From assembly GCF_900240995.1 (NCBI RefSeq), contig NZ_LT965956.1:1-64000 (forward strand): a DNA stretch of 64,000 bases, read 5' to 3'. This document shows, piece by piece, positions 1 through 64,000 of the stretch (the stretch's first letter is position 1; every line of letters starts with the position of its first letter). A program made the position numbers and the translations under genes. The notes beneath the pieces are model-generated. The model had not been told where the DNA came from. It saw only the letters and a list, made by a program, of their open reading frames with translations, and made no database searches. The DNA is from Bacillus sp. Marseille-P3661 (GTDB taxonomy: Bacteria > Bacillota > Bacilli > Bacillales > Bacillaceae_J).

Positions 1-18
1 ACCTTTGCTTTGCTTAAT

Positions 19-88
19 CGGAAAATCTCCGCTTATATACCCCAAACCAAGCTCTATCCTGCTGTTTAACCGAAAAATCTCCGCTTAT
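19..88. repeat. Short direct repeat pair
   Basis: CGGAAAATCTCCGCTTAT at 19-36 and CGAAAAATCTCCGCTTAT at 71-88 differ by one base and start 52 bases apart. Nothing in the window explains them; they may be the edge of a longer tandem repeat lying to the left. Confidence 0.6.
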
Positions 89-301
89 TATTAATAACTC
101 TGGTTACTCAATTATAATCTACATACTCAATCTCAAAATCAAGCACCCTCCAATATTTATTTCATACCCTGTGATTTACTATGTGAATTAGGAGACGATA
201 AGTTATTAAAATTTGCCAAAATGTTTATAAATCAATAAAAAACGCACTGTGAATTATAAAGTGAATTCAAGTGCGCTTTCCTATGTGGTTTACAATGTTT
301 G

Positions 302-344
302 CACCTCTGAAGTAAACCTGTTACTTCGTTTCGGAGGTGTTTTT
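302..344 (+). terminator. Rho-independent terminator
   Basis: CACCTC followed by GAAGTAA pairs with TTACTTC and GAGGTG, with a small bulge, and is followed by a five-T run. It probably ends a transcript entering from the left edge. Confidence 0.6.
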
Positions 345-418
345 ATATTGAAATGCTATATTTGGAAAATAAATAAATCTTTTTCATAACTCTATTATTA
401 ACCTATTTATTTCATGGG

Positions 419-471
419 ACGTTTTTCAGCTTTCATTTCTGAATCGAATGAAACTGGAAAACGTTTTTTTT
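419..471 (+). terminator. Rho-independent terminator
   Basis: A long near-perfect stem (ACGTTTTTCAGCTTTCATT against AATGAAACTGGAAAACGT) is followed by a run of seven T. It insulates the nitrate transporter promoter from upstream transcription. Confidence 0.75.
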
Positions 472-523
472 ACGATTGCTCCGATTGGATCTAACAATAT
501 ATTTAGAATTGTATTAAAAGATA

Positions 524-540
524 TGTTATCTTTCCTCACA
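524..540 (+). promoter_or_regulatory. TnrA-like box upstream of nitrate transporter
   Basis: TGTTATCTTTCCTCACA has the outer TGTNA and TNACA halves of the TnrA consensus with the right spacing; two inner positions deviate. A candidate -10 (TATGTA, 565-570) lies downstream so that the box centre would be about 45 bases before the start point, the usual place for TnrA activation. This suggests induction under nitrogen limitation. Confidence 0.6.
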
Positions 541-636
541 TGATTGAAGACGTTCTAAAAAAACTATGTAATAGTAAACACTATGAAATTGGTGATCACC
601 AAAATACTAGTTTTAGAACAAAAGGAGTTGGAACCC

Positions 637-2157
637 ATGACGGTAACTGATCTTTTTAAGTTTAAAAATGAGCGAATAAAAGTCCTTCACTTTACTTGGT
701 TTGCTTTCTTTATATCCTTTTTCGCATGGTATAGTTTGGCGCCGCTCGCAACCACGATGATGGATGAGATGGGTTGGTTAACACCTCAGCATATTGCTGC
801 TTTAGGAATTTGTAATGTTGTACTAACTATTCCTGCTCGAATTGTTATCGGTTCGTTGCTAGATAAGTATGGTCCAAGAGTGGTGTACTCTGGTTTGCTC
901 GTAGTTATGTCTATTCCGGCGATCACATTTGCTTTTGGGGATAATTGGGCACAGTTAATGATTTCTCGTTTGTTATTAGGGAGTATTGGTGCAAGTTTTG
1001 TGATTGGAATTCGGATGGTTGCCGAATGGTTTCCTCCTAAAAACGTGGGATTTGCCGAAGGAATTTATGGCGGTTGGGGGAATTTTGGGTCTGCTGCAGC
1101 TGCCATGCTTTTACCTTGGTTTGCGTTAAATATATTAGGCGGAGAAAATGGGTGGAGATATGCTTTAGCGTTTACAGGCGTTTTCTGTTTCATCTATGGG
1201 ATTATTTATTACATTTGCGTTCGGGATACGCCTGAAGGAAAAGCGCTGGTGAAACCCAAAAAGTCAGCTGCACTTGAAATAAGTAGCTGGGGTGATCTTG
1301 TACAGCTCATCATTTGGACGATCCCGTTAGGCGGAGCACTTGCAGTTAGCGCCTGGAGATTAGAAGGGCTCGGCTTTCTTACTCAGGAAGTTCTTCATCT
1401 TGTTTGGGCCGTGATTGGAATAGTTGTCGTTTTTCAAATCTATAACATTATCAAAGTCAATGTACCGCGTTTAAAGCGAGGCGTTCCAGAGGAAGACAAA
1501 TATAAGTTTAAAAATGTTGGTGCGCTCAATAGTACGTACTTTGCTAATTTTGGTGCGGAACTGGCGATTGTGTCGATGCTGCCAATGTTCTTTCAATTAA
1601 CTTTTTCGTTAACGCCAGCTGTAGCGGGTCTTATTGCATCTTCCTTTGCATTTGTGAATTTATTTGCACGTCCTTTAGGTGGCGTTCTTTCAGATCGAAT
1701 GGGGAGCCGTCGTAAGGTAATGCTAGTGTACATGTTTGGCATTTCGATTGGGTTAGTTTTAATGGGGTTGATAGATTCCAGCTGGCCGCTAGCCGTAGCT
1801 GTGACCATTACCGTATTAACATCAATGTTTATTCAAGGTGCTGAAGGAGCTACTTTTGCTGTGATTCCCATGATTAAGAAGCGAGTGACAGGCCAAATTG
1901 CTGGAATGTCAGGGGCATATGGAAATGTTGGGGCAACCATTTATTTAACGCTGCTAACGTTTGTAACACCACAGCAATTTTTCTTTATCCTTGCTTCAGG
2001 TGCGTTCATTAGCTTTGTGTTTTGCTATTTCACATTGGAAGAACCGAAAAACTCATTTAGCGAAGACTACTATTTAACCGAAGTGGAGCGAAAGGAACAA
2101 GCGGAAGCTGACGCTGCTTTGTTAACAAGAGAACGGAAAGAAGTGAAGGCATTATAA
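637..2157 (+). CDS. nasA: Nitrate/nitrite transporter, NarK/NasA type (MFS, NNP family)
   Basis: Twelve-helix major-facilitator permease, about 506 residues, importing nitrate and/or exporting nitrite across the cytoplasmic membrane. The two NNP-family glycine-rich signatures are visible (GIYGGWGNFGSA in the first half, GMSGAYGNVGAT in the second), with the loop motif LLDKYGPR after helix 2. I chose the ATG at 637 because AAAGGAG sits nine bases before it; an in-frame ATG at 583 has no ribosome site. It is followed by a terminator and then by the nitrite reductase genes, so it supplies that pathway. Whether it carries nitrate only or both anions cannot be read from the sequence. Confidence 0.9.
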   Translation: MTVTDLFKFKNERIKVLHFTWFAFFISFFAWYSLAPLATTMMDEMGWLTPQHIAALGICNVVLTIPARIVIGSLLDKYGPRVVYSGLLVVMSIPAITFAFGDNWAQLMISRLLLGSIGASFVIGIRMVAEWFPPKNVGFAEGIYGGWGNFGSAAAAMLLPWFALNILGGENGWRYALAFTGVFCFIYGIIYYICVRDTPEGKALVKPKKSAALEISSWGDLVQLIIWTIPLGGALAVSAWRLEGLGFLTQEVLHLVWAVIGIVVVFQIYNIIKVNVPRLKRGVPEEDKYKFKNVGALNSTYFANFGAELAIVSMLPMFFQLTFSLTPAVAGLIASSFAFVNLFARPLGGVLSDRMGSRRKVMLVYMFGISIGLVLMGLIDSSWPLAVAVTITVLTSMFIQGAEGATFAVIPMIKKRVTGQIAGMSGAYGNVGATIYLTLLTFVTPQQFFFILASGAFISFVFCYFTLEEPKNSFSEDYYLTEVERKEQAEADAALLTRERKEVKAL

Positions 2158-2185
2158 AAAGGAGTTGTTTATACAACTTCTTTTT
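2158..2185 (+). terminator. Terminator after nitrate transporter
   Basis: AAGGAGTTGT / ACAACTTCTT stem with a four-base loop followed by T-rich DNA, directly after the transporter stop codon. Confidence 0.7.
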
Positions 2186-2223
2186 CAATTATATTTTTGG
2201 ACAGGCAACCATCTTTTGTTGTA

Positions 2224-2240
2224 TGTAACAATAGGTGACA
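2224..2240 (+). promoter_or_regulatory. TnrA-like box upstream of nasD
   Basis: TGTAACAATAGGTGACA fits the 17-base TnrA consensus TGTNANAWWWTNTNACA with a single mismatch (G for T at position 11). It lies about 150 bases before the nasD start, in the only sizeable gap upstream of the nitrite reductase operon, and mirrors the box before the transporter gene. Confidence 0.65.
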
Positions 2241-2390
2241 TGATTATGATAATTTAAATGTCATTAATAGGTTTATTTTGAAAAAGTATGCAAGGAAATC
2301 TAACAACATGCTTGAGCTGCCAAAATAATTACCATAACATACACCTATATACAAATGGTTTATTTGAAAAAAGAAAGTGAGGAGAATTTC

Positions 2391-4799
2391 ATGGTCAAGC
2401 AGAAATTGATACTAATTGGAAATGGGATGGCCGGTGTTCGAACGATAGAAGAAATCTTGAAAGTGGATCCAAATCAATTTGAGATCACCATTTTCGGGAA
2501 TGAACCACATCCAAATTATAATAGAATACAGCTTTCTAAAGTATTACAAGGAGATACGGAAATTAAAGATATCACCATTAATGATTGGGATTGGTATAGA
2601 GAGAATCATATAAAGCTGTTCTCCGGCGAATCTATTATTCGAATTGATAAAGAATCGCAAGTGGTCTATTCGGATAAAAGAGCAATTCAATACGACAAAT
2701 TAATCATTGCTACAGGTTCACTTCCGTTCATGCTGCCTCTTCCTGGTGCTGATTTGGAGGGAGTAACAGCGTTTCGTGATATTAAGGATTGCGAAACGAT
2801 GATTGAGTACTCGACGAAGTATAAAAAAGCGGCTGTAATTGGTGGTGGGTTATTAGGTCTAGAGGCTGCAAGAGGCTTACTTAATCTAGGAATGGAAGTA
2901 GATGTGATCCATATTAGTGATTGCTTAATGGAAAGGCAATTGGATCAAACAGCAGGCAGATTGCTACAAAAGGAACTCGAAAAACAGGGAATGAATTTTT
3001 TACTAAAAAAACAAACGGTCCAAATTATAGGGAAAAAGCGAGCTGAAGGATTACGATTTGGCGATGGAACCAAACTGAAAGCAGATTTAGTTGTCATGGC
3101 CGTTGGGATTAAACCAAATGTCGCACTAGCAAAAGAAAGCGGAATCCCAGTAAACCGAGGCATTCTAGTAAATGATTGTTTAGAAACAGAGATTCCTAAT
3201 ATCTATGCAGTCGGTGAGTGTGCAGAACACCATGGCATCGTGTATGGATTAGTTGCTCCATTATATGAGCAAGGAAAAGTTTTAGCCAAGCAACTATGTA
3301 AGGAAGAAACTGAAGGCTACCATGGTTCTATCGTTTCCACACAATTAAAGGTATCTGGTGTGGATGTGTTCTCAGCAGGAAGAATCACCGAGAATGAGGA
3401 TACAAAATCCATTATGATGTATGACGATTATAAAGGAACCTATAAAAAAGTCTTGATTGAAGACGGCAAAATTGTCGGAGCTGTCCTTTTCGGTAACACA
3501 AGTGAAGGGAATAAATTACTCAGCCTTATAAATAAGGGAGCTGATGTGTCTGAGTACATGGATTTGGAAGGAACGGAAACGACAGCTGGAAGTCTTGTAG
3601 CTTCTATGGCAGATGATGAAATCATTTGTGGTTGTAATGGCGTAACCAAAGGGACGATTGTCCAAGCGATCCAGAACAATGGGTTGTCGACGATTGAGGA
3701 AGTGAAGGGATGTACAAACGCGTCCAGATCATGTGGAGGTTGTAAATCCTTGGTGTCAGACCTCCTTGAACTTACATTAGGCGACAACTATAACGTAAAT
3801 GAACAAGAGCCAATCTGTAGCTGCACGACGTTATCAAGAGATGAAGTGGTCGAGGAAATTCGTGCAAAAGGACTTACACATACACGGGAAGTGATGAACG
3901 TCCTTGGTTGGAAGACTCCTGAAGGCTGTTCGAAGTGTAAGCCAGCCTTGAATTATTATCTAGGGATGATTCAACCTAAAGATTATAAAGACGAAAAGGA
4001 GTCGCGTTTTGTCAATGAAAGAATGCATGCCAATATTCAAAAAGACGGAACGTTTTCAGTGGTTCCGAGAATGTATGGTGGCGTGACGAGCGTTGAACAA
4101 TTGCGAAAAATTGCCGATGTAGCCGAAAAATATCAGGTACCATTAATTAAAGTAACAGGCGGACAAAGGATTGACTTATTCGGTGTGCAGAAGGAGGACC
4201 TTCCTAAAATGTGGGCAGAGCTTGATATGCCTTCAGGCTATGCATATGGAAAAACACTTCGTACGGTAAAAACATGTGTTGGTGAAAGATTCTGCCGATT
4301 CGGTACACAGGATTCTATGGGCTTGGGGATTCAACTAGAAAAGAAACTTGAGCGTTTAAGTACTCCGCACAAAGTGAAAATGGGTGTATCCGCATGTCCT
4401 AGGAGCTGTGCTGAATCCGGAGTGAAGGATGTAGGGGTGATTGGTGTAGAGGGAGCATGGGAGATCTACGTTGGCGGAAACGGAGGCACACATCTACGTG
4501 CAGCCGATCTTTTGTGCAAGGTAAAGACAGATGAAGAGGTCATCGAATTTTCGGGTGCCTATCTACAGTATTACCGGGAAACAGCTCATTATTTGGAGCG
4601 TACATCAAAATGGCTAGAACGAATGGGACTTGATCATATAAAATCTGTCCTACATGATAAGCAGAATCGTGATTCGTTAAACAATAGATTAGATGAAGCT
4701 CTATCCGTTTTAAGGGATCCTTGGAAAGAAGCCGTTGAGAGTGAAGAGATTCAAAAGGAACTCTATCAAAGTGTCAAGGTACCAGTTACATCAAAATAA
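2391..4799 (+). CDS. nasD: Assimilatory nitrite reductase [NAD(P)H], large subunit
   Basis: Cytoplasmic sirohaem enzyme of about 802 residues, reducing nitrite to ammonium; length matches Bacillus NasD. Domains in order: FAD/NAD(P)H pyridine-nucleotide disulfide oxidoreductase (residues ~3-300, GNGMAGVR and GGGLLGLEAA), first BFD-type [2Fe-2S] module (CGCNG to SCGGC), second BFD-like Cys cluster (CSC to CSKC), ferredoxin-like half domain, and sirohaem/[4Fe-4S] domain with TCVGERFC and ACPRSC. Start chosen at 2391 (GAGGAG eight bases upstream) over the ATG at 2355. It is the first gene of a run with nasE and the sirohaem methyltransferase, all on the same strand with short gaps. Confidence 0.95.
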   Translation: MVKQKLILIGNGMAGVRTIEEILKVDPNQFEITIFGNEPHPNYNRIQLSKVLQGDTEIKDITINDWDWYRENHIKLFSGESIIRIDKESQVVYSDKRAIQYDKLIIATGSLPFMLPLPGADLEGVTAFRDIKDCETMIEYSTKYKKAAVIGGGLLGLEAARGLLNLGMEVDVIHISDCLMERQLDQTAGRLLQKELEKQGMNFLLKKQTVQIIGKKRAEGLRFGDGTKLKADLVVMAVGIKPNVALAKESGIPVNRGILVNDCLETEIPNIYAVGECAEHHGIVYGLVAPLYEQGKVLAKQLCKEETEGYHGSIVSTQLKVSGVDVFSAGRITENEDTKSIMMYDDYKGTYKKVLIEDGKIVGAVLFGNTSEGNKLLSLINKGADVSEYMDLEGTETTAGSLVASMADDEIICGCNGVTKGTIVQAIQNNGLSTIEEVKGCTNASRSCGGCKSLVSDLLELTLGDNYNVNEQEPICSCTTLSRDEVVEEIRAKGLTHTREVMNVLGWKTPEGCSKCKPALNYYLGMIQPKDYKDEKESRFVNERMHANIQKDGTFSVVPRMYGGVTSVEQLRKIADVAEKYQVPLIKVTGGQRIDLFGVQKEDLPKMWAELDMPSGYAYGKTLRTVKTCVGERFCRFGTQDSMGLGIQLEKKLERLSTPHKVKMGVSACPRSCAESGVKDVGVIGVEGAWEIYVGGNGGTHLRAADLLCKVKTDEEVIEFSGAYLQYYRETAHYLERTSKWLERMGLDHIKSVLHDKQNRDSLNNRLDEALSVLRDPWKEAVESEEIQKELYQSVKVPVTSK

Positions 4800-4815
4800 A
4801 AAAGGAGGAAACACC

Positions 4816-5133
4816 ATGGAACAAACGCTGCAACGGGTAAAGGTGGGCACTTTAATTGAATTGCCAAAAGAGATAGGGAAAACCATTCGAATTGGAAGTC
4901 ACAATATTGCAGTTTTTCGCTTAGCAAATAACAAAGTTCGTGCGATTGAAAATAAATGCCCGCATCGAGGCGGAGTTCTCGCAGAGGGAATGGTCAGTGG
5001 AGAGCATGTGTTTTGCCCTATGCATGACTGGAAGATTTGTATGACGGACGGAAAAGTTCAAGAACCAGATACAGGCTGTGTCAATACCTATCAGGTGGAA
5101 ATTGAAAATGGGGACGTTTTTATAATGATTTAA
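4816..5133 (+). CDS. nasE: Nitrite reductase small subunit, Rieske-type
   Basis: About 105 residues, the usual size for NasE. A Rieske-like [2Fe-2S] motif is visible: CPHRGG followed by CPMHDW, giving the two Cys and two His ligands. It partners the large subunit in nitrite reduction. Start at 4816 follows AAAGGAGG; the longer open frame back to 4735 overlaps nasD out of frame and is not needed. Located 16 bases after nasD and 22 before the methyltransferase, so clearly co-transcribed. Confidence 0.93.
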   Translation: MEQTLQRVKVGTLIELPKEIGKTIRIGSHNIAVFRLANNKVRAIENKCPHRGGVLAEGMVSGEHVFCPMHDWKICMTDGKVQEPDTGCVNTYQVEIENGDVFIMI

Positions 5134-5155
5134 GATGACAAGGGAGGAAGTCAAC

Positions 5156-5920
5156 ATGGGGAAGGTTTATATCGTTGGAGCGGGGCCAGGTGACAAAGAT
5201 TTAATTACAGTAAAGGGTTTAAAATGTATTCAGCAAGCAGAGGTCATTTTATACGACAGATTAGTTAACACCGAATTATTAGATGAAGCAAAACCTTATG
5301 CAGATTTAATATACTGCGGAAAAATGCCCAATCACCATCCAATGAAACAGGAGACCATTAATAGATTGCTAGTGCGCTATGCCAAGAGCGGGAAAATTGT
5401 TACCCGTTTGAAAGGCGGTGACCCATTTGTCTTCGGAAGAGGTGGAGAAGAAGCGGAAGCACTGGTACGAAATGGAGTCGAATTTGAGGTGGTCCCTGGA
5501 ATTACATCTGGGATTGCGGCGCCTGCTTATGCGGGAATACCTGTAACACATCGAGATTTGGGCTCCACCTTCGCCATCTTGACAGGTCACAGAAAACAAG
5601 GGGCAGAAGATAGAACAGATTGGAAGAGTCTTGCCAATGGTATCGATACTTTAGCCATCTATATGGGAGTTGGCAATCTTCCTTACATTGTTAGTCAGCT
5701 TTTGAAATATAAAAAAGCACCCCATACACCGGTCGCGATTATTCACCAAGGAACGACGAAAAATCAGCAGACCATTACAGGGACTTTACAAACCATTGTA
5801 GATATCGCAAATAAGAAAGAGATTGAAAATCCATCCATGATTGTGATCGGAGAGGTCGTGAAGTTTAGAGAAAAACTTCAGTCATTTGAATCGATGGAAG
5901 GTAATGCTGTTTCGTTGTAA
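5156..5920 (+). CDS. nasF: Uroporphyrinogen-III C-methyltransferase
   Basis: SAM-dependent enzyme of about 254 residues making precorrin-2, the first step from uroporphyrinogen III to the sirohaem needed by NasD. Family motifs are plain: [15 protein letters not shown] at the N terminus, [19 protein letters not shown], and VVPGITSG. Start at 5156 is preceded by GGGAGG. In B. subtilis the equivalent gene (nasF) ends the nasBCDEF operon; here it precedes nasC. No dedicated precorrin-2 dehydrogenase gene is in the window; the SirB-like gene further down could supply chelation. Confidence 0.93.
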
Positions 5921-5928
5921 AGGAAAGA

Positions 5929-5957
5929 TGGGAACAACTTTCATCATGTTGTTCCCA
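5929..5957 (+). terminator. Hairpin between nasF and nasC
   Basis: Perfect ten-base inverted repeat TGGGAACAAC / GTTGTTCCCA, with only a weak T-rich tail. It could be a partial terminator or processing site lowering transcription into nasC. Confidence 0.6.
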
Positions 5958-6009
5958 TTGTGTTTATGAGTTCTTGACAAGTGTTAGCTAGAAGGTGAGT
6001 TGATAAGTA

Positions 6010-8136
6010 GTGTCCGATTTACTGCAACATTTTCTGTCTAAATATAAAGAATTACAAAAGGAAGAAATTTATCAGGCCAGGTGCCCGTATTGCAGTGTCC
6101 AATGCTCGAAGGAGGTTATTGAAGAAAGGATTGTCAGCCGTAAGCAATTTAAGGTAAATCCTAATAAAGAGGACCCTACTTCAGAAGGGCGCTTATGTAT
6201 CAAAGGCATGCATGCACATCAGCATGTTTTTCATAAAGATCGCGTTCTTTATCCCATGTTAAAAGTGGATGGGGAGTTTGTTCGTGTATCTTGGTGCTTA
6301 GCTTTAGACTATATTAAAGAGAAATTTCATCAAATACAGCTTGAAAGTGGAAATGATGGCATCGGGGTTTACGGCGGCGGTTCGTTAACCAACGAGGAAA
6401 GTTATTTGCTTGGAAAGTTTGCGCGAGTGGCATTAAAGACGAAATATATTGATTACAATGGCCGATTCTGTATGTCCTCTGCTGCTGCGGCTGGAAATAT
6501 TGCTTTCGGAATAGACCGCGGTTTAACGATGAAGCTTTCCGATATACAAGAAACTGAATGTCTAATTTTAGCGGGGACCAACATTGCCGAGTGTCAGCCT
6601 ACCTTAATGCCCTATATTCGTAAAGCTAAAAAGAATGGTTGCTATATCATTGCGATCGATCCAAGAGAAACTGCGACTACGAAACTTGCAGACTTACATA
6701 TCAAGGTGAAACCGGGCATGGATGCGAATTTAGTGAATGGAATTTTGAAATTCATATTGGAAAGAGGCTTTGTGGATCAAGAATTCGTTCAGAATCGTAC
6801 AAATGGTTATGAAGAGCTAAAGGATTTTTTAGAGTGCTTGAAGTTTGAAGAGCTGGAATCAATCACGAATGTGACGACGGGAGACATGGAGTTAGCGGCA
6901 GAAAAGTTTGGGAAAGCGAATTCGGCAATTGTATTGACAGCACGAGGGGTCGAGCAGCATTCCACAGGTGTAGAAACTGTAAAAAGTTATATCAATTTAA
7001 CTCTTGTTACCGGGAAAATTGGAAAGCCGGGCTGTGGATACGGAGCCGTTACAGGTCAAGCGAACGGGCAAGGAGGAAGGGAACACGGACAAAAAGCTGA
7101 CCAGCTTCCTGGATATCGATTGATAGAAAACAAGGAGCATCGGGAGTATATAGCTAGTGTCTGGGGAATCGAGGAATCCGAGTTACCGAGAAAAGGTGTA
7201 TCCGCCTATGAAATGATGGAAAAAATCAACGAACAGGAGATTAAAGGTTTGTTTCTCATGGCCTCCAATCCGGTCGTTTCAAATCCAAATGCTATCTTGG
7301 TTGAAAAGGCCTTGAAAAAGCTCGATTTTCTCGTGGTGGTGGATATGTATATTTCAGAAACTGCTCGAATGGCCGATCTTATTTTACCAACGTCCTCTTA
7401 TCTCGAAGATACGGGAACCATCACCAATTTAGAAGGGAGAGTCGTCCTACGCGAAGGGGAACGGGAAAAACCAGGGGAGACGAAACATGATTGGGAAATA
7501 CTTTGTGACATAGCCGACACATTAGGAAGTGGTCAGTATTTCTCTTATTCATCACCGGAAGAAATTTTTGAGGAATTACGAAAAGCTAGTAAAGGCGGAA
7601 TCGCCGATTATTATGGCATTACGTATGCTCGTTTAAAGGAAGGGAACGGCATTCATTGGCCATGTCCAGAGGAAACACATCCGGGGACGGAGCGATTATT
7701 TGGGCATCATTTTGCACATAGAGATTGGAAAGCAACTATATCAACAGTTCCCATCCAAAAGCCGAATGAAACCATTGATGAAGAATTTCCGCTGTTCTTA
7801 ACAACGGGCAGAGTGTTACATCATTACTTAACGGGCGTACAAACAAGGAAAAGCAGTAAGCTATTTTCTTTATGTCCAGAGCCGTTATTAGAAATCCATC
7901 CTGAAACAGCCCAAAAGTATGGAATCGCTGATAAATCTCTTGTACAAGTGCAATCCAAAAGAGGCAATATGGTCGTACGTGCTGCCTTTAAGGAGTCCAT
8001 CAGACGGGATACCCTTTTCACCTCCTTTCATTGGGGGGACATCCAAAGTGTCAATCGGGTGACAAATCCAGCACTTGATCCCCTATGCAGGATGCCTGAA
8101 TTTAAGGTGAGCGCTGTGAAAGTAAGTTCGTTATAA
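6010..8136 (+). CDS. nasC: Assimilatory nitrate reductase catalytic subunit (molybdopterin)
   Basis: About 708 residues, close to B. subtilis NasC. The N-terminal [4Fe-4S] motif is CPYCSVQC with a fourth Cys in LCIKG; the bis-MGD oxidoreductase domain follows (GGGSLTNEE, MASNPVVSNPN, DLILPTSSYLEDTGT) and a C-terminal dinucleotide-binding domain (LTTGRVLHHYLTG). There is no Tat signal, so it is cytoplasmic and assimilatory. It uses a GTG start with AAGGTGAG upstream. NasB, the electron-transfer partner in B. subtilis, is not in the window, so electrons must come from elsewhere, for instance a ferredoxin, flavodoxin or distant NasB. It is followed after 13 bases by the chelatase-like gene. Confidence 0.92.
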   Translation: MSDLLQHFLSKYKELQKEEIYQARCPYCSVQCSKEVIEERIVSRKQFKVNPNKEDPTSEGRLCIKGMHAHQHVFHKDRVLYPMLKVDGEFVRVSWCLALDYIKEKFHQIQLESGNDGIGVYGGGSLTNEESYLLGKFARVALKTKYIDYNGRFCMSSAAAAGNIAFGIDRGLTMKLSDIQETECLILAGTNIAECQPTLMPYIRKAKKNGCYIIAIDPRETATTKLADLHIKVKPGMDANLVNGILKFILERGFVDQEFVQNRTNGYEELKDFLECLKFEELESITNVTTGDMELAAEKFGKANSAIVLTARGVEQHSTGVETVKSYINLTLVTGKIGKPGCGYGAVTGQANGQGGREHGQKADQLPGYRLIENKEHREYIASVWGIEESELPRKGVSAYEMMEKINEQEIKGLFLMASNPVVSNPNAILVEKALKKLDFLVVVDMYISETARMADLILPTSSYLEDTGTITNLEGRVVLREGEREKPGETKHDWEILCDIADTLGSGQYFSYSSPEEIFEELRKASKGGIADYYGITYARLKEGNGIHWPCPEETHPGTERLFGHHFAHRDWKATISTVPIQKPNETIDEEFPLFLTTGRVLHHYLTGVQTRKSSKLFSLCPEPLLEIHPETAQKYGIADKSLVQVQSKRGNMVVRAAFKESIRRDTLFTSFHWGDIQSVNRVTNPALDPLCRMPEFKVSAVKVSSL

Positions 8137-8149
8137 GGAGGGAAGCTGC

Positions 8150-8905
8150 ATGGATGGTGTTTTATATGTCTTTCATGGCAGTCGAATGAAAAAGGCGACC
8201 GAGTTCTCTATTCAGTTTGTTAAAAAGTGTATGGAAATAATCTCTATACCGATACAAGAGCACTGCTTTCTAGAACTTGCAGCCCCTTCAATGAAGCAAG
8301 GAATAGATAGTTGTGTGAAAAGAGGTGCGACAAGAATAGCTGTTGTTCCGATTTTGTTATTAACAGCTGCACATGCGAAAAAAGATATCCCTGAAGAGAT
8401 TGAAAGGTTGCGAGAGTTGTATCCAGAGGTTGAAATTATGTATGGACGTCCTTTTGGGGTCCATGAAAAGATTATTGAAATTTTAATAGAAAGAATAATA
8501 GAAAAGAAAAAAAATTCGAAGGAAATGGATGTTCTATTGGTGGGGAGAGGCAGCACGGATTCAGATTCGAAGAACGATATGGAAAGGATTGCAACACTTT
8601 TACAAGAAAAAATCGACGTGAATTCCATCACCTGTTGTTACCTTGCAGCAGTTGATCCAGCATTTGAAATTGCCTTAGAGCAAACCATTAAGAAAAGTGG
8701 GCAAGTGGTTGTCCTTCCTTATGTATTATTTACAGGACTGCTCATGAATCGTATGCAAAAAGCAGTAAAAGAGGTCACGATGTTAATAGATAAGGAGATT
8801 GTTCTATGTGACTATCTCGGCTACCACCCAAACTTGAGTGACATTATAAGGGAACGAGTGTGGGAGCTTTTAGGGGAGGAGGAAAAAGTATGCAGCATTG
8901 GCTAA
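8150..8905 (+). CDS. sirB: SirB/CbiX-like sirohydrochlorin chelatase
   Basis: About 251 residues in two repeated alpha/beta halves, as in the class II chelatases that insert Fe2+ into sirohydrochlorin to make sirohaem. Metal-site histidines are visible at YVFHGSR (near residue 9) and TAAHAKKDIP (near residue 75). Strong GGAGG ribosome site, 13 bases after nasC, and its end overlaps the next gene by 16 bases, so it belongs to the nitrate/nitrite operon. Cobalt or nickel chelatase activity cannot be excluded, but the sirohaem context favours iron. Confidence 0.85.
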   Translation: MDGVLYVFHGSRMKKATEFSIQFVKKCMEIISIPIQEHCFLELAAPSMKQGIDSCVKRGATRIAVVPILLLTAAHAKKDIPEEIERLRELYPEVEIMYGRPFGVHEKIIEILIERIIEKKKNSKEMDVLLVGRGSTDSDSKNDMERIATLLQEKIDVNSITCCYLAAVDPAFEIALEQTIKKSGQVVVLPYVLFTGLLMNRMQKAVKEVTMLIDKEIVLCDYLGYHPNLSDIIRERVWELLGEEEKVCSIG

Positions 8906-9921
8906 AAGAAATTGCAAGAGGTAAAAGGGGAGCTAAAGATCTTTCCTATGAAGAAGCCTTAGAAGCCGCTCGCTTTATTGCAGGTGGAAAAGCAACAGAT
9001 GCACAACTTGCAGCGTTCTTCATCGCTGAGCGAATTAAGACAGAATCACCGCAAGAATTACTAGCATTCGTTCAGGCTTTTCAAGAAAAATGTGAAGTGA
9101 TAAAAGGGCTGAATTGCATTCAGATTGATTTTGCTGGGCCATATACAGGAAGAAACACATTTGCCGCCACCATTCCTGTCTCACTCTTGCTTGCAGACTA
9201 TGGAATCTCCGTTTTCATGCACGCAAGTGATTCTCTACCGCCTAAATACGGGACGTCGATCAAAGATATTATTAATGAGTTAGGAATAGAAGTAGGAAAA
9301 AGTGGGCCTGCCATTTCTGAAGATGTAAAGGTGCGGAAGATAGGATTTGCTCATTCTGAACAATTATGTAATCCACTGCAGCAAATGAGACGAATCCGTG
9401 AAGAAATCGGTGTACGAACCATTTTGAACACAGCTGAAAAACTATTAAATTTATCAGGAGCTCAATTACTCATGCTGGGAGCCTTTCATCGGACGGCAAT
9501 TAATAAAATGATCCCAACCTTTGAGGGGCTAGGCTATGAAAAGGTCGTCGTGGTGCAGGGTGAAGAAGGTTCAGAAGATGTCCCTGTTCATCGTAACAGC
9601 TTTATCTATGTTTGGACAAAGGATTCTTTAAATTCCTATCTGATCAACCCAGAGGATTACGGGTTAATGGAGGAAAAGCAGGAAGGCACCTTAACGCTTA
9701 AGGACCAATGTTACATCATAATGACTATCTTAAAAGGAGAAGGAGACAAAGCGTATCCATATTATTATAAACAAGTTTTGTTAAACGCTGGAATCCGTTA
9801 TTATTATTTCGGTATCACCTCATCTGTAGAAGAAGGAATTCGAATCGCAAAAAAGCAATTGCACCAAAAAAGAGGTTTGATAAAGCTAGAAGAATGGAAA
9901 GTTGGGGCACTGGCAACATAA
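8890..9921 (+). CDS. Anthranilate phosphoribosyltransferase-like protein (TrpD2/YbiB type)
   Basis: About 343 residues with the nucleoside-phosphorylase-like fold of TrpD: an N-terminal helical domain (YEEALEAARFIAGGKATDAQ) and a larger domain with degenerate substrate loops (ASDSLPPKYGTSIKDII, LLMLGAFHRTAINKM). The glycine-rich phosphoribosyl-pyrophosphate loop of true TrpD is not recognisable, and no tryptophan genes are near. This matches the TrpD2/YbiB group, some members of which bind nucleic acid rather than make tryptophan. The start at 8890 has GGGAGGAGG just upstream and lies inside the chelatase gene. Its role in nitrate assimilation is unknown. Confidence 0.75.
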   Translation: MQHWLKEIARGKRGAKDLSYEEALEAARFIAGGKATDAQLAAFFIAERIKTESPQELLAFVQAFQEKCEVIKGLNCIQIDFAGPYTGRNTFAATIPVSLLLADYGISVFMHASDSLPPKYGTSIKDIINELGIEVGKSGPAISEDVKVRKIGFAHSEQLCNPLQQMRRIREEIGVRTILNTAEKLLNLSGAQLLMLGAFHRTAINKMIPTFEGLGYEKVVVVQGEEGSEDVPVHRNSFIYVWTKDSLNSYLINPEDYGLMEEKQEGTLTLKDQCYIIMTILKGEGDKAYPYYYKQVLLNAGIRYYYFGITSSVEEGIRIAKKQLHQKRGLIKLEEWKVGALAT

Positions 9922-9934
9922 AGGACAACATAAG

Positions 9935-9988
9935 GGGTCAGTCCTCCGCTGGAGTAAAGCTTTACTTCGGTGGGGGATTGATCTTTTT
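9935..9988 (+). terminator. Terminator ending the nas operon
   Basis: Long stem with the left arm starting GGTCAGTCCTCC, centred on TAAAGCTTTA, and the right arm ending GGGGGATTGATC, followed by six T. A few mismatches; clearly a strong rho-independent terminator. Confidence 0.85.
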
Positions 9989-10120
9989 TATATGTGATGG
10001 TAGGACTAGGACATCGGTTTATTATCCGATGGGTTTAAATTGAGAGGTATTGTTGGAATACTGAGATGAATGCATGGTAGAGGTCAGCTAATGCAACATC
10101 AGATAAATGAAAACATTAAA

Positions 10121-10148
10121 TTGATTATTCCTATAATTATAGTATAAT
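10121..10148 (+). promoter_or_regulatory. SigA-type promoter for the hydantoinase operon
   Basis: TTGATT (10121-10126), 16-base spacer, TATAAT (10143-10148), about 60 bases before the first gene of the hydantoinase/ABC transporter operon. Confidence 0.6.
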
Positions 10149-10207
10149 AAATTACGTTCAAAATTCAGAATGTAATAAAAATAAAAAAAGGTTAGGAGCA
10201 AACTACA

Positions 10208-12268
10208 GTGAGTAACAACCAATACCGGTTAGGAATAGATATTGGCGGCACTTTTACTGATTTATCATTATTGAACCCAGAAACAGGAGAAATTTTTAGT
10301 TATAAAACTCCAACTGTACCCCATGATCCGGCACAAGGAATTTCAAATGGATTAGCTCTTTTAAGCAAAGACGGTTTTAAATCATCGGATATTACATACT
10401 TTGTTCATGGAATGACCATTGGACTAAATACATTACTTCAACGAAAAGGCGCAAAGATTGCTTTGTTTGTAACTGAAGGATTTAGGGATATTTTATCCTT
10501 ACAAAGACTACGGCTGCCGATTCCTTATGATTTTCGATCACGGTTACCGGAGCCTTTAATCCCAAGGAAATACGTTTTTCCAATTAAAGAAAGAATGATG
10601 CATGATGGAACAGAACACTGTCCTTTGGATCTTACATACATTGATAACGCGGTTAAGCGAGCTGTTTCAGAAGGAATAGAGGGTATTGTCGTTTCGTTTC
10701 TGCACAGTTATAAGAATCCAATCCACGAGAAATTGGCTGTAGAGCGGATAAAGGAAAAGGCACCGCAGTTAGATGTCATTATGTCTTCGGAGCTTTGGGC
10801 GCAAATGCGTGAGTTTGAACGTACTGTTATGGCTGCGGCTAATCTTTACATCCAGCCTAATGTGAAGAAGTATTTTGAGACATTGAAAGAAAGACTAAAT
10901 GCAGAAGGAATACAAACAACCCCATTTATTACGCAGTCTAATGGGGGATTAATGGATATTGAAACAGCCGCAGCTGCGCCTGTTCGCACGTTATTTTCAG
11001 GTCCTGCTGCAGGGGTAATCGGGTCAATCAGAGCTGCAGAATCTGCTGCGATTGAGAACGTTATAACTTTTGATGTCGGCGGTACGAGTGCTGATATTTC
11101 TATAATTGAAAAGGGGAAGGCAACATTTACACAAACGAATGAACTTGCGGGCATCCCAATTATGCTTCCTTCTGTTGCTATCTATTCTATAGGTGCAGGA
11201 GGTGGCTCTGTTGCTTGGATTGATAATGGGGGAATGTTAAAGATAGGTCCTGAGTCTGTAGGGTCAAATCCTGGCCCAGCATGTTACGGTATCGGCGAGC
11301 AAGCCGCATTAACAGATGCATTTCTTGTTTGTCAATACTTGAACCCTGAGAGATTTGCAGCCGGAAATCTCCCTCTGTACAAAGAAAAATCCGAGAAAGC
11401 ACTTCAGCCGATTGCAGAGCATTTAAATTCAGGAATTGAGGATGCAGCGGACAGAATTATCCAAGTTGCAGTGGCAAATATGTACACAGAGCTTAGCAGT
11501 GTGATGGAGCAGCAGGGCTTTGACCCTCGTGAATTTAGTTTCCTAGCATTTGGCGGTGCGGGTCCTGTAATAGCAAATTTCCTAGCTGAAGAAATCCAGG
11601 CGAAAAATGTACTCATTCCGCCAAGTCCAGGTACCTTAAGTGCCTTAGGATCGTTAACTTCAGATTTCATTTATGATGCTGTTACGTCCAGACAAGGTTT
11701 ACTTGAAATTTTTACACCGGATCAATTAAAAGTAGAATTCGATAGTCTCTCAACGGAAGCAGAACAATGGATTAGACAACAGGAGCTTTCGATATTAGAA
11801 AGTACTTCTCTTTTATATTCAGTGGATGCGAGATACAAAGGACAAGCCTTTGAAATCGAACTTCCAATGTCAATTTCATGGTTGGAACAGCAGGATTTCC
11901 ATGAAATTAAAAATGCATTTCATCAGGTTCATCAACGCCAATATGGGCATAGTGATCCAACATCAAGTATTGAAATTATTAATTTACGTGTCCGTATCAT
12001 CGGTCATACACCGAAACCTGAGTTGAAAACGATGGCAAAAGCGAAGGATATTAACCCGGCTATTTTATCGACTAGAAAAATAGTTTTGAGAGGGAAAGAA
12101 TTTAATGCTAGCATTTATTCACGTGCAGACTTAAAACACGGTCAGTGTGTATTAGGACCTGCAATTGTAGAGCAGGATGATACTACTGTTGTGATATTGC
12201 CAGAATGGTTTGGGAAAATAGATGCTGCAGGCAACTTAATCATCTCGCGAATGGAGAGTGAACAATAA
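10208..12268 (+). CDS. Hydantoinase/oxoprolinase subunit A (HyuA)
   Basis: About 686 residues; ATP-dependent ring-opening amidase subunit of the hydantoinase/5-oxoprolinase family. The N-terminal domain carries the phosphate-binding DIGGTFTD; the middle domain has TFDVGGTSADIS and GAGGGSVAW; the end is a beta-rich domain. GTG start with TTAGGAG ten bases upstream. It overlaps subunit B by one base (TAATG), the usual arrangement for HyuAB. Substrate cannot be read: N-methylhydantoin, 5-oxoproline, other cyclic amides or acetone-type substrates all occur in this family. The following polyamine-type importer suggests an imported nitrogen compound. Confidence 0.88.
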   Translation: MSNNQYRLGIDIGGTFTDLSLLNPETGEIFSYKTPTVPHDPAQGISNGLALLSKDGFKSSDITYFVHGMTIGLNTLLQRKGAKIALFVTEGFRDILSLQRLRLPIPYDFRSRLPEPLIPRKYVFPIKERMMHDGTEHCPLDLTYIDNAVKRAVSEGIEGIVVSFLHSYKNPIHEKLAVERIKEKAPQLDVIMSSELWAQMREFERTVMAAANLYIQPNVKKYFETLKERLNAEGIQTTPFITQSNGGLMDIETAAAAPVRTLFSGPAAGVIGSIRAAESAAIENVITFDVGGTSADISIIEKGKATFTQTNELAGIPIMLPSVAIYSIGAGGGSVAWIDNGGMLKIGPESVGSNPGPACYGIGEQAALTDAFLVCQYLNPERFAAGNLPLYKEKSEKALQPIAEHLNSGIEDAADRIIQVAVANMYTELSSVMEQQGFDPREFSFLAFGGAGPVIANFLAEEIQAKNVLIPPSPGTLSALGSLTSDFIYDAVTSRQGLLEIFTPDQLKVEFDSLSTEAEQWIRQQELSILESTSLLYSVDARYKGQAFEIELPMSISWLEQQDFHEIKNAFHQVHQRQYGHSDPTSSIEIINLRVRIIGHTPKPELKTMAKAKDINPAILSTRKIVLRGKEFNASIYSRADLKHGQCVLGPAIVEQDDTTVVILPEWFGKIDAAGNLIISRMESEQ

Positions 12269-14235
12269 TGCGCACAGATCCCGCACAATTAGAGATAATA
12301 AGAAGTTACTTTAATGCAATTGCTTCAGGAATGGGGCATGTTATTGAACGAACTTCCTTTACAACTTTTGTAAAAGAATCAGCAGATTTTGCAACGGCTT
12401 TAGCTACTCCAGAGGGAGAATTTTATGTTTATCCCAAAACCGTTGGCGTCACTATTTTTTTAGGTCTGAGTCTAAAGCGTGCAATCGAAGAAAGTGGTCC
12501 GTTTGAGCCAGGTGACATTGTAATTACAAATGATCCGTATACAACCGACGGCTTAGCAACACATTTGCCGGACGTTCATGTTTTTAAACCCATTTTCAAG
12601 GATGGAGAAATTATCAGTTATGCATGGGCATTTGTCCATGTTAGTGATGTAGGCGGACTTGTTCCAGCTAGTATTTCACCGACGGCAACCGATATCCATC
12701 AAGAAGGGCTGCGTATCCCTCCAGTAAAGATTTATAAGGGTGGCAAGGAAAACAAAGAGGTCATTGCATTTTTAAATGCAAATAGCCGCGTTCCTCATCT
12801 AAATTACGGGGATATCAATGCGATGATTGCTGCAGTCAATACTGCAGAGACTCGCTTGCTTGATATGGTGCAAAAGTTTGGTACGGATACAGTAAAAAAT
12901 GGTATGACTGATTTGCTTGAACAAGCTGAAATGAGGGCCGGTAATATTATCAGGGATATTCCGGATGGTACATACTCTTTTGCTGACTATTTGGATGATG
13001 ATATGATATCCGACGTTCCAATCCGTCTTGCTGTAAATGTCACCATTAAAGATCGTAAAATAACATTAGATTTTTCTGATTGCGACCCGCAAGTGGAAAC
13101 AGCTTTTAATCTTGTGACAAATGGAAGCAGGCATTCCTTCTTATATCAAGGGCTAATCAACTATATTATAAGTACCGATCCTTTTATTCCGGTAAACGGT
13201 GGACTGACAAGGCCGATAGAAGTAATTGCTCCAAAAGGAACATTAGTTAATCCTGAATACCCGGCTGCTGTCGGAATCCGTCATTCGATTACAATGAGAA
13301 TGTACAATGTTATTCTCGGAGCACTTGCGAAAGCTTTACCTGAAATGGTTCCTGCTGCTGGTGCTGGACAATCCGCAATCGTTGTTTTATCAACACCTGA
13401 CGAATCAACCGGCTCACGAAAAATAGCGGTCGTCGAACCAATGGGCGGTGGCGGTGGCGGTCAGTTTGACATGGATGGTGTCGATGGCATCGATCACGCT
13501 TCGGGATTTTTGAAAAATACACCAATAGAAAGTCTTGAGCAGCATATTGATATTTTTGTGAAAAAATATGAGATTAAACAAGATACAGCAGGAGCAGGTT
13601 TCCATCGAGGTGGACATGCGATTCAGCTAGATTTTCAAATTGTAAAACCTGAATCCATTGTAACTGCACGCGGCATGGAAAGACTTCGCTTTCAACCATG
13701 GGGGCTTGCTGGCGGACAAGCAGGTTCACTTGGTAACGTAAGACTTAATCCGGATACAGAACTGGTCAAGGAACTGCCTAAAATTGAAATTTTGCGACCA
13801 GAAAAAGGTCAGGTTATTAGCATTACATCTCCTGGTGGAGGAGGATGGGGAAATCCGCTTGATCGCGATGTAGAACTTGTACTGGAGGAAGTTGAATCAG
13901 ATTTATTAAGCATTCATCTTGCAAGAGAACAGTATGGAGTGGTTATAACTGAAGGTTCGCCCGGAGTGTATGAAATTGATAAAAATGAAACAGAAATGTT
14001 TCGAAATGAAAAGTCCAAAGAAAAACGATCAGATTGGGATTTTGGTTTGGCAAGAGAAAACTATGAAGCAACATGGTCGGCGGAAGCAAGTACAACCTTG
14101 GCAAAATTGCTTTTGCAGCTTCCAGCCAATCAACGTTCACACTATAAGCATTTAATTCATAAGCAATTTGCTGAAAGTAATCAACAAATTGACAAAGCAT
14201 TAGTAGAGGAATGGTTTTTTAAATTAACAAACTAA
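12268..14235 (+). CDS. Hydantoinase/oxoprolinase subunit B (HyuB)
   Basis: About 655 residues, partner of subunit A. Family features are clear: GMGHVIERTSFTTFVKESADF near the N terminus, NDPYTTDGLATHLPDVHV, and the C-terminal SPGGGGWGNPLDRD. The last ~70 residues (charged, rich in Lys and Glu) extend beyond the GGGWG block and look variable. Its ATG overlaps the stop of subunit A, so translation is coupled. Together A and B should hydrolyse a cyclic amide using ATP in the cytoplasm. Confidence 0.88.
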   Translation: MRTDPAQLEIIRSYFNAIASGMGHVIERTSFTTFVKESADFATALATPEGEFYVYPKTVGVTIFLGLSLKRAIEESGPFEPGDIVITNDPYTTDGLATHLPDVHVFKPIFKDGEIISYAWAFVHVSDVGGLVPASISPTATDIHQEGLRIPPVKIYKGGKENKEVIAFLNANSRVPHLNYGDINAMIAAVNTAETRLLDMVQKFGTDTVKNGMTDLLEQAEMRAGNIIRDIPDGTYSFADYLDDDMISDVPIRLAVNVTIKDRKITLDFSDCDPQVETAFNLVTNGSRHSFLYQGLINYIISTDPFIPVNGGLTRPIEVIAPKGTLVNPEYPAAVGIRHSITMRMYNVILGALAKALPEMVPAAGAGQSAIVVLSTPDESTGSRKIAVVEPMGGGGGGQFDMDGVDGIDHASGFLKNTPIESLEQHIDIFVKKYEIKQDTAGAGFHRGGHAIQLDFQIVKPESIVTARGMERLRFQPWGLAGGQAGSLGNVRLNPDTELVKELPKIEILRPEKGQVISITSPGGGGWGNPLDRDVELVLEEVESDLLSIHLAREQYGVVITEGSPGVYEIDKNETEMFRNEKSKEKRSDWDFGLARENYEATWSAEASTTLAKLLLQLPANQRSHYKHLIHKQFAESNQQIDKALVEEWFFKLTN

Positions 14236-14257
14236 ATAATATCCAGAGGTGAACCTA

Positions 14258-15376
14258 ATGAAAAAGAAAAAATTATCAATATCCTTTATCCTATCGCTTG
14301 TAATGGTATTATTACTGGCAGCATGCGGGGGCGCAGGAAATGAAGCAGAACCTGAAACTGCGAATGAAAAAAATGCAGAATTGCCAGAAACTAATGAAGT
14401 TATTATTGGAGTATACGGAGGTAACTGGGAAAAGCAAATCCGTCCAAGCATTGATAAATTCCAAGAAGAAACAGGAATTAATGTTGAGGTTGTAGCAGGG
14501 GCTGATGCCGAATGGTTCACAAAACTACGTGCCTCAAACGGAAATAACCCTCAATATGATTTATTGATTTTACAACCAGATACCATTCAACGCGGGGTTG
14601 CTGCGGATTTATTCGTTCCGCTTGACGAAGAAAAAGTACCAAACTTAGCTGATCTTTATTCTTCTGTCCAAGACAAACTAACTTTTGATGGCAAACAATA
14701 TGCTGCAGGGTTTAGCATGGGCCAACTTGGTCTTGCTTATCGTAAGGATCTTGTTTCTGTGGAACCAACTAAGTGGTTAGATTTATGGAATGAAGACTAC
14801 AAAGGACATGTTGCTATTTCGTCACCAAGTTATTCTGCAGGTCTACAATTTTTCTCAGGTCTTATTAATGCTTTAGGTGGGGAAGAAAGTAATCCTGAAG
14901 ATGTTGATGCGGCTTTTGCTAAGTTAAATGAATTAAAGAGTAGCGTTGTAGCGTACCCTGATAATCCAGGAACCATTCAAACATTACTTGAACGTGGAGA
15001 AGCTTGGATTGTACCGTTTTGGGATGGACGTGTGTTCGCACTCCAGGAATCTGGCCTTGATTTAGGTTTTGTGTATCCAGAGGAAGGTGCTGTAGCTGCA
15101 GCTGCTAGTTGGGCTGTCACAAAAGGTAGTCCAAATGAAGCCAATGCATATAAATTGTTAAACCATTTAATCAGCCCTGAAGTACAAAAGGAATTTTCTG
15201 ATCAGTCGTTCTATGGGATGACAAATAAAAATGTTGAGTATAGCGATTTCTTAAAAGATAAAGTTCAAACTGGTGAAGAGGCATATCAACAATTAAAGTG
15301 GGTTGATTATGAAACAGCTACACCAAACTTAAATGATTGGACAAATCGCTGGACGCAGGAACTTGGTGGTCAATAA
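14258..15376 (+). CDS. PotD-like polyamine-type substrate-binding lipoprotein
   Basis: About 372 residues. A lipoprotein signal peptide is visible: Lys-rich start, hydrophobic core, and the lipobox LAAC, followed by an acidic linker. The mature part resembles spermidine/putrescine-type binding proteins (VIIGVYGGNWEKQIRPSI, YAAGFSMGQLGLAYRKD, WAVTKGSPNEANAYKLLN). It captures a solute outside the membrane for the ATPase and two permeases that follow. Start at 14258 has AGAGGTGA just upstream; a GTG at 14249 is less likely. Polyamine specificity is not proven; many such systems carry other cationic or amide compounds, which fits the hydantoinase context. Confidence 0.85.
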   Translation: MKKKKLSISFILSLVMVLLLAACGGAGNEAEPETANEKNAELPETNEVIIGVYGGNWEKQIRPSIDKFQEETGINVEVVAGADAEWFTKLRASNGNNPQYDLLILQPDTIQRGVAADLFVPLDEEKVPNLADLYSSVQDKLTFDGKQYAAGFSMGQLGLAYRKDLVSVEPTKWLDLWNEDYKGHVAISSPSYSAGLQFFSGLINALGGEESNPEDVDAAFAKLNELKSSVVAYPDNPGTIQTLLERGEAWIVPFWDGRVFALQESGLDLGFVYPEEGAVAAAASWAVTKGSPNEANAYKLLNHLISPEVQKEFSDQSFYGMTNKNVEYSDFLKDKVQTGEEAYQQLKWVDYETATPNLNDWTNRWTQELGGQ

Positions 15377-16473
15377 TGGGCGGTATTAAAATTGAACATG
15401 TGAGCCGCCACTTTGATGACAATGTGGCACTTGCGGATGTTAATTTAGTAGTACAAGAAGGGGAGTTTTTCTCCCTTCTTGGCCCAAGTGGCTGCGGTAA
15501 ATCGACACTTTTAAATATTATTTCTGGTTTTTTGGAACCTACATCTGGATTGGTATACATTGGTGGAAAGGATGTCACAAGTCTACCTCCATATCGACGA
15601 AATCTCGGAATGGTTTTTCAAAATTATGCACTTTTTCCTCATTTAACTGTCTTTGAGAATGTTGCATACGGGTTGAAAATAAAAAAGCTCCCTCGTAATG
15701 AAATTCGAGAAAGAGTCACGGAAGCTCTTTCACTTGTTCAACTTTCCTCGTTTGCACAAAGAAGACCGCATCAGTTAAGTGGCGGACAGCAACAGCGTGT
15801 GGCTATTGCACGTGCTTTAGCAATCCAGCCTTCTGTCCTTTTGCTTGATGAGCCATTAAGTAACTTGGATGCTAAGCTTCGCAAGGAAATGCAATTTGAA
15901 CTACGAAATATTCAACAGCGTGTCGGGATTACCACCATTCTCGTAACACATGATCAAGAGGAAGCATTAAGTCTTTCAGATAGAATTGGAATTTTAGGAA
16001 AAGGTCACCTGCAACAAGTTGGGAGTCCATTAGAGGTCTACCGCCATCCTGCCAATCGCTTCGTTGCGGAATTTATTGGACAAGTGAATTTATTTGAAGC
16101 AAGAAGGGTTAATGAAGGTCATACTGATATTAAAACAAACAAATATGAAACAGTAGAATATGAGACGGAAGGAAACCAACCTCTTCAAATAGAGGTTAAG
16201 TCACATTCTGTTCAAAAGGGATTGTTCATGCTGCGTCCGGAAAGAATCCATATATCTTTTACACCAATCGAACGATCAGTAAATGCTGCTCAAGTTACAT
16301 TAAAAGAAATCAGTTACATAGGGAATGCACTACGTCTTAATGTTGTACTTGATAAGGGCGAACTAACGATCCATACACCGGACCCAGTGTTCAATGCGCT
16401 TCCTAAACCGGGTGATACATTCTGGATTAACTGGAATGCAGAAGATATTATTCTATTGGAAGCAGGAGAGTAA
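15376..16473 (+). CDS. PotA-like ABC transporter ATPase
   Basis: About 365 residues. Walker A GPSGCGKST, Q-loop FQNYALFPH, signature LSGGQQQRVAIARAL, Walker B LLLDEPLSNLD and the switch VTHDQEEA are intact. A C-terminal TOBE-type regulatory domain follows (LRPERIHISF). The ATG at 15376 overlaps the stop codon of the binding-protein gene (TAATG), so translation is coupled; the in-frame upstream ATG at 15337 lies inside that gene. It powers import with the two permeases downstream. Confidence 0.92.
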   Translation: MGGIKIEHVSRHFDDNVALADVNLVVQEGEFFSLLGPSGCGKSTLLNIISGFLEPTSGLVYIGGKDVTSLPPYRRNLGMVFQNYALFPHLTVFENVAYGLKIKKLPRNEIRERVTEALSLVQLSSFAQRRPHQLSGGQQQRVAIARALAIQPSVLLLDEPLSNLDAKLRKEMQFELRNIQQRVGITTILVTHDQEEALSLSDRIGILGKGHLQQVGSPLEVYRHPANRFVAEFIGQVNLFEARRVNEGHTDIKTNKYETVEYETEGNQPLQIEVKSHSVQKGLFMLRPERIHISFTPIERSVNAAQVTLKEISYIGNALRLNVVLDKGELTIHTPDPVFNALPKPGDTFWINWNAEDIILLEAGE

Positions 16474-16474
16474 T

Positions 16475-17350
16475 ATGAAGAAATCTTCGAAAAAGAAAAA
16501 CCAACTTTTTCACTGGATGTTGTTGCTCCCGACCTTATTATTTCTTGGTGTATTCCTAGTAGCGCCTTTGTTATTTTTAATTGTACTTAGTTTCAGAGAT
16601 GTAGACAATATGTTAATCGTTCTGGATTCTTATAGTTTTGCACATTATATAGAAGTTTTTACGTCAGCTATTTATGTGGATACGATTTTATCGACTATTT
16701 GGATGGCAGTGATTACAACGGTACTTTGCTTATTGCTAGCCTATCCCGCAGCGTATTTGCTAGTTAGAGCACCGAATAGAAAACTTCGCGCACTGTTTTA
16801 TATCATGCTCGTTTCACCGCTTCTTACAAGTGTCGTTATACGTACTTTCGCATGGATTGTCCTTTTGGCGCAAAACGGTTTAATCAATGAAATATTACTT
16901 AAACTCAATATCATTGCAGAACCGCTATCGCTTTTATGGAATATGAAGGCAGTTATCATCGCATATGTTCAAGTGATGCTTCCATTTGCTGTGCTTCCAA
17001 TAGCAACTTCCTTGAGTGATTTAAATCCCAATTTACGAAATGCATCTATGAGCCTGGGGGCAGGACGTATTGAAAGCTTTTTTAAGGTTACACTCCCATT
17101 AACGATACCAGGAATCATCACAGGTGCAATCATCGTATTTTCTTTAGCAGCAGGCAGCTACATTACTCCATTGCTTGTTGGGGGACGGATGCAGCCGATT
17201 TTGCCTTTATCAATCTACCAGCAAGTTATGCAAGTATTTAATCTTCCACTGGCAGCAGCGATGTCGATTAGTTTATTGGCAATTGTTTTTATTGTTGTTG
17301 GATTATTGGGACTTGTATTAAAACGATGGGAGAGTAGAATGCATGGCTAA
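16475..17350 (+). CDS. PotB-like ABC permease
   Basis: About 291 residues with six predicted membrane helices and the conserved cytoplasmic EAA-like loop (ASMSLGAGRIESFFKVTLPLTIPGI). It forms half of the membrane pore. Start at 16475 is directly after the ATPase stop, with GCAGGAGAG upstream. It overlaps the next permease gene by eight bases. Confidence 0.9.
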   Translation: MKKSSKKKNQLFHWMLLLPTLLFLGVFLVAPLLFLIVLSFRDVDNMLIVLDSYSFAHYIEVFTSAIYVDTILSTIWMAVITTVLCLLLAYPAAYLLVRAPNRKLRALFYIMLVSPLLTSVVIRTFAWIVLLAQNGLINEILLKLNIIAEPLSLLWNMKAVIIAYVQVMLPFAVLPIATSLSDLNPNLRNASMSLGAGRIESFFKVTLPLTIPGIITGAIIVFSLAAGSYITPLLVGGRMQPILPLSIYQQVMQVFNLPLAAAMSISLLAIVFIVVGLLGLVLKRWESRMHG

Positions 17351-18152
17351 TAAATTTTGTAATAAATCCATACCATGGATTGATGTTTGTATTTGGACAG
17401 TGGGAATTTTCGTTTACTTATTTTTAATTTTGCCTGTTTTTGTGATTGCACTTTCTGCTTTTAGCCCTAATGCCTATCCGGAATTTCCACCAAAAGAGTT
17501 TTCATTGAACTGGTTTTATGCTGTGTTTGAAAATCCACAATGGATGGATTCTTTATGGACGAGCGGGATACTACTTGTGATTGTTACACCATTGACTGTT
17601 ATTTTAGGAACAATGGCTTCCTATGCATTGGCGAGATTGCAATTTCGCGGGAAGGAAGCCATCCAATCGTTTGTATTATCACCATTAATGATTCCACAAA
17701 TTGTTCTAGGAATTGCCTTGCTTTATATATTTACTCTAATGGGGATAAATGGAAGTATTACAGCGTTAGTGATCGGGCATATGATTATTTGTTTCCCATA
17801 TGTTGTAAGAACAGTAGCCGTTAGTGTTTCAAATTTGGATCCCCGATTGGAATTAGCTTCTATGAATCTAGGAGCAAATCCGATTCAAACATTTTTTAAA
17901 GTGACGCTTCCGTTAATAAAGCCAGGGATCATTGCAGGTGCTGTGTTTTCAACCGTTACGTCCTTTGGAGAGATTTCCATTAGTTTATTTGTATCATCAC
18001 CGTCGACCATCACAGTACCTGTTCGTACATTTAGTTATATAGAGCAAACTTTTGATCCAAGTGTAAATGCCATCTCAGTTATTTTTATTGCCATTTCGAT
18101 AATAGCACTTATTATTATTGAACGAACAATAGGATTATCTAAAGTTATGTAG
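17343..18152 (+). CDS. PotC-like ABC permease
   Basis: About 269 residues, six predicted helices, EAA-type loop ASMNLGANPIQTFFKVTLPLIKPGI. It pairs with the preceding permease. The overlapping start indicates one operon. The next gene, an aldehyde dehydrogenase, is broken, so the operon's metabolic end may be incomplete. Confidence 0.9.
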   Translation: MANKFCNKSIPWIDVCIWTVGIFVYLFLILPVFVIALSAFSPNAYPEFPPKEFSLNWFYAVFENPQWMDSLWTSGILLVIVTPLTVILGTMASYALARLQFRGKEAIQSFVLSPLMIPQIVLGIALLYIFTLMGINGSITALVIGHMIICFPYVVRTVAVSVSNLDPRLELASMNLGANPIQTFFKVTLPLIKPGIIAGAVFSTVTSFGEISISLFVSSPSTITVPVRTFSYIEQTFDPSVNAISVIFIAISIIALIIIERTIGLSKVM

Positions 18153-18296
18153 CATAGTCTCAGTTCAGTTTTTTGGCTCAGGATATAATGAAAAGGTAAT
18201 GTACCACGTAAATTTACCATTCGGATAAAAATGAAGTTCTATAAAGTTACCAAAACTCTGTTTATTTTCAAGCTGCTAAGGAAGTGAAGAGTAATA

Positions 18297-19687
18297 ATGT
18301 CAAGTTTAAAAGTATTTAACCCTGCAACTGGAGAAATCATTAAGTAATTAGAAATCCATGACAACACCGAGATCCAAATACGGATTGAAAAAGGTGACGA
18401 AGCTTTTTACTCATGGAGGAAAGTGGATGCACATAAGCGTTCTGAACTGTTAAAAGCATGGTCAGCAAAGGTGCAGGAGCAAAAAGAGGAAATTGCTCAA
18501 ATCATGACACTTGAAAGTGGAAAACCTTTAACTGAATCTAGAGGTGAAGTTGATTACGCGACAAGCTATATTGATTGGTACGCTGAGGAAGCAAAACGAA
18601 TATATGGCCGAACGATCCCTTCGAATACACAATCGAAACGTATTTTAGTAATAAAGGAGCCCATTGGTTTAGTTGGGGCAACAACACCTTGGAATTTTCC
18701 AGCTGCAATGATGACACGTTAAGCAGCTCCTGCTTTAGCTGCTGGATGTACATTTATTGTGAAGCCAGCAGTAGACACACCATTAACGACAATTAAATTG
18801 GTTGAATTAGCACATGAGGTAGGAATTCCAAAGGATGCTTTACAATTTGTAATTGGTTCCGGAGTGAAGTCGGCAAAGCTTTTACAGAAAGTTCACTAAT
18901 TCGAAAAATTACCTTTACGGGTTCGACACCAGTGGGCAAAAAGTTAATACAAGCTAGCTCGAATAAAGTACAACATGTATCCATGGAGTTAGGTGGACAT
19001 GCTCCTTTTATTATTGCTAAGGATGCAGATATTGAATATGCAGTTAAACAGGCGATTGCTTCGAAATATAGGAATGCTGGCCAAACGTGTATTTGTGCAA
19101 ACCGGATAATTGTCCACAATGATGTTGCAGATACTTTTACTAAACAATTTGCTAAGGTTGTAAAAGAGTTGAAAGTTGGTAATGGTCTTGAAAAGGGGAC
19201 CCATGTTGGTCCTGTTATTAATAAAAGTAGCTATGAAAAAATTTATGCTCAGGTCGAGGATGCATTAAATAAAGGAGCTAATTTGTTAACAGGACATGTA
19301 TATGATGTAAATGATGAAAAGGGGTATTATTATTATGTATACCCAACAGTGCTTACGAATGTAACTAATGATATGGACATTATGCATGAAGAAACATTTG
19401 GTCCTGTTGCGCCAATCACAACCTTTACAAACCTTGAGCAAGCTGTTGAAATTGCAAACGGTACTCCATTTGGTTTGGCTGCATACTTTTTTACAAATGA
19501 CTATAGAACAGGAACCTATTTATATGAAAATTTAAAATTTGGTGTGGTTGGATGGAATGATGGAACACCATCTGCGGCACATGCTCCGTTTGGAGGAATG
19601 AAAGAAAGTGGTATTGGACGTGAAGGTGGAATAGAAGGTATTGAACCTTACTTAGAAACTAAATATATTTCAATTGGGAATCTATAG
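18297..19687 (+). pseudogene. Broken succinate-semialdehyde-dehydrogenase-like gene (GabD family)
   Basis: Reads as one ~460-codon NAD(P)-dependent aldehyde dehydrogenase with three lesions. There is an in-frame TAA after codon 16 (18345-18347), a second TAA at 18720-18722 where a Lys is expected in [12 protein letters not shown], and a one-base frameshift near 18855-18865 where the frame must change before AFTES. The rest is well preserved: [24 protein letters not shown] with the general base Glu, the catalytic Cys in [11 protein letters not shown], and a complete C terminus ([15 protein letters not shown]). Good preservation suggests recent inactivation. It follows the polyamine-type transporter, where a semialdehyde dehydrogenase would fit polyamine or GABA breakdown. 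Confidence 0.88.
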
Positions 19688-19746
19688 TCTATAATAGGAT
19701 GGTTAAAATGTAAAAATGTTTTATTCCTATTTCAGGCGAAACTATA

Positions 19747-19783
19747 AAAACAACACTTCGTATAAAGGGGAGTGTTGTTTTTG
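19747..19783 (+). terminator. Terminator after the aldehyde dehydrogenase pseudogene
   Basis: AACAACACT / AGTGTTGTT stem with a 13-base loop and a T-rich tail. Confidence 0.8.
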
Positions 19784-20127
19784 TGATTTATCAAAAGGTT
19801 CCTACTTTAGGTATAAATTCCTTAGATACTTTACTTAGGAGTGGGATAATGTAGATGAGGTATATCATGAAATGGAAGAGTTATTTAATATCCTAGATAT
19901 CAGGAAATTTTAACTTCGACCGGGTTGTTAAAAGAGGATATTCAACAGGACAAGAGTATCTATTTCAGACTAGTTCGTACTTTAGTTCCTGCCCATCAGG
20001 ATATTAATGTGTAAGTATACTATGGGGCAGGAACTTTTATTTGAAACACATCATTATCTTACTAAAATATCAAACTCTTAAAAAAATGCTAGATATCCGA
20101 GAGAGCAGAAGTTAAGAGGTATTTGTA
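19784..20127. other. Intergenic region with second terminator
   Basis: No gene recognised. A plus-strand terminator lies at 19984-20040 (AGTTCCTGCCC pairing with GGGCAGGAACT, followed by four T). A short open fragment, VDEVYHEMEELFNILD, ends at about 19912; it may be the tail of a decayed gene but cannot be assigned. Confidence 0.5.
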
Positions 20128-20835
20128 TTATTTATCGTTACCAGACTTGATTACGTCTTCAATATCTTTAATAGAGATTCTGATGTGTCTTGCAACTTCT
20201 GCAGCGGCTAGTGATTCGTCTTTTTCTAATATAGCTCTAACAATATTATTGTGCGGCTCCAGCGCATGAATTGCTTTTTCTTTAACAGAAAATGACTTGG
20301 TCCGATAATTTTTAAAGGAGTCTGTTATGAGTTTATAAATTTCAATTAAAAGTATGTTATGAGTGGCGTCTACAATTTTTTTATGGAATAATTCATCAAG
20401 AGAAATTAGTTGAACTACATTATAATCTTCTACTGCTTTTTTGAACTTTTCGTTAATTATTTTCAATTCATTGAAATCAGAGTCTTTTCCATTCTTAATT
20501 GCAAGAGTAACAGCAAGTGTTTCAATTCCTTGACGGACTTCCATGAAATCCTGAATTTGAACTCCATTAATTTCAAACCAATTTGCAATACTGGCATTAT
20601 CCTCCTCTGTTATTCGTTTTACAAAAGCTCCTCTTCCCGGAATAAGTTCAATATACCCTAAGGCATTTAAAACTCTATATGCTTCCCTGACTGAAGATCT
20701 CCCAACCTTTAATTTTTCACAAACTTCTTTCTCAGTAGGCATTTTATCCCCTACCTTTAAATCACCAGATGTAATTAAATCTTTCAGGTTGTTTACGATA
20801 TGATCGGTTACTGAAATTTTTTCAAAGGGTTGCAA
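20128..20835 (-). CDS. GntR-family (FadR/FCD subfamily) transcription regulator
   Basis: About 235 residues. N-terminal winged helix-turn-helix (LKVGDKMPTEKEVCEKLKVGRSSVREAYRVL) and a C-terminal all-helical FCD ligand domain, in which Asp/His residues (DELFHKKIVDATHN, HALEPHNNIVRAI) would bind a metal and an organic-acid effector. It diverges from the DapA/ABC cluster. A palindrome TTGTCNNACAA-type site lies over its own start point and over those of the two neighbouring promoters, so it is very likely the local repressor and autoregulated. Confidence 0.88.
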   Translation of the reverse strand: MQPFEKISVTDHIVNNLKDLITSGDLKVGDKMPTEKEVCEKLKVGRSSVREAYRVLNALGYIELIPGRGAFVKRITEEDNASIANWFEINGVQIQDFMEVRQGIETLAVTLAIKNGKDSDFNELKIINEKFKKAVEDYNVVQLISLDELFHKKIVDATHNILLIEIYKLITDSFKNYRTKSFSVKEKAIHALEPHNNIVRAILEKDESLAAAEVARHIRISIKDIEDVIKSGNDK

Positions 20836-20870
20836 AACGATTTCTCTCCTTCATAGATTCGGATTATCTG

Positions 20871-20881
20871 TTGTCATACAA
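20871..20881 (-). promoter_or_regulatory. GntR operator at its own promoter
   Basis: TTGTCATACAA, partly palindromic, lies a few bases downstream of the -10 of the regulator's own promoter and about 36 bases before its start codon. It resembles the perfect palindrome at 21030-21044. Confidence 0.5.
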
Positions 20882-20885
20882 AATG

Positions 20886-20915
20886 AGTATAAGGTGAGTA
20901 TGATAATCCTGTCAA
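20886..20915 (-). promoter_or_regulatory. Promoter of the GntR gene
   Basis: On the minus strand: TTGACA (20910-20915), 18-base spacer, TATACT (20886-20891). Confidence 0.55.
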
Positions 20916-20998
20916 CTATATCCAAAAAGGTGATTTTAATAGTTCTTTACTTTAAATCTAGTTCCTTAGAAATCTTTTAAAGTTTTAAAATACCTCCA

Positions 20999-21027
20999 TT
21001 GACATAATTTTCTTAATTATTTATACT
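20999..21027 (+). promoter_or_regulatory. Promoter of the DapA-family gene
   Basis: TTGACA (20999-21004), 17-base spacer, TATACT (21022-21027): a near-consensus SigA promoter. The operator palindrome begins three bases after the -10. Confidence 0.75.
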
Positions 21028-21029
21028 AG

Positions 21030-21044
21030 GATTGTCAGACAATC
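21030..21044 (+). promoter_or_regulatory. GntR operator palindrome
   Basis: GATTGTCAGACAATC is a perfect 15-base palindrome around a central A, placed over the expected transcription start. A degenerate second copy (ATTGTCTGATAA) lies at 21072-21083. Position and symmetry fit repression by the adjacent FCD-type GntR protein. Confidence 0.7.
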
Positions 21045-21235
21045 TTGAAATAGTTTTTTTAAATCAGGTTTATTGTCTGATAACACACAATGTTTATTTG
21101 ATAAGGGGGGATTTGATTAAAACTAAGTTTTAACTCGTAACGAGATCAAAGGTGCACAAGAAGTTACATACCATATTTTTTTTATGGGTTATTTTATCGA
21201 AACTTTTAAAAAACAAAATAAAAGGTGGGCTATAC

Positions 21236-22165
21236 ATGGAATTTTCTAAATCACATAATGGTATACAACTAAATCTCAAAGGGATTATCCCTCCAATGAT
21301 TACTCCATTTTTACCAGGTTCTGAAGAATTAGATATTAAAGCCATTCAGGATGAGGCAGAATACCTTATTTCTACAGGAGTTCCTGGCATATGTGTTGGT
21401 GGCAGCACAGGAGAGGGACAGGGGTTATCGGAGGAAGAAATTTATACATTATGCAAGACTGTTGTTGATCAAGCAAATGGGCGTGTTCAAGTGATTGGCG
21501 GAGTCATCTCAGATTCAACAGCTGATGCAATGCGCAAATCTCAAGCTGCAAAAAATGCAGGTGTAAATGCGTTACAATTGACACCCCCTCATTATTTATG
21601 GTCTCCAAATACGGAAGGTTTAGTTCAACATTTCCAACGTGTTGGGGACGCTATTGAACTTCCAATCATCATTTATAATGTTATACCTTGGGTTGATATT
21701 GATGTTCATTCAATGAATGAGATTATTGACAGAGTTCCTTGGGTATTGGGAGTAAAACAGAGCGGTGGTGACATGCATAAAGTCGCGGATATGTTGGATA
21801 AGATCCACAGCAAAGTTCCTATCACAACCGGTATTGATGATCTATTATTTCCAACTTTTGTTTTAGGAGTAGATGGAGCTATTTCATGTTTAACAGCTGT
21901 ATTTCCGGAGTTGACTCAGGAGTTATATCAAAAGGTTCAGAACGGTGATTATAATGGAGCCAAAAAAATACATGATCGATTGTTGCCTATTTGGAGATCA
22001 ATTGAAGGGCCTACAATGCCGTACTTAGCAAAAGTAGCTATTGAAATGTTAGGACGAAAAGCTGGTGTTGCACGAAGTCCTATTTTAGCTCCAACAGAAG
22101 AAAAAAGATCAGAAATTCGTCAACGTTTAGAAGAAGGTGGTTTTATTACCGCTGTAAAAAAATAA
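21236..22165 (+). CDS. Dihydrodipicolinate synthase family aldolase/lyase
   Basis: About 309 residues, TIM-barrel class I aldolase. The Schiff-base lysine is in GVKQSGG, the catalytic tyrosine in IIIYNVIPW, and the GGSTGEG pyruvate/keto-acid carboxylate loop is present. Start at 21236 (AAAGGTGGG upstream); the longer frame back to 21152 has no ribosome site. It has its own repressible promoter and lies next to a sugar-type importer and a GldA-like dehydrogenase, not with lysine biosynthesis genes, so a catabolic role on a keto acid sugar, sialic acid or related compound is more likely than DapA proper. Confidence 0.85.
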   Translation: MEFSKSHNGIQLNLKGIIPPMITPFLPGSEELDIKAIQDEAEYLISTGVPGICVGGSTGEGQGLSEEEIYTLCKTVVDQANGRVQVIGGVISDSTADAMRKSQAAKNAGVNALQLTPPHYLWSPNTEGLVQHFQRVGDAIELPIIIYNVIPWVDIDVHSMNEIIDRVPWVLGVKQSGGDMHKVADMLDKIHSKVPITTGIDDLLFPTFVLGVDGAISCLTAVFPELTQELYQKVQNGDYNGAKKIHDRLLPIWRSIEGPTMPYLAKVAIEMLGRKAGVARSPILAPTEEKRSEIRQRLEEGGFITAVKK

Positions 22166-22232
22166 CCGTCAGCCAGCATTTCTTAACAAATTAAAAAATG
22201 CATAAATGAAAAGATATAATATTCAGAAACTA

Positions 22233-22261
22233 TTGACAGGTAATAAACTGAAAAATATTGT
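22233..22261 (+). promoter_or_regulatory. Promoter of the sugar-type ABC operon
   Basis: TTGACA (22233-22238), 17-base spacer, TATTGT (22256-22261). Confidence 0.6.
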
Positions 22262-22264
22262 ATG

Positions 22265-22276
22265 ATGTCAGATAAT
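22265..22276 (+). promoter_or_regulatory. GntR operator, third copy
   Basis: ATGTCAGATAAT, directly after the -10 of the ABC operon promoter, shares the GTCAGA core with the palindrome at 21030-21044. It is less symmetrical than the other copy. Confidence 0.5.
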
Positions 22277-22340
22277 AACCATTTGAAGGGTGATAGTTTA
22301 AAAGATTGAATGATACTATTTTGTTAATGGGGGAATCAGT

Positions 22341-23630
22341 ATGCTAAAAAGAAAGTGGTTTAGTAGTTTAGTGCTTATATTTACTCTTGCAATATTTACA
22401 GGTTGTTCAAGTGAATCAAGCGATTCACAAGCTAATGATGCGGGATCTGATGAAAGCGTTACTACAATTGAATTTTGGCATGGACATACCGGCCCTGACG
22501 GTAAGGTTATGGAAGAGTTAGTAAGGGCTTTTGAAGAAGAACATCCAGAAATAAAGGTCAATACTCAATCGTTGCCATGGGGTGAATTATTCACGAAAGC
22601 CCAACTAGCTATTAAAGGCGGTTCTGGACCGGACATGATGTCGATACCAATTGACCGCGTATTTTTATACAAAGATACATTAGTAAAACCAGTAGATGAT
22701 TTAATTAACGAAAGTGCTATTAAAGCCGAAAATTTCGATCAATATCTTTGGGATAAAACGTTTTTTGATGGTAAGCAATATGGAGTACCACTAGACTCTC
22801 ATCCATATGTTCTCTATTATCGTCCTGATTTAGTTGAAAAAGCGGGGTTGGAGCCTTTACCAAAAGACCGTCCATTAACAAGGGAAGAATTTGAAGAATA
22901 TGCAACCGCTTTAACGACAGATTCACAAAAAGGTTTTGCGTATAAACAAACAGCACATCACACATGGTGGGATATTTGGAGTTTGTTCCTGCAAGCTGGC
23001 GGCTCATTATATAACGAAGATCAAACAGAGAGTAATTTTGATTCTCCAGCAACAAAAAAGGCTATCGATTATCTATTATATCTGAAAAATGATCTTCAGG
23101 TAACACCACCAACTAACTTAGACTGGACTACTGCTTTTTCATATTTTAATGATGGCCAAGTTGCAATGCTAATGCATGGATCATGGTTGATTCCTGGTTT
23201 AGAAGAGTCTGGTACAGAATATGATACAGCTATGGTACCACAATTCTTTGAAGAGGATTATGGCGTATTTGCTAACATGCACACATTGACATTAACAAGA
23301 AGTGACGAAGCTAAAGCTAAGGCTGCATTTACATTTATAGAGTGGGTTGAACAAGAAGAGAATGCGACAGCATGGGGTGTTGGCTCAGGGAATGTACCAG
23401 CAAACTTAGCAGCACGTGAAAATTATAGTGAAGAAGATAAATTAAAACCACTTGCAGAGATGGCAAATTTAATGAAAGGCAAACTATTTATGAATCCTTA
23501 TACAGAAAAGGATGAAACCATTCTTTATAAACATATGGTGCCAAATCTAGAAGGTATATATAACGAAACGATCTCCATTGAAGAAGGTATCAAAAAAATA
23601 GATGAGGCGATTAATCAAGAGCTTCAGTAA
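22341..23630 (+). CDS. Family-1 extracellular solute-binding lipoprotein (sugar type)
   Basis: About 429 residues. Signal peptide with lipobox FTGC, then a Ser/Asp-rich linker. The mature protein has the family-1 pattern (TIEFWHGHTGPDGKVMEELVRAFEEEHP, GSGPDMMSIPIDRV, YFNDGQVAMLMHGSW). It binds a sugar, glycerophosphodiester or similar solute for the downstream permeases. ATG preceded by GGGGGA. A strong terminator follows it, as is common after binding-protein genes, giving more binding protein than permease. Confidence 0.88.
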   Translation: MLKRKWFSSLVLIFTLAIFTGCSSESSDSQANDAGSDESVTTIEFWHGHTGPDGKVMEELVRAFEEEHPEIKVNTQSLPWGELFTKAQLAIKGGSGPDMMSIPIDRVFLYKDTLVKPVDDLINESAIKAENFDQYLWDKTFFDGKQYGVPLDSHPYVLYYRPDLVEKAGLEPLPKDRPLTREEFEEYATALTTDSQKGFAYKQTAHHTWWDIWSLFLQAGGSLYNEDQTESNFDSPATKKAIDYLLYLKNDLQVTPPTNLDWTTAFSYFNDGQVAMLMHGSWLIPGLEESGTEYDTAMVPQFFEEDYGVFANMHTLTLTRSDEAKAKAAFTFIEWVEQEENATAWGVGSGNVPANLAARENYSEEDKLKPLAEMANLMKGKLFMNPYTEKDETILYKHMVPNLEGIYNETISIEEGIKKIDEAINQELQ

Positions 23631-23640
23631 CTTTGGGATA

Positions 23641-23664
23641 AAGAGAGGACGCGTTCCTCTCTTT
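23641..23664 (+). terminator. Intra-operon attenuating terminator
   Basis: AGAGAGGA / TCCTCTCT stem with a CGCGT loop and T-rich tail between the binding-protein gene and the first permease; read-through would set permease level. Confidence 0.75.
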
Positions 23665-23700
23665 TCTAAAAAATTCTTATCAAGAAAGAAGTGAACTAGT

Positions 23701-24648
23701 GTGGAAAAAAATATTGCGACAAGAGTTGACGTTTCCCTTGTAAAAGAAAAAAGCCTTTTTTCAAAAAATAAGCTTTCGTTACTTCTTTTTTTAGGTCCAT
23801 TTCTTTTGTTTTTCGTGATATTTCATGTAACGCCTCTTCTTGGCGGTTTATTTATTAGTTTCACAGATTTTCCTCTTCTCGGGGAAGTAACATTTGTTGG
23901 ACTTGAAAATTACATGAAAGCTTTTAAAGATCCATTATTTCATAAATCGTTAATCAATACATTTGCATATGTGATCGGTATTATCCCTTTATTTGTCTTG
24001 TCTATGTTAGCGGCATTATCCATACAAAAAGCTAACAAAGGACGACGCTTTTTTCAAGTCATTCTCTTTTTACCTTATATTATACCGATGGCTGTAAATG
24101 GTTTTATATTTTCGTTTATGTACATGCCAAACAACGGTGTTCTCGGAGGCATCTTACGCTTTCTCGGTTTTGAGGAACAAGCTAATATTGGCTTATTAAC
24201 ACAACCTTCAACGGCCTTAGTGGCAGTAGTATTTGTTTGGGTATACATTCATTTAGGGTATATTATGAGCATTCTTTATAATGGACTAGAAGAAATCCCT
24301 AGTTCGTATTATGAAGCGGCCAAAATAGATGGAGCTGGAAAAATTAGAACCTTTTTTCAAATTACCCTCCCACTTTTAAGCAATGTTTTGCTTTATGTAG
24401 TAGTGACAAGTTTTATACTTGCCTTTCAAATATTCCCACTTGTTTGGATTTTGACAGGTAGTGGAATGGGAGAGGGAGCAGGAGGACCAGCTGCTTCAAC
24501 TATTTCGTTAGATCTCTATATTTATCAAAGTGCATTCAGAGATCAGGCACTTGGGTATGCATCCGCATTAGGTGTATTAATGTTAATCGTTACATTCCTG
24601 ATCGCTTTAATTCCGTTTAAATCATTTAAAGAAGTAACATACGATTAA
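23701..24648 (+). CDS. Sugar-type ABC permease (UgpA/MalF-like)
   Basis: About 315 residues, six predicted helices, with the EAA loop EAAKIDGAGKIRTFFQITLP. GTG start with a weak AGAAGTGA site. It forms the pore with the next gene, 14 bases downstream. Confidence 0.88.
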   Translation: MEKNIATRVDVSLVKEKSLFSKNKLSLLLFLGPFLLFFVIFHVTPLLGGLFISFTDFPLLGEVTFVGLENYMKAFKDPLFHKSLINTFAYVIGIIPLFVLSMLAALSIQKANKGRRFFQVILFLPYIIPMAVNGFIFSFMYMPNNGVLGGILRFLGFEEQANIGLLTQPSTALVAVVFVWVYIHLGYIMSILYNGLEEIPSSYYEAAKIDGAGKIRTFFQITLPLLSNVLLYVVVTSFILAFQIFPLVWILTGSGMGEGAGGPAASTISLDLYIYQSAFRDQALGYASALGVLMLIVTFLIALIPFKSFKEVTYD

Positions 24649-24662
24649 TTAAGGAGGATATG

Positions 24663-25475
24663 ATGACGAAAACTAGTAGGCTTCCTTATATATTTCTATT
24701 CTTTTTAGTAGCTTTGATTTTTGTTCCACAATTATTAACTTTGTCTGCTTCCTTTAAGGAAATCTCGGAAATGTATTCTAACCCATTACGGATTATTCCA
24801 GAAAATCCAACACTTGAACCATGGGTTCGTTTGTTTTCAGAACAGCCAGTAATGAAATGGTTATTTAACAGTATTTTCATTGCACTCATAGGTACTGCTA
24901 TTAACCTCGTCATTTGTTCTTTGGGAGGCTATGCATTTGCTCGTTTGAAATTTAAAGGGAAAGAAGCACTGTTCCGGCTTGTCATCATGACATTAATGTT
25001 ACCGTTAGCAGTTTATATTGTTCCATTATATATTGTGATGGACAAGTTAAGTATCTTAAACACATATTGGGCTGTAGCGATACCTGTAAGTGAAAGTATA
25101 TTCGGTGTATTTCTATTAACTCAGTTTTTTAAAAATATACCCGGTGAGATGGAAGAAGCAGCCCTTATTGATGGATGTAACCGATTTCAGACATTTTTGT
25201 ACATTTTCCTTCCGATGGCAAAATCGAGCTTGTTTACATTGGCAATATTCTCGTTTGTTTGGAAATGGAATATGTTCTTATGGGCATTGATCGCTCTAAA
25301 TAAAGTTGATCTTTACCCACTAATTCTCGGATTATCCTTATCGGTAGGACAATATGAAACAGACAAGAACGTGCTAATGGCAGGAGCTATTTTAATCGCT
25401 ATACCGGTACTGATCATTTACTTTGTTTTTCAAAAGTATATTATTGGCGGTGAAGCAACGAGCGGTCTCAAATAG
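24663..25475 (+). CDS. Sugar-type ABC permease (UgpE/MalG-like)
   Basis: About 270 residues with six predicted helices and EAA loop EEAALIDGCNRFQTFLYIFLP. Of two adjacent ATGs the second (24663) is better spaced from AAGGAGG. Partner of the preceding permease; the ATPase of the system is the MsmX-like gene at 26826. Confidence 0.88.
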   Translation: MTKTSRLPYIFLFFLVALIFVPQLLTLSASFKEISEMYSNPLRIIPENPTLEPWVRLFSEQPVMKWLFNSIFIALIGTAINLVICSLGGYAFARLKFKGKEALFRLVIMTLMLPLAVYIVPLYIVMDKLSILNTYWAVAIPVSESIFGVFLLTQFFKNIPGEMEEAALIDGCNRFQTFLYIFLPMAKSSLFTLAIFSFVWKWNMFLWALIALNKVDLYPLILGLSLSVGQYETDKNVLMAGAILIAIPVLIIYFVFQKYIIGGEATSGLK

Positions 25476-25598
25476 GCTAATAGTTTTCTAACGTTAGGAT
25501 GAGAATTTTGGTCAAAGTATACTAGCTTGATTTACTTCAAAATGCTCATGACCCAAAGGACTGCTGTATCAATATTTAATAAAATGGAGGGGATTAAG

Positions 25599-26702
25599 TT
25601 GTTTACATCTATGGCTTATCCTACAAATTATATTCAAAGACCAGGAGCTCTAAAAGAGGTGGGCGGATGGATCACAAAATTTGGAGCACATCCGCTTATC
25701 ATAGCCGGTCCTACAGCTTGGGAGAAATCCCAAGATAAAATTAAACTAAGCTTAGCTGAAAGCTCTATTGATTATGAGCTGGAATACTTCCAAGGACATT
25801 GTTCAGACACTGAATTTAAACGATTGTTGTCAAAAGTTCCTCCTTCAACAGATATCATCTTGGGTGTTGGAGGGGGCCAGTGCTTAGATATGGCGAAACT
25901 ACTTGCCAATTATCTAGACATCCCAATTATAACAGTGTCCACATTAGCATCAACTTGTGCTGCATCTAGCCCCGTTTCAATTATCTATACAACAGAACAT
26001 GTATTTGTAAGGGTCGAAAATTTTGATAGATGTCCTGTAGTGGCGATCGTTGACCCAGATATTATTCGAGATGCGCCGCTCCGCTATTTGAGTGCAGGCA
26101 TAGGTGATACAATAGTCAAATGGTATGAGGCTTTCCCAGTGAATAATGGATTTTTAAATACGAGAACACAAGCAGGATTAAAAATGGCAGAACTAGCAAA
26201 AGATCTTTTATTTGAGTATGGTGAGCAGGCATTAATAGATTGTCAGCAAGGAATTACCGGTAAGTCTTTGTGTCAGGTCATTGATACAAACATTTTACTT
26301 GGCGGTTTAGTTGGGGGATTGGGAAGTGAAACTTGCAAAGCATCTGGTGCACATGCGATTCACTATGGCATGACCAACATTCCTGAGATGAAAAATGCTT
26401 ATCATGGAGAACTAGTGGCTTTTGGTTTACTTTGTCAGTTTAAACTTGAGGGGAAATCTGACAAGGTAATTATTGAGATGATGAACTTTTATAAGAAAGT
26501 TAATCTTCCAATATGCCTTTCGGATTTAACAACTGCAGATATTTCAGAGGCTGCGTTATACAATGCAGCTAAGGGAGCCTGCGCTCCGGGTTCAACTATT
26601 CATCTATTACCTTATAAAATTAGGGAACAAGATGTTTATGAGGCAATCGTGGAAATTCATCGACTTGGGGAAACGGTAAAAAAAGAACCCACTAATCTGT
26701 AA
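25599..26702 (+). CDS. Glycerol-dehydrogenase-like iron-containing alcohol dehydrogenase
   Basis: About 367 residues, the usual length of GldA-family enzymes. NAD-binding GVGGGQCLDMAK and STLASTCAASSPVS, and metal ligands in AGIGDTIVKW, AHAIHYG and AYHGELVAFG are visible. I chose the TTG at 25599 because GGAGGGG lies six bases upstream and this gives the normal family N terminus; the in-frame ATG at 25527 lacks a ribosome site. In this operon it probably oxidises or reduces a polyol or sugar acid handled by the importer and the DapA-family enzyme. Exact substrate unknown. Confidence 0.82.
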   Translation: MFTSMAYPTNYIQRPGALKEVGGWITKFGAHPLIIAGPTAWEKSQDKIKLSLAESSIDYELEYFQGHCSDTEFKRLLSKVPPSTDIILGVGGGQCLDMAKLLANYLDIPIITVSTLASTCAASSPVSIIYTTEHVFVRVENFDRCPVVAIVDPDIIRDAPLRYLSAGIGDTIVKWYEAFPVNNGFLNTRTQAGLKMAELAKDLLFEYGEQALIDCQQGITGKSLCQVIDTNILLGGLVGGLGSETCKASGAHAIHYGMTNIPEMKNAYHGELVAFGLLCQFKLEGKSDKVIIEMMNFYKKVNLPICLSDLTTADISEAALYNAAKGACAPGSTIHLLPYKIREQDVYEAIVEIHRLGETVKKEPTNL

Positions 26703-26825
26703 AGAAAGACCTTTAGAATGACCAGATGGCGAATAAAATATTCTTTCATTTAATGTAAGCGTGTGTATTCTTATCTATAAACGAAATAAACAGTACTTAG
26801 CAATATGAGGAGAGGGGAGATTGGG

Positions 26826-27923
26826 TTGGCTGAAATACTTTTAAAAAATATTTACAAAACATATAACGAGGATGTTCAAGCTGTCACTGATTTTAATTTA
26901 GATATAAATGATAAAGAATTTATCGTGTTTGTTGGACCCTCTGGGTGTGGTAAGTCAACCACGCTTAGAATGATTGCTGGTTTGGAAGATATCTCAAAAG
27001 GAGATTTATATATTGGAGATCGTAGGGTCAATCATGTTGCTCCTAAAGATCGTGATATTGCGATGGTATTCCAAAACTATGCGCTTTACCCGCATATGAA
27101 TGTATACGACAACATGGCTTTTGGATTAAAATTACGTAAATTTAAAAAAGATGAAATTGATAAGCGAGTTAAAGAAGCGGCTACTATTTTGGGCTTAACA
27201 GAAATGCTTGACCGTAAACCAAAAGCTATGTCTGGAGGACAAAGGCAGCGTGTAGCTTTAGGAAGAGCGATTGTTCGTAATCCTCAAGTGTTTTTAATGG
27301 ATGAACCTTTATCTAATCTCGATGCAAAACTCCGTGTTCAAATGCGTTCAGAGATTACCAAATTACACCAACGTTTACAAACAACTACAATTTATGTAAC
27401 ACATGACCAAACAGAGGCGATGACAATGGCTTCCAGAATTGTCATAATGAAAGACGGAGTTATTCAACAAGTTGGGACTCCAAAGGAAGTATATGATAAT
27501 CCTGAGAATGTATTTGTAGGTGGGTTTATTGGTTCTCCTGCAATGAATTTCTTTAAAGGAGTAATTGATGGCCATTTCTTTAAAATAGGAAATGTAGAAA
27601 TTAAAATACCAGAAGACCGATTAAAGACTCTAAAAAGTCGGGGTTATCTAAATACGGAAGTAATTCTTGGTATTCGTCCGGAACATTTTCATGATCGATT
27701 AAGTTTTTTAGAAACGTCTCCAGAAACAAAAATAAACGTAAAAATTGAAGTGGCTGAATTGCTTGGTGCTGAATTTTATTTATATTCTAACATAGCCGGC
27801 CAAGACTTTGTTGCCCGCGTTGATGCTCATTCTGATGTGAGAAATGGACAAGATTTACAACTAGCGTTAGATATGAAAAAGGCGCATTTCTTCGATGCAG
27901 AAACTGAGCTTAAAATCAAATAA
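26826..27923 (+). CDS. MsmX/UgpC-like ABC ATPase
   Basis: About 365 residues. Walker A GPSGCGKST, signature MSGGQRQRVALGRAI, Walker B FLMDEPLSNLD and the C-terminal OB-like regulatory domain (ILGIRPEHF) are intact. The TTG start at 26826 gives the typical MAEILLKNIYKTY beginning and has AGAGGGGAG upstream. It energises the family-1 sugar-type importer above. Confidence 0.9.
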   Translation: MAEILLKNIYKTYNEDVQAVTDFNLDINDKEFIVFVGPSGCGKSTTLRMIAGLEDISKGDLYIGDRRVNHVAPKDRDIAMVFQNYALYPHMNVYDNMAFGLKLRKFKKDEIDKRVKEAATILGLTEMLDRKPKAMSGGQRQRVALGRAIVRNPQVFLMDEPLSNLDAKLRVQMRSEITKLHQRLQTTTIYVTHDQTEAMTMASRIVIMKDGVIQQVGTPKEVYDNPENVFVGGFIGSPAMNFFKGVIDGHFFKIGNVEIKIPEDRLKTLKSRGYLNTEVILGIRPEHFHDRLSFLETSPETKINVKIEVAELLGAEFYLYSNIAGQDFVARVDAHSDVRNGQDLQLALDMKKAHFFDAETELKIK

Positions 27924-27944
27924 TTGAAGTAATCGATTGCGGGT

Positions 27945-28014
27945 GGGGACGTAGGGTCAAAAATGTCCTGATGTTTCGTTTTTCCTCGCTGTAAGGAAAA
28001 TGTCCCTATGTTCC
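27945..28014. repeat. Imperfect nested inverted repeat (REP-like)
   Basis: GGGGACGTAGGG pairs with CCCTATGTTCC, and inside it TTTTCCT pairs with AGGAAAA. No T-run follows, so it is not a plain terminator; it resembles the dispersed GGGGACA-type palindromes of Bacillus genomes, compare 62028-62087. The rest of the 342-base gap to 28265 shows no gene. Confidence 0.45.
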
Positions 28015-28197
28015 TGCAAGGCTATTCTCGAAATCCTAAATGATAGAGCATGGGGATAATGATGAGGAGATGGAAGAGTTTTTTCACGATAATACAACTC
28101 ATAAAATTTTAACTATAATTCAGCGGCGTTGGTCTAAGTCAGGATTAACGCTTTTTCTCATTGAAGGTATTAGCTAAATTTCCTTTTCATTTTATAA

Positions 28198-28249
28198 GAA
28201 AAAAGCCCTCGATAAGATATTCAAACTGCTTAAAATCTCTCGAAAGCTT
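28198..28249 (-). terminator. Probable terminator of the MaoC gene
   Basis: Imperfect hairpin (AGCTTTCGAGAGAT against ATCTTATCGAGGGCT on the minus strand) followed by a T-run on that strand. Confidence 0.5.
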
Positions 28250-28264
28250 TTACAATGATTTTTA

Positions 28265-28708
28265 TTAATCTTCACTCTTTCTAAAGCTTAACATTTTGGC
28301 TACTAAACTTTGACAAACCTCATTATGTTGATTTAAAGTTTCACACTCAACAAAAAGAAGAGCTTGGTTCGGTTTTGAAGTAGAAGGTTTGATCTTTTTA
28401 ATTGTGCTCTTTACATATAAAACATCACCTGGGCGAGTGGGCTGTGGCCATTTAATTTCTACTCCAGCTCCAATAAGCCCATGAGCAAAAGGCAGACTTT
28501 CTGTCATTAATCTCATCGTAATCGCTGCAGTATGCCAACCACTAGCCGCTAATCCTTTGAAAAATGTATCTTCTGCTAAATTCTCATCACAATGGAAATC
28601 TTGAGGATCAAACTCACGAGCAAAACTTTTTATTTGGTCTGCGCTTAAATGATATTTTTCACTGATAAAAGTATCGCCAACTTTTAAATCATCAAGATAA
28701 AGTACCAT
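28265..28708 (-). CDS. MaoC-like (R)-enoyl-CoA hydratase/dehydratase
   Basis: About 147 residues, single hot-dog domain. The hydratase motif is present as FDPQDFHCDENLAEDTFFKGLAASGWHT, holding the Asp/His dyad region. It should act on acyl-CoA thioesters in the cytoplasm. Start at 28708 is seven bases after GGAGG; the seven extra codons upstream are not needed. It stands alone on the minus strand with a perfect palindrome in its promoter and next to a divergent catabolic regulon that also handles CoA thioesters. Confidence 0.82.
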   Translation of the reverse strand: MVLYLDDLKVGDTFISEKYHLSADQIKSFAREFDPQDFHCDENLAEDTFFKGLAASGWHTAAITMRLMTESLPFAHGLIGAGVEIKWPQPTRPGDVLYVKSTIKKIKPSTSKPNQALLFVECETLNQHNEVCQSLVAKMLSFRKSED

Positions 28709-28733
28709 AAAATAGCCTCCTTCATTCATTTAT

Positions 28734-28749
28734 ATATGTACGTACATAT
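28734..28749 (-). promoter_or_regulatory. Perfect palindrome in the MaoC promoter
   Basis: ATATGTACGTACATAT, 16 bases, perfect. It contains the ATGT...ACAT halves typical of PadR-family operators and lies 26 bases before the MaoC start; the PadR gene is the next one upstream. Confidence 0.55.
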
Positions 28750-29069
28750 TTCGAACACACGAAAAAATTTTTTCTTTATTTAAATCTATGTATATTCAAC
28801 TATGATGGTAGTAGTAAAGATATTATCTGTCAAGAAATAATAACCATTATGAAAGAGTTATTAAGTAGGCAGTGGCTATGTAGTTACAAATACAAAAAAT
28901 TGATGAAAATGGAATTGGTAAAGATTTGTTAGAAACATACAACTATACTATATTAAAAGTATCAAAAATTAATAGAATTAGGCGAAATAGCCTTGTACTT
29001 TATCGTTATAAAAAGAAATGCCCTGAAGCAACAAACTAATCAACATAGGTGCCAGGGCTGTTTATATTT
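28750..29069. other. Intergenic region without recognised gene
   Basis: AT-rich. The only structure seen is a wide-loop hairpin (GCCCTG at 29020 with CAGGGC at 29053) that, on the minus strand, could terminate the PadR transcript. Confidence 0.4.
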
Positions 29070-29633
29070 TTATATTTGTTCATTATGATGATCTATGGAG
29101 TTTCGATTAATCTCCTCCATTTGACGTTGAGTTTCATCAATCATGCCCTTTAGGCCAGAAACACGGAGATCTAGTGCCATAAGCTGATAAGTCCGCGCTC
29201 GTGGGTTTTTACTAGGACGTCTAGTAATTCTTTTTCTAATTTCCCCCAATTCTTCCACCTGCTGTTCCATACTGTTTAGATTGTTTTCTAGAATTTCCAT
29301 AGCTTTACTATCATCAATGTAATTTGCAAAAAACACTCTTACTAGGAACTCATCTTTTGCTAGCCGATTTTCTGCAGGAGCCATTAGCCACTCTTCTAGA
29401 GATTTTTTTCCTTCAGGTGTAATGCGATAGACTTTTTTATTTGGTTTTGATATTTGTACAATAAGATCAGACTCCACCAATCCACTTTTATTAAGGGTTT
29501 TTAGAGCGGTATAAATTTGGGTTCTACTAGAACTCCAATTATAAGATACTGAGTTTTCAAAAGTTTTATACAACTCGTACCCAGTCATATCTCGAAGTGA
29601 TAGCAATCCAAGTATACAGGCTTTTAGACTCAT
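29070..29633 (-). CDS. PadR-family transcription regulator
   Basis: About 187 residues: N-terminal winged helix (ACILGLLSLRDMTGYELYKTFENS, IYTALKTLNKSGLVES, YRITPEGKKSLEEWL) and a C-terminal helical dimer domain, as in the long PadR/Vir-like group. It is divergent from the crotonase gene that begins the Mo-hydroxylase regulon, with two operator-like motifs in the shared gap, so it is the first candidate for the local regulator. Many PadR repressors respond to phenolic acids; the effector here is unknown. Confidence 0.88.
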   Translation of the reverse strand: MSLKACILGLLSLRDMTGYELYKTFENSVSYNWSSSRTQIYTALKTLNKSGLVESDLIVQISKPNKKVYRITPEGKKSLEEWLMAPAENRLAKDEFLVRVFFANYIDDSKAMEILENNLNSMEQQVEELGEIRKRITRRPSKNPRARTYQLMALDLRVSGLKGMIDETQRQMEEINRNSIDHHNEQI

Positions 29634-29704
29634 GTTTATCTGCTCCTAATCTAAAGTTAATTGTATTAAGTATAACATGCTTTCTGTAACTTAGTAAATA
29701 CCTT

Positions 29705-29726
29705 AATAGTACACATGCGGAATATC
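29705..29726 (-). promoter_or_regulatory. Regulon motif copy 1, upstream of padR
   Basis: Core CACATGCG with flanking ATA and TAT arms, an imperfect copy of the CGYATRCG motif described at 30014-30035, about 70 bases before the padR start codon. Confidence 0.4.
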
Positions 29727-29972
29727 AAATAAAAAATAGCTATTATTCTCTTATAAAAACTTAGGCAATCGAAATATTTATGTGTATTTTAACAACTTAA
29801 TATCCTTTGAAAAGCTTTCCATGGATAATTGCTTTTACAAGTCTAGAAAATCCAATAACACTTTAAGCAGCTTATTGCACTATTTTTCTTTTATATATTG
29901 TTTAAAAACAAGCTTTTACAGGAAGTTGATTTAGGACCGGGAAAATTAATCAAATTTTTTGAAAATTATATA

Positions 29973-30001
29973 TTGCCAAATATTTTGAATTATAATATTA
30001 T
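29973..30001 (+). promoter_or_regulatory. Promoter of crotonase gene 1
   Basis: TTGCCA (29973-29978), 17-base spacer, TATTAT (29996-30001). The same promoter, with the same surrounding bases, is repeated before the second crotonase gene at 46227. Confidence 0.6.
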
Positions 30002-30013
30002 GTACTTAACACA

Positions 30014-30035
30014 TATATAACGCATGCGAAATATA
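30014..30035 (+). promoter_or_regulatory. Regulon motif copy 2, best palindrome
   Basis: TATAT, two bases, CGCATGCG, two bases, ATATA: a symmetrical 22-base site just downstream of the expected start point. Related sites lie at 29705, 36502, 38423, 41957, 42068, 45017 and 46272. Placement after the -10 implies repression. Confidence 0.7.
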
Positions 30036-30069
30036 AAATACATTTACTATGAAAAGGGTTGATTAAGTA

Positions 30070-30840
30070 ATGGATAACAAACTCTACACAAATGTTAAGG
30101 GTTTCGTTGCTGAAATCGTCTTAAACCGTCCTGAATTCCGTAATGCCATAAATTTAGCGATGTGGAAGTCACTTCCAGTAAAGTTGAGAGAGTTCGAACG
30201 AAACCCCGATATACGGGTGATTATCATTACTGGAGAAGGAGACCAAGCTTTTTCAGCTGGTGCGGATTTTGGTGATTTGGCTGCTGTAGCTGGAAATGAG
30301 CAACTCGTAGATCCAATACTTACAGCTGTTGAAGAAACAATGTCAACGATTGAACAATTGACTAAACCGGTCATCGCCAAAATAAATGGAGCCGCGATTG
30401 GCGGTGGATGTGAACTGGCTGCTAGCTGTGATATCCGTATAGCATCCGACCAAGCTAAATTTGGTATCCCTGCTGGTAAACTGGGAATTGCCATTACTGG
30501 ACAGGATACTAGGAGACTATCATCTTTGGTGGGAGTTGGTTGGACTCGCGATTTATTAATGACTGGCCGGATTATTGATTCACAAACCGCTTTACATATT
30601 GGGCTCGTAACTAGGGTTGTACCGCATGAAGAGTTAGATAGAGAAACCGAAATACTGGCGGAACAAATTGGTAAAATGGCAGCGCTTACCTTAAAAGCAG
30701 CAAAGGTTCATTCGTTAGAAATAATAAGAGCTCAAGAACTTACTTCAAAAGATGGGTTCTCCATAGCGAAAGACGCTTGGGCGAGCAATGAGTTTAAGAA
30801 GAGGGTGAGTGCTGTTCGGGAAAAGAGTAAGACTAAGTGA
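30070..30840 (+). CDS. Crotonase-family enzyme (enoyl-CoA hydratase/hydrolase-like), copy 1
   Basis: About 256 residues, crotonase fold acting on acyl-CoA thioesters. The oxyanion-hole segments are present (FSAGADFGDLA; NGAAIGGGCELA). The two usual hydratase glutamates are not: the QPE position reads IPAG, and the second aligns with Asp in WTRDLLMTG. It may therefore catalyse a different crotonase reaction such as thioester hydrolysis, isomerisation or ring opening. A near-identical paralogue lies at 46327. It starts a run with a metallo-hydrolase and an acyl-CoA ligase. Confidence 0.85.
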   Translation: MDNKLYTNVKGFVAEIVLNRPEFRNAINLAMWKSLPVKLREFERNPDIRVIIITGEGDQAFSAGADFGDLAAVAGNEQLVDPILTAVEETMSTIEQLTKPVIAKINGAAIGGGCELAASCDIRIASDQAKFGIPAGKLGIAITGQDTRRLSSLVGVGWTRDLLMTGRIIDSQTALHIGLVTRVVPHEELDRETEILAEQIGKMAALTLKAAKVHSLEIIRAQELTSKDGFSIAKDAWASNEFKKRVSAVREKSKTK

Positions 30841-30870
30841 GATTCATTCATTAATCGGAGGTGCAAATAA

Positions 30871-31638
30871 GTGAGCGGACTTAAATTATACATGTTCTCA
30901 TGTGGAACTCTCGAGTTTGACCCATCATTATTTTTACCAGATTTAGAGAAGGGAAAAAAGGTAAACGGACCTGTTCCATTTTATCTGTTGGAACATCCTA
31001 AAGGAAGGGTTTTAGTAGATACAGGGTGCCATCCATCGGTTGTTGAAGACCCATTAAAGGCCTGGGGAGGATTAACAAGGGCTTTTTATCCCAAAGTTAA
31101 TAAGAACGACTTAGCATCTGAGCAATTGCTACAGATGGGAATTGACCCTGATTCTATTGACATCGTGGTATGCACACATCTGCATATGGATCATGCGGGA
31201 GGGAATTGTTTGTTCCCTAATGCTAAATTTTTAGTTCATAGAAAAGAGTGGGAGACAGTTCAAGATCCTTCTCTAGAAGGAAAGGGCTATTTTCGAAAGG
31301 ATTGGGACCATCCCTTAAATTACATCCAAGTTGAGGATGGGTATGACATCTTTGGTGATGGCAGCGCTGTTCTCCAATTTCTCCCTGGACACTCGCCCGG
31401 TCATATGGGAGTGATTCTTAAGCTTGATAATTCTGGAACTGTAGTTCTTGCTATTGATGCTGTACCCATGGCTGAAAATATAAAAGGTCCGTTGCCAAAG
31501 AATATTACAAATGTAGAGGAGACGCAAAGCTCAGTAAATAAGGTGAAGAGCTTGGTTTCCCAAGGTGCACGTGTAATCTCAGGGCATGATCCAGATCAAT
31601 GGGCGACCTTAAAAAAGGCACCAGCCTATCTCGATTAA
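30871..31638 (+). CDS. Metallo-beta-lactamase-fold hydrolase (lactonase-like)
   Basis: About 255 residues. The metal motif is HLHMDHAGG, with later ligands in FLPGHSPGHMG and LAIDAVPMAE and the terminal His in SGHDPDQW. The overall layout resembles the AiiA/AttM type lactonases (VHRKEWE). GTG start after CGGAGGTG. It could hydrolyse a lactone or thioester intermediate of the pathway. The first ~25 codons are repeated at 47134 after the second crotonase gene. Confidence 0.85.
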   Translation: MSGLKLYMFSCGTLEFDPSLFLPDLEKGKKVNGPVPFYLLEHPKGRVLVDTGCHPSVVEDPLKAWGGLTRAFYPKVNKNDLASEQLLQMGIDPDSIDIVVCTHLHMDHAGGNCLFPNAKFLVHRKEWETVQDPSLEGKGYFRKDWDHPLNYIQVEDGYDIFGDGSAVLQFLPGHSPGHMGVILKLDNSGTVVLAIDAVPMAENIKGPLPKNITNVEETQSSVNKVKSLVSQGARVISGHDPDQWATLKKAPAYLD

Positions 31639-31655
31639 TTTTTAGGGGGAAAAGT

Positions 31656-33179
31656 ATGAAAAAACAGTTGATTGGCAGTATTGGCAGTATGGTTAAAAAG
31701 CAAGCTCGAATTTATGGAGATAAACCTTTGTTTATCAAGGACGATGTCATTCGCACATATCAAGATTTCGATTTTCGAACAGATCGATTGGCAAGTGGAC
31801 TCATCCATCTTGGTATAACTACTGGAAAACCAATAGCAACCTATCTTAAAAACTCGATTGAACTGCTGGAAGCATATACAGCAATTGGAAAAGCAAAAGC
31901 TGCGACCGTCTGTGTAAATTCAGCTCTAACCCCAAGAGAAATCACATATATTTTTCAGGATTCTGAAGCCGAGATTATCATTACTGATGATGAGCATCTT
32001 AATAATGTAGAGCAAGTATTAGCTGATTGTCCGTGCGTTAAGCACGTCATAGTAGTAGGTGAATCGGGAGATCATTTAGCTTTTGAAGATGTGCTTACAA
32101 TGTCTTTGTATACGGAATTACCTGATGTAACAGGGGACGACTTATTTTCAATCGTTTATACATCTGGTACAACTGGGCAACCGAAGGGAACTCGGCTAAC
32201 TCATAGGAATTGGACTTGGGTAACTGCTGCTTGTGTGGATGCACTGAACTTCGAGGAAGATGACATCTTTGTTAGTAGCTTGCCGCTATTTCACTCCTAT
32301 GCCGTAAATACATGTTTTCTTCAGGTTATTTATACAGGAGCAACAGAAGTATTAATAGAACGTTTTTCTCCAACGGCTGTATTAAATGCAATCCAAAAGT
32401 ATAAAGGTACAGTCTTTCCAGGAGTACCAACTATGTTTAATTACTTAACGAATTTTGCAGAACGTAAGCAATATGATACAAGTACATTAAGAATGGCTAT
32501 TTCAGCGGGTGCTGTTCTGACGGAAAAAGTTATAAGTGACTTTGAAAAAGAATTTAATATTAAAATCTATAATGGATGGGGAAGTACAGAAACTGCAACC
32601 TTTGCAACCTTTGAAAGAGTGGGAGATGAACAATTACCTGGATCATGCGGTTTACCTTTACCAGGATGTACCATCCGTATTGTAGATGAAAATGGAGAAG
32701 ACTGTGCACCTGGGGTGCGTGGTGAAATGATTATTCGTGGCCCAAATGTCATGATGGGATATCAAAAAAAGCCAATAGAAACGAATAAGGCATTAAAAAA
32801 TAACTGGTATCACACTGGAGATGTTGCTTATATTGATGAAAATGGGTACATTTTCGTAATCGATAGATTAAAAGATATTATCATTTCTGGTGGTTATAAT
32901 GTTGCACCTAAGGAAGTGGAGGATGCGATCATAGAACATCCTGCGGTATTAGATGCTGCAGTTGTTGGGTTACCAGATGAAGCTTTAGGCCAGGTAATCA
33001 AGGCGTTTGTTGTGCTTAAGGAAGGACAGTTTATAACTTCCCAAGAATTACTTGACAGTTGCCGTCTTTCATTAGGTAAATACAAGCTTCCACGTTTTAT
33101 TGAATTTGTTGAAAGCCTGCCTAGAACTACCTCCGGAAAGATTCAGCGTTTTGCATTAGTAGAAAAACAAAAAGTATAA
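31656..33179 (+). CDS. Acyl-CoA synthetase (AMP-forming ligase)
   Basis: About 507 residues, ANL superfamily. P-loop-like YTSGTTGQPKGT, the GWGSTET adenylate motif, YHTGDVAYIDENGY and the C-terminal lysine in PRTTSGKIQRF are all present. It makes a CoA thioester from a carboxylic acid and ATP. Start at 31656 follows GGGGGA; an ORF extension to 31599 overlaps the previous gene. With a CoxLMS-type hydroxylase downstream it resembles the ligase-plus-Mo-hydroxylase logic of 2-furoate degradation; the real acid substrate is unknown. Confidence 0.9.
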   Translation: MKKQLIGSIGSMVKKQARIYGDKPLFIKDDVIRTYQDFDFRTDRLASGLIHLGITTGKPIATYLKNSIELLEAYTAIGKAKAATVCVNSALTPREITYIFQDSEAEIIITDDEHLNNVEQVLADCPCVKHVIVVGESGDHLAFEDVLTMSLYTELPDVTGDDLFSIVYTSGTTGQPKGTRLTHRNWTWVTAACVDALNFEEDDIFVSSLPLFHSYAVNTCFLQVIYTGATEVLIERFSPTAVLNAIQKYKGTVFPGVPTMFNYLTNFAERKQYDTSTLRMAISAGAVLTEKVISDFEKEFNIKIYNGWGSTETATFATFERVGDEQLPGSCGLPLPGCTIRIVDENGEDCAPGVRGEMIIRGPNVMMGYQKKPIETNKALKNNWYHTGDVAYIDENGYIFVIDRLKDIIISGGYNVAPKEVEDAIIEHPAVLDAAVVGLPDEALGQVIKAFVVLKEGQFITSQELLDSCRLSLGKYKLPRFIEFVESLPRTTSGKIQRFALVEKQKV

Positions 33180-33239
33180 AATACAGATATAATAAACTGA
33201 ATATTAAAAGTATTCACGTTATAGGGAGGCATTAAGAAG

Positions 33240-34004
33240 ATGGATCTTCAAATTAAAAATAAAATTGTTTTAGTTACAGGAAGCGGTCAAGGAGTCGGCA
33301 AAGAAATCGGCATGGCATTTGCTATGGAAGGGGCTCATGTGATTTTTCATTACTTGAGCTCTGGTGCTGGTGCCGTGCAGGCTGTTCAAGAGGCCCAAAA
33401 TCTTGGTGTAAAGTCGATGGCTGTAAAGGCAGACATCACAAAAGCTGATGAAGTTCAAAAGATGGTTAAAGATATAGAAGAGGAATTTGGTGGAATAGAC
33501 ATATTAGTCAATAATGCTGCTTATGTCAAACAACAAAAATTTTTAGAGTCCAAACCTGAAGAATGGGTGCCACAAATCGAGGTTACTCTTAATGGAAACA
33601 TGCTAGTTACACAAGCTGTTTTGCAAGTAATGATGAAACAAAAGAGTGGGTCAATCATCAATATTACTGGAGATTCAGGCCGTGTAGGGGAATCAGGGCT
33701 TACAGTAACCGCTACAGCTCGAGCAGGAACTATAGGCTTTACAAAATCTCTTGCAAAGGAAATGGCTCGTTATAATATTCGAGTAAATTGTGTATCCCTT
33801 GGTTTAGTAGAAACGCCTAGTTTTGCTAAACATGTCGGTGGTGTCAGCCCTGAAATCATGAAAAAAATAATTTCTGCTTATCCGATCAGAAGACTAGGTA
33901 AGCCAGAAGACGTTCCTCCACCAGTTCTCTTGTTAGCCTCTCCGCTTTCAAGTTGGGTAACCGGTCAAGTGTTTGCTATTAATGGTGGGTATTCAATGGT
34001 TTAA
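33240..34004 (+). CDS. SDR-family protein with substituted active site
   Basis: About 254 residues with a classical Rossmann SDR layout: TGSGQGVGKEIG cofactor loop, DILVNNAAY, RVNCVSLG and the terminal GQVFAINGGYSMV. The catalytic YxxxK is not seen: the aligned stretch reads LTVTATARAGTIGF, putting Thr at the Tyr position and Arg at the Lys position. It may be a non-reducing SDR (binding, isomerase or hydratase-like) or use other residues. GGGAGG ribosome site; in line with the ligase and the Mo-hydroxylase genes. Confidence 0.8.
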   Translation: MDLQIKNKIVLVTGSGQGVGKEIGMAFAMEGAHVIFHYLSSGAGAVQAVQEAQNLGVKSMAVKADITKADEVQKMVKDIEEEFGGIDILVNNAAYVKQQKFLESKPEEWVPQIEVTLNGNMLVTQAVLQVMMKQKSGSIINITGDSGRVGESGLTVTATARAGTIGFTKSLAKEMARYNIRVNCVSLGLVETPSFAKHVGGVSPEIMKKIISAYPIRRLGKPEDVPPPVLLLASPLSSWVTGQVFAINGGYSMV

Positions 34005-34089
34005 TTCTAGTAAATTAAGAAGACAGTGGGAATATAGAGTTTATTATACATTACTTTATATATTCTTAGGGAGTGGGAGGTAAAAAATA

Positions 34090-36486
34090 ATGAAGACCGA
34101 CATTCACGAGATTGGAATTTCGGAAACAAAAGAAAAAAAGGTGGCAATGAAAAAGAACAAAAGTCTTTTCGGAGCCCCAGTTCCCCGAAAAGAAGATGCT
34201 CGCTTACTTACTGGACGTAGTCAATACATCAGTGATTTACATTTACCAGGGATGTTACATGCGGCCTTCGTACGAAGTCCACTGGCACATGCTAAAATAA
34301 CATCTTTTAATATAGAAGAAACTGTAGACATGGAAGGAGTTGAAGCAATCTTAACGGGAGAAGATCCTGAGGTTTCAAGTCTTTCACTTCGAGCTATTTC
34401 GGAATTGTCAACTTATAAAACTACTAAACAACCGATATTAGCTTGGCCAAAGGTCAGGTACTGTGGAGAGCCTGTTGCCGTTGTAGCTGCTACAGATCGC
34501 TATGTTGCAGAGGATGCTGCAGAGCTAGTAGATGTAGATTATGATGAGTTGCCAGTAGTGATAGATGCATCAACGGCTGTAAATTCAGAACCTGCATTAG
34601 TACATGATGAGGCACCAGATAATGTTCTTGTATATAGGAAATTTGATAATGGTGATTGTGAAGATGCCATAGCTAATGCGGAGCTTGTTGTTAGACGGAC
34701 TTTTAAGACGAACCGCCACCAGGGTGCTCCGATGGAGGGGCGGGCATGTGTGGCCGTATGGGAAAGTTTGGAGCGAAAACTTACCCTGTACAGTTCCACT
34801 CAAGTGCCACATTTAGTGCGTCATGGTTTGGCAGATGTATTAGGGCTTTCAGAAAACCAAATTCAAGTCATTACACAGGATGTTGGTGGTGGATTTGGTG
34901 TAAAGGCTATTTTCTATCCTGAGGATGTTGCGATTTGTCTATTGGCGATGAAAACGGGGCGTCCTGTTAAATGGGTTGAGGACCGAAGAGAGGGTCTAGC
35001 TACTAATACTCATTCAAGAGAACAAAGACATGATATTGAAGTAGCTTTCGATTCTGAAGGGCACATTTTAGCAGTAAAAGATCGTATTCTTTGTGACGTA
35101 GGTGCATACTCAGTTTATCCATGGACAGCTGGAATTGAGCCACTTATGGCTGGAGGACTATTGACAGGACCTTATAAGGTTGAAAATTATTTCTGCGAAA
35201 CCTATGGGGTTTGTACCAATAAAGCTCCCGCCGGTCCATATCGTGGTGTAGCACGCCCTGCGACTACATTTGTAATGGAAAGAGTTATGGATATTGCTGC
35301 GCGCTCGCTGAATATAGATCCTGTTGAAATTCGACTACGTAATCTTGTTATGCCTGAAGATCTTCCATATAAATCAGCTACTAAGTTGATTCATGATAGC
35401 GAAGCATACCCAGTATGCCTAGACAAAGTATTGGAAGCGATAGATTACGATAAATTGAGAGTTGAGCAGAAAAAGTTACGTCAACAAGGAAGGTATATCG
35501 GAATTGGAATTGCTTGTTACAATGAATTGACAGGTTTAGGAAAGAAGGCCTCTGCTGGACCAAGAATGGAATTTCGGACTGGTCATGAAGCAATGACTAT
35601 TCGGATTGACCCAAGCGGAAAAGTCTCTGTTTTAGCTGGAGTGACATCACAGGGCCAAGGGCTGGAGACTACGATGGCTCAATTGGTTGCATCTGAATTA
35701 GGAGTTCCTTTAGAGGATGTTCAAATTCATATGGGAGATACAAAGTTAAGTCTATTTGGATTTGGTGCTTTTGCCAGCCGACAAGCGGTAATTGGTGGTG
35801 GTGCAGCGCTTCGGACTGCAGCGGCTATTAAAGAAAAAGTATTTCAAATTGCTGGTCACATTTTAAAAACATCTCCAGAAAACCTGGAAATGGAGGATGG
35901 TATAATTTGGGATTGTAATAACCCGAACGAAACAACTAGTTTAGCAGACGTCGCTAATATTGCTTATATGCGATCACATCTGTTGCCAAAAGGTATAGAG
36001 CCTGGATTAGAAATGACACGATTCTATGATCCAGTTCACGGAACATTTGCCGGGGGTGCTCAGGCCTTTGTTGTCGAGGTACTTCCTGATACTGGTGAAG
36101 TTTCTATCCTGCGCTGTGTTTGTTCGGAAGATAGTGGAAAGGTTATTAATCCTTTAGTAGTAGATGGCCAATTACATGGAGCTATTGCTCAAGGAATAGG
36201 CGGTGTTTTATATGAACATGTACGCTATGATGAAGACGGTCAATTGCTTTCAGGAAGCTTAATGGATTACTTGCTGCCGACTTCTGCAGAAATCCCAAAT
36301 ATAGAATTGCGTCATGTCTCATTCCCATCTAAGAATCTTGGTGGAATGCGAGGTGCTGGTGAAGGCGGAACTTTAGGTCCTGCTGCGGGTATAGCAAATG
36401 CTGTTGCTGATGCTTTAAGCCATCTTAATATCGAGATAAATGAATTGCCCATTACTCCATCCAAGGTTAGGGATTTAATGCGCTAA
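34090..36486 (+). CDS. Molybdenum hydroxylase large subunit (CoxL/xanthine dehydrogenase family)
   Basis: About 798 residues. Typical N terminus (GAPVPRKEDARLLTGRSQYISDL), Moco-binding segments TQDVGGGFGVKA, SQGQGLETTMAQLVASELG and the catalytic Glu region GMRGAGEGGTLGPAAGIANAV. The active-site loop reads PYRGVARPA, not the AYRCSFR of true form I CO dehydrogenase, so it is a form-II-like hydroxylase acting on an organic substrate, probably an aromatic or heteroaromatic acyl-CoA given the ligase nearby. It uses the Mo-cytosine dinucleotide type cofactor by family. ATG at 34090 has GGGAGG nine bases upstream; an alternative ATG at 34147 has AAGGTGG. Confidence 0.92.
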   Translation: MKTDIHEIGISETKEKKVAMKKNKSLFGAPVPRKEDARLLTGRSQYISDLHLPGMLHAAFVRSPLAHAKITSFNIEETVDMEGVEAILTGEDPEVSSLSLRAISELSTYKTTKQPILAWPKVRYCGEPVAVVAATDRYVAEDAAELVDVDYDELPVVIDASTAVNSEPALVHDEAPDNVLVYRKFDNGDCEDAIANAELVVRRTFKTNRHQGAPMEGRACVAVWESLERKLTLYSSTQVPHLVRHGLADVLGLSENQIQVITQDVGGGFGVKAIFYPEDVAICLLAMKTGRPVKWVEDRREGLATNTHSREQRHDIEVAFDSEGHILAVKDRILCDVGAYSVYPWTAGIEPLMAGGLLTGPYKVENYFCETYGVCTNKAPAGPYRGVARPATTFVMERVMDIAARSLNIDPVEIRLRNLVMPEDLPYKSATKLIHDSEAYPVCLDKVLEAIDYDKLRVEQKKLRQQGRYIGIGIACYNELTGLGKKASAGPRMEFRTGHEAMTIRIDPSGKVSVLAGVTSQGQGLETTMAQLVASELGVPLEDVQIHMGDTKLSLFGFGAFASRQAVIGGGAALRTAAAIKEKVFQIAGHILKTSPENLEMEDGIIWDCNNPNETTSLADVANIAYMRSHLLPKGIEPGLEMTRFYDPVHGTFAGGAQAFVVEVLPDTGEVSILRCVCSEDSGKVINPLVVDGQLHGAIAQGIGGVLYEHVRYDEDGQLLSGSLMDYLLPTSAEIPNIELRHVSFPSKNLGGMRGAGEGGTLGPAAGIANAVADALSHLNIEINELPITPSKVRDLMR

Positions 36487-36501
36487 ACTAAATTTTTTAT
36501 A

Positions 36502-36525
36502 TTATAGTCCGTATACGTTATATAA
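36502..36525 (+). promoter_or_regulatory. Regulon motif copy 3, between CoxL and CoxM genes
   Basis: TTATA, three bases, CGTATACG (perfect palindrome), three bases, TATAA. Suggests a separate promoter for the medium-subunit gene. Confidence 0.55.
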
Positions 36526-36591
36526 CTTGAGTGAAATAGTATATATATTATTATCAATGTTTTTTCATGATTCTAAGAAAGGGTGATGGGT

Positions 36592-37473
36592 GTGAAACCA
36601 GCTCAATTTGAATACTTTCAACCATCAACATTATCTGAAACGGTTTCTTTGCTCGAAGATTTTGGGCCTGCAGCAAAGATAATAGCAGGTGGGCAAAGTT
36701 TGTTACCGCTTATGAATTTCCGACTTGCTCGACCACCTTATCTGATCGATATTAATGGAGTTAGTGAATTGGAAAATATATACGTTGAGGAAGATTGCAT
36801 CAAAATCGGTGCTCTTGTTCGACATTCTAGCTTAATAAGAGATCCTATAATTAAGCAATACATGCCGGTTCTTACTGATGTTGCTAAGAATATAGGGCAT
36901 ATTCATATCCGCAACCGTGGAACGTTTGGTGGGAGCATATCCCATTCTGATGCCGCAGCTGAATTACCGGTTGCTTCAGTAGCCCTAGACGCCACATTTC
37001 GTGTGGTTGGTCCAGATGGAGAGAGACAAATACCAGCTGAAGAATTCTTTATTACCTATTTAACGACAGCATTAGAACCAGGAGAGATTCTAGTGGAAAC
37101 AAAAATTCCATTACTTTCACCTGGAACTGGTTACGGGGTTCAGGAAATTAGTCGAAGACATGGTGATTTTGCGCTTGTACTTGTCATAACGATACTTAAG
37201 CTAGCTACTGATGGAACATGCCAAGATGCACGATTCGTTATAGGCGGGGTTAGTGATCGACCTTTGAGAGCGACTTTAGCAGAGGATTATCTTATTGGCC
37301 GCACTCTTACAAATGAAGACCTAACAAAAGCGGCAAAACTGGCGGCAAAAGAGTGTGACCCAGAAAGTGACTTGCATTGCTCTGCAGAATATCGAAAAGA
37401 ACTGGTAGAGGTAATCGGCAAAAAGGCTCTTGGAGAAGCCTTTATTAAAGCTAAAGGGGAGGGGAAATCATGA
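36592..37473 (+). CDS. Molybdenum hydroxylase FAD subunit (CoxM)
   Basis: About 293 residues. FAD-binding motifs AGGQSLLPLMNFRLARP and NRGTFGGSISHSDAAAE are those of CoxM/xanthine dehydrogenase medium subunits. There is no extra [4Fe-4S] insertion of the 4-hydroxybenzoyl-CoA reductase beta type. I chose the GTG at 36592, which gives the usual MKPAQFEYF start with AAAGGG eight bases upstream; GTG 36583 or ATG 36586 are alternatives. It overlaps the small-subunit gene by four bases. Confidence 0.9.
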   Translation: MKPAQFEYFQPSTLSETVSLLEDFGPAAKIIAGGQSLLPLMNFRLARPPYLIDINGVSELENIYVEEDCIKIGALVRHSSLIRDPIIKQYMPVLTDVAKNIGHIHIRNRGTFGGSISHSDAAAELPVASVALDATFRVVGPDGERQIPAEEFFITYLTTALEPGEILVETKIPLLSPGTGYGVQEISRRHGDFALVLVITILKLATDGTCQDARFVIGGVSDRPLRATLAEDYLIGRTLTNEDLTKAAKLAAKECDPESDLHCSAEYRKELVEVIGKKALGEAFIKAKGEGKS

Positions 37474-37943
37474 GTAAACAAGTTACTGTCACCATCACTG
37501 TCAATAATAAAACATATACTTCAGTAATCTCTTCACGTCTATTATTAGCAGACTATCTACGTGATGTGCTCCTATTAACCGGCACCAACGTTGGATGTGA
37601 GCAAGGGGTATGTGGGGCATGTACAGTCATGTTAGATGGAGAAGTTGTTAGATCATGCTTAATGCTTGCCATTCAAGCAGACGGGAAAGAAATTCTAACA
37701 ATTGAAGGCGTAGCAGATGGAGATCAACTGCATCCCCTACAAGAATCATTCCATAAGCACCATGGTCTACAATGTGGTTTTTGTACCCCTGGAATGGTTC
37801 TAACATCCATGGATCTTCTCAAACGAAATCCATCGCCTACAGAGGAAGAGGTACGAGACGAGTTAAGTGGAAATATTTGTAGATGTACTGGATATGTGAA
37901 CATTGTAAAAGCGGTAATGGCCGCATCAAGAGGAGGAGAATAA
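37470..37943 (+). CDS. Molybdenum hydroxylase [2Fe-2S] subunit (CoxS)
   Basis: About 157 residues with both [2Fe-2S] motifs: CEQGVCGACTVMLDG with a fourth Cys, and CGFCTPGMVL plus ICRCTGY. It passes electrons from the Mo centre to FAD. The ATGA overlap with CoxM and the two-base gap to CoxG show translational coupling. Confidence 0.93.
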   Translation: MSKQVTVTITVNNKTYTSVISSRLLLADYLRDVLLLTGTNVGCEQGVCGACTVMLDGEVVRSCLMLAIQADGKEILTIEGVADGDQLHPLQESFHKHHGLQCGFCTPGMVLTSMDLLKRNPSPTEEEVRDELSGNICRCTGYVNIVKAVMAASRGGE

Positions 37944-37944
37944 G

Positions 37945-38400
37945 ATGCAACTTAAAGGAGAAAATCTTTGTTTAGCAGATATTGATACAGTATATAATTC
38001 ATTACTTGATCCAGATTGTTTAGCCAATGCCTTGCCTGGTTGTAAAAGTTTATCTATGCCTGAGGAGGATGTATATGAAGGTGTGGTAGAACTAGGGGTA
38101 GGTCCAGTCGTAGGCAGCTATAAATCAAAGGTAATTGTCGAAGAGAAAAAGTCCCCTAAATATATTAAACTATCAGCAAACGGGAAAGGAAAAACCGGTT
38201 CAGTAACTTTTACATTAGTATTACATCTAGAGGAAGTAGATGGTGGGACTGAAGCTAGCTGGGAGGTAGATGCAAAGGTTTCAGGTCTAGTGGCTAGTGT
38301 TGGGAGTCGAGTAATGACAGGTGTTGCTCGTTTTATTGCAAAACAATTTTTTAAAAATCTTATCAATACAGATCAAATCGAAAAAGTAGAATCAAAATAA
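37945..38400 (+). CDS. CoxG-like SRPBCC protein
   Basis: About 151 residues, carbon-monoxide-dehydrogenase subunit G family (SRPBCC/START-like fold). In CO-oxidising bacteria CoxG helps anchor the enzyme at the membrane. In non-CO clusters it often accompanies Mo hydroxylases with unclear function. Directly downstream of CoxS with a GGAGGAG site. Confidence 0.85.
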   Translation: MQLKGENLCLADIDTVYNSLLDPDCLANALPGCKSLSMPEEDVYEGVVELGVGPVVGSYKSKVIVEEKKSPKYIKLSANGKGKTGSVTFTLVLHLEEVDGGTEASWEVDAKVSGLVASVGSRVMTGVARFIAKQFFKNLINTDQIEKVESK

Positions 38401-38422
38401 ACGCTATTAAAATTAGCCTAAT

Positions 38423-38446
38423 GGACTATAACGCTTGCGGATAACC
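38423..38446 (+). promoter_or_regulatory. Regulon motif copy 4, upstream of the alcohol dehydrogenase gene
   Basis: Left half CTATAA then CGCTTGCG is conserved; the right arm (GATAACC) is degenerate. It lies in the 273-base gap before the next gene. Confidence 0.4.
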
Positions 38447-38673
38447 GTTTAAATATAAAATTTATAATAATCTGCAAGAGTTATAAGTTCTTGAAACTAC
38501 CACTCATGTGAGGGTGAAAAAGTAAAACTTCTATCCTATTAATCTAAGAAAAAGTTTACCTAGGCTTCACGATGCTTTTATTAAAGCTTTAAAGTAAGTA
38601 AATGGGCGTCTTTTAAAGAAAGTATAACTATTTTTAAAAAGATTACTGTAATTAAACAAAGGAGTATTGAATA

Positions 38674-39861
38674 ATGATGATTTCAAAATTGGTGCTTCCT
38701 TCATTAAGTTTTACAGGTTGGGGATCAATAAGTAAGCTTTTAACCGAGGTTGAAAGGTTTGATCCAAAGAATATCTTATGTATAACTGATAAAGTGTTGA
38801 AGGAGATTGGACTCGTTGATAAAGTGACATATCCGCTTACTGAAAAAGGGTATAAATTAAGTGTATGTACGGATGTTGAACCTGAACCTTCACTTCAATG
38901 CGGACAAAATCTTGTATCCTATGTAAAAGAAGGTAACTTTGATCTTATTATCGGACTTGGAGGAGGTAGTACACTTGATTTGGCAAAGCTGGCAGCTGTC
39001 ATGGCCACTCATGATGGACCAGTTGCTGATTATTTGAATTTAACCGGTATAAAATCAATATCGAATAAAGGGCTTCCTAAAATTTTAATACCAACCACGT
39101 CAGGAACAGGTTCTGAGGTGACAAATATATCGGTTCTTTCCCTTGAGGATACAAAAGATGTCGTTACACATGACTACCTTCTTGCAGATGTTGCCATTAT
39201 CGACCCAGAACTTACTGTATCAGTTCCCCCTAGAGTAACTGCAGCAACTGGTGTGGATGCATTAACGCACGCTATTGAAGCCTATTTGTCTGTGAATGCA
39301 AGTGAAACATCAGATGCTTTGGCGTTACATGCTGTACGAAAAATTGGAAGATCTATAAAAAAAGCGGTTGAAAATGGTTCTGATAAGGAAGCGCGGATTG
39401 ACATGAGTATTGGTAGTTATCTGGCTGGTTTAGCTTTTTTTAATGCTGGTGTTGGCGGGGTTCATGCACTTGCTTATCCACTTGGTGGTCAATTCCATAT
39501 TGCACATGGCGAGTCAAATGCTGTATTACTCCCATATGTTATGGGGTACATTCGATCAAGTTCCGAAGAGCGAATGACAGATCTCTATTCTGAATTGACT
39601 GGGGAGAATCGTTTAGATCCAAAAGATGCGTCTTATAAATTTGTAGATTTTCTAAGCCAGCTGGTTGAAGATGTTAAAATACCACAAAGTCTTAAAGGGT
39701 TTAGTATTCCTGAATCAGCCATTGATTCTCTTGCAAATGATGCTGTTAAGCAGACACGTCTTTTATTACGATCCCCAATGCCTTTAATGAAAGACGATAT
39801 TCTAAACATATATAATGCGGCTTACGAAGGGATCATTCCTTCGAGTGAAAAAGCTGTTTGA
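38674..39861 (+). CDS. Iron-containing alcohol dehydrogenase
   Basis: About 395 residues, type III ADH. GLGGGSTLDLAKLAA (NAD binding), TTSGTGSEVTN, and the metal ligands in GVDALTHAIEAYLS and FHIAHGESNA are visible. AAAGGAG upstream; ATG at 38674 or 38677. Followed by a thioesterase and an aldehyde dehydrogenase, so an alcohol-to-aldehyde-to-acid path is likely, feeding the acyl-CoA ligase. Confidence 0.9.
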   Translation: MMISKLVLPSLSFTGWGSISKLLTEVERFDPKNILCITDKVLKEIGLVDKVTYPLTEKGYKLSVCTDVEPEPSLQCGQNLVSYVKEGNFDLIIGLGGGSTLDLAKLAAVMATHDGPVADYLNLTGIKSISNKGLPKILIPTTSGTGSEVTNISVLSLEDTKDVVTHDYLLADVAIIDPELTVSVPPRVTAATGVDALTHAIEAYLSVNASETSDALALHAVRKIGRSIKKAVENGSDKEARIDMSIGSYLAGLAFFNAGVGGVHALAYPLGGQFHIAHGESNAVLLPYVMGYIRSSSEERMTDLYSELTGENRLDPKDASYKFVDFLSQLVEDVKIPQSLKGFSIPESAIDSLANDAVKQTRLLLRSPMPLMKDDILNIYNAAYEGIIPSSEKAV

Positions 39862-39877
39862 ATGGAGGAGAAAGCAT

Positions 39878-40285
39878 ATGTTTGAAACACGGATCGTACC
39901 ACGTGTAAGTGAAACGGATGGTGCAGGACATATTAACAACACAACCCTACCTGTTTGGTTTGAAGCAGGTAGAAATAAGATATTTGAAATGTTTATGCCT
40001 GATTTATCATTTGAGAACTGGCGTTGTATTGTTTTGCATACATCCATTGATTTTGTGAAACAAATTTATTTTGGAAAAGATGTCATTATAAGAACATGGG
40101 TAGAAAAAATAGGCAATACGAGTTTCATCCTATATGAAGAAGCGCTTCAAGAAGGGAATCTTTGTGCAAAGGGAAACGTTGTTTACATTAATTTTAATTT
40201 AAAGAAACAATCAAAAGAACCAATTCCTGAAGATATTAGAAGAAAGTTAGAAGAACATTTAAAGATAGGTCATCCTCAGATTTAG
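39878..40285 (+). CDS. Hot-dog acyl-CoA thioesterase (4HBT family)
   Basis: About 135 residues. The 4-hydroxybenzoyl-CoA thioesterase motif reads VSETDGAGHINNTTLPVWFEAGR with the active-site Asp retained. Start at 39878 follows GGAGGAG; the longer frame overlaps the ADH gene. It could release the end product from CoA or relieve CoA trapping. Confidence 0.88.
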   Translation: MFETRIVPRVSETDGAGHINNTTLPVWFEAGRNKIFEMFMPDLSFENWRCIVLHTSIDFVKQIYFGKDVIIRTWVEKIGNTSFILYEEALQEGNLCAKGNVVYINFNLKKQSKEPIPEDIRRKLEEHLKIGHPQI

Positions 40286-40320
40286 GGTGACCTTATTTTA
40301 AGGATTTAGGAGGAGATTAA

Positions 40321-41745
40321 ATGAAACAAAGATTATTGATTAATGGTGAATGGGTTGAATCAGATGAGTATTTAGAACTAAAATCACCTTATTCCGGCGA
40401 CGTAATTGCAAAAATTCCTGTAGCGACAGAGGAACAGACCGCTCTTGCCATCGAAGCCGCTGAGCAAGCAAAAGACAAAATGGCAAACATGACATCATTA
40501 CAAAGATCATTAATTCTAGAAAATTTAGTTGAGCGACTTAAAGCAAGAAAAGAGGAAGCGGCACAAATTATTGCTAAGGAAGCTGCGAAACCTATTCGAA
40601 CTGCAAGACAAGAAGTAGAAAGAACGATTGAAACCTATAAATTTGCTGCAGAGGAAGCCAAAAGGATCCATGGGGAAACGTTGCCCCTTGACGCTGCTGC
40701 AGCTGGTAGTGGAAGAGTTGCCTATACATCATATGAACCTTTAGGAGTTATTGGTGCAATCACACCATTTAATTTTCCGATGAACTTGGTTGCCCATAAA
40801 ATAGGCCCGGCAATTGCAGCGGGAAATACAATTGTTTTAAAACCTGCTTCACAAACACCACTATCTTCTATTTTTATTGCTGAGCTTTTACAAGAATCGG
40901 GATTGCCTGCGGGAGCTCTAAATATTATAACGGGGAAGGGGAGCGTTGTAGGTGAAAAGATTGTGCAAGACCCTCGTGTGAAACTAATTACCTTTACAGG
41001 TAGTCCTGAGGTAGGAATTGGAATTCGTAATCGGGCAGGATTAAAACGAGTGGTATTAGAGCTTGGTTCTAATTCAGCACTTATTATCGATAAAAATGTG
41101 GATATTGATAGCATTATAGATCGTTGTGTAGTAGGAGCTTTTTCCTTCCAAGGACAGGTTTGTATATCGTTGCAGAGAATATATGTACATGAAGAGGTTT
41201 ATAGTAATTTTGTTCAGAAATTTGTTGAGAAAACGAATGAATTAGTGATAGGCGATCCACTAGATGATAGTACTGATGTGTCTGCTTTGATTTCTGAAGG
41301 AGATGTTAAGCGAACAGTTAATTGGATAGATGAGGCACAAGAGTTAGGAGGTAAGCTTGCCACGGGTGGAAAAGTAGAGGGAAATATCTTATACCCGACT
41401 GTGATATTAAATGCAGATACAAAAGCTAAAGTATCTTGCCAGGAAGTATTTGGTCCAATTGTACTAATTAATCAATTTAAAACGATAGAAGAAGCCTTCA
41501 ACATGGTCAATGATTCACGTTTTGGTTTGCAAGCGGGCATTTATACTGACAATGTACACACAGCTTTAGATGCCGCGGACAAACTTCATGTTGGAGGTGT
41601 AATGATTAATGATATCCCTACATTCCGAGTGGACCATATGCCTTATGGAGGTGTTAAAGAAAGCGGGATGGGACGTGAAGGAATTAAATATTCAATAGAA
41701 GAAATGTTGGAAATGAAACTAGTAGTGTGGAATCGAAATAAATAG
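40321..41745 (+). CDS. NAD(P)-dependent aldehyde dehydrogenase
   Basis: About 474 residues. ITPFNFPMNL, FTGSPEVG, the general base in LELGSNSALII and the catalytic Cys in GQVCISLQRI are intact, with the usual C-terminal YGGVKESGMGREG. It oxidises an aldehyde to the acid; with the ADH two genes upstream it suggests alcohol or aldehyde forms of the substrate are also used. AGGAGG ribosome site. Unlike the GabD-like gene at 18297 it is whole. Confidence 0.92.
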   Translation: MKQRLLINGEWVESDEYLELKSPYSGDVIAKIPVATEEQTALAIEAAEQAKDKMANMTSLQRSLILENLVERLKARKEEAAQIIAKEAAKPIRTARQEVERTIETYKFAAEEAKRIHGETLPLDAAAAGSGRVAYTSYEPLGVIGAITPFNFPMNLVAHKIGPAIAAGNTIVLKPASQTPLSSIFIAELLQESGLPAGALNIITGKGSVVGEKIVQDPRVKLITFTGSPEVGIGIRNRAGLKRVVLELGSNSALIIDKNVDIDSIIDRCVVGAFSFQGQVCISLQRIYVHEEVYSNFVQKFVEKTNELVIGDPLDDSTDVSALISEGDVKRTVNWIDEAQELGGKLATGGKVEGNILYPTVILNADTKAKVSCQEVFGPIVLINQFKTIEEAFNMVNDSRFGLQAGIYTDNVHTALDAADKLHVGGVMINDIPTFRVDHMPYGGVKESGMGREGIKYSIEEMLEMKLVVWNRNK

Positions 41746-41956
41746 AAATTTTTTAGAAAAATACTCTATAGGACCGACGTATTAAAAAACTCCCTCTGAA
41801 TGATAGTAAAAATGCGAATTTGTCTTATAAGGAGGGGCTTTCAGCAGAGGTAAACAAGTGGAAATACAAAGCCGTAGCAAAATAGTAGAACCTTTTAAGT
41901 ATCAATGGAAAAATAAGTAAAAGTATTTTACAAATTTTCAGAATTTTTGTTTACTT

Positions 41957-41979
41957 TATATTACGTGTGCGTTATATTA
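41957..41979 (+). promoter_or_regulatory. Regulon motif copy 5
   Basis: TATATTA, CGTGTGCG, TTATATTA: strong AT arms, core with CG/CG ends and mismatched centre. Lies within a candidate promoter. Confidence 0.5.
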
Positions 41980-42067
41980 TTTATAGGTTATAGTCTTTGT
42001 GTTTATTGAAATTTTGAGATATATTAGGTGATTTGTAGTAAGTTATATAAGCGTGGTGATGATGATG

Positions 42068-42089
42068 TTATAGTACGCTAGCGTTATAG
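42068..42089 (+). promoter_or_regulatory. Regulon motif copy 6
   Basis: TTATAGTA, CGCTAGCG (perfect palindrome), TTATAG. Second site in the permease upstream region. Confidence 0.55.
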
Positions 42090-42171
42090 GTTGGAGTTTA
42101 ATAATTTTTTGAAAGGAAATATTGAAATAGTTTAAATGTAAGGTAGGGCCCAGAGCTATTGAATATTATTT

Positions 42172-42185
42172 TGATAGCGATTACA
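42172..42185 (+). promoter_or_regulatory. Catabolite-repression (cre) site
   Basis: TGATAGCGATTACA matches every fixed position of the CcpA consensus TGWNANCGNTNWCA. It lies 120 bases before the permease start, implying glucose repression of uptake. Confidence 0.65.
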
Positions 42186-42305
42186 ATCACCGATAGAGAG
42201 TATAATTAATAATTTTCTCCATTTTTCGATAATCACATATAACCATAAGTATTTAACATAAGTAAGCTACTATTTTATTCTATATGAAATGGAAGTGATG
42301 GACTG

Positions 42306-43694
42306 GTGTTAGGAAAGAAAAGAGAATATGGTAAAGAACAGCCATACGCGATGGGGCCTTTAAAATTAAGATTACCTTTTATTCACTACAAATTTGAGTA
42401 TCCTGATTTTATTCAAGGAGCATTATTATGTATCATTCCGATGTCAGGTGCTACGATTATGGAGCAAGTTTTAGGGATCCCTTTCGAAATAAGTGTACTC
42501 ATGCTAGCTATTACTAACTTTTTGTTCTTATTGCATACACATTTCGGAGATCCAGTTGTAGCTGGTTGGGTTACAGCAGGCATACCTGTCTATATTACCT
42601 TTCTAAATGGATTCCCTGAGGGAGAAGCTAGAATTCAAGCCCTTATTGCATTACAGTGCACCCTTGCCTTCATATTTTTATTTATGGCAATATTTAAAGG
42701 GGCAGATGCCTTTGTTAAAAGGGTTCCACTCTCTTTAAAAGCAGGCATATTACTCGGTGCAGGTCTTGGAGCTATTATTGGTGAGTTTTCTACCGGAGGA
42801 AGAGTATGGAGTATGCCAATTAGTATGCTTGTAGCAGTTGGCCTTGCCTTCTTCATGATGTTTTCAAAAACTGCAGAACCTCTTAGAAAAAAATACACCA
42901 CGTTTCGTTTTATTGCTCAATTTGGAATTGGACTTCCTTTTGTAATTTCCTTTGTACTTGGAATTCTAATCGGTGAAGTAGCTGTACCAGATATAAAGTG
43001 GTATTTTATCCCATCCTCAATCGGTGAAATAGTTAGCAGCTATAGTATATTTGCCGTTGGAATCCCACCATTTGAATACTTTTTGAGGGCGCTACCAGTG
43101 GCATTTAGTGCGTATTTGATCGCTTTCGGGGATATCCTTGTGATTGAATCTTTATTATCAAATGCAGATAAAGTACGCAAGGATGAGAAACTTATCTTTA
43201 GCCCAACACGTAATAGTTTTATTCTATTTATTCGCAATTTTATTCAAAGTATTTTTTCACCACACTTTGGACTTGGTGGCCCGATGGTAGGTGGTGGTCA
43301 AGCAATCGTAACATCTAGGTATATCAACAACCCTCGTGAACATTTAGATAGTTATTGGGGAAGCGCAGCTTGTTTTCATTGGGGGATGAGTAGTGCTTTA
43401 CTAATCGGCCCAATTGTAACACTTTTCCAACCAGGCTTAGCAATTGGAATGACACTAAATCTAGTTATTCAAGGATTTTTATGTGCATATCTTGCGATTG
43501 CAATGTTAAAACAAGGTGATGATGTACAAAAAGGGGTTGCGGCTATTATTGCAGCTGTATTAGTCACCCAAGGTGCAGCCGTTGCATTGGGGATAGGCAT
43601 TGGACTTTGGCTAATTCTTGAACGTGTTTGGATTAAGGATAAAGTGGTTGAAACTGTTTCCGAAGAAGAGGATATTACAGAAAAAATAGGATGA
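42306..43694 (+). CDS. Orphan multi-helix permease
   Basis: About 462 residues with roughly 10-12 hydrophobic helices; no signal peptide. Conserved-looking glycine-rich helices (HFGDPVVAGWVTAGIPVY, SLKAGILLGAGLGAIIGEF, GGPMVGGGQAIV) suggest a secondary transporter distantly like NCS2/SulP carriers or the uncharacterised DUF3360 group. GTG start with GGAAGTGATGG upstream. Controlled by two regulon motifs and a cre box, so it is probably the uptake system for the substrate of the Mo-hydroxylase pathway. Substrate not assignable from sequence. Confidence 0.7.
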   Translation: MLGKKREYGKEQPYAMGPLKLRLPFIHYKFEYPDFIQGALLCIIPMSGATIMEQVLGIPFEISVLMLAITNFLFLLHTHFGDPVVAGWVTAGIPVYITFLNGFPEGEARIQALIALQCTLAFIFLFMAIFKGADAFVKRVPLSLKAGILLGAGLGAIIGEFSTGGRVWSMPISMLVAVGLAFFMMFSKTAEPLRKKYTTFRFIAQFGIGLPFVISFVLGILIGEVAVPDIKWYFIPSSIGEIVSSYSIFAVGIPPFEYFLRALPVAFSAYLIAFGDILVIESLLSNADKVRKDEKLIFSPTRNSFILFIRNFIQSIFSPHFGLGGPMVGGGQAIVTSRYINNPREHLDSYWGSAACFHWGMSSALLIGPIVTLFQPGLAIGMTLNLVIQGFLCAYLAIAMLKQGDDVQKGVAAIIAAVLVTQGAAVALGIGIGLWLILERVWIKDKVVETVSEEEDITEKIG

Positions 43695-43716
43695 TTTTTC
43701 TTGCATCTTGAATTGT

Positions 43717-43748
43717 AAAAAGCCTATCTGTAAAAAGATAGGCTTTTT
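43717..43748. terminator. Bidirectional terminator
   Basis: Perfect stem AAAAAGCCTATCT / AGATAGGCTTTTT with a six-base loop, between convergent permease and xdhC genes. Confidence 0.9.
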
Positions 43749-43854
43749 AATTTGAAACTAAAATTTGCTATAATTGAAGATAAGCATCTTTTTATCTATA
43801 TCCTATTACTGGAGGACGATACTTTACATAAAATATTATAAATAGCTTGCTTTA

Positions 43855-44973
43855 TTATTGGGCCTTCGTAATCATTTGTGTTCTTCCAATTTTATCAAAA
43901 ATCCATCGGCTAAAACTAGTATCCCAATCATGGATAATCCCTTTCTTATGAATGGGGCCGTTTTGTTTTTTTAACGGCATTCCAGGGGAATTAGTAGCAT
44001 AACTAATAATTTCAGAAAGAATACTTATAGCAATTTCCTCAGGGGTTTCAGCCCCAATATCCAAACCAATTGGCGAATGGCAGTATTCTTTACTTAGAAT
44101 ATCTTGTTCTTTAAGAATACGCTCTGTTCTTTTTCTTGGTCCTAGAATTCCTAAATATGATAAACGGTAGGATAACAAATGGTTTAAAAATAGAGAATCT
44201 TGTTCAAAGTGATGTGTCATAATCACTACATAATCTTTTTCGTAAATATCAAGATTTTCTGGGAATTTTCCAATCGTAGAGATAATAAGCTCATCAGCTT
44301 CTGGAAATTTCTCTTTGTTAGCATAACCTGGTCTATGATCCACAACAGTCACAAGCCAATTAAGAAGTTTGGCACCACGCACAAGAGGAACGGCGTCTGG
44401 TCCTGCTCCCAAAATAATTAGTCGGGGGATCTTCTTTAATTTTTCATAATAGATCTCTAACTGAACATCATCATCCTTTACCGTAAATAAACCTGCTTTA
44501 GAAGGATGAATCATCTGAGTGCTCTTTGCTTGGTCAAGATTATATCTAGTCGCTATAGGGTATAGGTGGGGATGACTAGAAGAAATAATTGTCGCTGTGG
44601 AAATTTGATTTTGAAGAATGGTTAACGTTTCAAGTGCTTTTTCTTGTTGTTTAATGGGCTCAAATGGTTCAATCCAAATCTTTAATGCACCATTACAGCC
44701 AACGCCTAATCCCCAAGGTAAATCCTCATCTCCAAAAAAATCATAATCTATTATACGAGGAATTAAGGTGGACATAACATTCTTTGCGTGTTCAAATATA
44801 TCTTCCTCGATACAGCCGCCGCTAAGAGTTCCCAATATCGTTCCATCAGGTAAAATAATACTCTTTGCTCCTACAGAACGATATGTTGACCCTGCAGTTT
44901 GAATGATAGTTGCAATCGCTGCACTGCTTTTCGTTGCCCAACACTGTTCAAGTCTCCTTATAATTTCTAACAT
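43855..44973 (-). CDS. xdhC: XdhC/CoxI-family molybdenum hydroxylase maturation factor
   Basis: About 372 residues: N-terminal XdhC/CoxI domain (GSTYRSVGAKSIILPDGTILGTLSGGCIEEDIF) and a C-terminal Rossmann domain (LIILGAGPDAVPLVRGAKLLNW; LGILGPRKRTERIL). By family it binds and sulfurates the Mo cofactor and inserts it into the CoxL-type enzyme. I chose the ATG at 44973 (AAAAGGAGTG upstream); the open frame extends to 45072 without a ribosome site. The motif at 45017-45038 places it under the same control as the structural genes. Confidence 0.9.
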   Translation of the reverse strand: MLEIIRRLEQCWATKSSAAIATIIQTAGSTYRSVGAKSIILPDGTILGTLSGGCIEEDIFEHAKNVMSTLIPRIIDYDFFGDEDLPWGLGVGCNGALKIWIEPFEPIKQQEKALETLTILQNQISTATIISSSHPHLYPIATRYNLDQAKSTQMIHPSKAGLFTVKDDDVQLEIYYEKLKKIPRLIILGAGPDAVPLVRGAKLLNWLVTVVDHRPGYANKEKFPEADELIISTIGKFPENLDIYEKDYVVIMTHHFEQDSLFLNHLLSYRLSYLGILGPRKRTERILKEQDILSKEYCHSPIGLDIGAETPEEIAISILSEIISYATNSPGMPLKKQNGPIHKKGIIHDWDTSFSRWIFDKIGRTQMITKAQ

Positions 44974-45016
44974 ATTTACACTCCTTTTATTAATTTTTTC
45001 TATAATACGGATGTTA

Positions 45017-45038
45017 CATATTGCGTATACGTCATATA
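45017..45038 (-). promoter_or_regulatory. Regulon motif copy 7, upstream of xdhC
   Basis: CATATTG, CGTATACG (perfect palindrome), TCATATA; ATAT arms at the same distance from the centre as in copy 2. It abuts the -10 of the xdhC promoter. Confidence 0.6.
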
Positions 45039-45063
45039 ATATAATCATATATCTTATTTTCAA
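45036..45063 (-). promoter_or_regulatory. Promoter of xdhC
   Basis: Minus strand TTGAAA (45058-45063), 16-base spacer, TATTAT (45036-45041). Confidence 0.5.
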
Positions 45064-45239
45064 AATTTTCAAGACATTTGAACTGAGCTGTAAAAATTGG
45101 ATTTTTAGGATGACAATAGATATTTGGGGGGATGCTTTTTTTCTTGCAAAGAGCTTTTTTAGGCATTACTTGTAATCTTGCTTTTTAAGTTTATATACAT
45201 CTGAAATTAATTGTTTGTAATATGTATGTTACATTACTA

Positions 45240-45420
45240 AAATAATTAGGATGGCGCCTTAAACTGAAGGTTTGTGGTGCTTAAACTATTTTTATATTAA
45301 CCTTCGGCAAGTTTAGTTTCCTTTGGGTATGAGCTGTAACAGCCGGAAGAAGAACCATTGATATAGAACCCCACTGGCATAAGCGGTGGGAGTATCAGTA
45401 TGGCGACTTTTTAATGTGTT
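45240..45420 (+). mobile_element. Possible IS200/IS605-type right-end remnant
   Basis: The stretch AACCATTGATATAGAACCCC, then the short hairpin CCCAC / GTGGG (45370-45390), then GAGTATCAG, resembles the 3' end of IS200/IS605 (TnpB-type) elements, where a guide-RNA-like segment ends in such a hairpin. No tnpA or tnpB reading frame remains. It could instead be a structured leader of the 45457 gene. Recognition from memory only. Confidence 0.35.
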
Positions 45421-45456
45421 TTTGTATGTTCGTAGTATGGAAAAGGAGAATATTAG

Positions 45457-46050
45457 ATGGGAAAGAAAAAAACGAACTTAGCACCAAAGCGAAAACGAAT
45501 GAATAGAAAGGGAAGGTTACTGAGTGGAAAGGAATGGATAAAAACATACAAGGGGAAAAACATTGTCAAGTCTTATGCTAAGTGGTTTGGGGTCAATAAA
45601 ATCTGTGCGATGACAGAGCTAGAGATGTTGGGAATACAGATCTCAGAGAAAACCAAGATGAACATAAAACAAGGAGAAACTGACAAAGTACGAGCAAGAC
45701 AGCTCCGGAAGAAAAGGAGTAAAGAGCAAATATTACTAGAGAACTATTTTTATGATTATTCTTATGACTTTGATGACATCTTCTCTTCCGAAGAAGGTTA
45801 TATAGAAGAAACAATGACGATTGGCATTACTTATGAAGAACAAGGAGAAAACGACAAGAAAGAATGTTTCTCCTATATTAATGAATTTGGTGAATGTGTC
45901 TATTATGACTCACCTGAGGATATGTGGTTAGATTATCTCTTAGTGGAACAGCAAACTACAGATACGAACGAATTCTGGTACTCAGACAATTTTGAATGGG
46001 AAAGTTATTTTGGTCATCTTCAACCCGCATTTTGGTTTCTTCCCCTGTAA
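45457..46050 (+). CDS. Uncharacterised protein, basic N terminus and acidic C terminus
   Basis: About 197 residues. The first ~90 residues are strongly basic (GKKKTNLAPKRKRMNRKGR, RARQLRKKRSKEQ) and contain WIKTYKGKNIVKSYAKWFGV, a small helical segment that recurs in uncharacterised Bacillus proteins; the rest is acidic and aromatic. AAAGGAG site before the ATG; a terminator follows. Basic character suggests nucleic-acid binding, but no known domain was recognised. It interrupts the catabolic regulon and sits next to a possible mobile-element remnant. Confidence 0.6.
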   Translation: MGKKKTNLAPKRKRMNRKGRLLSGKEWIKTYKGKNIVKSYAKWFGVNKICAMTELEMLGIQISEKTKMNIKQGETDKVRARQLRKKRSKEQILLENYFYDYSYDFDDIFSSEEGYIEETMTIGITYEEQGENDKKECFSYINEFGECVYYDSPEDMWLDYLLVEQQTTDTNEFWYSDNFEWESYFGHLQPAFWFLPL

Positions 46051-46116
46051 TGTAAATGCGGTAGAGTACGGAAGGGTTGGAAGATTTATTGGATTTTAAT
46101 TTAATTGGAATGAGTT

Positions 46117-46144
46117 AAGCATTTCTTAGGGAGATGCTTTTTAT
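46117..46144 (+). terminator. Terminator after the 45457 gene
   Basis: AAGCATTTC / GAGATGCTT stem with a five-base loop, then T-rich DNA. Confidence 0.65.
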
Positions 46145-46226
46145 TTTATATCATCTAGAAAAGGTGCCAAGCGAACTTTATGGCTCTAATCAAAGGTTAT
46201 TATGCTCATATATATTTTTCATTATA

Positions 46227-46255
46227 TTGCCAAATATTCAGAATTATAATATTAT
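46227..46255 (+). promoter_or_regulatory. Promoter of crotonase gene 2
   Basis: TTGCCA, 17-base spacer, TATTAT, matching the promoter at 29973-30001 base for base in both hexamers; most of the surrounding ~30 bases are also the same. Confidence 0.6.
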
Positions 46256-46271
46256 TTATTTATCGTACAAA

Positions 46272-46293
46272 TATATGCTGCATGCGATCTATA
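46272..46293 (+). promoter_or_regulatory. Regulon motif copy 8, upstream of crotonase 2
   Basis: TATA arm, then TGCATGCG, then a TATA arm; same position relative to the promoter as copy 2 at 30014-30035, with a diverged core edge. Confidence 0.5.
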
Positions 46294-46326
46294 AAACATA
46301 TCTACTTAGTAAGGGATTGATTAACT

Positions 46327-47079
46327 ATGAAAGAGAGACTTTACACGAATGTAAACGGTTACGTTGCTGAAATCGTCTTAAACCGTCCTGAATTCCGTAA
46401 TGCAATAAATTTAACGATGTGGAAATCCTTGCCGGTTATGTTAAGGGAGTTCGAACAAAACCCAGATATACGGGTGATTATCATTACTGGAGAAGGAGAC
46501 CAGGCGTTTTCAGCTGGTGCAGATTTTGGTGATTTGGCTGCTGTGGCTTTAAATGAACAAATCATAGATCCATTATTAACAGCGGTTGAAGAAACAATGT
46601 CAACGATTGAGCAATTGACTAAACCCGTAATAGCCAAAATAAATGGAGCGGCTATTGGCGGGGGATGTGAACTTGCTGCTAGTTGTGATATCCGAATTGC
46701 ATCGGATAAAGCTAAGTTTGGCATACCTGTGGGTAACCTAGGGATTGCTATTACTGGACAGGATACTAGGAGATTATCTTCATTAATTGGTGTAGGTTGG
46801 ACTCGGGATTTATTAATGACTGGGCGGATTATTGATGCAGAAACCGCTTTACATATTGGGTTAGTGAGCAGGGTTGTCGCCCATGATGATTTGGATAGTG
46901 AAACAGAAATACTTACTGAACAAATTGGTAAAATGTCACCGCTTACTTTAAAAGCTGCTAAGGTTCATACGTTAGAAATAATAAGAGCACAAGAACTTAC
47001 TTTAAGAGATGGGTTTTCATTAGCGAAAGAGACTTGGGCGAGCGATGAGTTTAAGAATAGGGTGAAAGTTGTTAGATAA
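46327..47079 (+). CDS. Crotonase-family enzyme, copy 2
   Basis: About 250 residues, nearly the same as the 30070 gene through most of its length, ending a few residues earlier. It shares the altered active site: IPVGNLG at the first hydratase Glu position and Asp in WTRDLLMTG. Oxyanion segments FSAGADFGDLA and NGAAIGGGCELA are kept. Duplicated together with its promoter, operator and the start of the following hydrolase gene. It may differ in expression or substrate from copy 1, or be redundant. Confidence 0.85.
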   Translation: MKERLYTNVNGYVAEIVLNRPEFRNAINLTMWKSLPVMLREFEQNPDIRVIIITGEGDQAFSAGADFGDLAAVALNEQIIDPLLTAVEETMSTIEQLTKPVIAKINGAAIGGGCELAASCDIRIASDKAKFGIPVGNLGIAITGQDTRRLSSLIGVGWTRDLLMTGRIIDAETALHIGLVSRVVAHDDLDSETEILTEQIGKMSPLTLKAAKVHTLEIIRAQELTLRDGFSLAKETWASDEFKNRVKVVR

Positions 47080-47133
47080 AAAGGTCGACTAAGTAAATCT
47101 AATTTATACTTGTAATTAATTGGACGCGGAAAA

Positions 47134-47280
47134 GTGAGTGGGCGTAATTTATACATGTTCACATTTGAAACTCTCGAATTTGATCCATTATCATTTTTAC
47201 TAGATTCATCAATGGATATTTTGGGATTTAATTTATTAGCAAACAATTATGAGCCTTTAGAGATTTTACTATTTATATAA
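47134..47280 (+). pseudogene. Truncated duplicate of the metallo-hydrolase gene
   Basis: GTG-started 48-codon frame whose first ~24 residues (MSGRNLYMFTFETLEFDP) match the start of the hydrolase at 30871 (MSGLKLYMFSCGTLEFDP). After residue ~24 similarity stops, no HxHxDH motif is present and the frame ends. It marks the right-hand end of the duplicated segment. Confidence 0.75.
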
Positions 47281-47352
47281 ATTACTAGGAAACTAAGTTA
47301 AGAGGTTCATTTAGAAAACTGTTTATCTGAATTGAATATGGCGGATTATTAA

Positions 47353-47378
47353 GGGCAGTTACTAGCTGTCCTTTTTTT
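47353..47378 (+). terminator. Terminator after the duplicated segment
   Basis: GGGCAG / CTGTCC stem followed by seven T. Confidence 0.7.
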
Positions 47379-47442
47379 GTTGTGTACAGGTTTTGATATA
47401 GGGAGAATATTATAGGGCTGATTAATGTTTGAAGTACAAACT

Positions 47443-47474
47443 AATAAAGACACCTCACAAATATTGTAAGGTGT
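47443..47474 (-). terminator. Possible terminator of the CDGSH gene
   Basis: Minus-strand ACACCTTAC / GTGAGGTGT stem with CTTTATT after it; overlaps no coding sequence. Confidence 0.45.
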
Positions 47475-47481
47475 TAAGGAA

Positions 47482-47673
47482 TTACTTTGCTCTAACTACG
47501 CTTTCAAAATTTCCTTTATGGGATCCATCACAGAAAGGTTTATTTTCAGAAAGGCCACATCTGCAAAGTGAAAACGTTTCTTTAGTTTCAAACTTATTTC
47601 CTTCAGCATCAACTAATTCAATGTTGCCTGTAACACGTAATGATCCATTGTCATTAACTTTTATTGTCGCCAT
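47482..47673 (-). CDS. Small CDGSH iron-sulfur protein
   Basis: 63 residues. The [2Fe-2S] motif is complete: CRCGLSENKPFCDGSH, with the three Cys and one His ligands, followed by the usual short basic tail. It starts after AAAGGAGG. Such small cytoplasmic proteins carry a redox-active, labile [2Fe-2S] cluster; their role in Bacillus is unclear. It stands alone between the Mo-hydroxylase and dehydratase clusters. Confidence 0.9.
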   Translation of the reverse strand: MATIKVNDNGSLRVTGNIELVDAEGNKFETKETFSLCRCGLSENKPFCDGSHKGNFESVVRAK

Positions 47674-47823
47674 GTTAAATAACCTCCTTTAGTAAAATTG
47701 TAGACAAAATTATAAGGAAATAAACAAGGATGAAGAACTGAATAAGTAACAAAATAGAGTATTTTGGAAGAAGTGTTTGGTCCAAGATTGCAGAATGTGA
47801 TCTTTCCTAGTAAATCGAAACAA

Positions 47824-47895
47824 GGAAGGATTCTGACAGGAGATGAGTAAACCCTGTGAATCGAGTCAGAAAAAGGGAAGGATTCTGACAGGAGA
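47824..47895. repeat. Direct repeat, two units
   Basis: The 20-mer ggaaggattctgacaggaga occurs at 47824-47843 and 47876-47895, 52 bases apart, with similar bases between. It looks like a dispersed or tandem Bacillus intergenic repeat. Confidence 0.7.
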
Positions 47896-47901
47896 GTTGA
47901 A

Positions 47902-47956
47902 AGTAACCAAGGTTATGGGGATTAACCCACGACCTTAGTTACTTTAAGGGTGGGTT
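47902..47956 (+). ncRNA. Possible structured RNA with alternative stems
   Basis: AGTAAC...AGGT...TGGG pairs with CCCA...ACCT...GTTACT (47902-47943). The TAACCCAC in the right arm (47923-47930) can instead pair perfectly with GTGGGTTA (47949-47956). Mutually exclusive hairpins are typical of attenuators or riboswitches, but no controlled gene follows on this strand. Confidence 0.3.
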
Positions 47957-48157
47957 ATTGGGTCGGGCTCTTGTGATCCGAGGGAGTTATCGGACCAGGG
48001 TACTGCAATAATAAACTAGATACCTTTTTTCGAGGTTATTCTTCTAAACTAATGCCAACGAAAACGGATAGAATAATAGTATTGCAAGCAAAGGTGATGC
48101 TAAATGTATGATTTAAATAATAGCATTTTTCAATTTTTTGGTCGTCTGATTTTAATT

Positions 48158-49072
48158 CTAGTTCACTGACTCTTCTATACAAATCCTATCTTTTAAAAAG
48201 CTTAAAAACTTTTTGTGATTGGGATAATGTGGTTTATCAGGTCTTGCCACAAGCATCAGATCGAGATAAACCGAGCCACTTTCTAATTGTAACTGTTTCA
48301 ATTTTCCTACCTTTAGCTCTTCATTTACACTCAATTTAGAAAGAATAGTTATCCCGTTACCAATACTAATGATTTGCTTAATACTCTCTATGTCTTCGTA
48401 TTGCATCAATATTTCATTAATTTTAATTCCTCGAGAATGAAGCATGTTCTCGATTACTTGATAATTGTAGGAGGATAAAACGACAAAAGGATAATTCGAT
48501 ATATCTGAGGGTGTTACATGATTCTTTGTTGCTAACGGATGACTAGGTCCAACTACTAGGGTTAATTCCGTATTTACGATTGGAGTGGCGGTTAGATTTT
48601 CTGGAACCTTTTTTCCAATGATGAAACCAAAATCGATTTCCTTTTCTAAAGTCATTTGAAATATTTGTTTTGAATTTCCCACTCGGAGGTTTAGATTTAT
48701 ATGAGGGTTTTCCCTCATAAAGTTACTTATTATCTTAGGTAATATATACCTAGCCGGTGTAGTGCTAGCGCCCACTGTTATATTTCCAATGTTTCCTTGC
48801 TTAACTTCTTGTAACGTTAAAAGGATCTCCTTGCTTAGATTCAATACTTGTTTTGTGTAATTATAAAAATGGTTTCCTGCTTCAGTAGTCGTTATCGTGC
48901 GTCCTCGGTCTAAAAGTATCACTTGTGTTTCTTTTTCAAGTGCACGAATATGTGCACTTACAGCTGGTTGGGATATATTTAAAATTTCAGCAGCAGAACT
49001 AAAACTTTGGGAATTAACAACCTCATAAAATACCTTTAATCTATACATGTTTGACAAGATATCAGGGTTCAT
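48158..49072 (-). CDS. LysR-family transcription regulator
   Basis: About 304 residues: N-terminal helix-turn-helix (FYEVVNSQSFSSAAEILNISQPAVSAHIRALE) and a periplasmic-binding-like effector domain (GNITVGASTTPARYILP). Divergent from the nitroreductase/P450/dehydratase genes, so it probably activates them in response to a pathway compound. The gap contains an ATAAC-N5-GTTAT site. Confidence 0.88.
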   Translation of the reverse strand: MNPDILSNMYRLKVFYEVVNSQSFSSAAEILNISQPAVSAHIRALEKETQVILLDRGRTITTTEAGNHFYNYTKQVLNLSKEILLTLQEVKQGNIGNITVGASTTPARYILPKIISNFMRENPHINLNLRVGNSKQIFQMTLEKEIDFGFIIGKKVPENLTATPIVNTELTLVVGPSHPLATKNHVTPSDISNYPFVVLSSYNYQVIENMLHSRGIKINEILMQYEDIESIKQIISIGNGITILSKLSVNEELKVGKLKQLQLESGSVYLDLMLVARPDKPHYPNHKKFLSFLKDRICIEESVN

Positions 49073-49085
49073 GGCACCACCTCTT

Positions 49086-49100
49086 ATAACTTTTTGTTAT
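49086..49100. promoter_or_regulatory. Candidate LysR binding site
   Basis: ATAACTTTTTGTTAT, a T-N11-A palindrome 14 bases upstream of the LysR start; the related TATAACTTGTACCATA follows at about 49105. Confidence 0.5.
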
Positions 49101-49351
49101 GAACGTATAACTTGTACCATATTGATTTTAAAATATAAGGGCGTATAATTCAAGTAAATAGATTGAATTATTTGATTATTCCAAACCTTAAGGGGTTTTC
49201 TATGGAAAATTGGTTATTACTACTAAAGAGTATTCGGGGAAAATTGCAAAATAGCGCACGCGTCTTTATCAGAAAAACAACTCGAAAAAGCAAATTTCCG
49301 CTGTCTATAATATGGTCGTCAAGAATTTGATTAGAAAGGGGATGAAATACA

Positions 49352-50092
49352 TTGAATGAAACCATTAGGTTATTGCAAAATCATCGTTCGATAAGAAAAT
49401 TTACTGATGAGCCGATCTCACCGGAACTAATGAATGAAATTTTTCACTCAGCACAGATGGCTTCGACTTCAACCAATATGCAGGCATATAGTGTGATTGC
49501 GGTAACAAATCCCGAGCTTAAGACCGAGTTGTCTGTCCTTACTGGCAATCAAAAACATGTGGAGCAATGTCCAATATATTTAGTATGGTGTGCCGATTTA
49601 AATCGCTTGAAAATTACGTGTGAATTAAATTCCAAAGAACCCTCTTATCTTAACAGCATGGAAAATTTTATTGTGGCGAATGTAGATACTGCATTAGCTG
49701 CACAAAATGCAGCAATTGCAGCAGAATCTGCAGGGCTAGGAGTAGTATTTGTCGGAGGGGTACGGAATCGTATCAGAGAGGTTACTAAGTTATTAAACAT
49801 ACCTGAATTAGTCTTTCCTTTGTTTGGTATGTGTTTAGGTTATCCAGTTCAGCAACCTATAATCCGACCAAGATTGCCATTAGAAGTGGTTGTACATAAC
49901 GATTACTATCAAGACGAACATTTTGAAAAGTATATTTCTGAGTATGACAATCAAATAGAAAAATATATGATGGAGCGAACTCGAGGGAAAAGAAATGATA
50001 AATGGTCTGATATTATGACTGATAAACTATCACATCCTATTCGAATGCACATGTCAACATACATTGAAGAACAGGGATTTAAACTAGAATAA
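49352..50092 (+). CDS. NfrA-like NAD(P)H flavin oxidoreductase (nitroreductase family)
   Basis: About 246 residues, the size of B. subtilis NfrA. FMN-binding HRSIRKFTDEPIS at the N terminus, ASTSTNMQAYSVIAV and GLGVVFVGGVRN are typical. It reduces FMN or nitro/quinone compounds using NAD(P)H. TTG start with AAAGGGG upstream; no in-frame ATG is nearer. A candidate -10 (TATAAT, 49306-49311) precedes it. As first gene of the operon it could feed electrons to the P450 or to the dehydratase pair. Confidence 0.85.
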   Translation: MNETIRLLQNHRSIRKFTDEPISPELMNEIFHSAQMASTSTNMQAYSVIAVTNPELKTELSVLTGNQKHVEQCPIYLVWCADLNRLKITCELNSKEPSYLNSMENFIVANVDTALAAQNAAIAAESAGLGVVFVGGVRNRIREVTKLLNIPELVFPLFGMCLGYPVQQPIIRPRLPLEVVVHNDYYQDEHFEKYISEYDNQIEKYMMERTRGKRNDKWSDIMTDKLSHPIRMHMSTYIEEQGFKLE

Positions 50093-50134
50093 GAGGGTGC
50101 TAATGTATTTAGGAAATAAAAGGAGAGTCATTCA

Positions 50135-50233
50135 ATGAGCGACATAGAAAATAGGAAGTTGGATTCAGATTCTATTGTTGATGGAAACTGCTCTAAGGAG
50201 AATACTGTCTGGAATCCTTTAGACCTATTATGA
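50135..50233 (+). CDS. Short frame, probably the frameshifted N terminus of the P450
   Basis: 32 codons, strong AAAGGAG site before its ATG, ending NTVWNPLDLL at a TGA that overlaps the ATG of the P450 frame. WNP is the kind of sequence found just before the conserved N-terminal helix of bacterial P450s. A single-base indel in CCTTTAGACC (about 50216-50225) would join the two into a normal ~405-residue enzyme. Either a real mutation, a sequencing error, or a coupled leader peptide. Confidence 0.5.
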   Translation: MSDIENRKLDSDSIVDGNCSKENTVWNPLDLL

Positions 50234-51351
50234 TTAAGAATCCTGATGAAGTGTATGGGATATTACGGGCGGAATGCCCTGTGGCTCATACCGACCAAGT
50301 AGGCGGAGCATGGGGGTTTTTCAAATATGAGGACATTGTAAAAGCGACTCTTGATATAGAAACTTTCTCTAATGGGGAATCTAGAAATCGAGATTTACCT
50401 CGTTATCCTTTAGAGGCAGACCCGCCTTTTCATACGGCTTATCGAAAAATATTGCAGCCATTTTTTAATTCAAGAGTAATGGATGAATGGGAGCACATTG
50501 TCCGAAATTTAGTTATTGAAATGCTTGAACCACTTATTTTTAAAAAAGAGATGGATATGGCTAAAGATTTTAATTATATTCTACCAGTTCGTGTTATTTT
50601 ATCTTTTCTTCATCTTCCCGATCAAGATTGCTATAGAATAGGTCAATTGTCTGAGGATATTTATCACTCCTCATATGGAAAAAATCCTGAAAAATATGCA
50701 GCTACAGTGGAGTCGTTGAAACTATACTGTCATAAGGCAGTTGCAGGTCGTAAAACCTCACCATTAGATCCTCAAAAAGATATGATTAGTAAGTTATTAC
50801 AAAGTCAAATTGATAACCAAGATATAAGTGTTAAAAGTGTTGCTGGTATTCTTCATTTGCTATTAACTGCTGGACATGACTCAACAACTAGTTCATTAGG
50901 AATAATCATCAATTATTTAGCGCAAAACCCAAATGACCAAAAGCGGATACGTGAAAACACATCTTTAATACCAATGGCCATAGAAGAAATTTTACGATAT
51001 GAGACACCTGTTCAGAGAATGCCCCGGACTATAACTAAAGACTTCGATTTACATGGTCAAAAGTTAAAGAAGGGAGAAAAGGTCTTTCTCGTCTGGGGTT
51101 CAGCAAACCGTGATGAAGAGGTATTTGATAATGCAGATAAATGCATAATAGACCGCAAACCAAATCGTCATCTTGTATTTGGACATGGTATCCACCATTG
51201 TCTTGGTGCACCGTTAGCACGACTAGAACTACGCGTCGCCTTGGAGGAACTGCTTCACAGAACAAAATCTTTTGAATTAAATGGCAATGTGGTTCGTACT
51301 GGCTATCCGCGTTTTGGGGTTAGTTCCTTGCCTTTAATACTTTGTACTTAA
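50230..51351 (+). CDS. Cytochrome P450
   Basis: About 373 residues from the internal ATG. I-helix oxygen-activation motif LTAGHDSTTSS, the ExxR in EEILRYETP, and the haem loop FGHGIHHCLGAPLARLE with the axial Cys are intact. Soluble class I bacterial P450 needing separate redox partners; none of ferredoxin type is adjacent, the nearest being the NfrA-like flavoprotein. The frame starts at residue ~30 of a normal P450; see the preceding entry. By position it oxidises the compound handled by the following CoA enzymes, but substrate is unknown. Confidence 0.9.
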   Translation: MIKNPDEVYGILRAECPVAHTDQVGGAWGFFKYEDIVKATLDIETFSNGESRNRDLPRYPLEADPPFHTAYRKILQPFFNSRVMDEWEHIVRNLVIEMLEPLIFKKEMDMAKDFNYILPVRVILSFLHLPDQDCYRIGQLSEDIYHSSYGKNPEKYAATVESLKLYCHKAVAGRKTSPLDPQKDMISKLLQSQIDNQDISVKSVAGILHLLLTAGHDSTTSSLGIIINYLAQNPNDQKRIRENTSLIPMAIEEILRYETPVQRMPRTITKDFDLHGQKLKKGEKVFLVWGSANRDEEVFDNADKCIIDRKPNRHLVFGHGIHHCLGAPLARLELRVALEELLHRTKSFELNGNVVRTGYPRFGVSSLPLILCT

Positions 51352-51436
51352 CATCAGGGCTTGAAGATAATTAGTAGTGGGCATGTTAGTACTCCTTTTA
51401 ACAAAACTAACTCTACTTAATAAGGGGGAATTGAAT

Positions 51437-52585
51437 ATGGTAAACAACTATTCTGACTCAATGACTAGTTTAGAATATTTGGAGCAGATATATGCTGAGC
51501 GTGATCAAAGAGCACTAGAATTGAAGAAAGAAGGAAAAAAAATAGTAGGTATTCTTGGTAACGATGTACCTGAAGAAATTTTAATAGCTGCTGACATGAT
51601 ACCTATATATATATTTGGGGATCCGAATGGAGACATGAATCATGCAAATCGTTATTTGGAAACCGGATCCACACCACTTGTAAGAGCCCAATTTGAAAGG
51701 ATTATCAACGGGTCTTATTCGTATCTTGATTACCTTGTTATCTCTAGTTCAGCGGATTCAATTACACGTGCCTTTTACTATTTACGTTCAATTCGCAAAG
51801 TAGAGCCCGAAATGAAGATTCCAGAGCTATATTATTTTGATTTTCTTCATTCGATGAATCGGACTAGCGCTTTATACAATCGTGACCGAGCACGCGAATT
51901 TCGACAAAAAGTTGAAAGTTGGGCTGGGAAGAAGATTACTGATGAATCTATTAGAAAGGCTTTGATAACATGTAATGAAAATCGTGAACTTCTGTCTAAA
52001 TTAAATGATTTACGAATAGCAAAAGAGCCGTGCGTGAGTGGGGTTCAGGCTTTAATCATTTCTAGTGTTTCCTTATGTATACCAAAAGATGAACATAATC
52101 GATTATTAAGGTCATTCTTAAGAGATGAAAAGTTTCCTAAGTTATCGGGAGTACGTTTGTTTGTTACTGGAAGCACGCATGATCATACAGAATTTTACGA
52201 ACTAGTCGAATCCTCCGGAGCAATTATCGTTGGTGAAGATCATGATTTAGGCAGTAGATTATACGAAGGTAAACTAGACTTAACAGTTGATCCTATAGAT
52301 ACCATTACCGATAGATATCATTTCCGGATTCCGAGCACAAGACAATCTACCGTTTCTGTTAGGGTAGATGCATTGGTTAATGAAGTTCAGCATTGCGGAG
52401 CACAAGGAGTCATCTTTTTTATTCATAATGACGATGATGCACCGTCTTGGGATTATCCAGAACAGCGTAAGGCTCTAGAAAATCTAGGGATAAAGGTTCT
52501 GCTTTTGGATCGTCAAAATTATAAACTTGAAAATAAAGATAAGCTACAATCTATCATCACTACTTTTATTCATTCAATAGATTAA
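51437..52585 (+). CDS. 2-hydroxyacyl-CoA dehydratase family protein, subunit lacking Fe-S cysteines
   Basis: About 382 residues with the two alpha/beta domains of the HgdA/HgdB/BcrC family (EEILIAADMIPIYIFG; DYLVISSSADSITRAFYYLRS; GVRLFVTGSTHD; CGAQGVIFF). In active dehydratases three Cys bind a [4Fe-4S] cluster: here the first position is ETGSTPLVRA, the second SSSAD where SCD is normal, and the third FIHNDDDAPSW, so all three are absent. Start at 51437 follows AAGGGGG. Paired with the next gene, 22 bases downstream. It may be a structural or regulatory partner, or a subunit with a new chemistry. Confidence 0.82.
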   Translation: MVNNYSDSMTSLEYLEQIYAERDQRALELKKEGKKIVGILGNDVPEEILIAADMIPIYIFGDPNGDMNHANRYLETGSTPLVRAQFERIINGSYSYLDYLVISSSADSITRAFYYLRSIRKVEPEMKIPELYYFDFLHSMNRTSALYNRDRAREFRQKVESWAGKKITDESIRKALITCNENRELLSKLNDLRIAKEPCVSGVQALIISSVSLCIPKDEHNRLLRSFLRDEKFPKLSGVRLFVTGSTHDHTEFYELVESSGAIIVGEDHDLGSRLYEGKLDLTVDPIDTITDRYHFRIPSTRQSTVSVRVDALVNEVQHCGAQGVIFFIHNDDDAPSWDYPEQRKALENLGIKVLLLDRQNYKLENKDKLQSIITTFIHSID

Positions 52586-52607
52586 AAACTAAAGGAGGCG
52601 ATTTAAA

Positions 52608-53927
52608 TTGGAAAACCAAACGTCAAATGACCTTCATCGGAAGAAACCAGATGTTATTGCAAAACATCAAGAGAAACGATTGAGTTTAGCTGCAGAAGCT
52701 AACCGCTACCATAAAAAATGGTTTATGGATATGAAGGAAAGAGTAGCACAAGGTGAACCATTCGCATTTGTTACAGCACAAGTTCCTCAAGAAATATTTC
52801 GAGCAATGGATATTCCGTATGTGGTAAATCAATGGTGGTCCTCAATATGTTCTGCTAAGCAGATGTCATCTTATTATTTTGGATTACTAAATGAAAAAGG
52901 GTATCGTCAAGACCTTTGTCAATATTGTTCTCTTTCCTTAGCATCTTCGTTGGAACCGGAAAAAGGACCATGGGGGGGACTGCCAAAACCAACGTTATTA
53001 GTGACGCGCTATTCATGTGATTCGCAAGCTAAAATATTTGAGTTAATGTCTAAACAATATGGAGATATACCATTATTTCTTTTAGAAAGTACAGTGACTT
53101 CTACAATTCCAGAAAATTGGTGGGAAAAAATGCCCCACGATTGGGATGAGCTTTTTGATTCGCATCGACTTGATTTAATGGTAGAAGAGTATAAAGGTCT
53201 TATTCGATTTCTAGAAGAACATACAGGCAAGACTTTTAGTGAAACAAAATTTCGAGAAATTATGAAACTTGTAAACGAACAAGCAGCTTATAACAAAAAA
53301 AGTCGTGATTTAATTGCAGGAACTTCACCTTCACCTGTTAGTATTACAGATACGATACCAGCAGTTATGATCCCGCAGTGGCATAGAGGGACTCAATGGG
53401 CTGTTGATAATGCGCGTAAACTGTATGAAGAAATCAAGGCCCGAGTTGAAAATGGTGATTCTGTTATAAAAAATGAGCGCTTGCGAATCATGTGGGTAGG
53501 ACGCGCTTTATGGTACAATATGGGACTTTTTCAACATTTTGAAAAACAATATGGTGCTGTATTTATTTGGGCGATATATTTAGCTATAGCTGCTGACGGA
53601 TATGCTAGGTATGGCGGAGACCCGTTGCGTGCACTAGCTAGTCGATTTGCAGGAATGGAAGATTTATTGCATATGCCACCATGGAATAGTGAATGGTATC
53701 TTGATCAAGCGAAGAAAAATAATGTAGATGCGGTTGTCCATATGGTTACAGAAGGCCACATGGGCTCGGGGGGCACATATTTCATTCGGAAAGCATTCGA
53801 AGATGCAGGGATTCCAATACTAGAATTGCGTGCCGATGCCGTAGATGCTCGCAAATGGGATGAAGATTCGATCATCGGAAGGATTGAAGAATTTTTTGAA
53901 AATGAGTTAGGAGTGAAACCGCAATGA
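52608..53927 (+). CDS. 2-hydroxyacyl-CoA dehydratase family protein, second subunit
   Basis: About 439 residues, same family (FAFVTAQVPQEIFRAMDIPYVVNQWW; ILELRADAVDARKWD). First and second cluster cysteines are kept (DLCQYCSLSLASS and RYSCDSQAK); the third position reads TEGHMGSGGTY with no Cys. By family it would remove water from an (R)-2-hydroxyacyl-CoA by a ketyl-radical route or reduce an aromatic acyl-CoA. No ATP-dependent activator (HgdC/HadI/FldI type) is in the window. TTG start after a perfect AAAGGAGGCG. It overlaps the CoA-transferase gene by four bases. Confidence 0.85.
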   Translation: MENQTSNDLHRKKPDVIAKHQEKRLSLAAEANRYHKKWFMDMKERVAQGEPFAFVTAQVPQEIFRAMDIPYVVNQWWSSICSAKQMSSYYFGLLNEKGYRQDLCQYCSLSLASSLEPEKGPWGGLPKPTLLVTRYSCDSQAKIFELMSKQYGDIPLFLLESTVTSTIPENWWEKMPHDWDELFDSHRLDLMVEEYKGLIRFLEEHTGKTFSETKFREIMKLVNEQAAYNKKSRDLIAGTSPSPVSITDTIPAVMIPQWHRGTQWAVDNARKLYEEIKARVENGDSVIKNERLRIMWVGRALWYNMGLFQHFEKQYGAVFIWAIYLAIAADGYARYGGDPLRALASRFAGMEDLLHMPPWNSEWYLDQAKKNNVDAVVHMVTEGHMGSGGTYFIRKAFEDAGIPILELRADAVDARKWDEDSIIGRIEEFFENELGVKPQ

Positions 53928-55141
53928 ATGAAACAGCGCTAGATGGGGTGGTTGTACTAGATTTAACACAATTTGAAGCTGGAACAGTTTGTACACAGAC
54001 ACTAGCTTGGCTTGGTGCTACTGTAATTAAATTAGAACCTCCCGTTACAGGTGAACAGGGGAGGTGGGTTTCAAGGGATAAAGAGGATGAAGATGCATAT
54101 GGCTTTCTTTTGCTTAATTCAAACAAAAAATCAGTGACGGTCAATCTAAAAACGGACGAAGGAAAAGAACTTGTAAAAAAAATGGCGGAAAAAGCTGATG
54201 TATTTGTCGAAAACTATGGTCCAGGCGTAATAGAACGTCTTGGATTGGATTATGAAACGTTAAAAAACATCAACCCACAAATTATTTATGCCCAGATAAA
54301 AGGGTTTGGAAAAGACGGACCGTATGCTAATTTACCTGCATTTGACCCTATAGCACAAGCCGTTGGTGCCTCGATGAGTCTAACAGGCGAACCAGATGGG
54401 CTCCCGATGCGTCCAGGATTTGCTGCATCTGATAGCGGTGCTGGTTATCATTGTACGATTGGTATTTTAGCAGCACTTCGTCAGCGGGATAAGACTGGTA
54501 TTGGCCAAAGAATTGAAATAGCCATGCAAGATGTGATGATTAATTTCTGCCGCTCTGCTTGGGGGCGTCAGCTCGTTACTGGCAAAGCTACGACACGTGG
54601 GGGCAATGGTAATCGTCTGGGTTTAACTGCTCCATCTAATTTATATCCATGTAAGCCTTTTGGAAAAAATGATTATGTCTATGTTTATGTCTCCCGAGTG
54701 CCAAGTAGTTCACAATGGGAACGTTTATTAAAAGCACTCGACCGATTAGATTTATTATCGGATTCACGTTATAAAACTCCTGAATCTCGATACGAACATC
54801 GTCATGAACTTGACAAGCTTATTAGTGAATGGACGAGTCAATATACAAAATATGAAGCAATGGAAATACTAGGAGCTCATGGTGTACCAGCAGGTGCAAT
54901 CCTTGATACGAAGGATATTACCAATGATCTATACCTACGAGAGCGGGGAACAATGGTAGAGATCAATCATCCCGTCCGTGGTAAGGTAGTAATGCCAGGG
55001 AATTCAATAAGATTATCAGAATCAAATGTTCCTATTAAGCCTGCACCTTTGCTAGGAGAACATAATAAAGAAATATATGAAGAAATGTTGGCGTTAACTA
55101 GTGAAGAATTGGAATATTTACGTGAGTCTGGAGTAATTTAA
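53924..55141 (+). CDS. Family III CoA-transferase (CaiB/BaiF)
   Basis: About 405 residues. LDLTQFEAGTVCTQTLAWLGATVIKLEPP, NSNKKSVTVNLKTDEGKELV, VENYGPGVIERLGLDYETL and the loop GFAASDSGAGYHC with the catalytic Asp are typical. It exchanges CoA between acids. Overlap with the dehydratase subunit mirrors FldA-FldBC and HadA-HadBC, in which a CoA-transferase loads the hydroxy acid for the dehydratase. Confidence 0.92.
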   Translation: MNETALDGVVVLDLTQFEAGTVCTQTLAWLGATVIKLEPPVTGEQGRWVSRDKEDEDAYGFLLLNSNKKSVTVNLKTDEGKELVKKMAEKADVFVENYGPGVIERLGLDYETLKNINPQIIYAQIKGFGKDGPYANLPAFDPIAQAVGASMSLTGEPDGLPMRPGFAASDSGAGYHCTIGILAALRQRDKTGIGQRIEIAMQDVMINFCRSAWGRQLVTGKATTRGGNGNRLGLTAPSNLYPCKPFGKNDYVYVYVSRVPSSSQWERLLKALDRLDLLSDSRYKTPESRYEHRHELDKLISEWTSQYTKYEAMEILGAHGVPAGAILDTKDITNDLYLRERGTMVEINHPVRGKVVMPGNSIRLSESNVPIKPAPLLGEHNKEIYEEMLALTSEELEYLRESGVI

Positions 55142-55194
55142 TATATAGATAGTTTTTCCTACTAGAATACTAAAGAAAAGCTAACTGTTTAGCA

Positions 55195-55222
55195 TTGACA
55201 GCGATCATAGATATCGTAGTTA
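55195..55222 (+). promoter_or_regulatory. Candidate promoter of the tripartite transporter genes
   Basis: TTGACA (55195-55200), 16-base spacer, TAGTTA (55217-55222). The -10 is weak. Confidence 0.35.
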
Positions 55223-55263
55223 AGAATCTATATTTACAAACTAGAAGAATAATAAAAGATTGC

Positions 55264-55277
55264 TGTAAGCGCTATCA
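55264..55277 (+). promoter_or_regulatory. Catabolite-repression (cre) site
   Basis: TGTAAGCGCTATCA matches all fixed positions of TGWNANCGNTNWCA. It lies downstream of the candidate promoter, so CcpA could block elongation into the transporter genes. Confidence 0.7.
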
Positions 55278-55355
55278 TGTAGTAATAGGATGACTTAAAT
55301 TAGTTTGGGCTTGGTCAAAAGTTTTTTTCCATAAAAAAGTAAGGGGGCATAAAAA

Positions 55356-56417
55356 ATGATAAAAAGTAGGTTCCTACGCATAGGTTTACTATTTTTAATA
55401 ACGTTTTTAACAACCGCTATTCTGTTGGGATGTACATCTAAAGAAGTAGAAACTACTTCTGAACCGGTAAAAGAAACTCCAGATCCAGGTACAGAAGTTA
55501 AAGGTGAGTCAGAATGGCCTACAGAGCCTGTTACGATTCTAGTTCCATTGGATCCTGGTGGTGGTGTTGATGTAATGGCAAGAGGTATAACAAACTATCT
55601 ACCAAAACATCTAGGTGTTCCGGTTGTAGTTGAGAATATAGGAGGAGGATTGAGTATTCCAGGAATGATGGAATATGTCAGTAACAGGCCTGATGATGGC
55701 AGCACACTGCTAGCTACATGGCAAACTGTTTTATCAGATCGTTATATTAATCATGGTGCTAAATACACAATTGATGATTTCTCTTATATTAATATCCATC
55801 AGACTGACCCAGTATCTATCATAACTCCTAAAGACTCGCCATGGAATACATTGGAAGAATTGATCAATGACATGAAAGCAAGACCGGGTGAAATTCCTGT
55901 GGGCTATTTGAGTGGTGCAGCCAGTCAGATTGCAGCTCAGAATTTTATGGATGCTTTAGGTTTGGAGCCACGTTATGTAGCATTTGATGGCGGATCAGAA
56001 TTTAGACTAGCAGTTGCTGGTGGAGATGTTGCTGTTGGTTTCGGTCACTCAATTGGAGATTATTCGTTTGAGGAAGATTTAAAGATGTTAGCTATCTATT
56101 CCAAAGAGTCTTTCGAACTGTGGCCTGAAGTTCCATTAATAAATGACACATTAAAACCTTTTGGTGTGGAATTAAATGCAAATTTAGCATCAACGAGAAT
56201 GCTGGCTGTTCATAGTAGTTTTCAGGAAAAATACCCTGACCGTTGGGAAAAGTTATTGGATGCCTATCAAAACATGCTTAATGACGAGGAATATAAAGCT
56301 CATTTAGAAGAATCGGGTGAAGATGTTGCGACAAGATGGTTAGGACCGGATGAATCTTTAAAAGTAACGAAAGAAATGGATGAATTGGTACTGCGTTATA
56401 GTGAGAAAGCAAAGTAA
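55356..56417 (+). CDS. Tripartite tricarboxylate transporter substrate-binding lipoprotein (TctC/BugT)
   Basis: About 353 residues. Signal peptide with lipobox LLGC, then a Glu/Pro-rich linker. The mature domain has the TctC pattern (WPTEPVTILVPLDPGGGVDVMARGI, GVPVVVENIGGG, DVAVGFGHS). It binds a carboxylate outside the cell for the TctAB permease. AAGGGGG site. A strong terminator follows, so it is made in excess over the permease. Confidence 0.9.
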   Translation: MIKSRFLRIGLLFLITFLTTAILLGCTSKEVETTSEPVKETPDPGTEVKGESEWPTEPVTILVPLDPGGGVDVMARGITNYLPKHLGVPVVVENIGGGLSIPGMMEYVSNRPDDGSTLLATWQTVLSDRYINHGAKYTIDDFSYINIHQTDPVSIITPKDSPWNTLEELINDMKARPGEIPVGYLSGAASQIAAQNFMDALGLEPRYVAFDGGSEFRLAVAGGDVAVGFGHSIGDYSFEEDLKMLAIYSKESFELWPEVPLINDTLKPFGVELNANLASTRMLAVHSSFQEKYPDRWEKLLDAYQNMLNDEEYKAHLEESGEDVATRWLGPDESLKVTKEMDELVLRYSEKAK

Positions 56418-56473
56418 GTAATCCAAACATTACAATAAAGTTTTAAGTATAACCAAAATTAACAAGAAAATTT

Positions 56474-56517
56474 AGGGGATTAAATGAAAAGAAAAACTAT
56501 TGTTTAATCCCCTTTTA
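56474..56517 (+). terminator. Intra-operon terminator after the binding-protein gene
   Basis: AGGGGATTAAA / TTTAATCCCCT, perfect 11-base stem, then T-rich DNA. Confidence 0.8.
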
Positions 56518-56597
56518 AGTATTGGGATTACAGATTATTAGATGAAAGACTCTTTCTTTTAGAGATTCTTAATTATATGCAAGGTGAGGGGTCTAGA

Positions 56598-57056
56598 TTG
56601 AATTATTTTCGGTTACTAAAGCGAACCATTTTACCACTTTTACTGTATGTCTTTATTTTTAAACATTATCTGGAAGTTAAAGCTGCACCTAATCCATACG
56701 ATATATTGTTAATAAAAGTAATGCTAATTATTGCTTCGGTTTCTTTTGTTTTTATATTAATCGAAGAATACAAACTTCAAAGAGTTAAGAAGGATGACTC
56801 TCACAATGATAAAATTATTTTTTCAAGGTCACAGCTTGTTTTATTCACCTATATAGTTTTATATGTCGGAGCTTTATATGTATTTGGCTTTGTGCTTTCA
56901 ACTGTTTTATTCCTTGTTTTTTCGTTTTTACATTTGAAATATTCAAATTGGAAGATATGTATACTAACCCCCATTTGTTTTGCTCTTTTTTTACACTTGA
57001 TATTTGTAGAATTATTAAGTTTAAAACTTCCATCAGGAATACTATGGGCATTGTAA
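56598..57056 (+). CDS. Tripartite tricarboxylate transporter small membrane subunit (TctB)
   Basis: About 152 residues, four predicted membrane helices, the expected TctB size. I prefer the TTG at 56598 (AAGGTGAGG eight bases upstream, product starting MNYFRLLKR) over the ATG at 56577. Located between the TctC and TctA genes, which is the main support because TctB sequence is poorly conserved. Confidence 0.8.
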   Translation: MNYFRLLKRTILPLLLYVFIFKHYLEVKAAPNPYDILLIKVMLIIASVSFVFILIEEYKLQRVKKDDSHNDKIIFSRSQLVLFTYIVLYVGALYVFGFVLSTVLFLVFSFLHLKYSNWKICILTPICFALFLHLIFVELLSLKLPSGILWAL

Positions 57057-57140
57057 ATATGATTGTTGGGTAGGAGAGTTATAAACTCTGTTCATATTAA
57101 CCGCCGAACATACACTTGTTTAAAGAAGGAGGGATAAATA

Positions 57141-58649
57141 ATGGTTGATTGGCCGGCACTTTTTGATGGTATTAATATGGTTTCCACCTGGAGTATCCTA
57201 TTCTTGTCGATCTTAGGTGTAATATTAGGTATTGTTCTAGGTATGATCCCAGGACTAAGTGCCACTATTGGTATAGCATTAATGTTACCTATGAGTTACC
57301 ATATGGATGCCCTTTCAGTGATGGTATTAATGTTGGGAATATATACTGGCGGGCTGTATGGTGGTTCTATTACAGCTACATTAATTAATACACCTGGAAC
57401 CCCAGGCTCTGCATTTACTGCACTTGAAGGCTACCCAATGAATCAACAGGGAAAAGGTCTTTTGGCTTTAAACGTAGGTTTGATATCATCCGTTCTTGGT
57501 GGAATTATAGGGATTATTATGCTGTTTTTGTTTCTAGAGTTATTATCTAAAGTTGCTTATAGTTTAGGGTCAGCAGAATTGTTCATGATCGCCTTTTTCG
57601 CATTAGCAATCATTGCGACGATTAGTAAGGAAAGCATAGGGAAGACGTTTTTTATCGGAAGTGTTGGAATAGTATTAGCAAATATTGGGGTTTCTCCAAC
57701 AGGCTTTACCGTTGGGACTTATGGCCAAGTCTATTTACTTGAAGGCATCCCTTTAATTCCAGCATTAATAGCATTGTTTGCTTTTCCGGAAGTTTTTTCT
57801 CTTATCGAAAAAAATTATATAACTTCAAATACTGACATAAAGCAACTACTAAGGAAAAGTTTTTTTAAAGAGTTCATCGCTGCCTTTAAAATTGTAATCA
57901 AACATCCATTTACAGTGATCAGGTCAGCTTTAATAGGTGTATTTGTAGGGATGATTCCGGCAGCAGGAGCGTCTGTTGCTTCCTTAATTTCGTATGGTGA
58001 GGCAAAACGAGCATCAAAAGAACCGGAGTTATTTGGCAAAGGGGCGAAAGAAGGTTTGATTGCTTCTGAAAGCGCAAACAATGCCTCGGAGGGTGGATCT
58101 TTAGGTACAGCCATTTGTCTTGGAATTCCTGGTAGTGCGGCAACAGCAATGATGCTGGCTGCTCTCACGCTGCAAGGGATAATGGCAGGTCCAAAAATGA
58201 TAAGAGATCATAAAGACTTTATTTATGGAATTATTGCAGTAGAATTTGTACAAATGTTTTTGTTGCTTCTTATAGGTTTAGTGATTATATTTGTCAGTTT
58301 TAGGCTTGTTTTAATTCCTGCCAAAATTATTGCACCTTGTTTAGTTATCCTTTGTTTGATCGGAGCTTATGCTAACAGGTTTACACTTTTTGATGTATGG
58401 CTAGTTATTCTTCTTGGTATTATTGGCTATTTTCTTAAAAAATTTGATTATCCTATTATAGCGCTAGTCCTAGGTTTATTGTTGGGAGATATGTTAAATA
58501 CTGAATTGATTCGAGTAGCTCAAATAAATGCTATGGACTTCACAGTGTTTTTTAAGCGTCCTATTAGTTTGATCTTATTTATTTTGACTTTATTGACAGT
58601 TGCACGTTCGTTTTATATTGATTTTAAGAAAGGGAGTTTAAAATCATAG
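57141..58649 (+). CDS. Tripartite tricarboxylate transporter large membrane subunit (TctA)
   Basis: About 502 residues, ~11-12 helices. Signature glycine-rich loops: GMIPGLSATIGIALMLP, GGLYGGSITATLINTPGTPGS and GMIPAAGASVASLISYGEAKRAS, with GIPGSAATAMM. It forms the ion-driven pore. With the CoA-transferase upstream, the carried solute is probably the acid consumed by the dehydratase/P450 genes. Confidence 0.93.
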   Translation: MVDWPALFDGINMVSTWSILFLSILGVILGIVLGMIPGLSATIGIALMLPMSYHMDALSVMVLMLGIYTGGLYGGSITATLINTPGTPGSAFTALEGYPMNQQGKGLLALNVGLISSVLGGIIGIIMLFLFLELLSKVAYSLGSAELFMIAFFALAIIATISKESIGKTFFIGSVGIVLANIGVSPTGFTVGTYGQVYLLEGIPLIPALIALFAFPEVFSLIEKNYITSNTDIKQLLRKSFFKEFIAAFKIVIKHPFTVIRSALIGVFVGMIPAAGASVASLISYGEAKRASKEPELFGKGAKEGLIASESANNASEGGSLGTAICLGIPGSAATAMMLAALTLQGIMAGPKMIRDHKDFIYGIIAVEFVQMFLLLLIGLVIIFVSFRLVLIPAKIIAPCLVILCLIGAYANRFTLFDVWLVILLGIIGYFLKKFDYPIIALVLGLLLGDMLNTELIRVAQINAMDFTVFFKRPISLILFILTLLTVARSFYIDFKKGSLKS

Positions 58650-58754
58650 ATGGTATGGATCATCAAATAGTGTTTAGGTGATACGCCTATCATTTGAGAA
58701 CAAATGCTCCAGTTACAGGTAACAGCTATATTGGCTAAAAGCTTTGCTCACTTG

Positions 58755-58797
58755 AAATCCCGTTTGAATTGATTCTAATTCTAACGGGATTTTTTTA
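58755..58797 (+). terminator. Terminator ending the transporter operon
   Basis: AAATCCCGTT / AACGGGATTT perfect stem followed by a T-run. Confidence 0.9.
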
Positions 58798-58921
58798 TTG
58801 GGTTATTATCAGGAGATATGTGCTTAGGTTATCTGCAAATATAATCGAACAGGGTGAATAAATTCTAATCATAAGTAGAAAAATATTCCTTAATATTAAG
58901 GTATCTGAAGGAGATAGAAAA

Positions 58922-59146
58922 GTGAAAATAGATTTTAATTTGCTTAGACAAACAGAACGATTGCATTACGACGATCCAACATGTGGTATCCTAATAGATA
59001 TCTTTCAAAATGGGAAACATTGGCATGCTGTTGCCACTGCAGAAAGAGCAGAATGGTATTGTCAAAATGGATTCGGAGACACAAAAGAAGAGGCTATAGA
59101 AGAAGCAATAACGGGAGTGCTGAACTTAGTTAGAGAGGTAGATTAA
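58922..59146 (+). CDS. Uncharacterised small protein
   Basis: 74 residues, GTG start after AAGGAGAT. Reads as a compact beta-then-helix domain (CGILIDIFQNGKHWHAVATAERAEWYCQNGFGDTKEEAIEEAI), of the kind seen in small HicB-like or unnamed Bacillus proteins. No partner gene and no known motif. Acts presumably in the cytoplasm; function unknown. Confidence 0.6.
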   Translation: MKIDFNLLRQTERLHYDDPTCGILIDIFQNGKHWHAVATAERAEWYCQNGFGDTKEEAIEEAITGVLNLVREVD

Positions 59147-59742
59147 ACATCCATATGCATGGAATAGGATATTTTAAGATGATTTCAATATCCTATCAAA
59201 GTGTTTTCCAAAGCTGTAATAACTATTTAGGATGAACTGAGTACGTGTACGTTAAACAATAGATAAACAAAACGAATCATGATTTCAATGCTTACGCATA
59301 ATCGGCACAAAGAAAAACCGTAAATTTGATCCATATATGGAACGGTATTTACGAGGTCATTTTGATGTTGAAGAGTAAACTTTTTTAGGCTATTTCCAGC
59401 AAGAGGGGAAATAGTCTTTTTGTTTTTAAAAGTTGGATAAACTTTTTTATTTTTTGTTGTAGAACAAATTTCAAATTATGTATAGCGCAGCAGTGGGAGT
59501 TTGAGGATCTTTTCGTGAATCGTCTTTCCTCAAAGGTTGATCTGCCTAGTGGAAATTAAAAGTTGGAGAGAATGAAAGAACGTGAGAGCTCTGAAAAAAT
59601 TATCTTTTAAATAATTAAAATTATCAATCCATACAGGGGAGTTTGATAACTATTTAGTATCCCAATTTCTTTCATACCTTGATAAACAACCATACCCCTG
59701 TCCCCTTCATGAATATCTTGTTATGAAGGAGGTGAATGGAAT
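59147..59742. other. 596-base gap with terminator and a possible gene remnant
   Basis: An open fragment at about 59280-59379 ends RKFDPYMERYLRGHFDVEE before a stop and is followed at once by a terminator, as the last part of a decayed gene would be. No intact gene was found. Confidence 0.4.
59387..59425 (+). terminator. Terminator
   Basis: AGGCTATTTCC / GGAAATAGTCT stem followed by five T. Confidence 0.8.
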
Positions 59743-60000
59743 ATGTCAAAGAAGAAAAAAGAGAAAGAGAAGTGCTGTTGTTCCAATCAAATTTTCAATC
59801 CAATAGTACACCCTAGTTCACTCTCTAAGGTAAAAATAATACCTATCAGAGACATCCCAGACAATTGCCAATTAGTTTGTGTGGGCCCTATTTGCTCAAT
59901 AGTCTGCTTTGGTGATGATTTAAGAGTCATTCATTGTGATATTGTTTGTGACGATGCGGGGAATTGCACAGTGATTTGCACACCTGACGACAACGCCTAG
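59743..60000 (+). CDS. Small cysteine-rich protein
   Basis: 85 residues with Lys-rich start, then CCC, and spaced cysteines in the second half (QLVCVGPICSIVCFGDD, IHCDIVCDDAGNCTVIC). AAGGAGGTG before the ATG. No signal peptide. The Cys spacing recalls small spore-coat-type or metal-binding proteins, but there is no clear family match. Neighbour of a DUF6143-like gene. Confidence 0.65.
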   Translation: MSKKKKEKEKCCCSNQIFNPIVHPSSLSKVKIIPIRDIPDNCQLVCVGPICSIVCFGDDLRVIHCDIVCDDAGNCTVICTPDDNA

Positions 60001-60137
60001 TGCATTCCATCTTGAGTATAGATACAAACGCCCTGTATCTTCTAAAAGCTTTAGAAAGTAAATAGTTGCATTTATTATAGAAACAAAGATTTAATTTAAA
60101 CCTTGTTAGGTCAATGTAGTTGAATTAAGTCAAGTGA

Positions 60138-60180
60138 AAAAGTTGGTTTCCTTATTTTTATCTAGGAATCAACTTTTTTA
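60138..60180 (+). terminator. Terminator after the Cys-rich gene
   Basis: AAAGTTGGTTTCC / GGAATCAACTTT stem, one mismatch, with a T-run. Confidence 0.75.
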
Positions 60181-60250
60181 GGGAAGGCTCTTAATACAAA
60201 ATTTTAGAATTGTTAGCAGTACATAATTGTTTTTTAATATTTTTGTCCAA

Positions 60251-60277
60251 ACTTTCACTATCAAATTTCATAAAATA
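60251..60277 (+). promoter_or_regulatory. Possible SigK-type promoter
   Basis: AC (60251-60252), 16-base spacer, CATAAAATA (60269-60277), which fits the sporulation sigma-K pattern AC-N16-CATANNNTA. The start point would fall very near the ribosome site, which weakens the case. Confidence 0.3.
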
Positions 60278-60299
60278 TAGAAAGGAGTGAAGTATTCTT

Positions 60300-60839
60300 A
60301 TGCCATTGTTTAATAATGACCGATTGAATAAAGCCGTTAACATACCTAACCCCTTGTATCAATCTTTACAGGGGAGATATTTTGTAGGACAAACGGAACA
60401 CATTCGTTTTGGAAAAGGAAAAAATGCGTGGGGAGGCTTAGTTAACCCGTTTAAATCTGATGTCAATTTATTTGTAAATGCGTTTACCATCACCAATCAT
60501 TCCGATCAACCTTTTGAAGCTGAAATTTGGTTTAATCCCATTCCTCCTGGCAAACCAATGATTTCGAAAAATGTGACGCCTGCAAACACAGCCCTTTCAC
60601 CGCTGCCGAAGCCCGAAGTAAAAATCACATATGCTGAATTTGTTGAAGGATTTCCAAGAAAAGGGGTGATGGCATTCAGGCGGATTGTCCCACCGCAAAG
60701 TACCTTAGCCAGTGATGAAGATGGGAAATTTATCTTTCCACCAGGAGGGTCATTTATAATTTTTTTAGTTTCACCAAATAATGAAATCATACAGGCAGAA
60801 ATTGCGTTTGGCTGGTTTGAAAAAGATAAAAGGAAATAG
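60300..60839 (+). CDS. DUF6143-like protein
   Basis: About 179 residues, no signal peptide or membrane segment. Beta-rich, with NPLYQSLQGRYFVGQTEHIRFG and NAWGGLVNPFKSDVNLFVNAFTITN, which I recall from the DUF6143 family of Bacillales. AAAGGAGTG site. Possibly sporulation- or surface-related given the SigK-like promoter and the Cys-rich neighbour; function unknown. Confidence 0.65.
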   Translation: MPLFNNDRLNKAVNIPNPLYQSLQGRYFVGQTEHIRFGKGKNAWGGLVNPFKSDVNLFVNAFTITNHSDQPFEAEIWFNPIPPGKPMISKNVTPANTALSPLPKPEVKITYAEFVEGFPRKGVMAFRRIVPPQSTLASDEDGKFIFPPGGSFIIFLVSPNNEIIQAEIAFGWFEKDKRK

Positions 60840-61126
60840 CTGATAAAGTGAAACTCGATCAGTGTTGGGGCATCCTCTACTGATTGTTAGTAGTTAATGC
60901 TATGACCGAAAGGCCATTGAAGCAATTGGGCGTTTATGGGCTGTGCTTTATGTATTAGTAACTCGTTTCAATTGATCTACTAAAGTTTTACTGACTAGCC
61001 TACTCATATAGTGACCCTGAAGTCTAGCGCTATTTTTATGATTAAAATAACTTTTAACTTTTAGGAATCTACTTTATTTTCTATGAATAAACTTTAAACA
61101 AGAGCCATAAATGATAGGAGGAATAC

Positions 61127-61378
61127 TTGTTGGAGAAACATGAAAGTTATTTCTATGAAAGTAAAGTAACTCGAAGTAACCTAGAGGTTGAGTTTAGAGA
61201 AGCAAAGGAGGAAGAAAAGGTTTTGTATAATCTAGTTTCGAAAAAAATACATGAAATTGCTAATGTTGATACTTTTCGCAAACCTGCTGATTTACAAAGA
61301 GAGATTACGGTTTTATGTAATTTCTTGACCGATAAATTAAAAGAAATATATAGTATTGAAAATGTATCCGCCAAATAA
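61127..61378 (+). CDS. Uncharacterised small helical protein
   Basis: About 83 residues, charged and mostly helical (LEVEFREAKEEEKVLYNLVSKKIHEIAN). TTG start (61127 or 61130) after TAGGAGGA; terminator overlaps its end. No family recognised. Confidence 0.55.
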   Translation: MLEKHESYFYESKVTRSNLEVEFREAKEEEKVLYNLVSKKIHEIANVDTFRKPADLQREITVLCNFLTDKLKEIYSIENVSAK

Positions 61379-61398
61379 AGGCGGTTTTATTTTTTTAT
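61368..61398 (+). terminator. Terminator
   Basis: CCGCC / GGCGG stem with a seven-base loop and a long T-run, starting inside the last codons of the preceding gene. Confidence 0.8.
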
Positions 61399-61553
61399 CG
61401 CCATGAAACTATTTTAACTTTTTTCTATTATTTTTGGGATTAAGGTTTATTTACTCTTAATATAAGTGATACCTGTTGTCCTCTTGTATTAAAAATTATT
61501 TCTTCCGTAGTAACAAATGAACAAACAGATCGAATCAGATGACTCGATGCTTT

Positions 61554-61949
61554 TTACAATGAATTAAACCATTCTTCATCAACAGGCTCTAACCATTCTG
61601 TTTCCCCAGGTGTGAGTGCTAAATGTACAAACCAACTGTCTTTTGTTGCACCATGCCAATGTTTTATATTCGGTGGAATATTCACCACATCACCAGTTTT
61701 GATGAATTGTGCTGTTTTTCCTTCTTCTTGATACCATCCCTCACCACCTGTAATTAACAAAACTTGCCCTATTTTATGGGAGTGCCAGTTAGTGCGAGCT
61801 CTTGGAGCAAATGTCACATTTCTAATAGATGTATTAAGTGGAGTTGGATCTGAGAACACCATATGTATGTATGCATCACCGCTAAAGTCTGTTTCAACTT
61901 TATGTCCCAATGGAAAGATTGTGCTATTGCATAAATGATCATTTTCCAT
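61554..61949 (-). CDS. Small cupin-domain protein
   Basis: About 131 residues, single cupin barrel. Metal-site residues appear in NWHSHKIGQVLLITGGEGWY and IPPNIKHWHGA. It resembles cupins paired with carboxymuconolactone decarboxylase-like proteins, but no such partner is adjacent. Start at 61949 gives the usual MENDHL beginning. Enzyme or binding role open. Confidence 0.8.
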   Translation of the reverse strand: MENDHLCNSTIFPLGHKVETDFSGDAYIHMVFSDPTPLNTSIRNVTFAPRARTNWHSHKIGQVLLITGGEGWYQEEGKTAQFIKTGDVVNIPPNIKHWHGATKDSWFVHLALTPGETEWLEPVDEEWFNSL

Positions 61950-62027
61950 AATTAAAATCCTACTTTCTTTTATAAGCATTCAATTCTATTTTAATTTGTC
62001 TAAATTAATAATAATTATTCATAGGCC

Positions 62028-62087
62028 AAGGGGACAGGTAAGGTGGTTTAATTTTTATTTTGATAAGACCAATTGACCTGTCCCTTT
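62028..62087. repeat. REP-like inverted repeat
   Basis: GGCCAAGGGGACAGGT against ACCTGTCCCTTTGACC with a 28-base centre. This GGGGACAGGT type palindrome is dispersed in many Bacillus genomes; compare 27945-28014. Confidence 0.6.
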
Positions 62088-62184
62088 GACCTTGCCTAGG
62101 TGCTTCAGAAAATTTGTGTTCTTAAAATATTTATGAGAATAGTGGTGATAATAAAAGGAATCAAACATTCGAAGGGTGATTGTA

Positions 62185-62910
62185 GTGGCATTAATTTCAT
62201 GTCCTGAATGTTCTAGAGAGATTTCTGATAAGGTAAAAAGTTGTCCTCATTGTGGCTATCCATTGGATGGGGAACAGGAGAGTACTCAAAAAGTTGAACT
62301 AACATCTGTAAATTTGAAGATGGAGAAACGCAAAAAGAAGAAATTACTTACATTAATTATAAGCCTTTTAGTGGTGGGACTATTGCTTGGGGTTGGTTAC
62401 TCGGTTTACAGTAAACAACAATCCGAAAAAATAGCGGCTGAATATGCCGAAAATGTTGATCTTTTATTAATTGAAATGGTAGCAAGTGGTGCACAGGCTG
62501 AGAGTTTGCTGAATTTGACAGCAAAAGTTTGGGTTAACACAATATATGAAGAAGAAGATTTTAAAACTGACCAATATACAAAAAAATATGGTTATTTTGA
62601 AGATGATTTCAATGTCTCCTTAGCACGTCTTTTTGCTGATGAGAATACAAAAAAAACAATAGAAAGTATTGAAACGTCACAAGATAATGTTGCCGATCTG
62701 ATGAAGAAACTTCAAAATCCACCTGAAGACTATCAAAAAGCTTATGAAACATTAAGTGAGTTGTATAGTGTGTACCAAGGGGTTACTGATCTAGCGATTA
62801 ATCCAAAGGGAACTTTAACATCTTTTAATAGCAATAGAAATGAGAGAATAGACAAGTTTATGGAGTTGCTCAATAAAATCGAAACCCAATTACCCGAAAA
62901 AGCAAAATAA
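62185..62910 (+). CDS. Zinc-ribbon, single-pass membrane protein
   Basis: About 241 residues. N-terminal zinc ribbon (SCPECSREISDKVKSCPHCGYPL), Lys-rich stretch, one transmembrane helix near residues 50-70 (LLTLIISLLVVGLLLGVGY), then an extracytoplasmic helical domain. GTG at 62185 chosen (GAAGGGTGA upstream); GTG 62176 is possible. Function unknown. Confidence 0.75.
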   Translation: MALISCPECSREISDKVKSCPHCGYPLDGEQESTQKVELTSVNLKMEKRKKKKLLTLIISLLVVGLLLGVGYSVYSKQQSEKIAAEYAENVDLLLIEMVASGAQAESLLNLTAKVWVNTIYEEEDFKTDQYTKKYGYFEDDFNVSLARLFADENTKKTIESIETSQDNVADLMKKLQNPPEDYQKAYETLSELYSVYQGVTDLAINPKGTLTSFNSNRNERIDKFMELLNKIETQLPEKAK

Positions 62911-63238
62911 ATGGCCTTAAGGAACAGTTACCTTGAAGAGGAAAATTAACACAAATGCCTAATTAAAATATAAACGCGAATAAACCAAAGTAAAAGTGGT
63001 TGAAACCATTTATGAACTAAGATTTCCAATGCTAATCCTATAAAAAAATGGTTCGACCAAATTCTTAGTGAGTTTGGTCATTTTTCTTAGCACGTAGTTA
63101 GTTAAAGCGATTTACCAGAAAATAGGGCCACAGTTTCGATTATTTTTTTAAAAAAATGTCGAATTATTTCAAATACATATTGACTCACGGCTAAATCTGG
63201 GCAAAGATAAAGATATTATTTATTTCTTGGAGGCTGTT
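62911..63238. other. Intergenic region
   Basis: No gene; the only structure is a terminator at 63055-63086 (GACCAAA / TTTGGTC, then ATTTTT). Confidence 0.6.
63055..63086 (+). terminator. Terminator
   Basis: GACCAAA / TTTGGTC stem with an 11-base loop and T-run, upstream of the threonine synthase gene. Confidence 0.65.
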
Positions 63239-64000
63239 ATGAAATATATTAGTACACGCGGTAATGTAAATGAAATTGGTTTTATTGATACAGTTTTGAT
63301 GGGCTTGGCAACGGATGGTGGACTATTAGTTCCAAAACAAATTCCACAATTTTCGGATGAAAAGCTGGATTCGATGTCCAAGTTATCATATCAAGAATTA
63401 GCATATGAAATTATTTCTCAATATGTAGATGGGGAAATCCCAGAGAATGAACTCAAGGGATTAATTGAGAAAAGCTATGGGACTTTCCGTCATCCTGAAG
63501 TGACACCTGTCCAAAAAGTTAAGGATAATATGTATGTTCTCGAATTGTTCCATGGACCAACTTTTGCTTTTAAAGATGTAGCGCTGCAATTTTTAGGGAA
63601 TTTATATTCTTATATTGCAAAGAAGACAGGTGTTACCATTAATATCCTTGGGGCTACGTCTGGGGATACAGGTGCATCGGCTATTGAGGGTGTAAGAGGA
63701 AAAGAAGGAATTCGCATTTGTATATTGCATCCACATGGAAAAGTAAGTAAGGTACAAGAGCTGCAAATGACGACTGTGGATGATCCAACTGTTCTAAATT
63801 TAGCGATTAAAGGAACTTTTGACGATGGTCAAAGAATGATAAAAGAAATATTTGCAGATTTGGATTTTAAAGAAAAATATCATTTGCGTGCTATCAATTC
63901 GATCAACTTTGCTCGCATCCTAGCGCAAATCGTTTATTATTTCTATGCGTATTTCCAAGTGGCAAAAGAGAAAAATATAGAAAGTCTTAACTTTAGTGTG
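63239..64000 (+). CDS. thrC: Threonine synthase, 5' part (runs off the window)
   Basis: Open from an ATG at 63239 (TTGGAGG upstream) to the window edge, 254 codons without a stop. It is the long, E. coli-like ThrC type: MKYISTRGNVNEIGFIDTVL, the PLP lysine in GPTFAFKDVALQFLG, and GATSGDTGASAIEG phosphate loop. It converts O-phosphohomoserine to threonine using PLP. The shorter ThrC of B. subtilis lacks this N-terminal layout, so this may be a second, different threonine synthase. The C-terminal part is outside the window. Confidence 0.9.
   Translation, partial: MKYISTRGNVNEIGFIDTVLMGLATDGGLLVPKQIPQFSDEKLDSMSKLSYQELAYEIISQYVDGEIPENELKGLIEKSYGTFRHPEVTPVQKVKDNMYVLELFHGPTFAFKDVALQFLGNLYSYIAKKTGVTINILGATSGDTGASAIEGVRGKEGIRICILHPHGKVSKVQELQMTTVDDPTVLNLAIKGTFDDGQRMIKEIFADLDFKEKYHLRAINSINFARILAQIVYYFYAYFQVAKEKNIESLNFSV

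Follow-up and report, generated by a model that had tools for sequence, protein, structure and literature searches.

A protein pair of Bacillus sp. Marseille-P3661 belongs to a clade of the HGD-D superfamily without canonical cluster ligands in the beta subunit

Two adjacent genes in a 64,000-nucleotide stretch of the Bacillus sp. Marseille-P3661 genome (contig NZ_LT965956.1, positions 1 to 64,000; hereafter, the window) encode a pair that belongs to the HGD-D fold superfamily and, within it, to a new clade. This clade, the NQWW clade, is marked by an alpha subunit with Gln at the position of the catalytic Glu followed by two Trp, and by a beta subunit without the canonical Cys triad. The superfamily is noted for extreme low-potential, oxygen-sensitive radical chemistry that requires ATP-driven electron injection. 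The window pair should not be classed as a canonical 2-hydroxyacyl-CoA dehydratase, because four tested features of the canonical component D are missing: three alpha Cys, three beta Cys, the catalytic Glu, and an activator gene. Instead, it probably catalyses a non-reductive, activator-independent reaction of a CoA thioester, which would take place in alpha, and beta would act as a scaffold. A limited literature search returned no paper on the NQWW clade, which is weak evidence of absence.

Results

The window pair and its gene group

The pair is accompanied by the following genes (coordinates of the window):

48158..49072, minus strand: LysR-type regulator, transcribed away from the gene group
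49352..50092, plus strand: NfsA-type nitroreductase, upstream of and co-directional with the pair, role putative
50230..51351, plus strand: cytochrome P450, upstream of and co-directional with the pair, role putative
51437..52585, plus strand: beta-like HGD-D subunit, with T80, A107 and D334 at the ligand positions and no cluster Cys
52608..53927, plus strand: alpha-like HGD-D subunit, with C104, C107 and C137 kept, the third canonical Cys absent, Q75 instead of the canonical catalytic Glu, and Y106 and Y324 kept in the pocket
53924..55141, plus strand: family III (CaiB/Frc type) CoA-transferase
55356..58649, plus strand: tripartite tricarboxylate transporter, linked to the pair by position only, comprising the next three genes
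55356-56417, plus strand: TctC-type receptor
56577-57056, plus strand: small membrane protein where TctB would be expected, assigned from place and size only
57141-58649, plus strand: TctA

The best start for the beta-like gene is the ATG at 51437, preceded by AAGGGGGAA, and the alpha-like gene starts with the TTG at 52608, preceded by AAAGGAGG, both of which are good ribosome sites; residues of beta are numbered on a translation beginning one codon ahead of the ATG. The alpha-like gene and the CoA-transferase gene overlap by 4 bases. By position only, the LysR-type gene is a possible regulator of the gene group, and the TctC/TctA-type transporter is the probable means of substrate uptake for the pair.

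Elsewhere in the window, a xanthine-dehydrogenase-type molybdenum subunit (34090-36486) and an XdhC-type protein (43855-45072) were found, along with a NirB-like nitrite reductase protein (2355-4799) and two ORFs that matched no Pfam family (462 aa, 42306-43694; 197 aa, 45457-46050).

A superfamily fold with altered cluster ligands

Both window proteins scored far over the cut-off of the Pfam HGD-D profile (PF06050; beta-like, 178 bits; alpha-like, 191 bits; cut-off, 28.4 bits). The closest solved structures by sequence were BzdN for beta and HadB for alpha. The model of window beta (pLDDT 93.7) superposed on BzdN, its best match in fold as well as in sequence, over 367 residues (Z 48.1, 1.9 Å), and on HadC with a Z of 43.5, and the beta fold is intact as modelled. 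The alpha fold was tested on a fused relative, the natural beta-alpha fusion at locus L018 (model pLDDT 83.5), and that of window alpha was judged by sequence. The alpha half of the fusion matched HadB (Z 40.3) and the beta half matched HadC (Z 34.6), although separate beta rows were aligned to the alpha half, so that the modelled beta half rests on few rows. The three-domain HGD-D fold of HadBC and BzdNO is present in the window pair on these grounds, namely the beta model and, for alpha, the fusion together with sequence, in agreement with the first-pass annotation, made from the letters of the DNA, in which both proteins were said to keep the fold signatures of the family.

Fusion of beta and alpha into one ORF was seen in three anaerobe-type Bacillota MAGs (L015, L017, L018). 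Close to the fused ORF of L018 lies a glycyl radical enzyme gene (774-3182), and L015 has an ORF with a similar start.

The pair did not fall into the more narrowly defined families that share this fold. Scores against the bzd models were 129 and 74 bits (cut-offs 454 and 449), and the pair does not belong to the class I benzoyl-CoA reductases as delimited by the BzdN/BzdO or BcrC/BcrB equivalogs. The same was true of the double-cubane cluster protein (DCCP), which has a common fold with window beta (Z about 43; DCCP with DCCP-R, PDB 6eno, 7yyl) but bears a cluster and has its own ATP-dependent reductase, neither of which is present here; scores for the DCCP equivalog NF040772 were 104 and 54 bits (cut-off 350), and the beta ligand Cys were lacking.

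Ligand positions were compared in an alignment that joined 84 alphas and 82 betas of the clade to canonical reference rows (17 alphas and 18 betas), among them HadB/HadC, MbdO, and BzdN. The canonical ligand columns were occupied by Cys in 17 of 17 alphas at each position and in 17/18, 18/18, and 18/18 betas. Window beta has T80, A107, and D334 in these columns (0/3 Cys). As read off the alignment, it also lacks the three Cys of the distal cubane of BzdN, a protein whose double cubane is held by six Cys. In window alpha, the first two columns are Cys (C104 and C137) and the third is a gap (2/3 Cys). By comparison, HadBC of Clostridioides difficile (with HadA and HadI; PDB 3o3m-3o3o), an alpha-beta pair of common fold, combines 3+3 cluster Cys with an ATP-driven activator, against two canonical Cys in alpha, none in beta, and no activator for the window pair. 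The beta cluster ligands are missing throughout the clade, with D, C or S, and D in their place in 68 of 82 betas.

The first subunit had been described in the first-pass annotation as devoid of Cys at its three cluster positions, and the aligned residues bear this out, with no shifted Cys in window beta. For alpha, the stated count of two canonical Cys out of three was right, but the Cys assigned through a 'QYC' motif is not a canonical ligand; it is C107, an additional residue, and the canonical C104 sits three residues before it. To say that the pair had lost most of its ligands was too strong for alpha, in which C107 probably substitutes and of which a paralogue in the same genome has all three. 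Every clade alpha with both C104 and C137 (16 of 16) also has C107, which is missing from the 68 cluster-less and the 17 canonical alphas; these counts come from related sequences and thereby overstate independence. Because of this co-occurrence with C104 and C137 and its absence elsewhere, C107 is likely a substitute cluster ligand of the NQWW clade, replacing the lost third Cys in window alpha, where C104, C107, and C137 may together bind a [4Fe-4S] cluster.

Activator genes and oxygen

In the canonical path, electrons pass from the activator to the beta cluster and on to the alpha cluster (PMC11574389), a route that cannot run in the window pair because there is no beta cluster. A search of the 99.8% complete host genome with the PF01869 and TIGR00241 profiles found no ATP-driven activator, which extends to the whole genome the earlier statement that the window holds none, and no activator gene is linked to the pair. 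The weak PF01869 matches in the host were other kinases, namely a GlcNAc-kinase-like protein, one of the ROK type, and one of the FGGY type. With TIGR00241, nothing came near the cut-off in the host, in four aerobic Bacillota hosts of the clade, or in most actinobacteria, and the same model found activators in control records. The clade pair comprises the only HGD-D genes of those four Bacillota. Where an activator was present in actinobacteria, in three hosts, it adjoins a separate canonical pair, and in the anaerobic clade hosts, activators lie on contigs other than that of the clade pair; in the anaerobic hosts of members with three alpha Cys, these could act in trans on the clade pair.

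Conceivably, the window pair could act as a canonical reductive 2-hydroxyacyl-CoA dehydratase with an activator encoded elsewhere and missed, as the fold and the CoA-transferase neighbour match HadABC and the anaerobic hosts of related pairs do carry activators in their genomes. This can be regarded as extremely improbable, given two family models that detected the controls and returned no activator from a nearly complete genome, zero cluster ligands in beta, and a Gln at the catalytic Glu position.

The host and the aerobic groups carry haem-copper oxidase genes, which were found in none of eight anaerobic-type genomes with 3-Cys members. The aerobic character that had been read from the neighbouring genes is in keeping with the oxidase genes of the host, but the supposed flavin reductase among those neighbours is the NfsA-type nitroreductase, which scores above the NCBIfam cut-off for that type.

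Activator-linked pairs of the same family do occur in aerobic genera. Plasmid pairs of Rhodococcus ruber (L096), Sphingopyxis (L095), and Rhizobium (L094) have all cluster Cys and an activator gene nearby and fall outside the NQWW clade. Full canonical pairs with an adjacent activator were observed in Rhodococcus, Prauserella, and Amycolatopsis (L096, L102, L103, L104, L116), and such complete sets of cluster Cys together with an activator are unexpected in aerobic actinobacteria.

A retained pocket and carboxylates in the cluster position

In the class I benzoyl-CoA reductase BzdNO/MbdON (PDB 8s02, 9g87), Tyr97 and Tyr298 of BzdO contact the thioester oxygen, and BzdO Glu65, the equivalent of HadB E55, is the acid/base catalytic Glu (PMC11971306). 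The counterparts of the two Tyr, Y106 and Y324 in window alpha, are Tyr in 84 of 84 clade alphas. In contrast, the catalytic Glu position, Glu in 17/17 canonical alphas, is Gln in 84/84 clade alphas (Q75 in the window) and also in two later matches outside this count; a BzdPQ-type activator is likewise absent from the window host. Mean column identity among the clade alphas is 61%, with 50 positions invariant across cluster-bearing and cluster-less members. By analogy with BzdO, the retained residues of the clade alpha pocket would bind a CoA ester.

The cluster-less alphas share a distinct set of acidic residues. Exactly one acidic residue occurs at the former Cys104 or at 107 (68/68), an acid replaces R134 (68/68), D138 is kept (68/68), and an acid is found at 383 in 67 of 68. 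Fisher tests in this analysis (p = 0.016 and 0.008) ignore the relatedness of the sequences and are not taken as proof. A tentative reading, which we consider possible though doubtful, is that a catalytic [4Fe-4S] was replaced by a carboxylate site, possibly with a metal ion, with the window protein as a re-ligated intermediate (C104, C107, C137).

Phylogeny and distribution of the clade

A genome scan recovered 80 loci in the Bacillota, Actinomycetota, Chloroflexota, and Spirochaetota, to which plasmid records added sphingomonad and Rhizobium loci. In nearly all loci, the beta gene lies ahead of the alpha gene. The NQWW clade and the subclade with no alpha cluster Cys were each monophyletic (SH-aLRT 100) in a quick tree with several long canonical branches. 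On this tree, the number of alpha Cys must have changed at least three times: loss of all three Cys in an actinobacterial/Chloroflexota group, loss of the third Cys in the window lineage, and replacement of the third Cys by Asn in the sphingomonads. The beta cluster was lost before these alpha Cys losses. Because they track a well-supported tree, the Cys losses are not due to chance; as had been proposed for checking, they define clades, and these share the CoA-transferase neighbour.

The clade occurs in some anaerobes as well as in aerobic Bacillota, Actinomycetota, and sphingomonads. The clade pair was present in 3 of 299 genomes of the host's phylum (host included) and 2 of 198 Actinomycetota (seed included), and neither the pair nor a close orthologue of window alpha was found in any of 60 relatives of the host. 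This patchy distribution suggests horizontal transfer of the clade pair.

On two sphingomonad plasmids, a 'hypothetical protein' in the beta place (L092:9012-9890; L093:7015-7899) is a shortened beta, which has no Pfam match, lacks part of its middle, and was recognised only by the clade beta profile. A reduced protein of this kind, together with the progressive loss of cofactor and catalytic Glu, would suit a pair that is not an enzyme at all and serves as a CoA-ester-binding sensor, a carrier, or a CoA-transferase assembly factor. The conservation of alpha, its pocket residues, and the carboxylates suggest chemistry beyond binding and make such a role improbable.

A second pair in the host genome

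A profile search of the host's own genome identified a further pair:

G000:C1:1845861-1848205 (L008:7835-10341), minus strand: second HGD-D pair

Both this paralogue pair and the window pair carry the NQWW signature. The paralogue alpha has all three canonical Cys and the extra one, and its locus contains a CoA-transferase, two CapA-type genes, an oligopeptide-type ABC transporter, and CocE-type and carboxylesterase genes. Unlike at the paralogue locus, no CapA-type gene was found near the window pair. The window copy is the faster-evolving of the two, with a longer end branch in the alpha tree (0.44 vs 0.13) and more departures at 101 otherwise fixed alpha positions (9 vs 3).

These differences in rate, the missing CapA-type gene, and the presence of a second pair with three alpha Cys are what would be expected if the window pair had arisen as a copy of the paralogue on contig C1 and were now decaying or newly specialised, in which case its losses would reveal little about the enzyme of the clade. 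We consider this unlikely: the window ORFs are intact, with good ribosome sites and an overlap with the next gene, the pair has its own transporter, Q75, the WW motif, Y106, C107, and Y324 are all retained in window alpha, and its nearest relatives in the tree are not exclusively the paralogue.

Conserved neighbours and candidate substrates

Neighbour counts are approximate, with genes on high-GC loci called by codon-position score. Among 82 clade neighbourhoods, a family III CoA-transferase occurred in 74 and a CapA-type protein in 63, and ABC transporters, PaaX-type regulators, and esterases also recurred. P450 genes were present in 13 of the 82, and the nitroreductase was not among the recurrent neighbour clusters. 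The genes that mark the branch are the CoA-transferase and the CapA-type protein, and not the P450 and the nitroreductase. A CoA-transferase also adjoins the dehydratase pair in the Had and Fld systems, HadA being of family III.

The upstream position and shared direction of the nitroreductase and P450, and the P450 genes in the other neighbourhoods, could point to a reductase or dehydratase that receives its electrons from a neighbouring flavoprotein or P450 system with no ATP-driven activator. As most neighbourhoods contain neither gene, and as benzoyl-CoA reduction is reported at potentials far below any that NAD(P)H can provide, there is little probability of such a supply.

Among CapA-family epimerases (MslH; poly-gamma-glutamate CapA), MslH is the nearest NCBIfam model of the clade CapA-type neighbour, at 118 bits against a cut-off of 700. 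MslH epimerises a C-terminal Trp (PMC9266682), and a putative epimerase activity of the neighbour is only a lead.

Transporter types vary by locus, including ABC (polar amino acids or peptides), TctABC, and TRAP, the last found with TonB-dependent transport in the sphingomonad gene group, and because of these differences, the transporters do not settle the substrate. A di- or tricarboxylate, considered from the TctABC genes of the window and the sphingomonad TRAP genes, was not adopted given this variation, nor was a 2-hydroxyacid, proposed by analogy with HadABC. Phthalate or another aromatic acid was likewise set aside, as gentisate-pathway genes flank some Bacillota loci and not others. In Evansella and Cohnella (L016, L019), gentisate-dioxygenase-like and fumarylacetoacetate-hydrolase-type genes lie near the clade pair, a hint of an aromatic pathway.

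Discussion

The branch entered oxygen-breathing bacteria, where it kept the pocket and dropped electron delivery and, in most members, the cluster too. For the non-reductive enzyme favoured here, we infer a route that would begin with the import of an acid, which the adjoining family III CoA-transferase would convert to its CoA thioester. The thioester would sit in the alpha pocket, gripped by Tyr106 and Tyr324, and there undergo a reaction presumably of the lyase, hydratase, or isomerase type. Beta, without cluster ligands and electron relay, would act as a scaffold. In window alpha, a [4Fe-4S] probably bound by C104, C107, and C137 would have a Lewis acid or structural role, and in the actinobacterial members, the cluster would be gone, with conserved carboxylates in its place. 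The first-pass proposal of a differently working branch, with any cluster confined to one subunit, is in line with the lack of an activator, the ligand-free beta, and the clade-defining Cys losses.

The label under which clade genes appear in databases, '2-hydroxyacyl-CoA dehydratase family protein', implies a reaction that the known mechanism does not allow in most members. The natural series of four, three, and no alpha Cys offers a means to test the need for the cluster, and the carboxylate reading, if true, would amount to a cofactor swap within one family with pocket and gene neighbours unchanged. The recurrent operon hints at an undescribed catabolic pathway. Overall, the branch would show how a low-potential, oxygen-sensitive enzyme converts to aerobic, non-reductive use.
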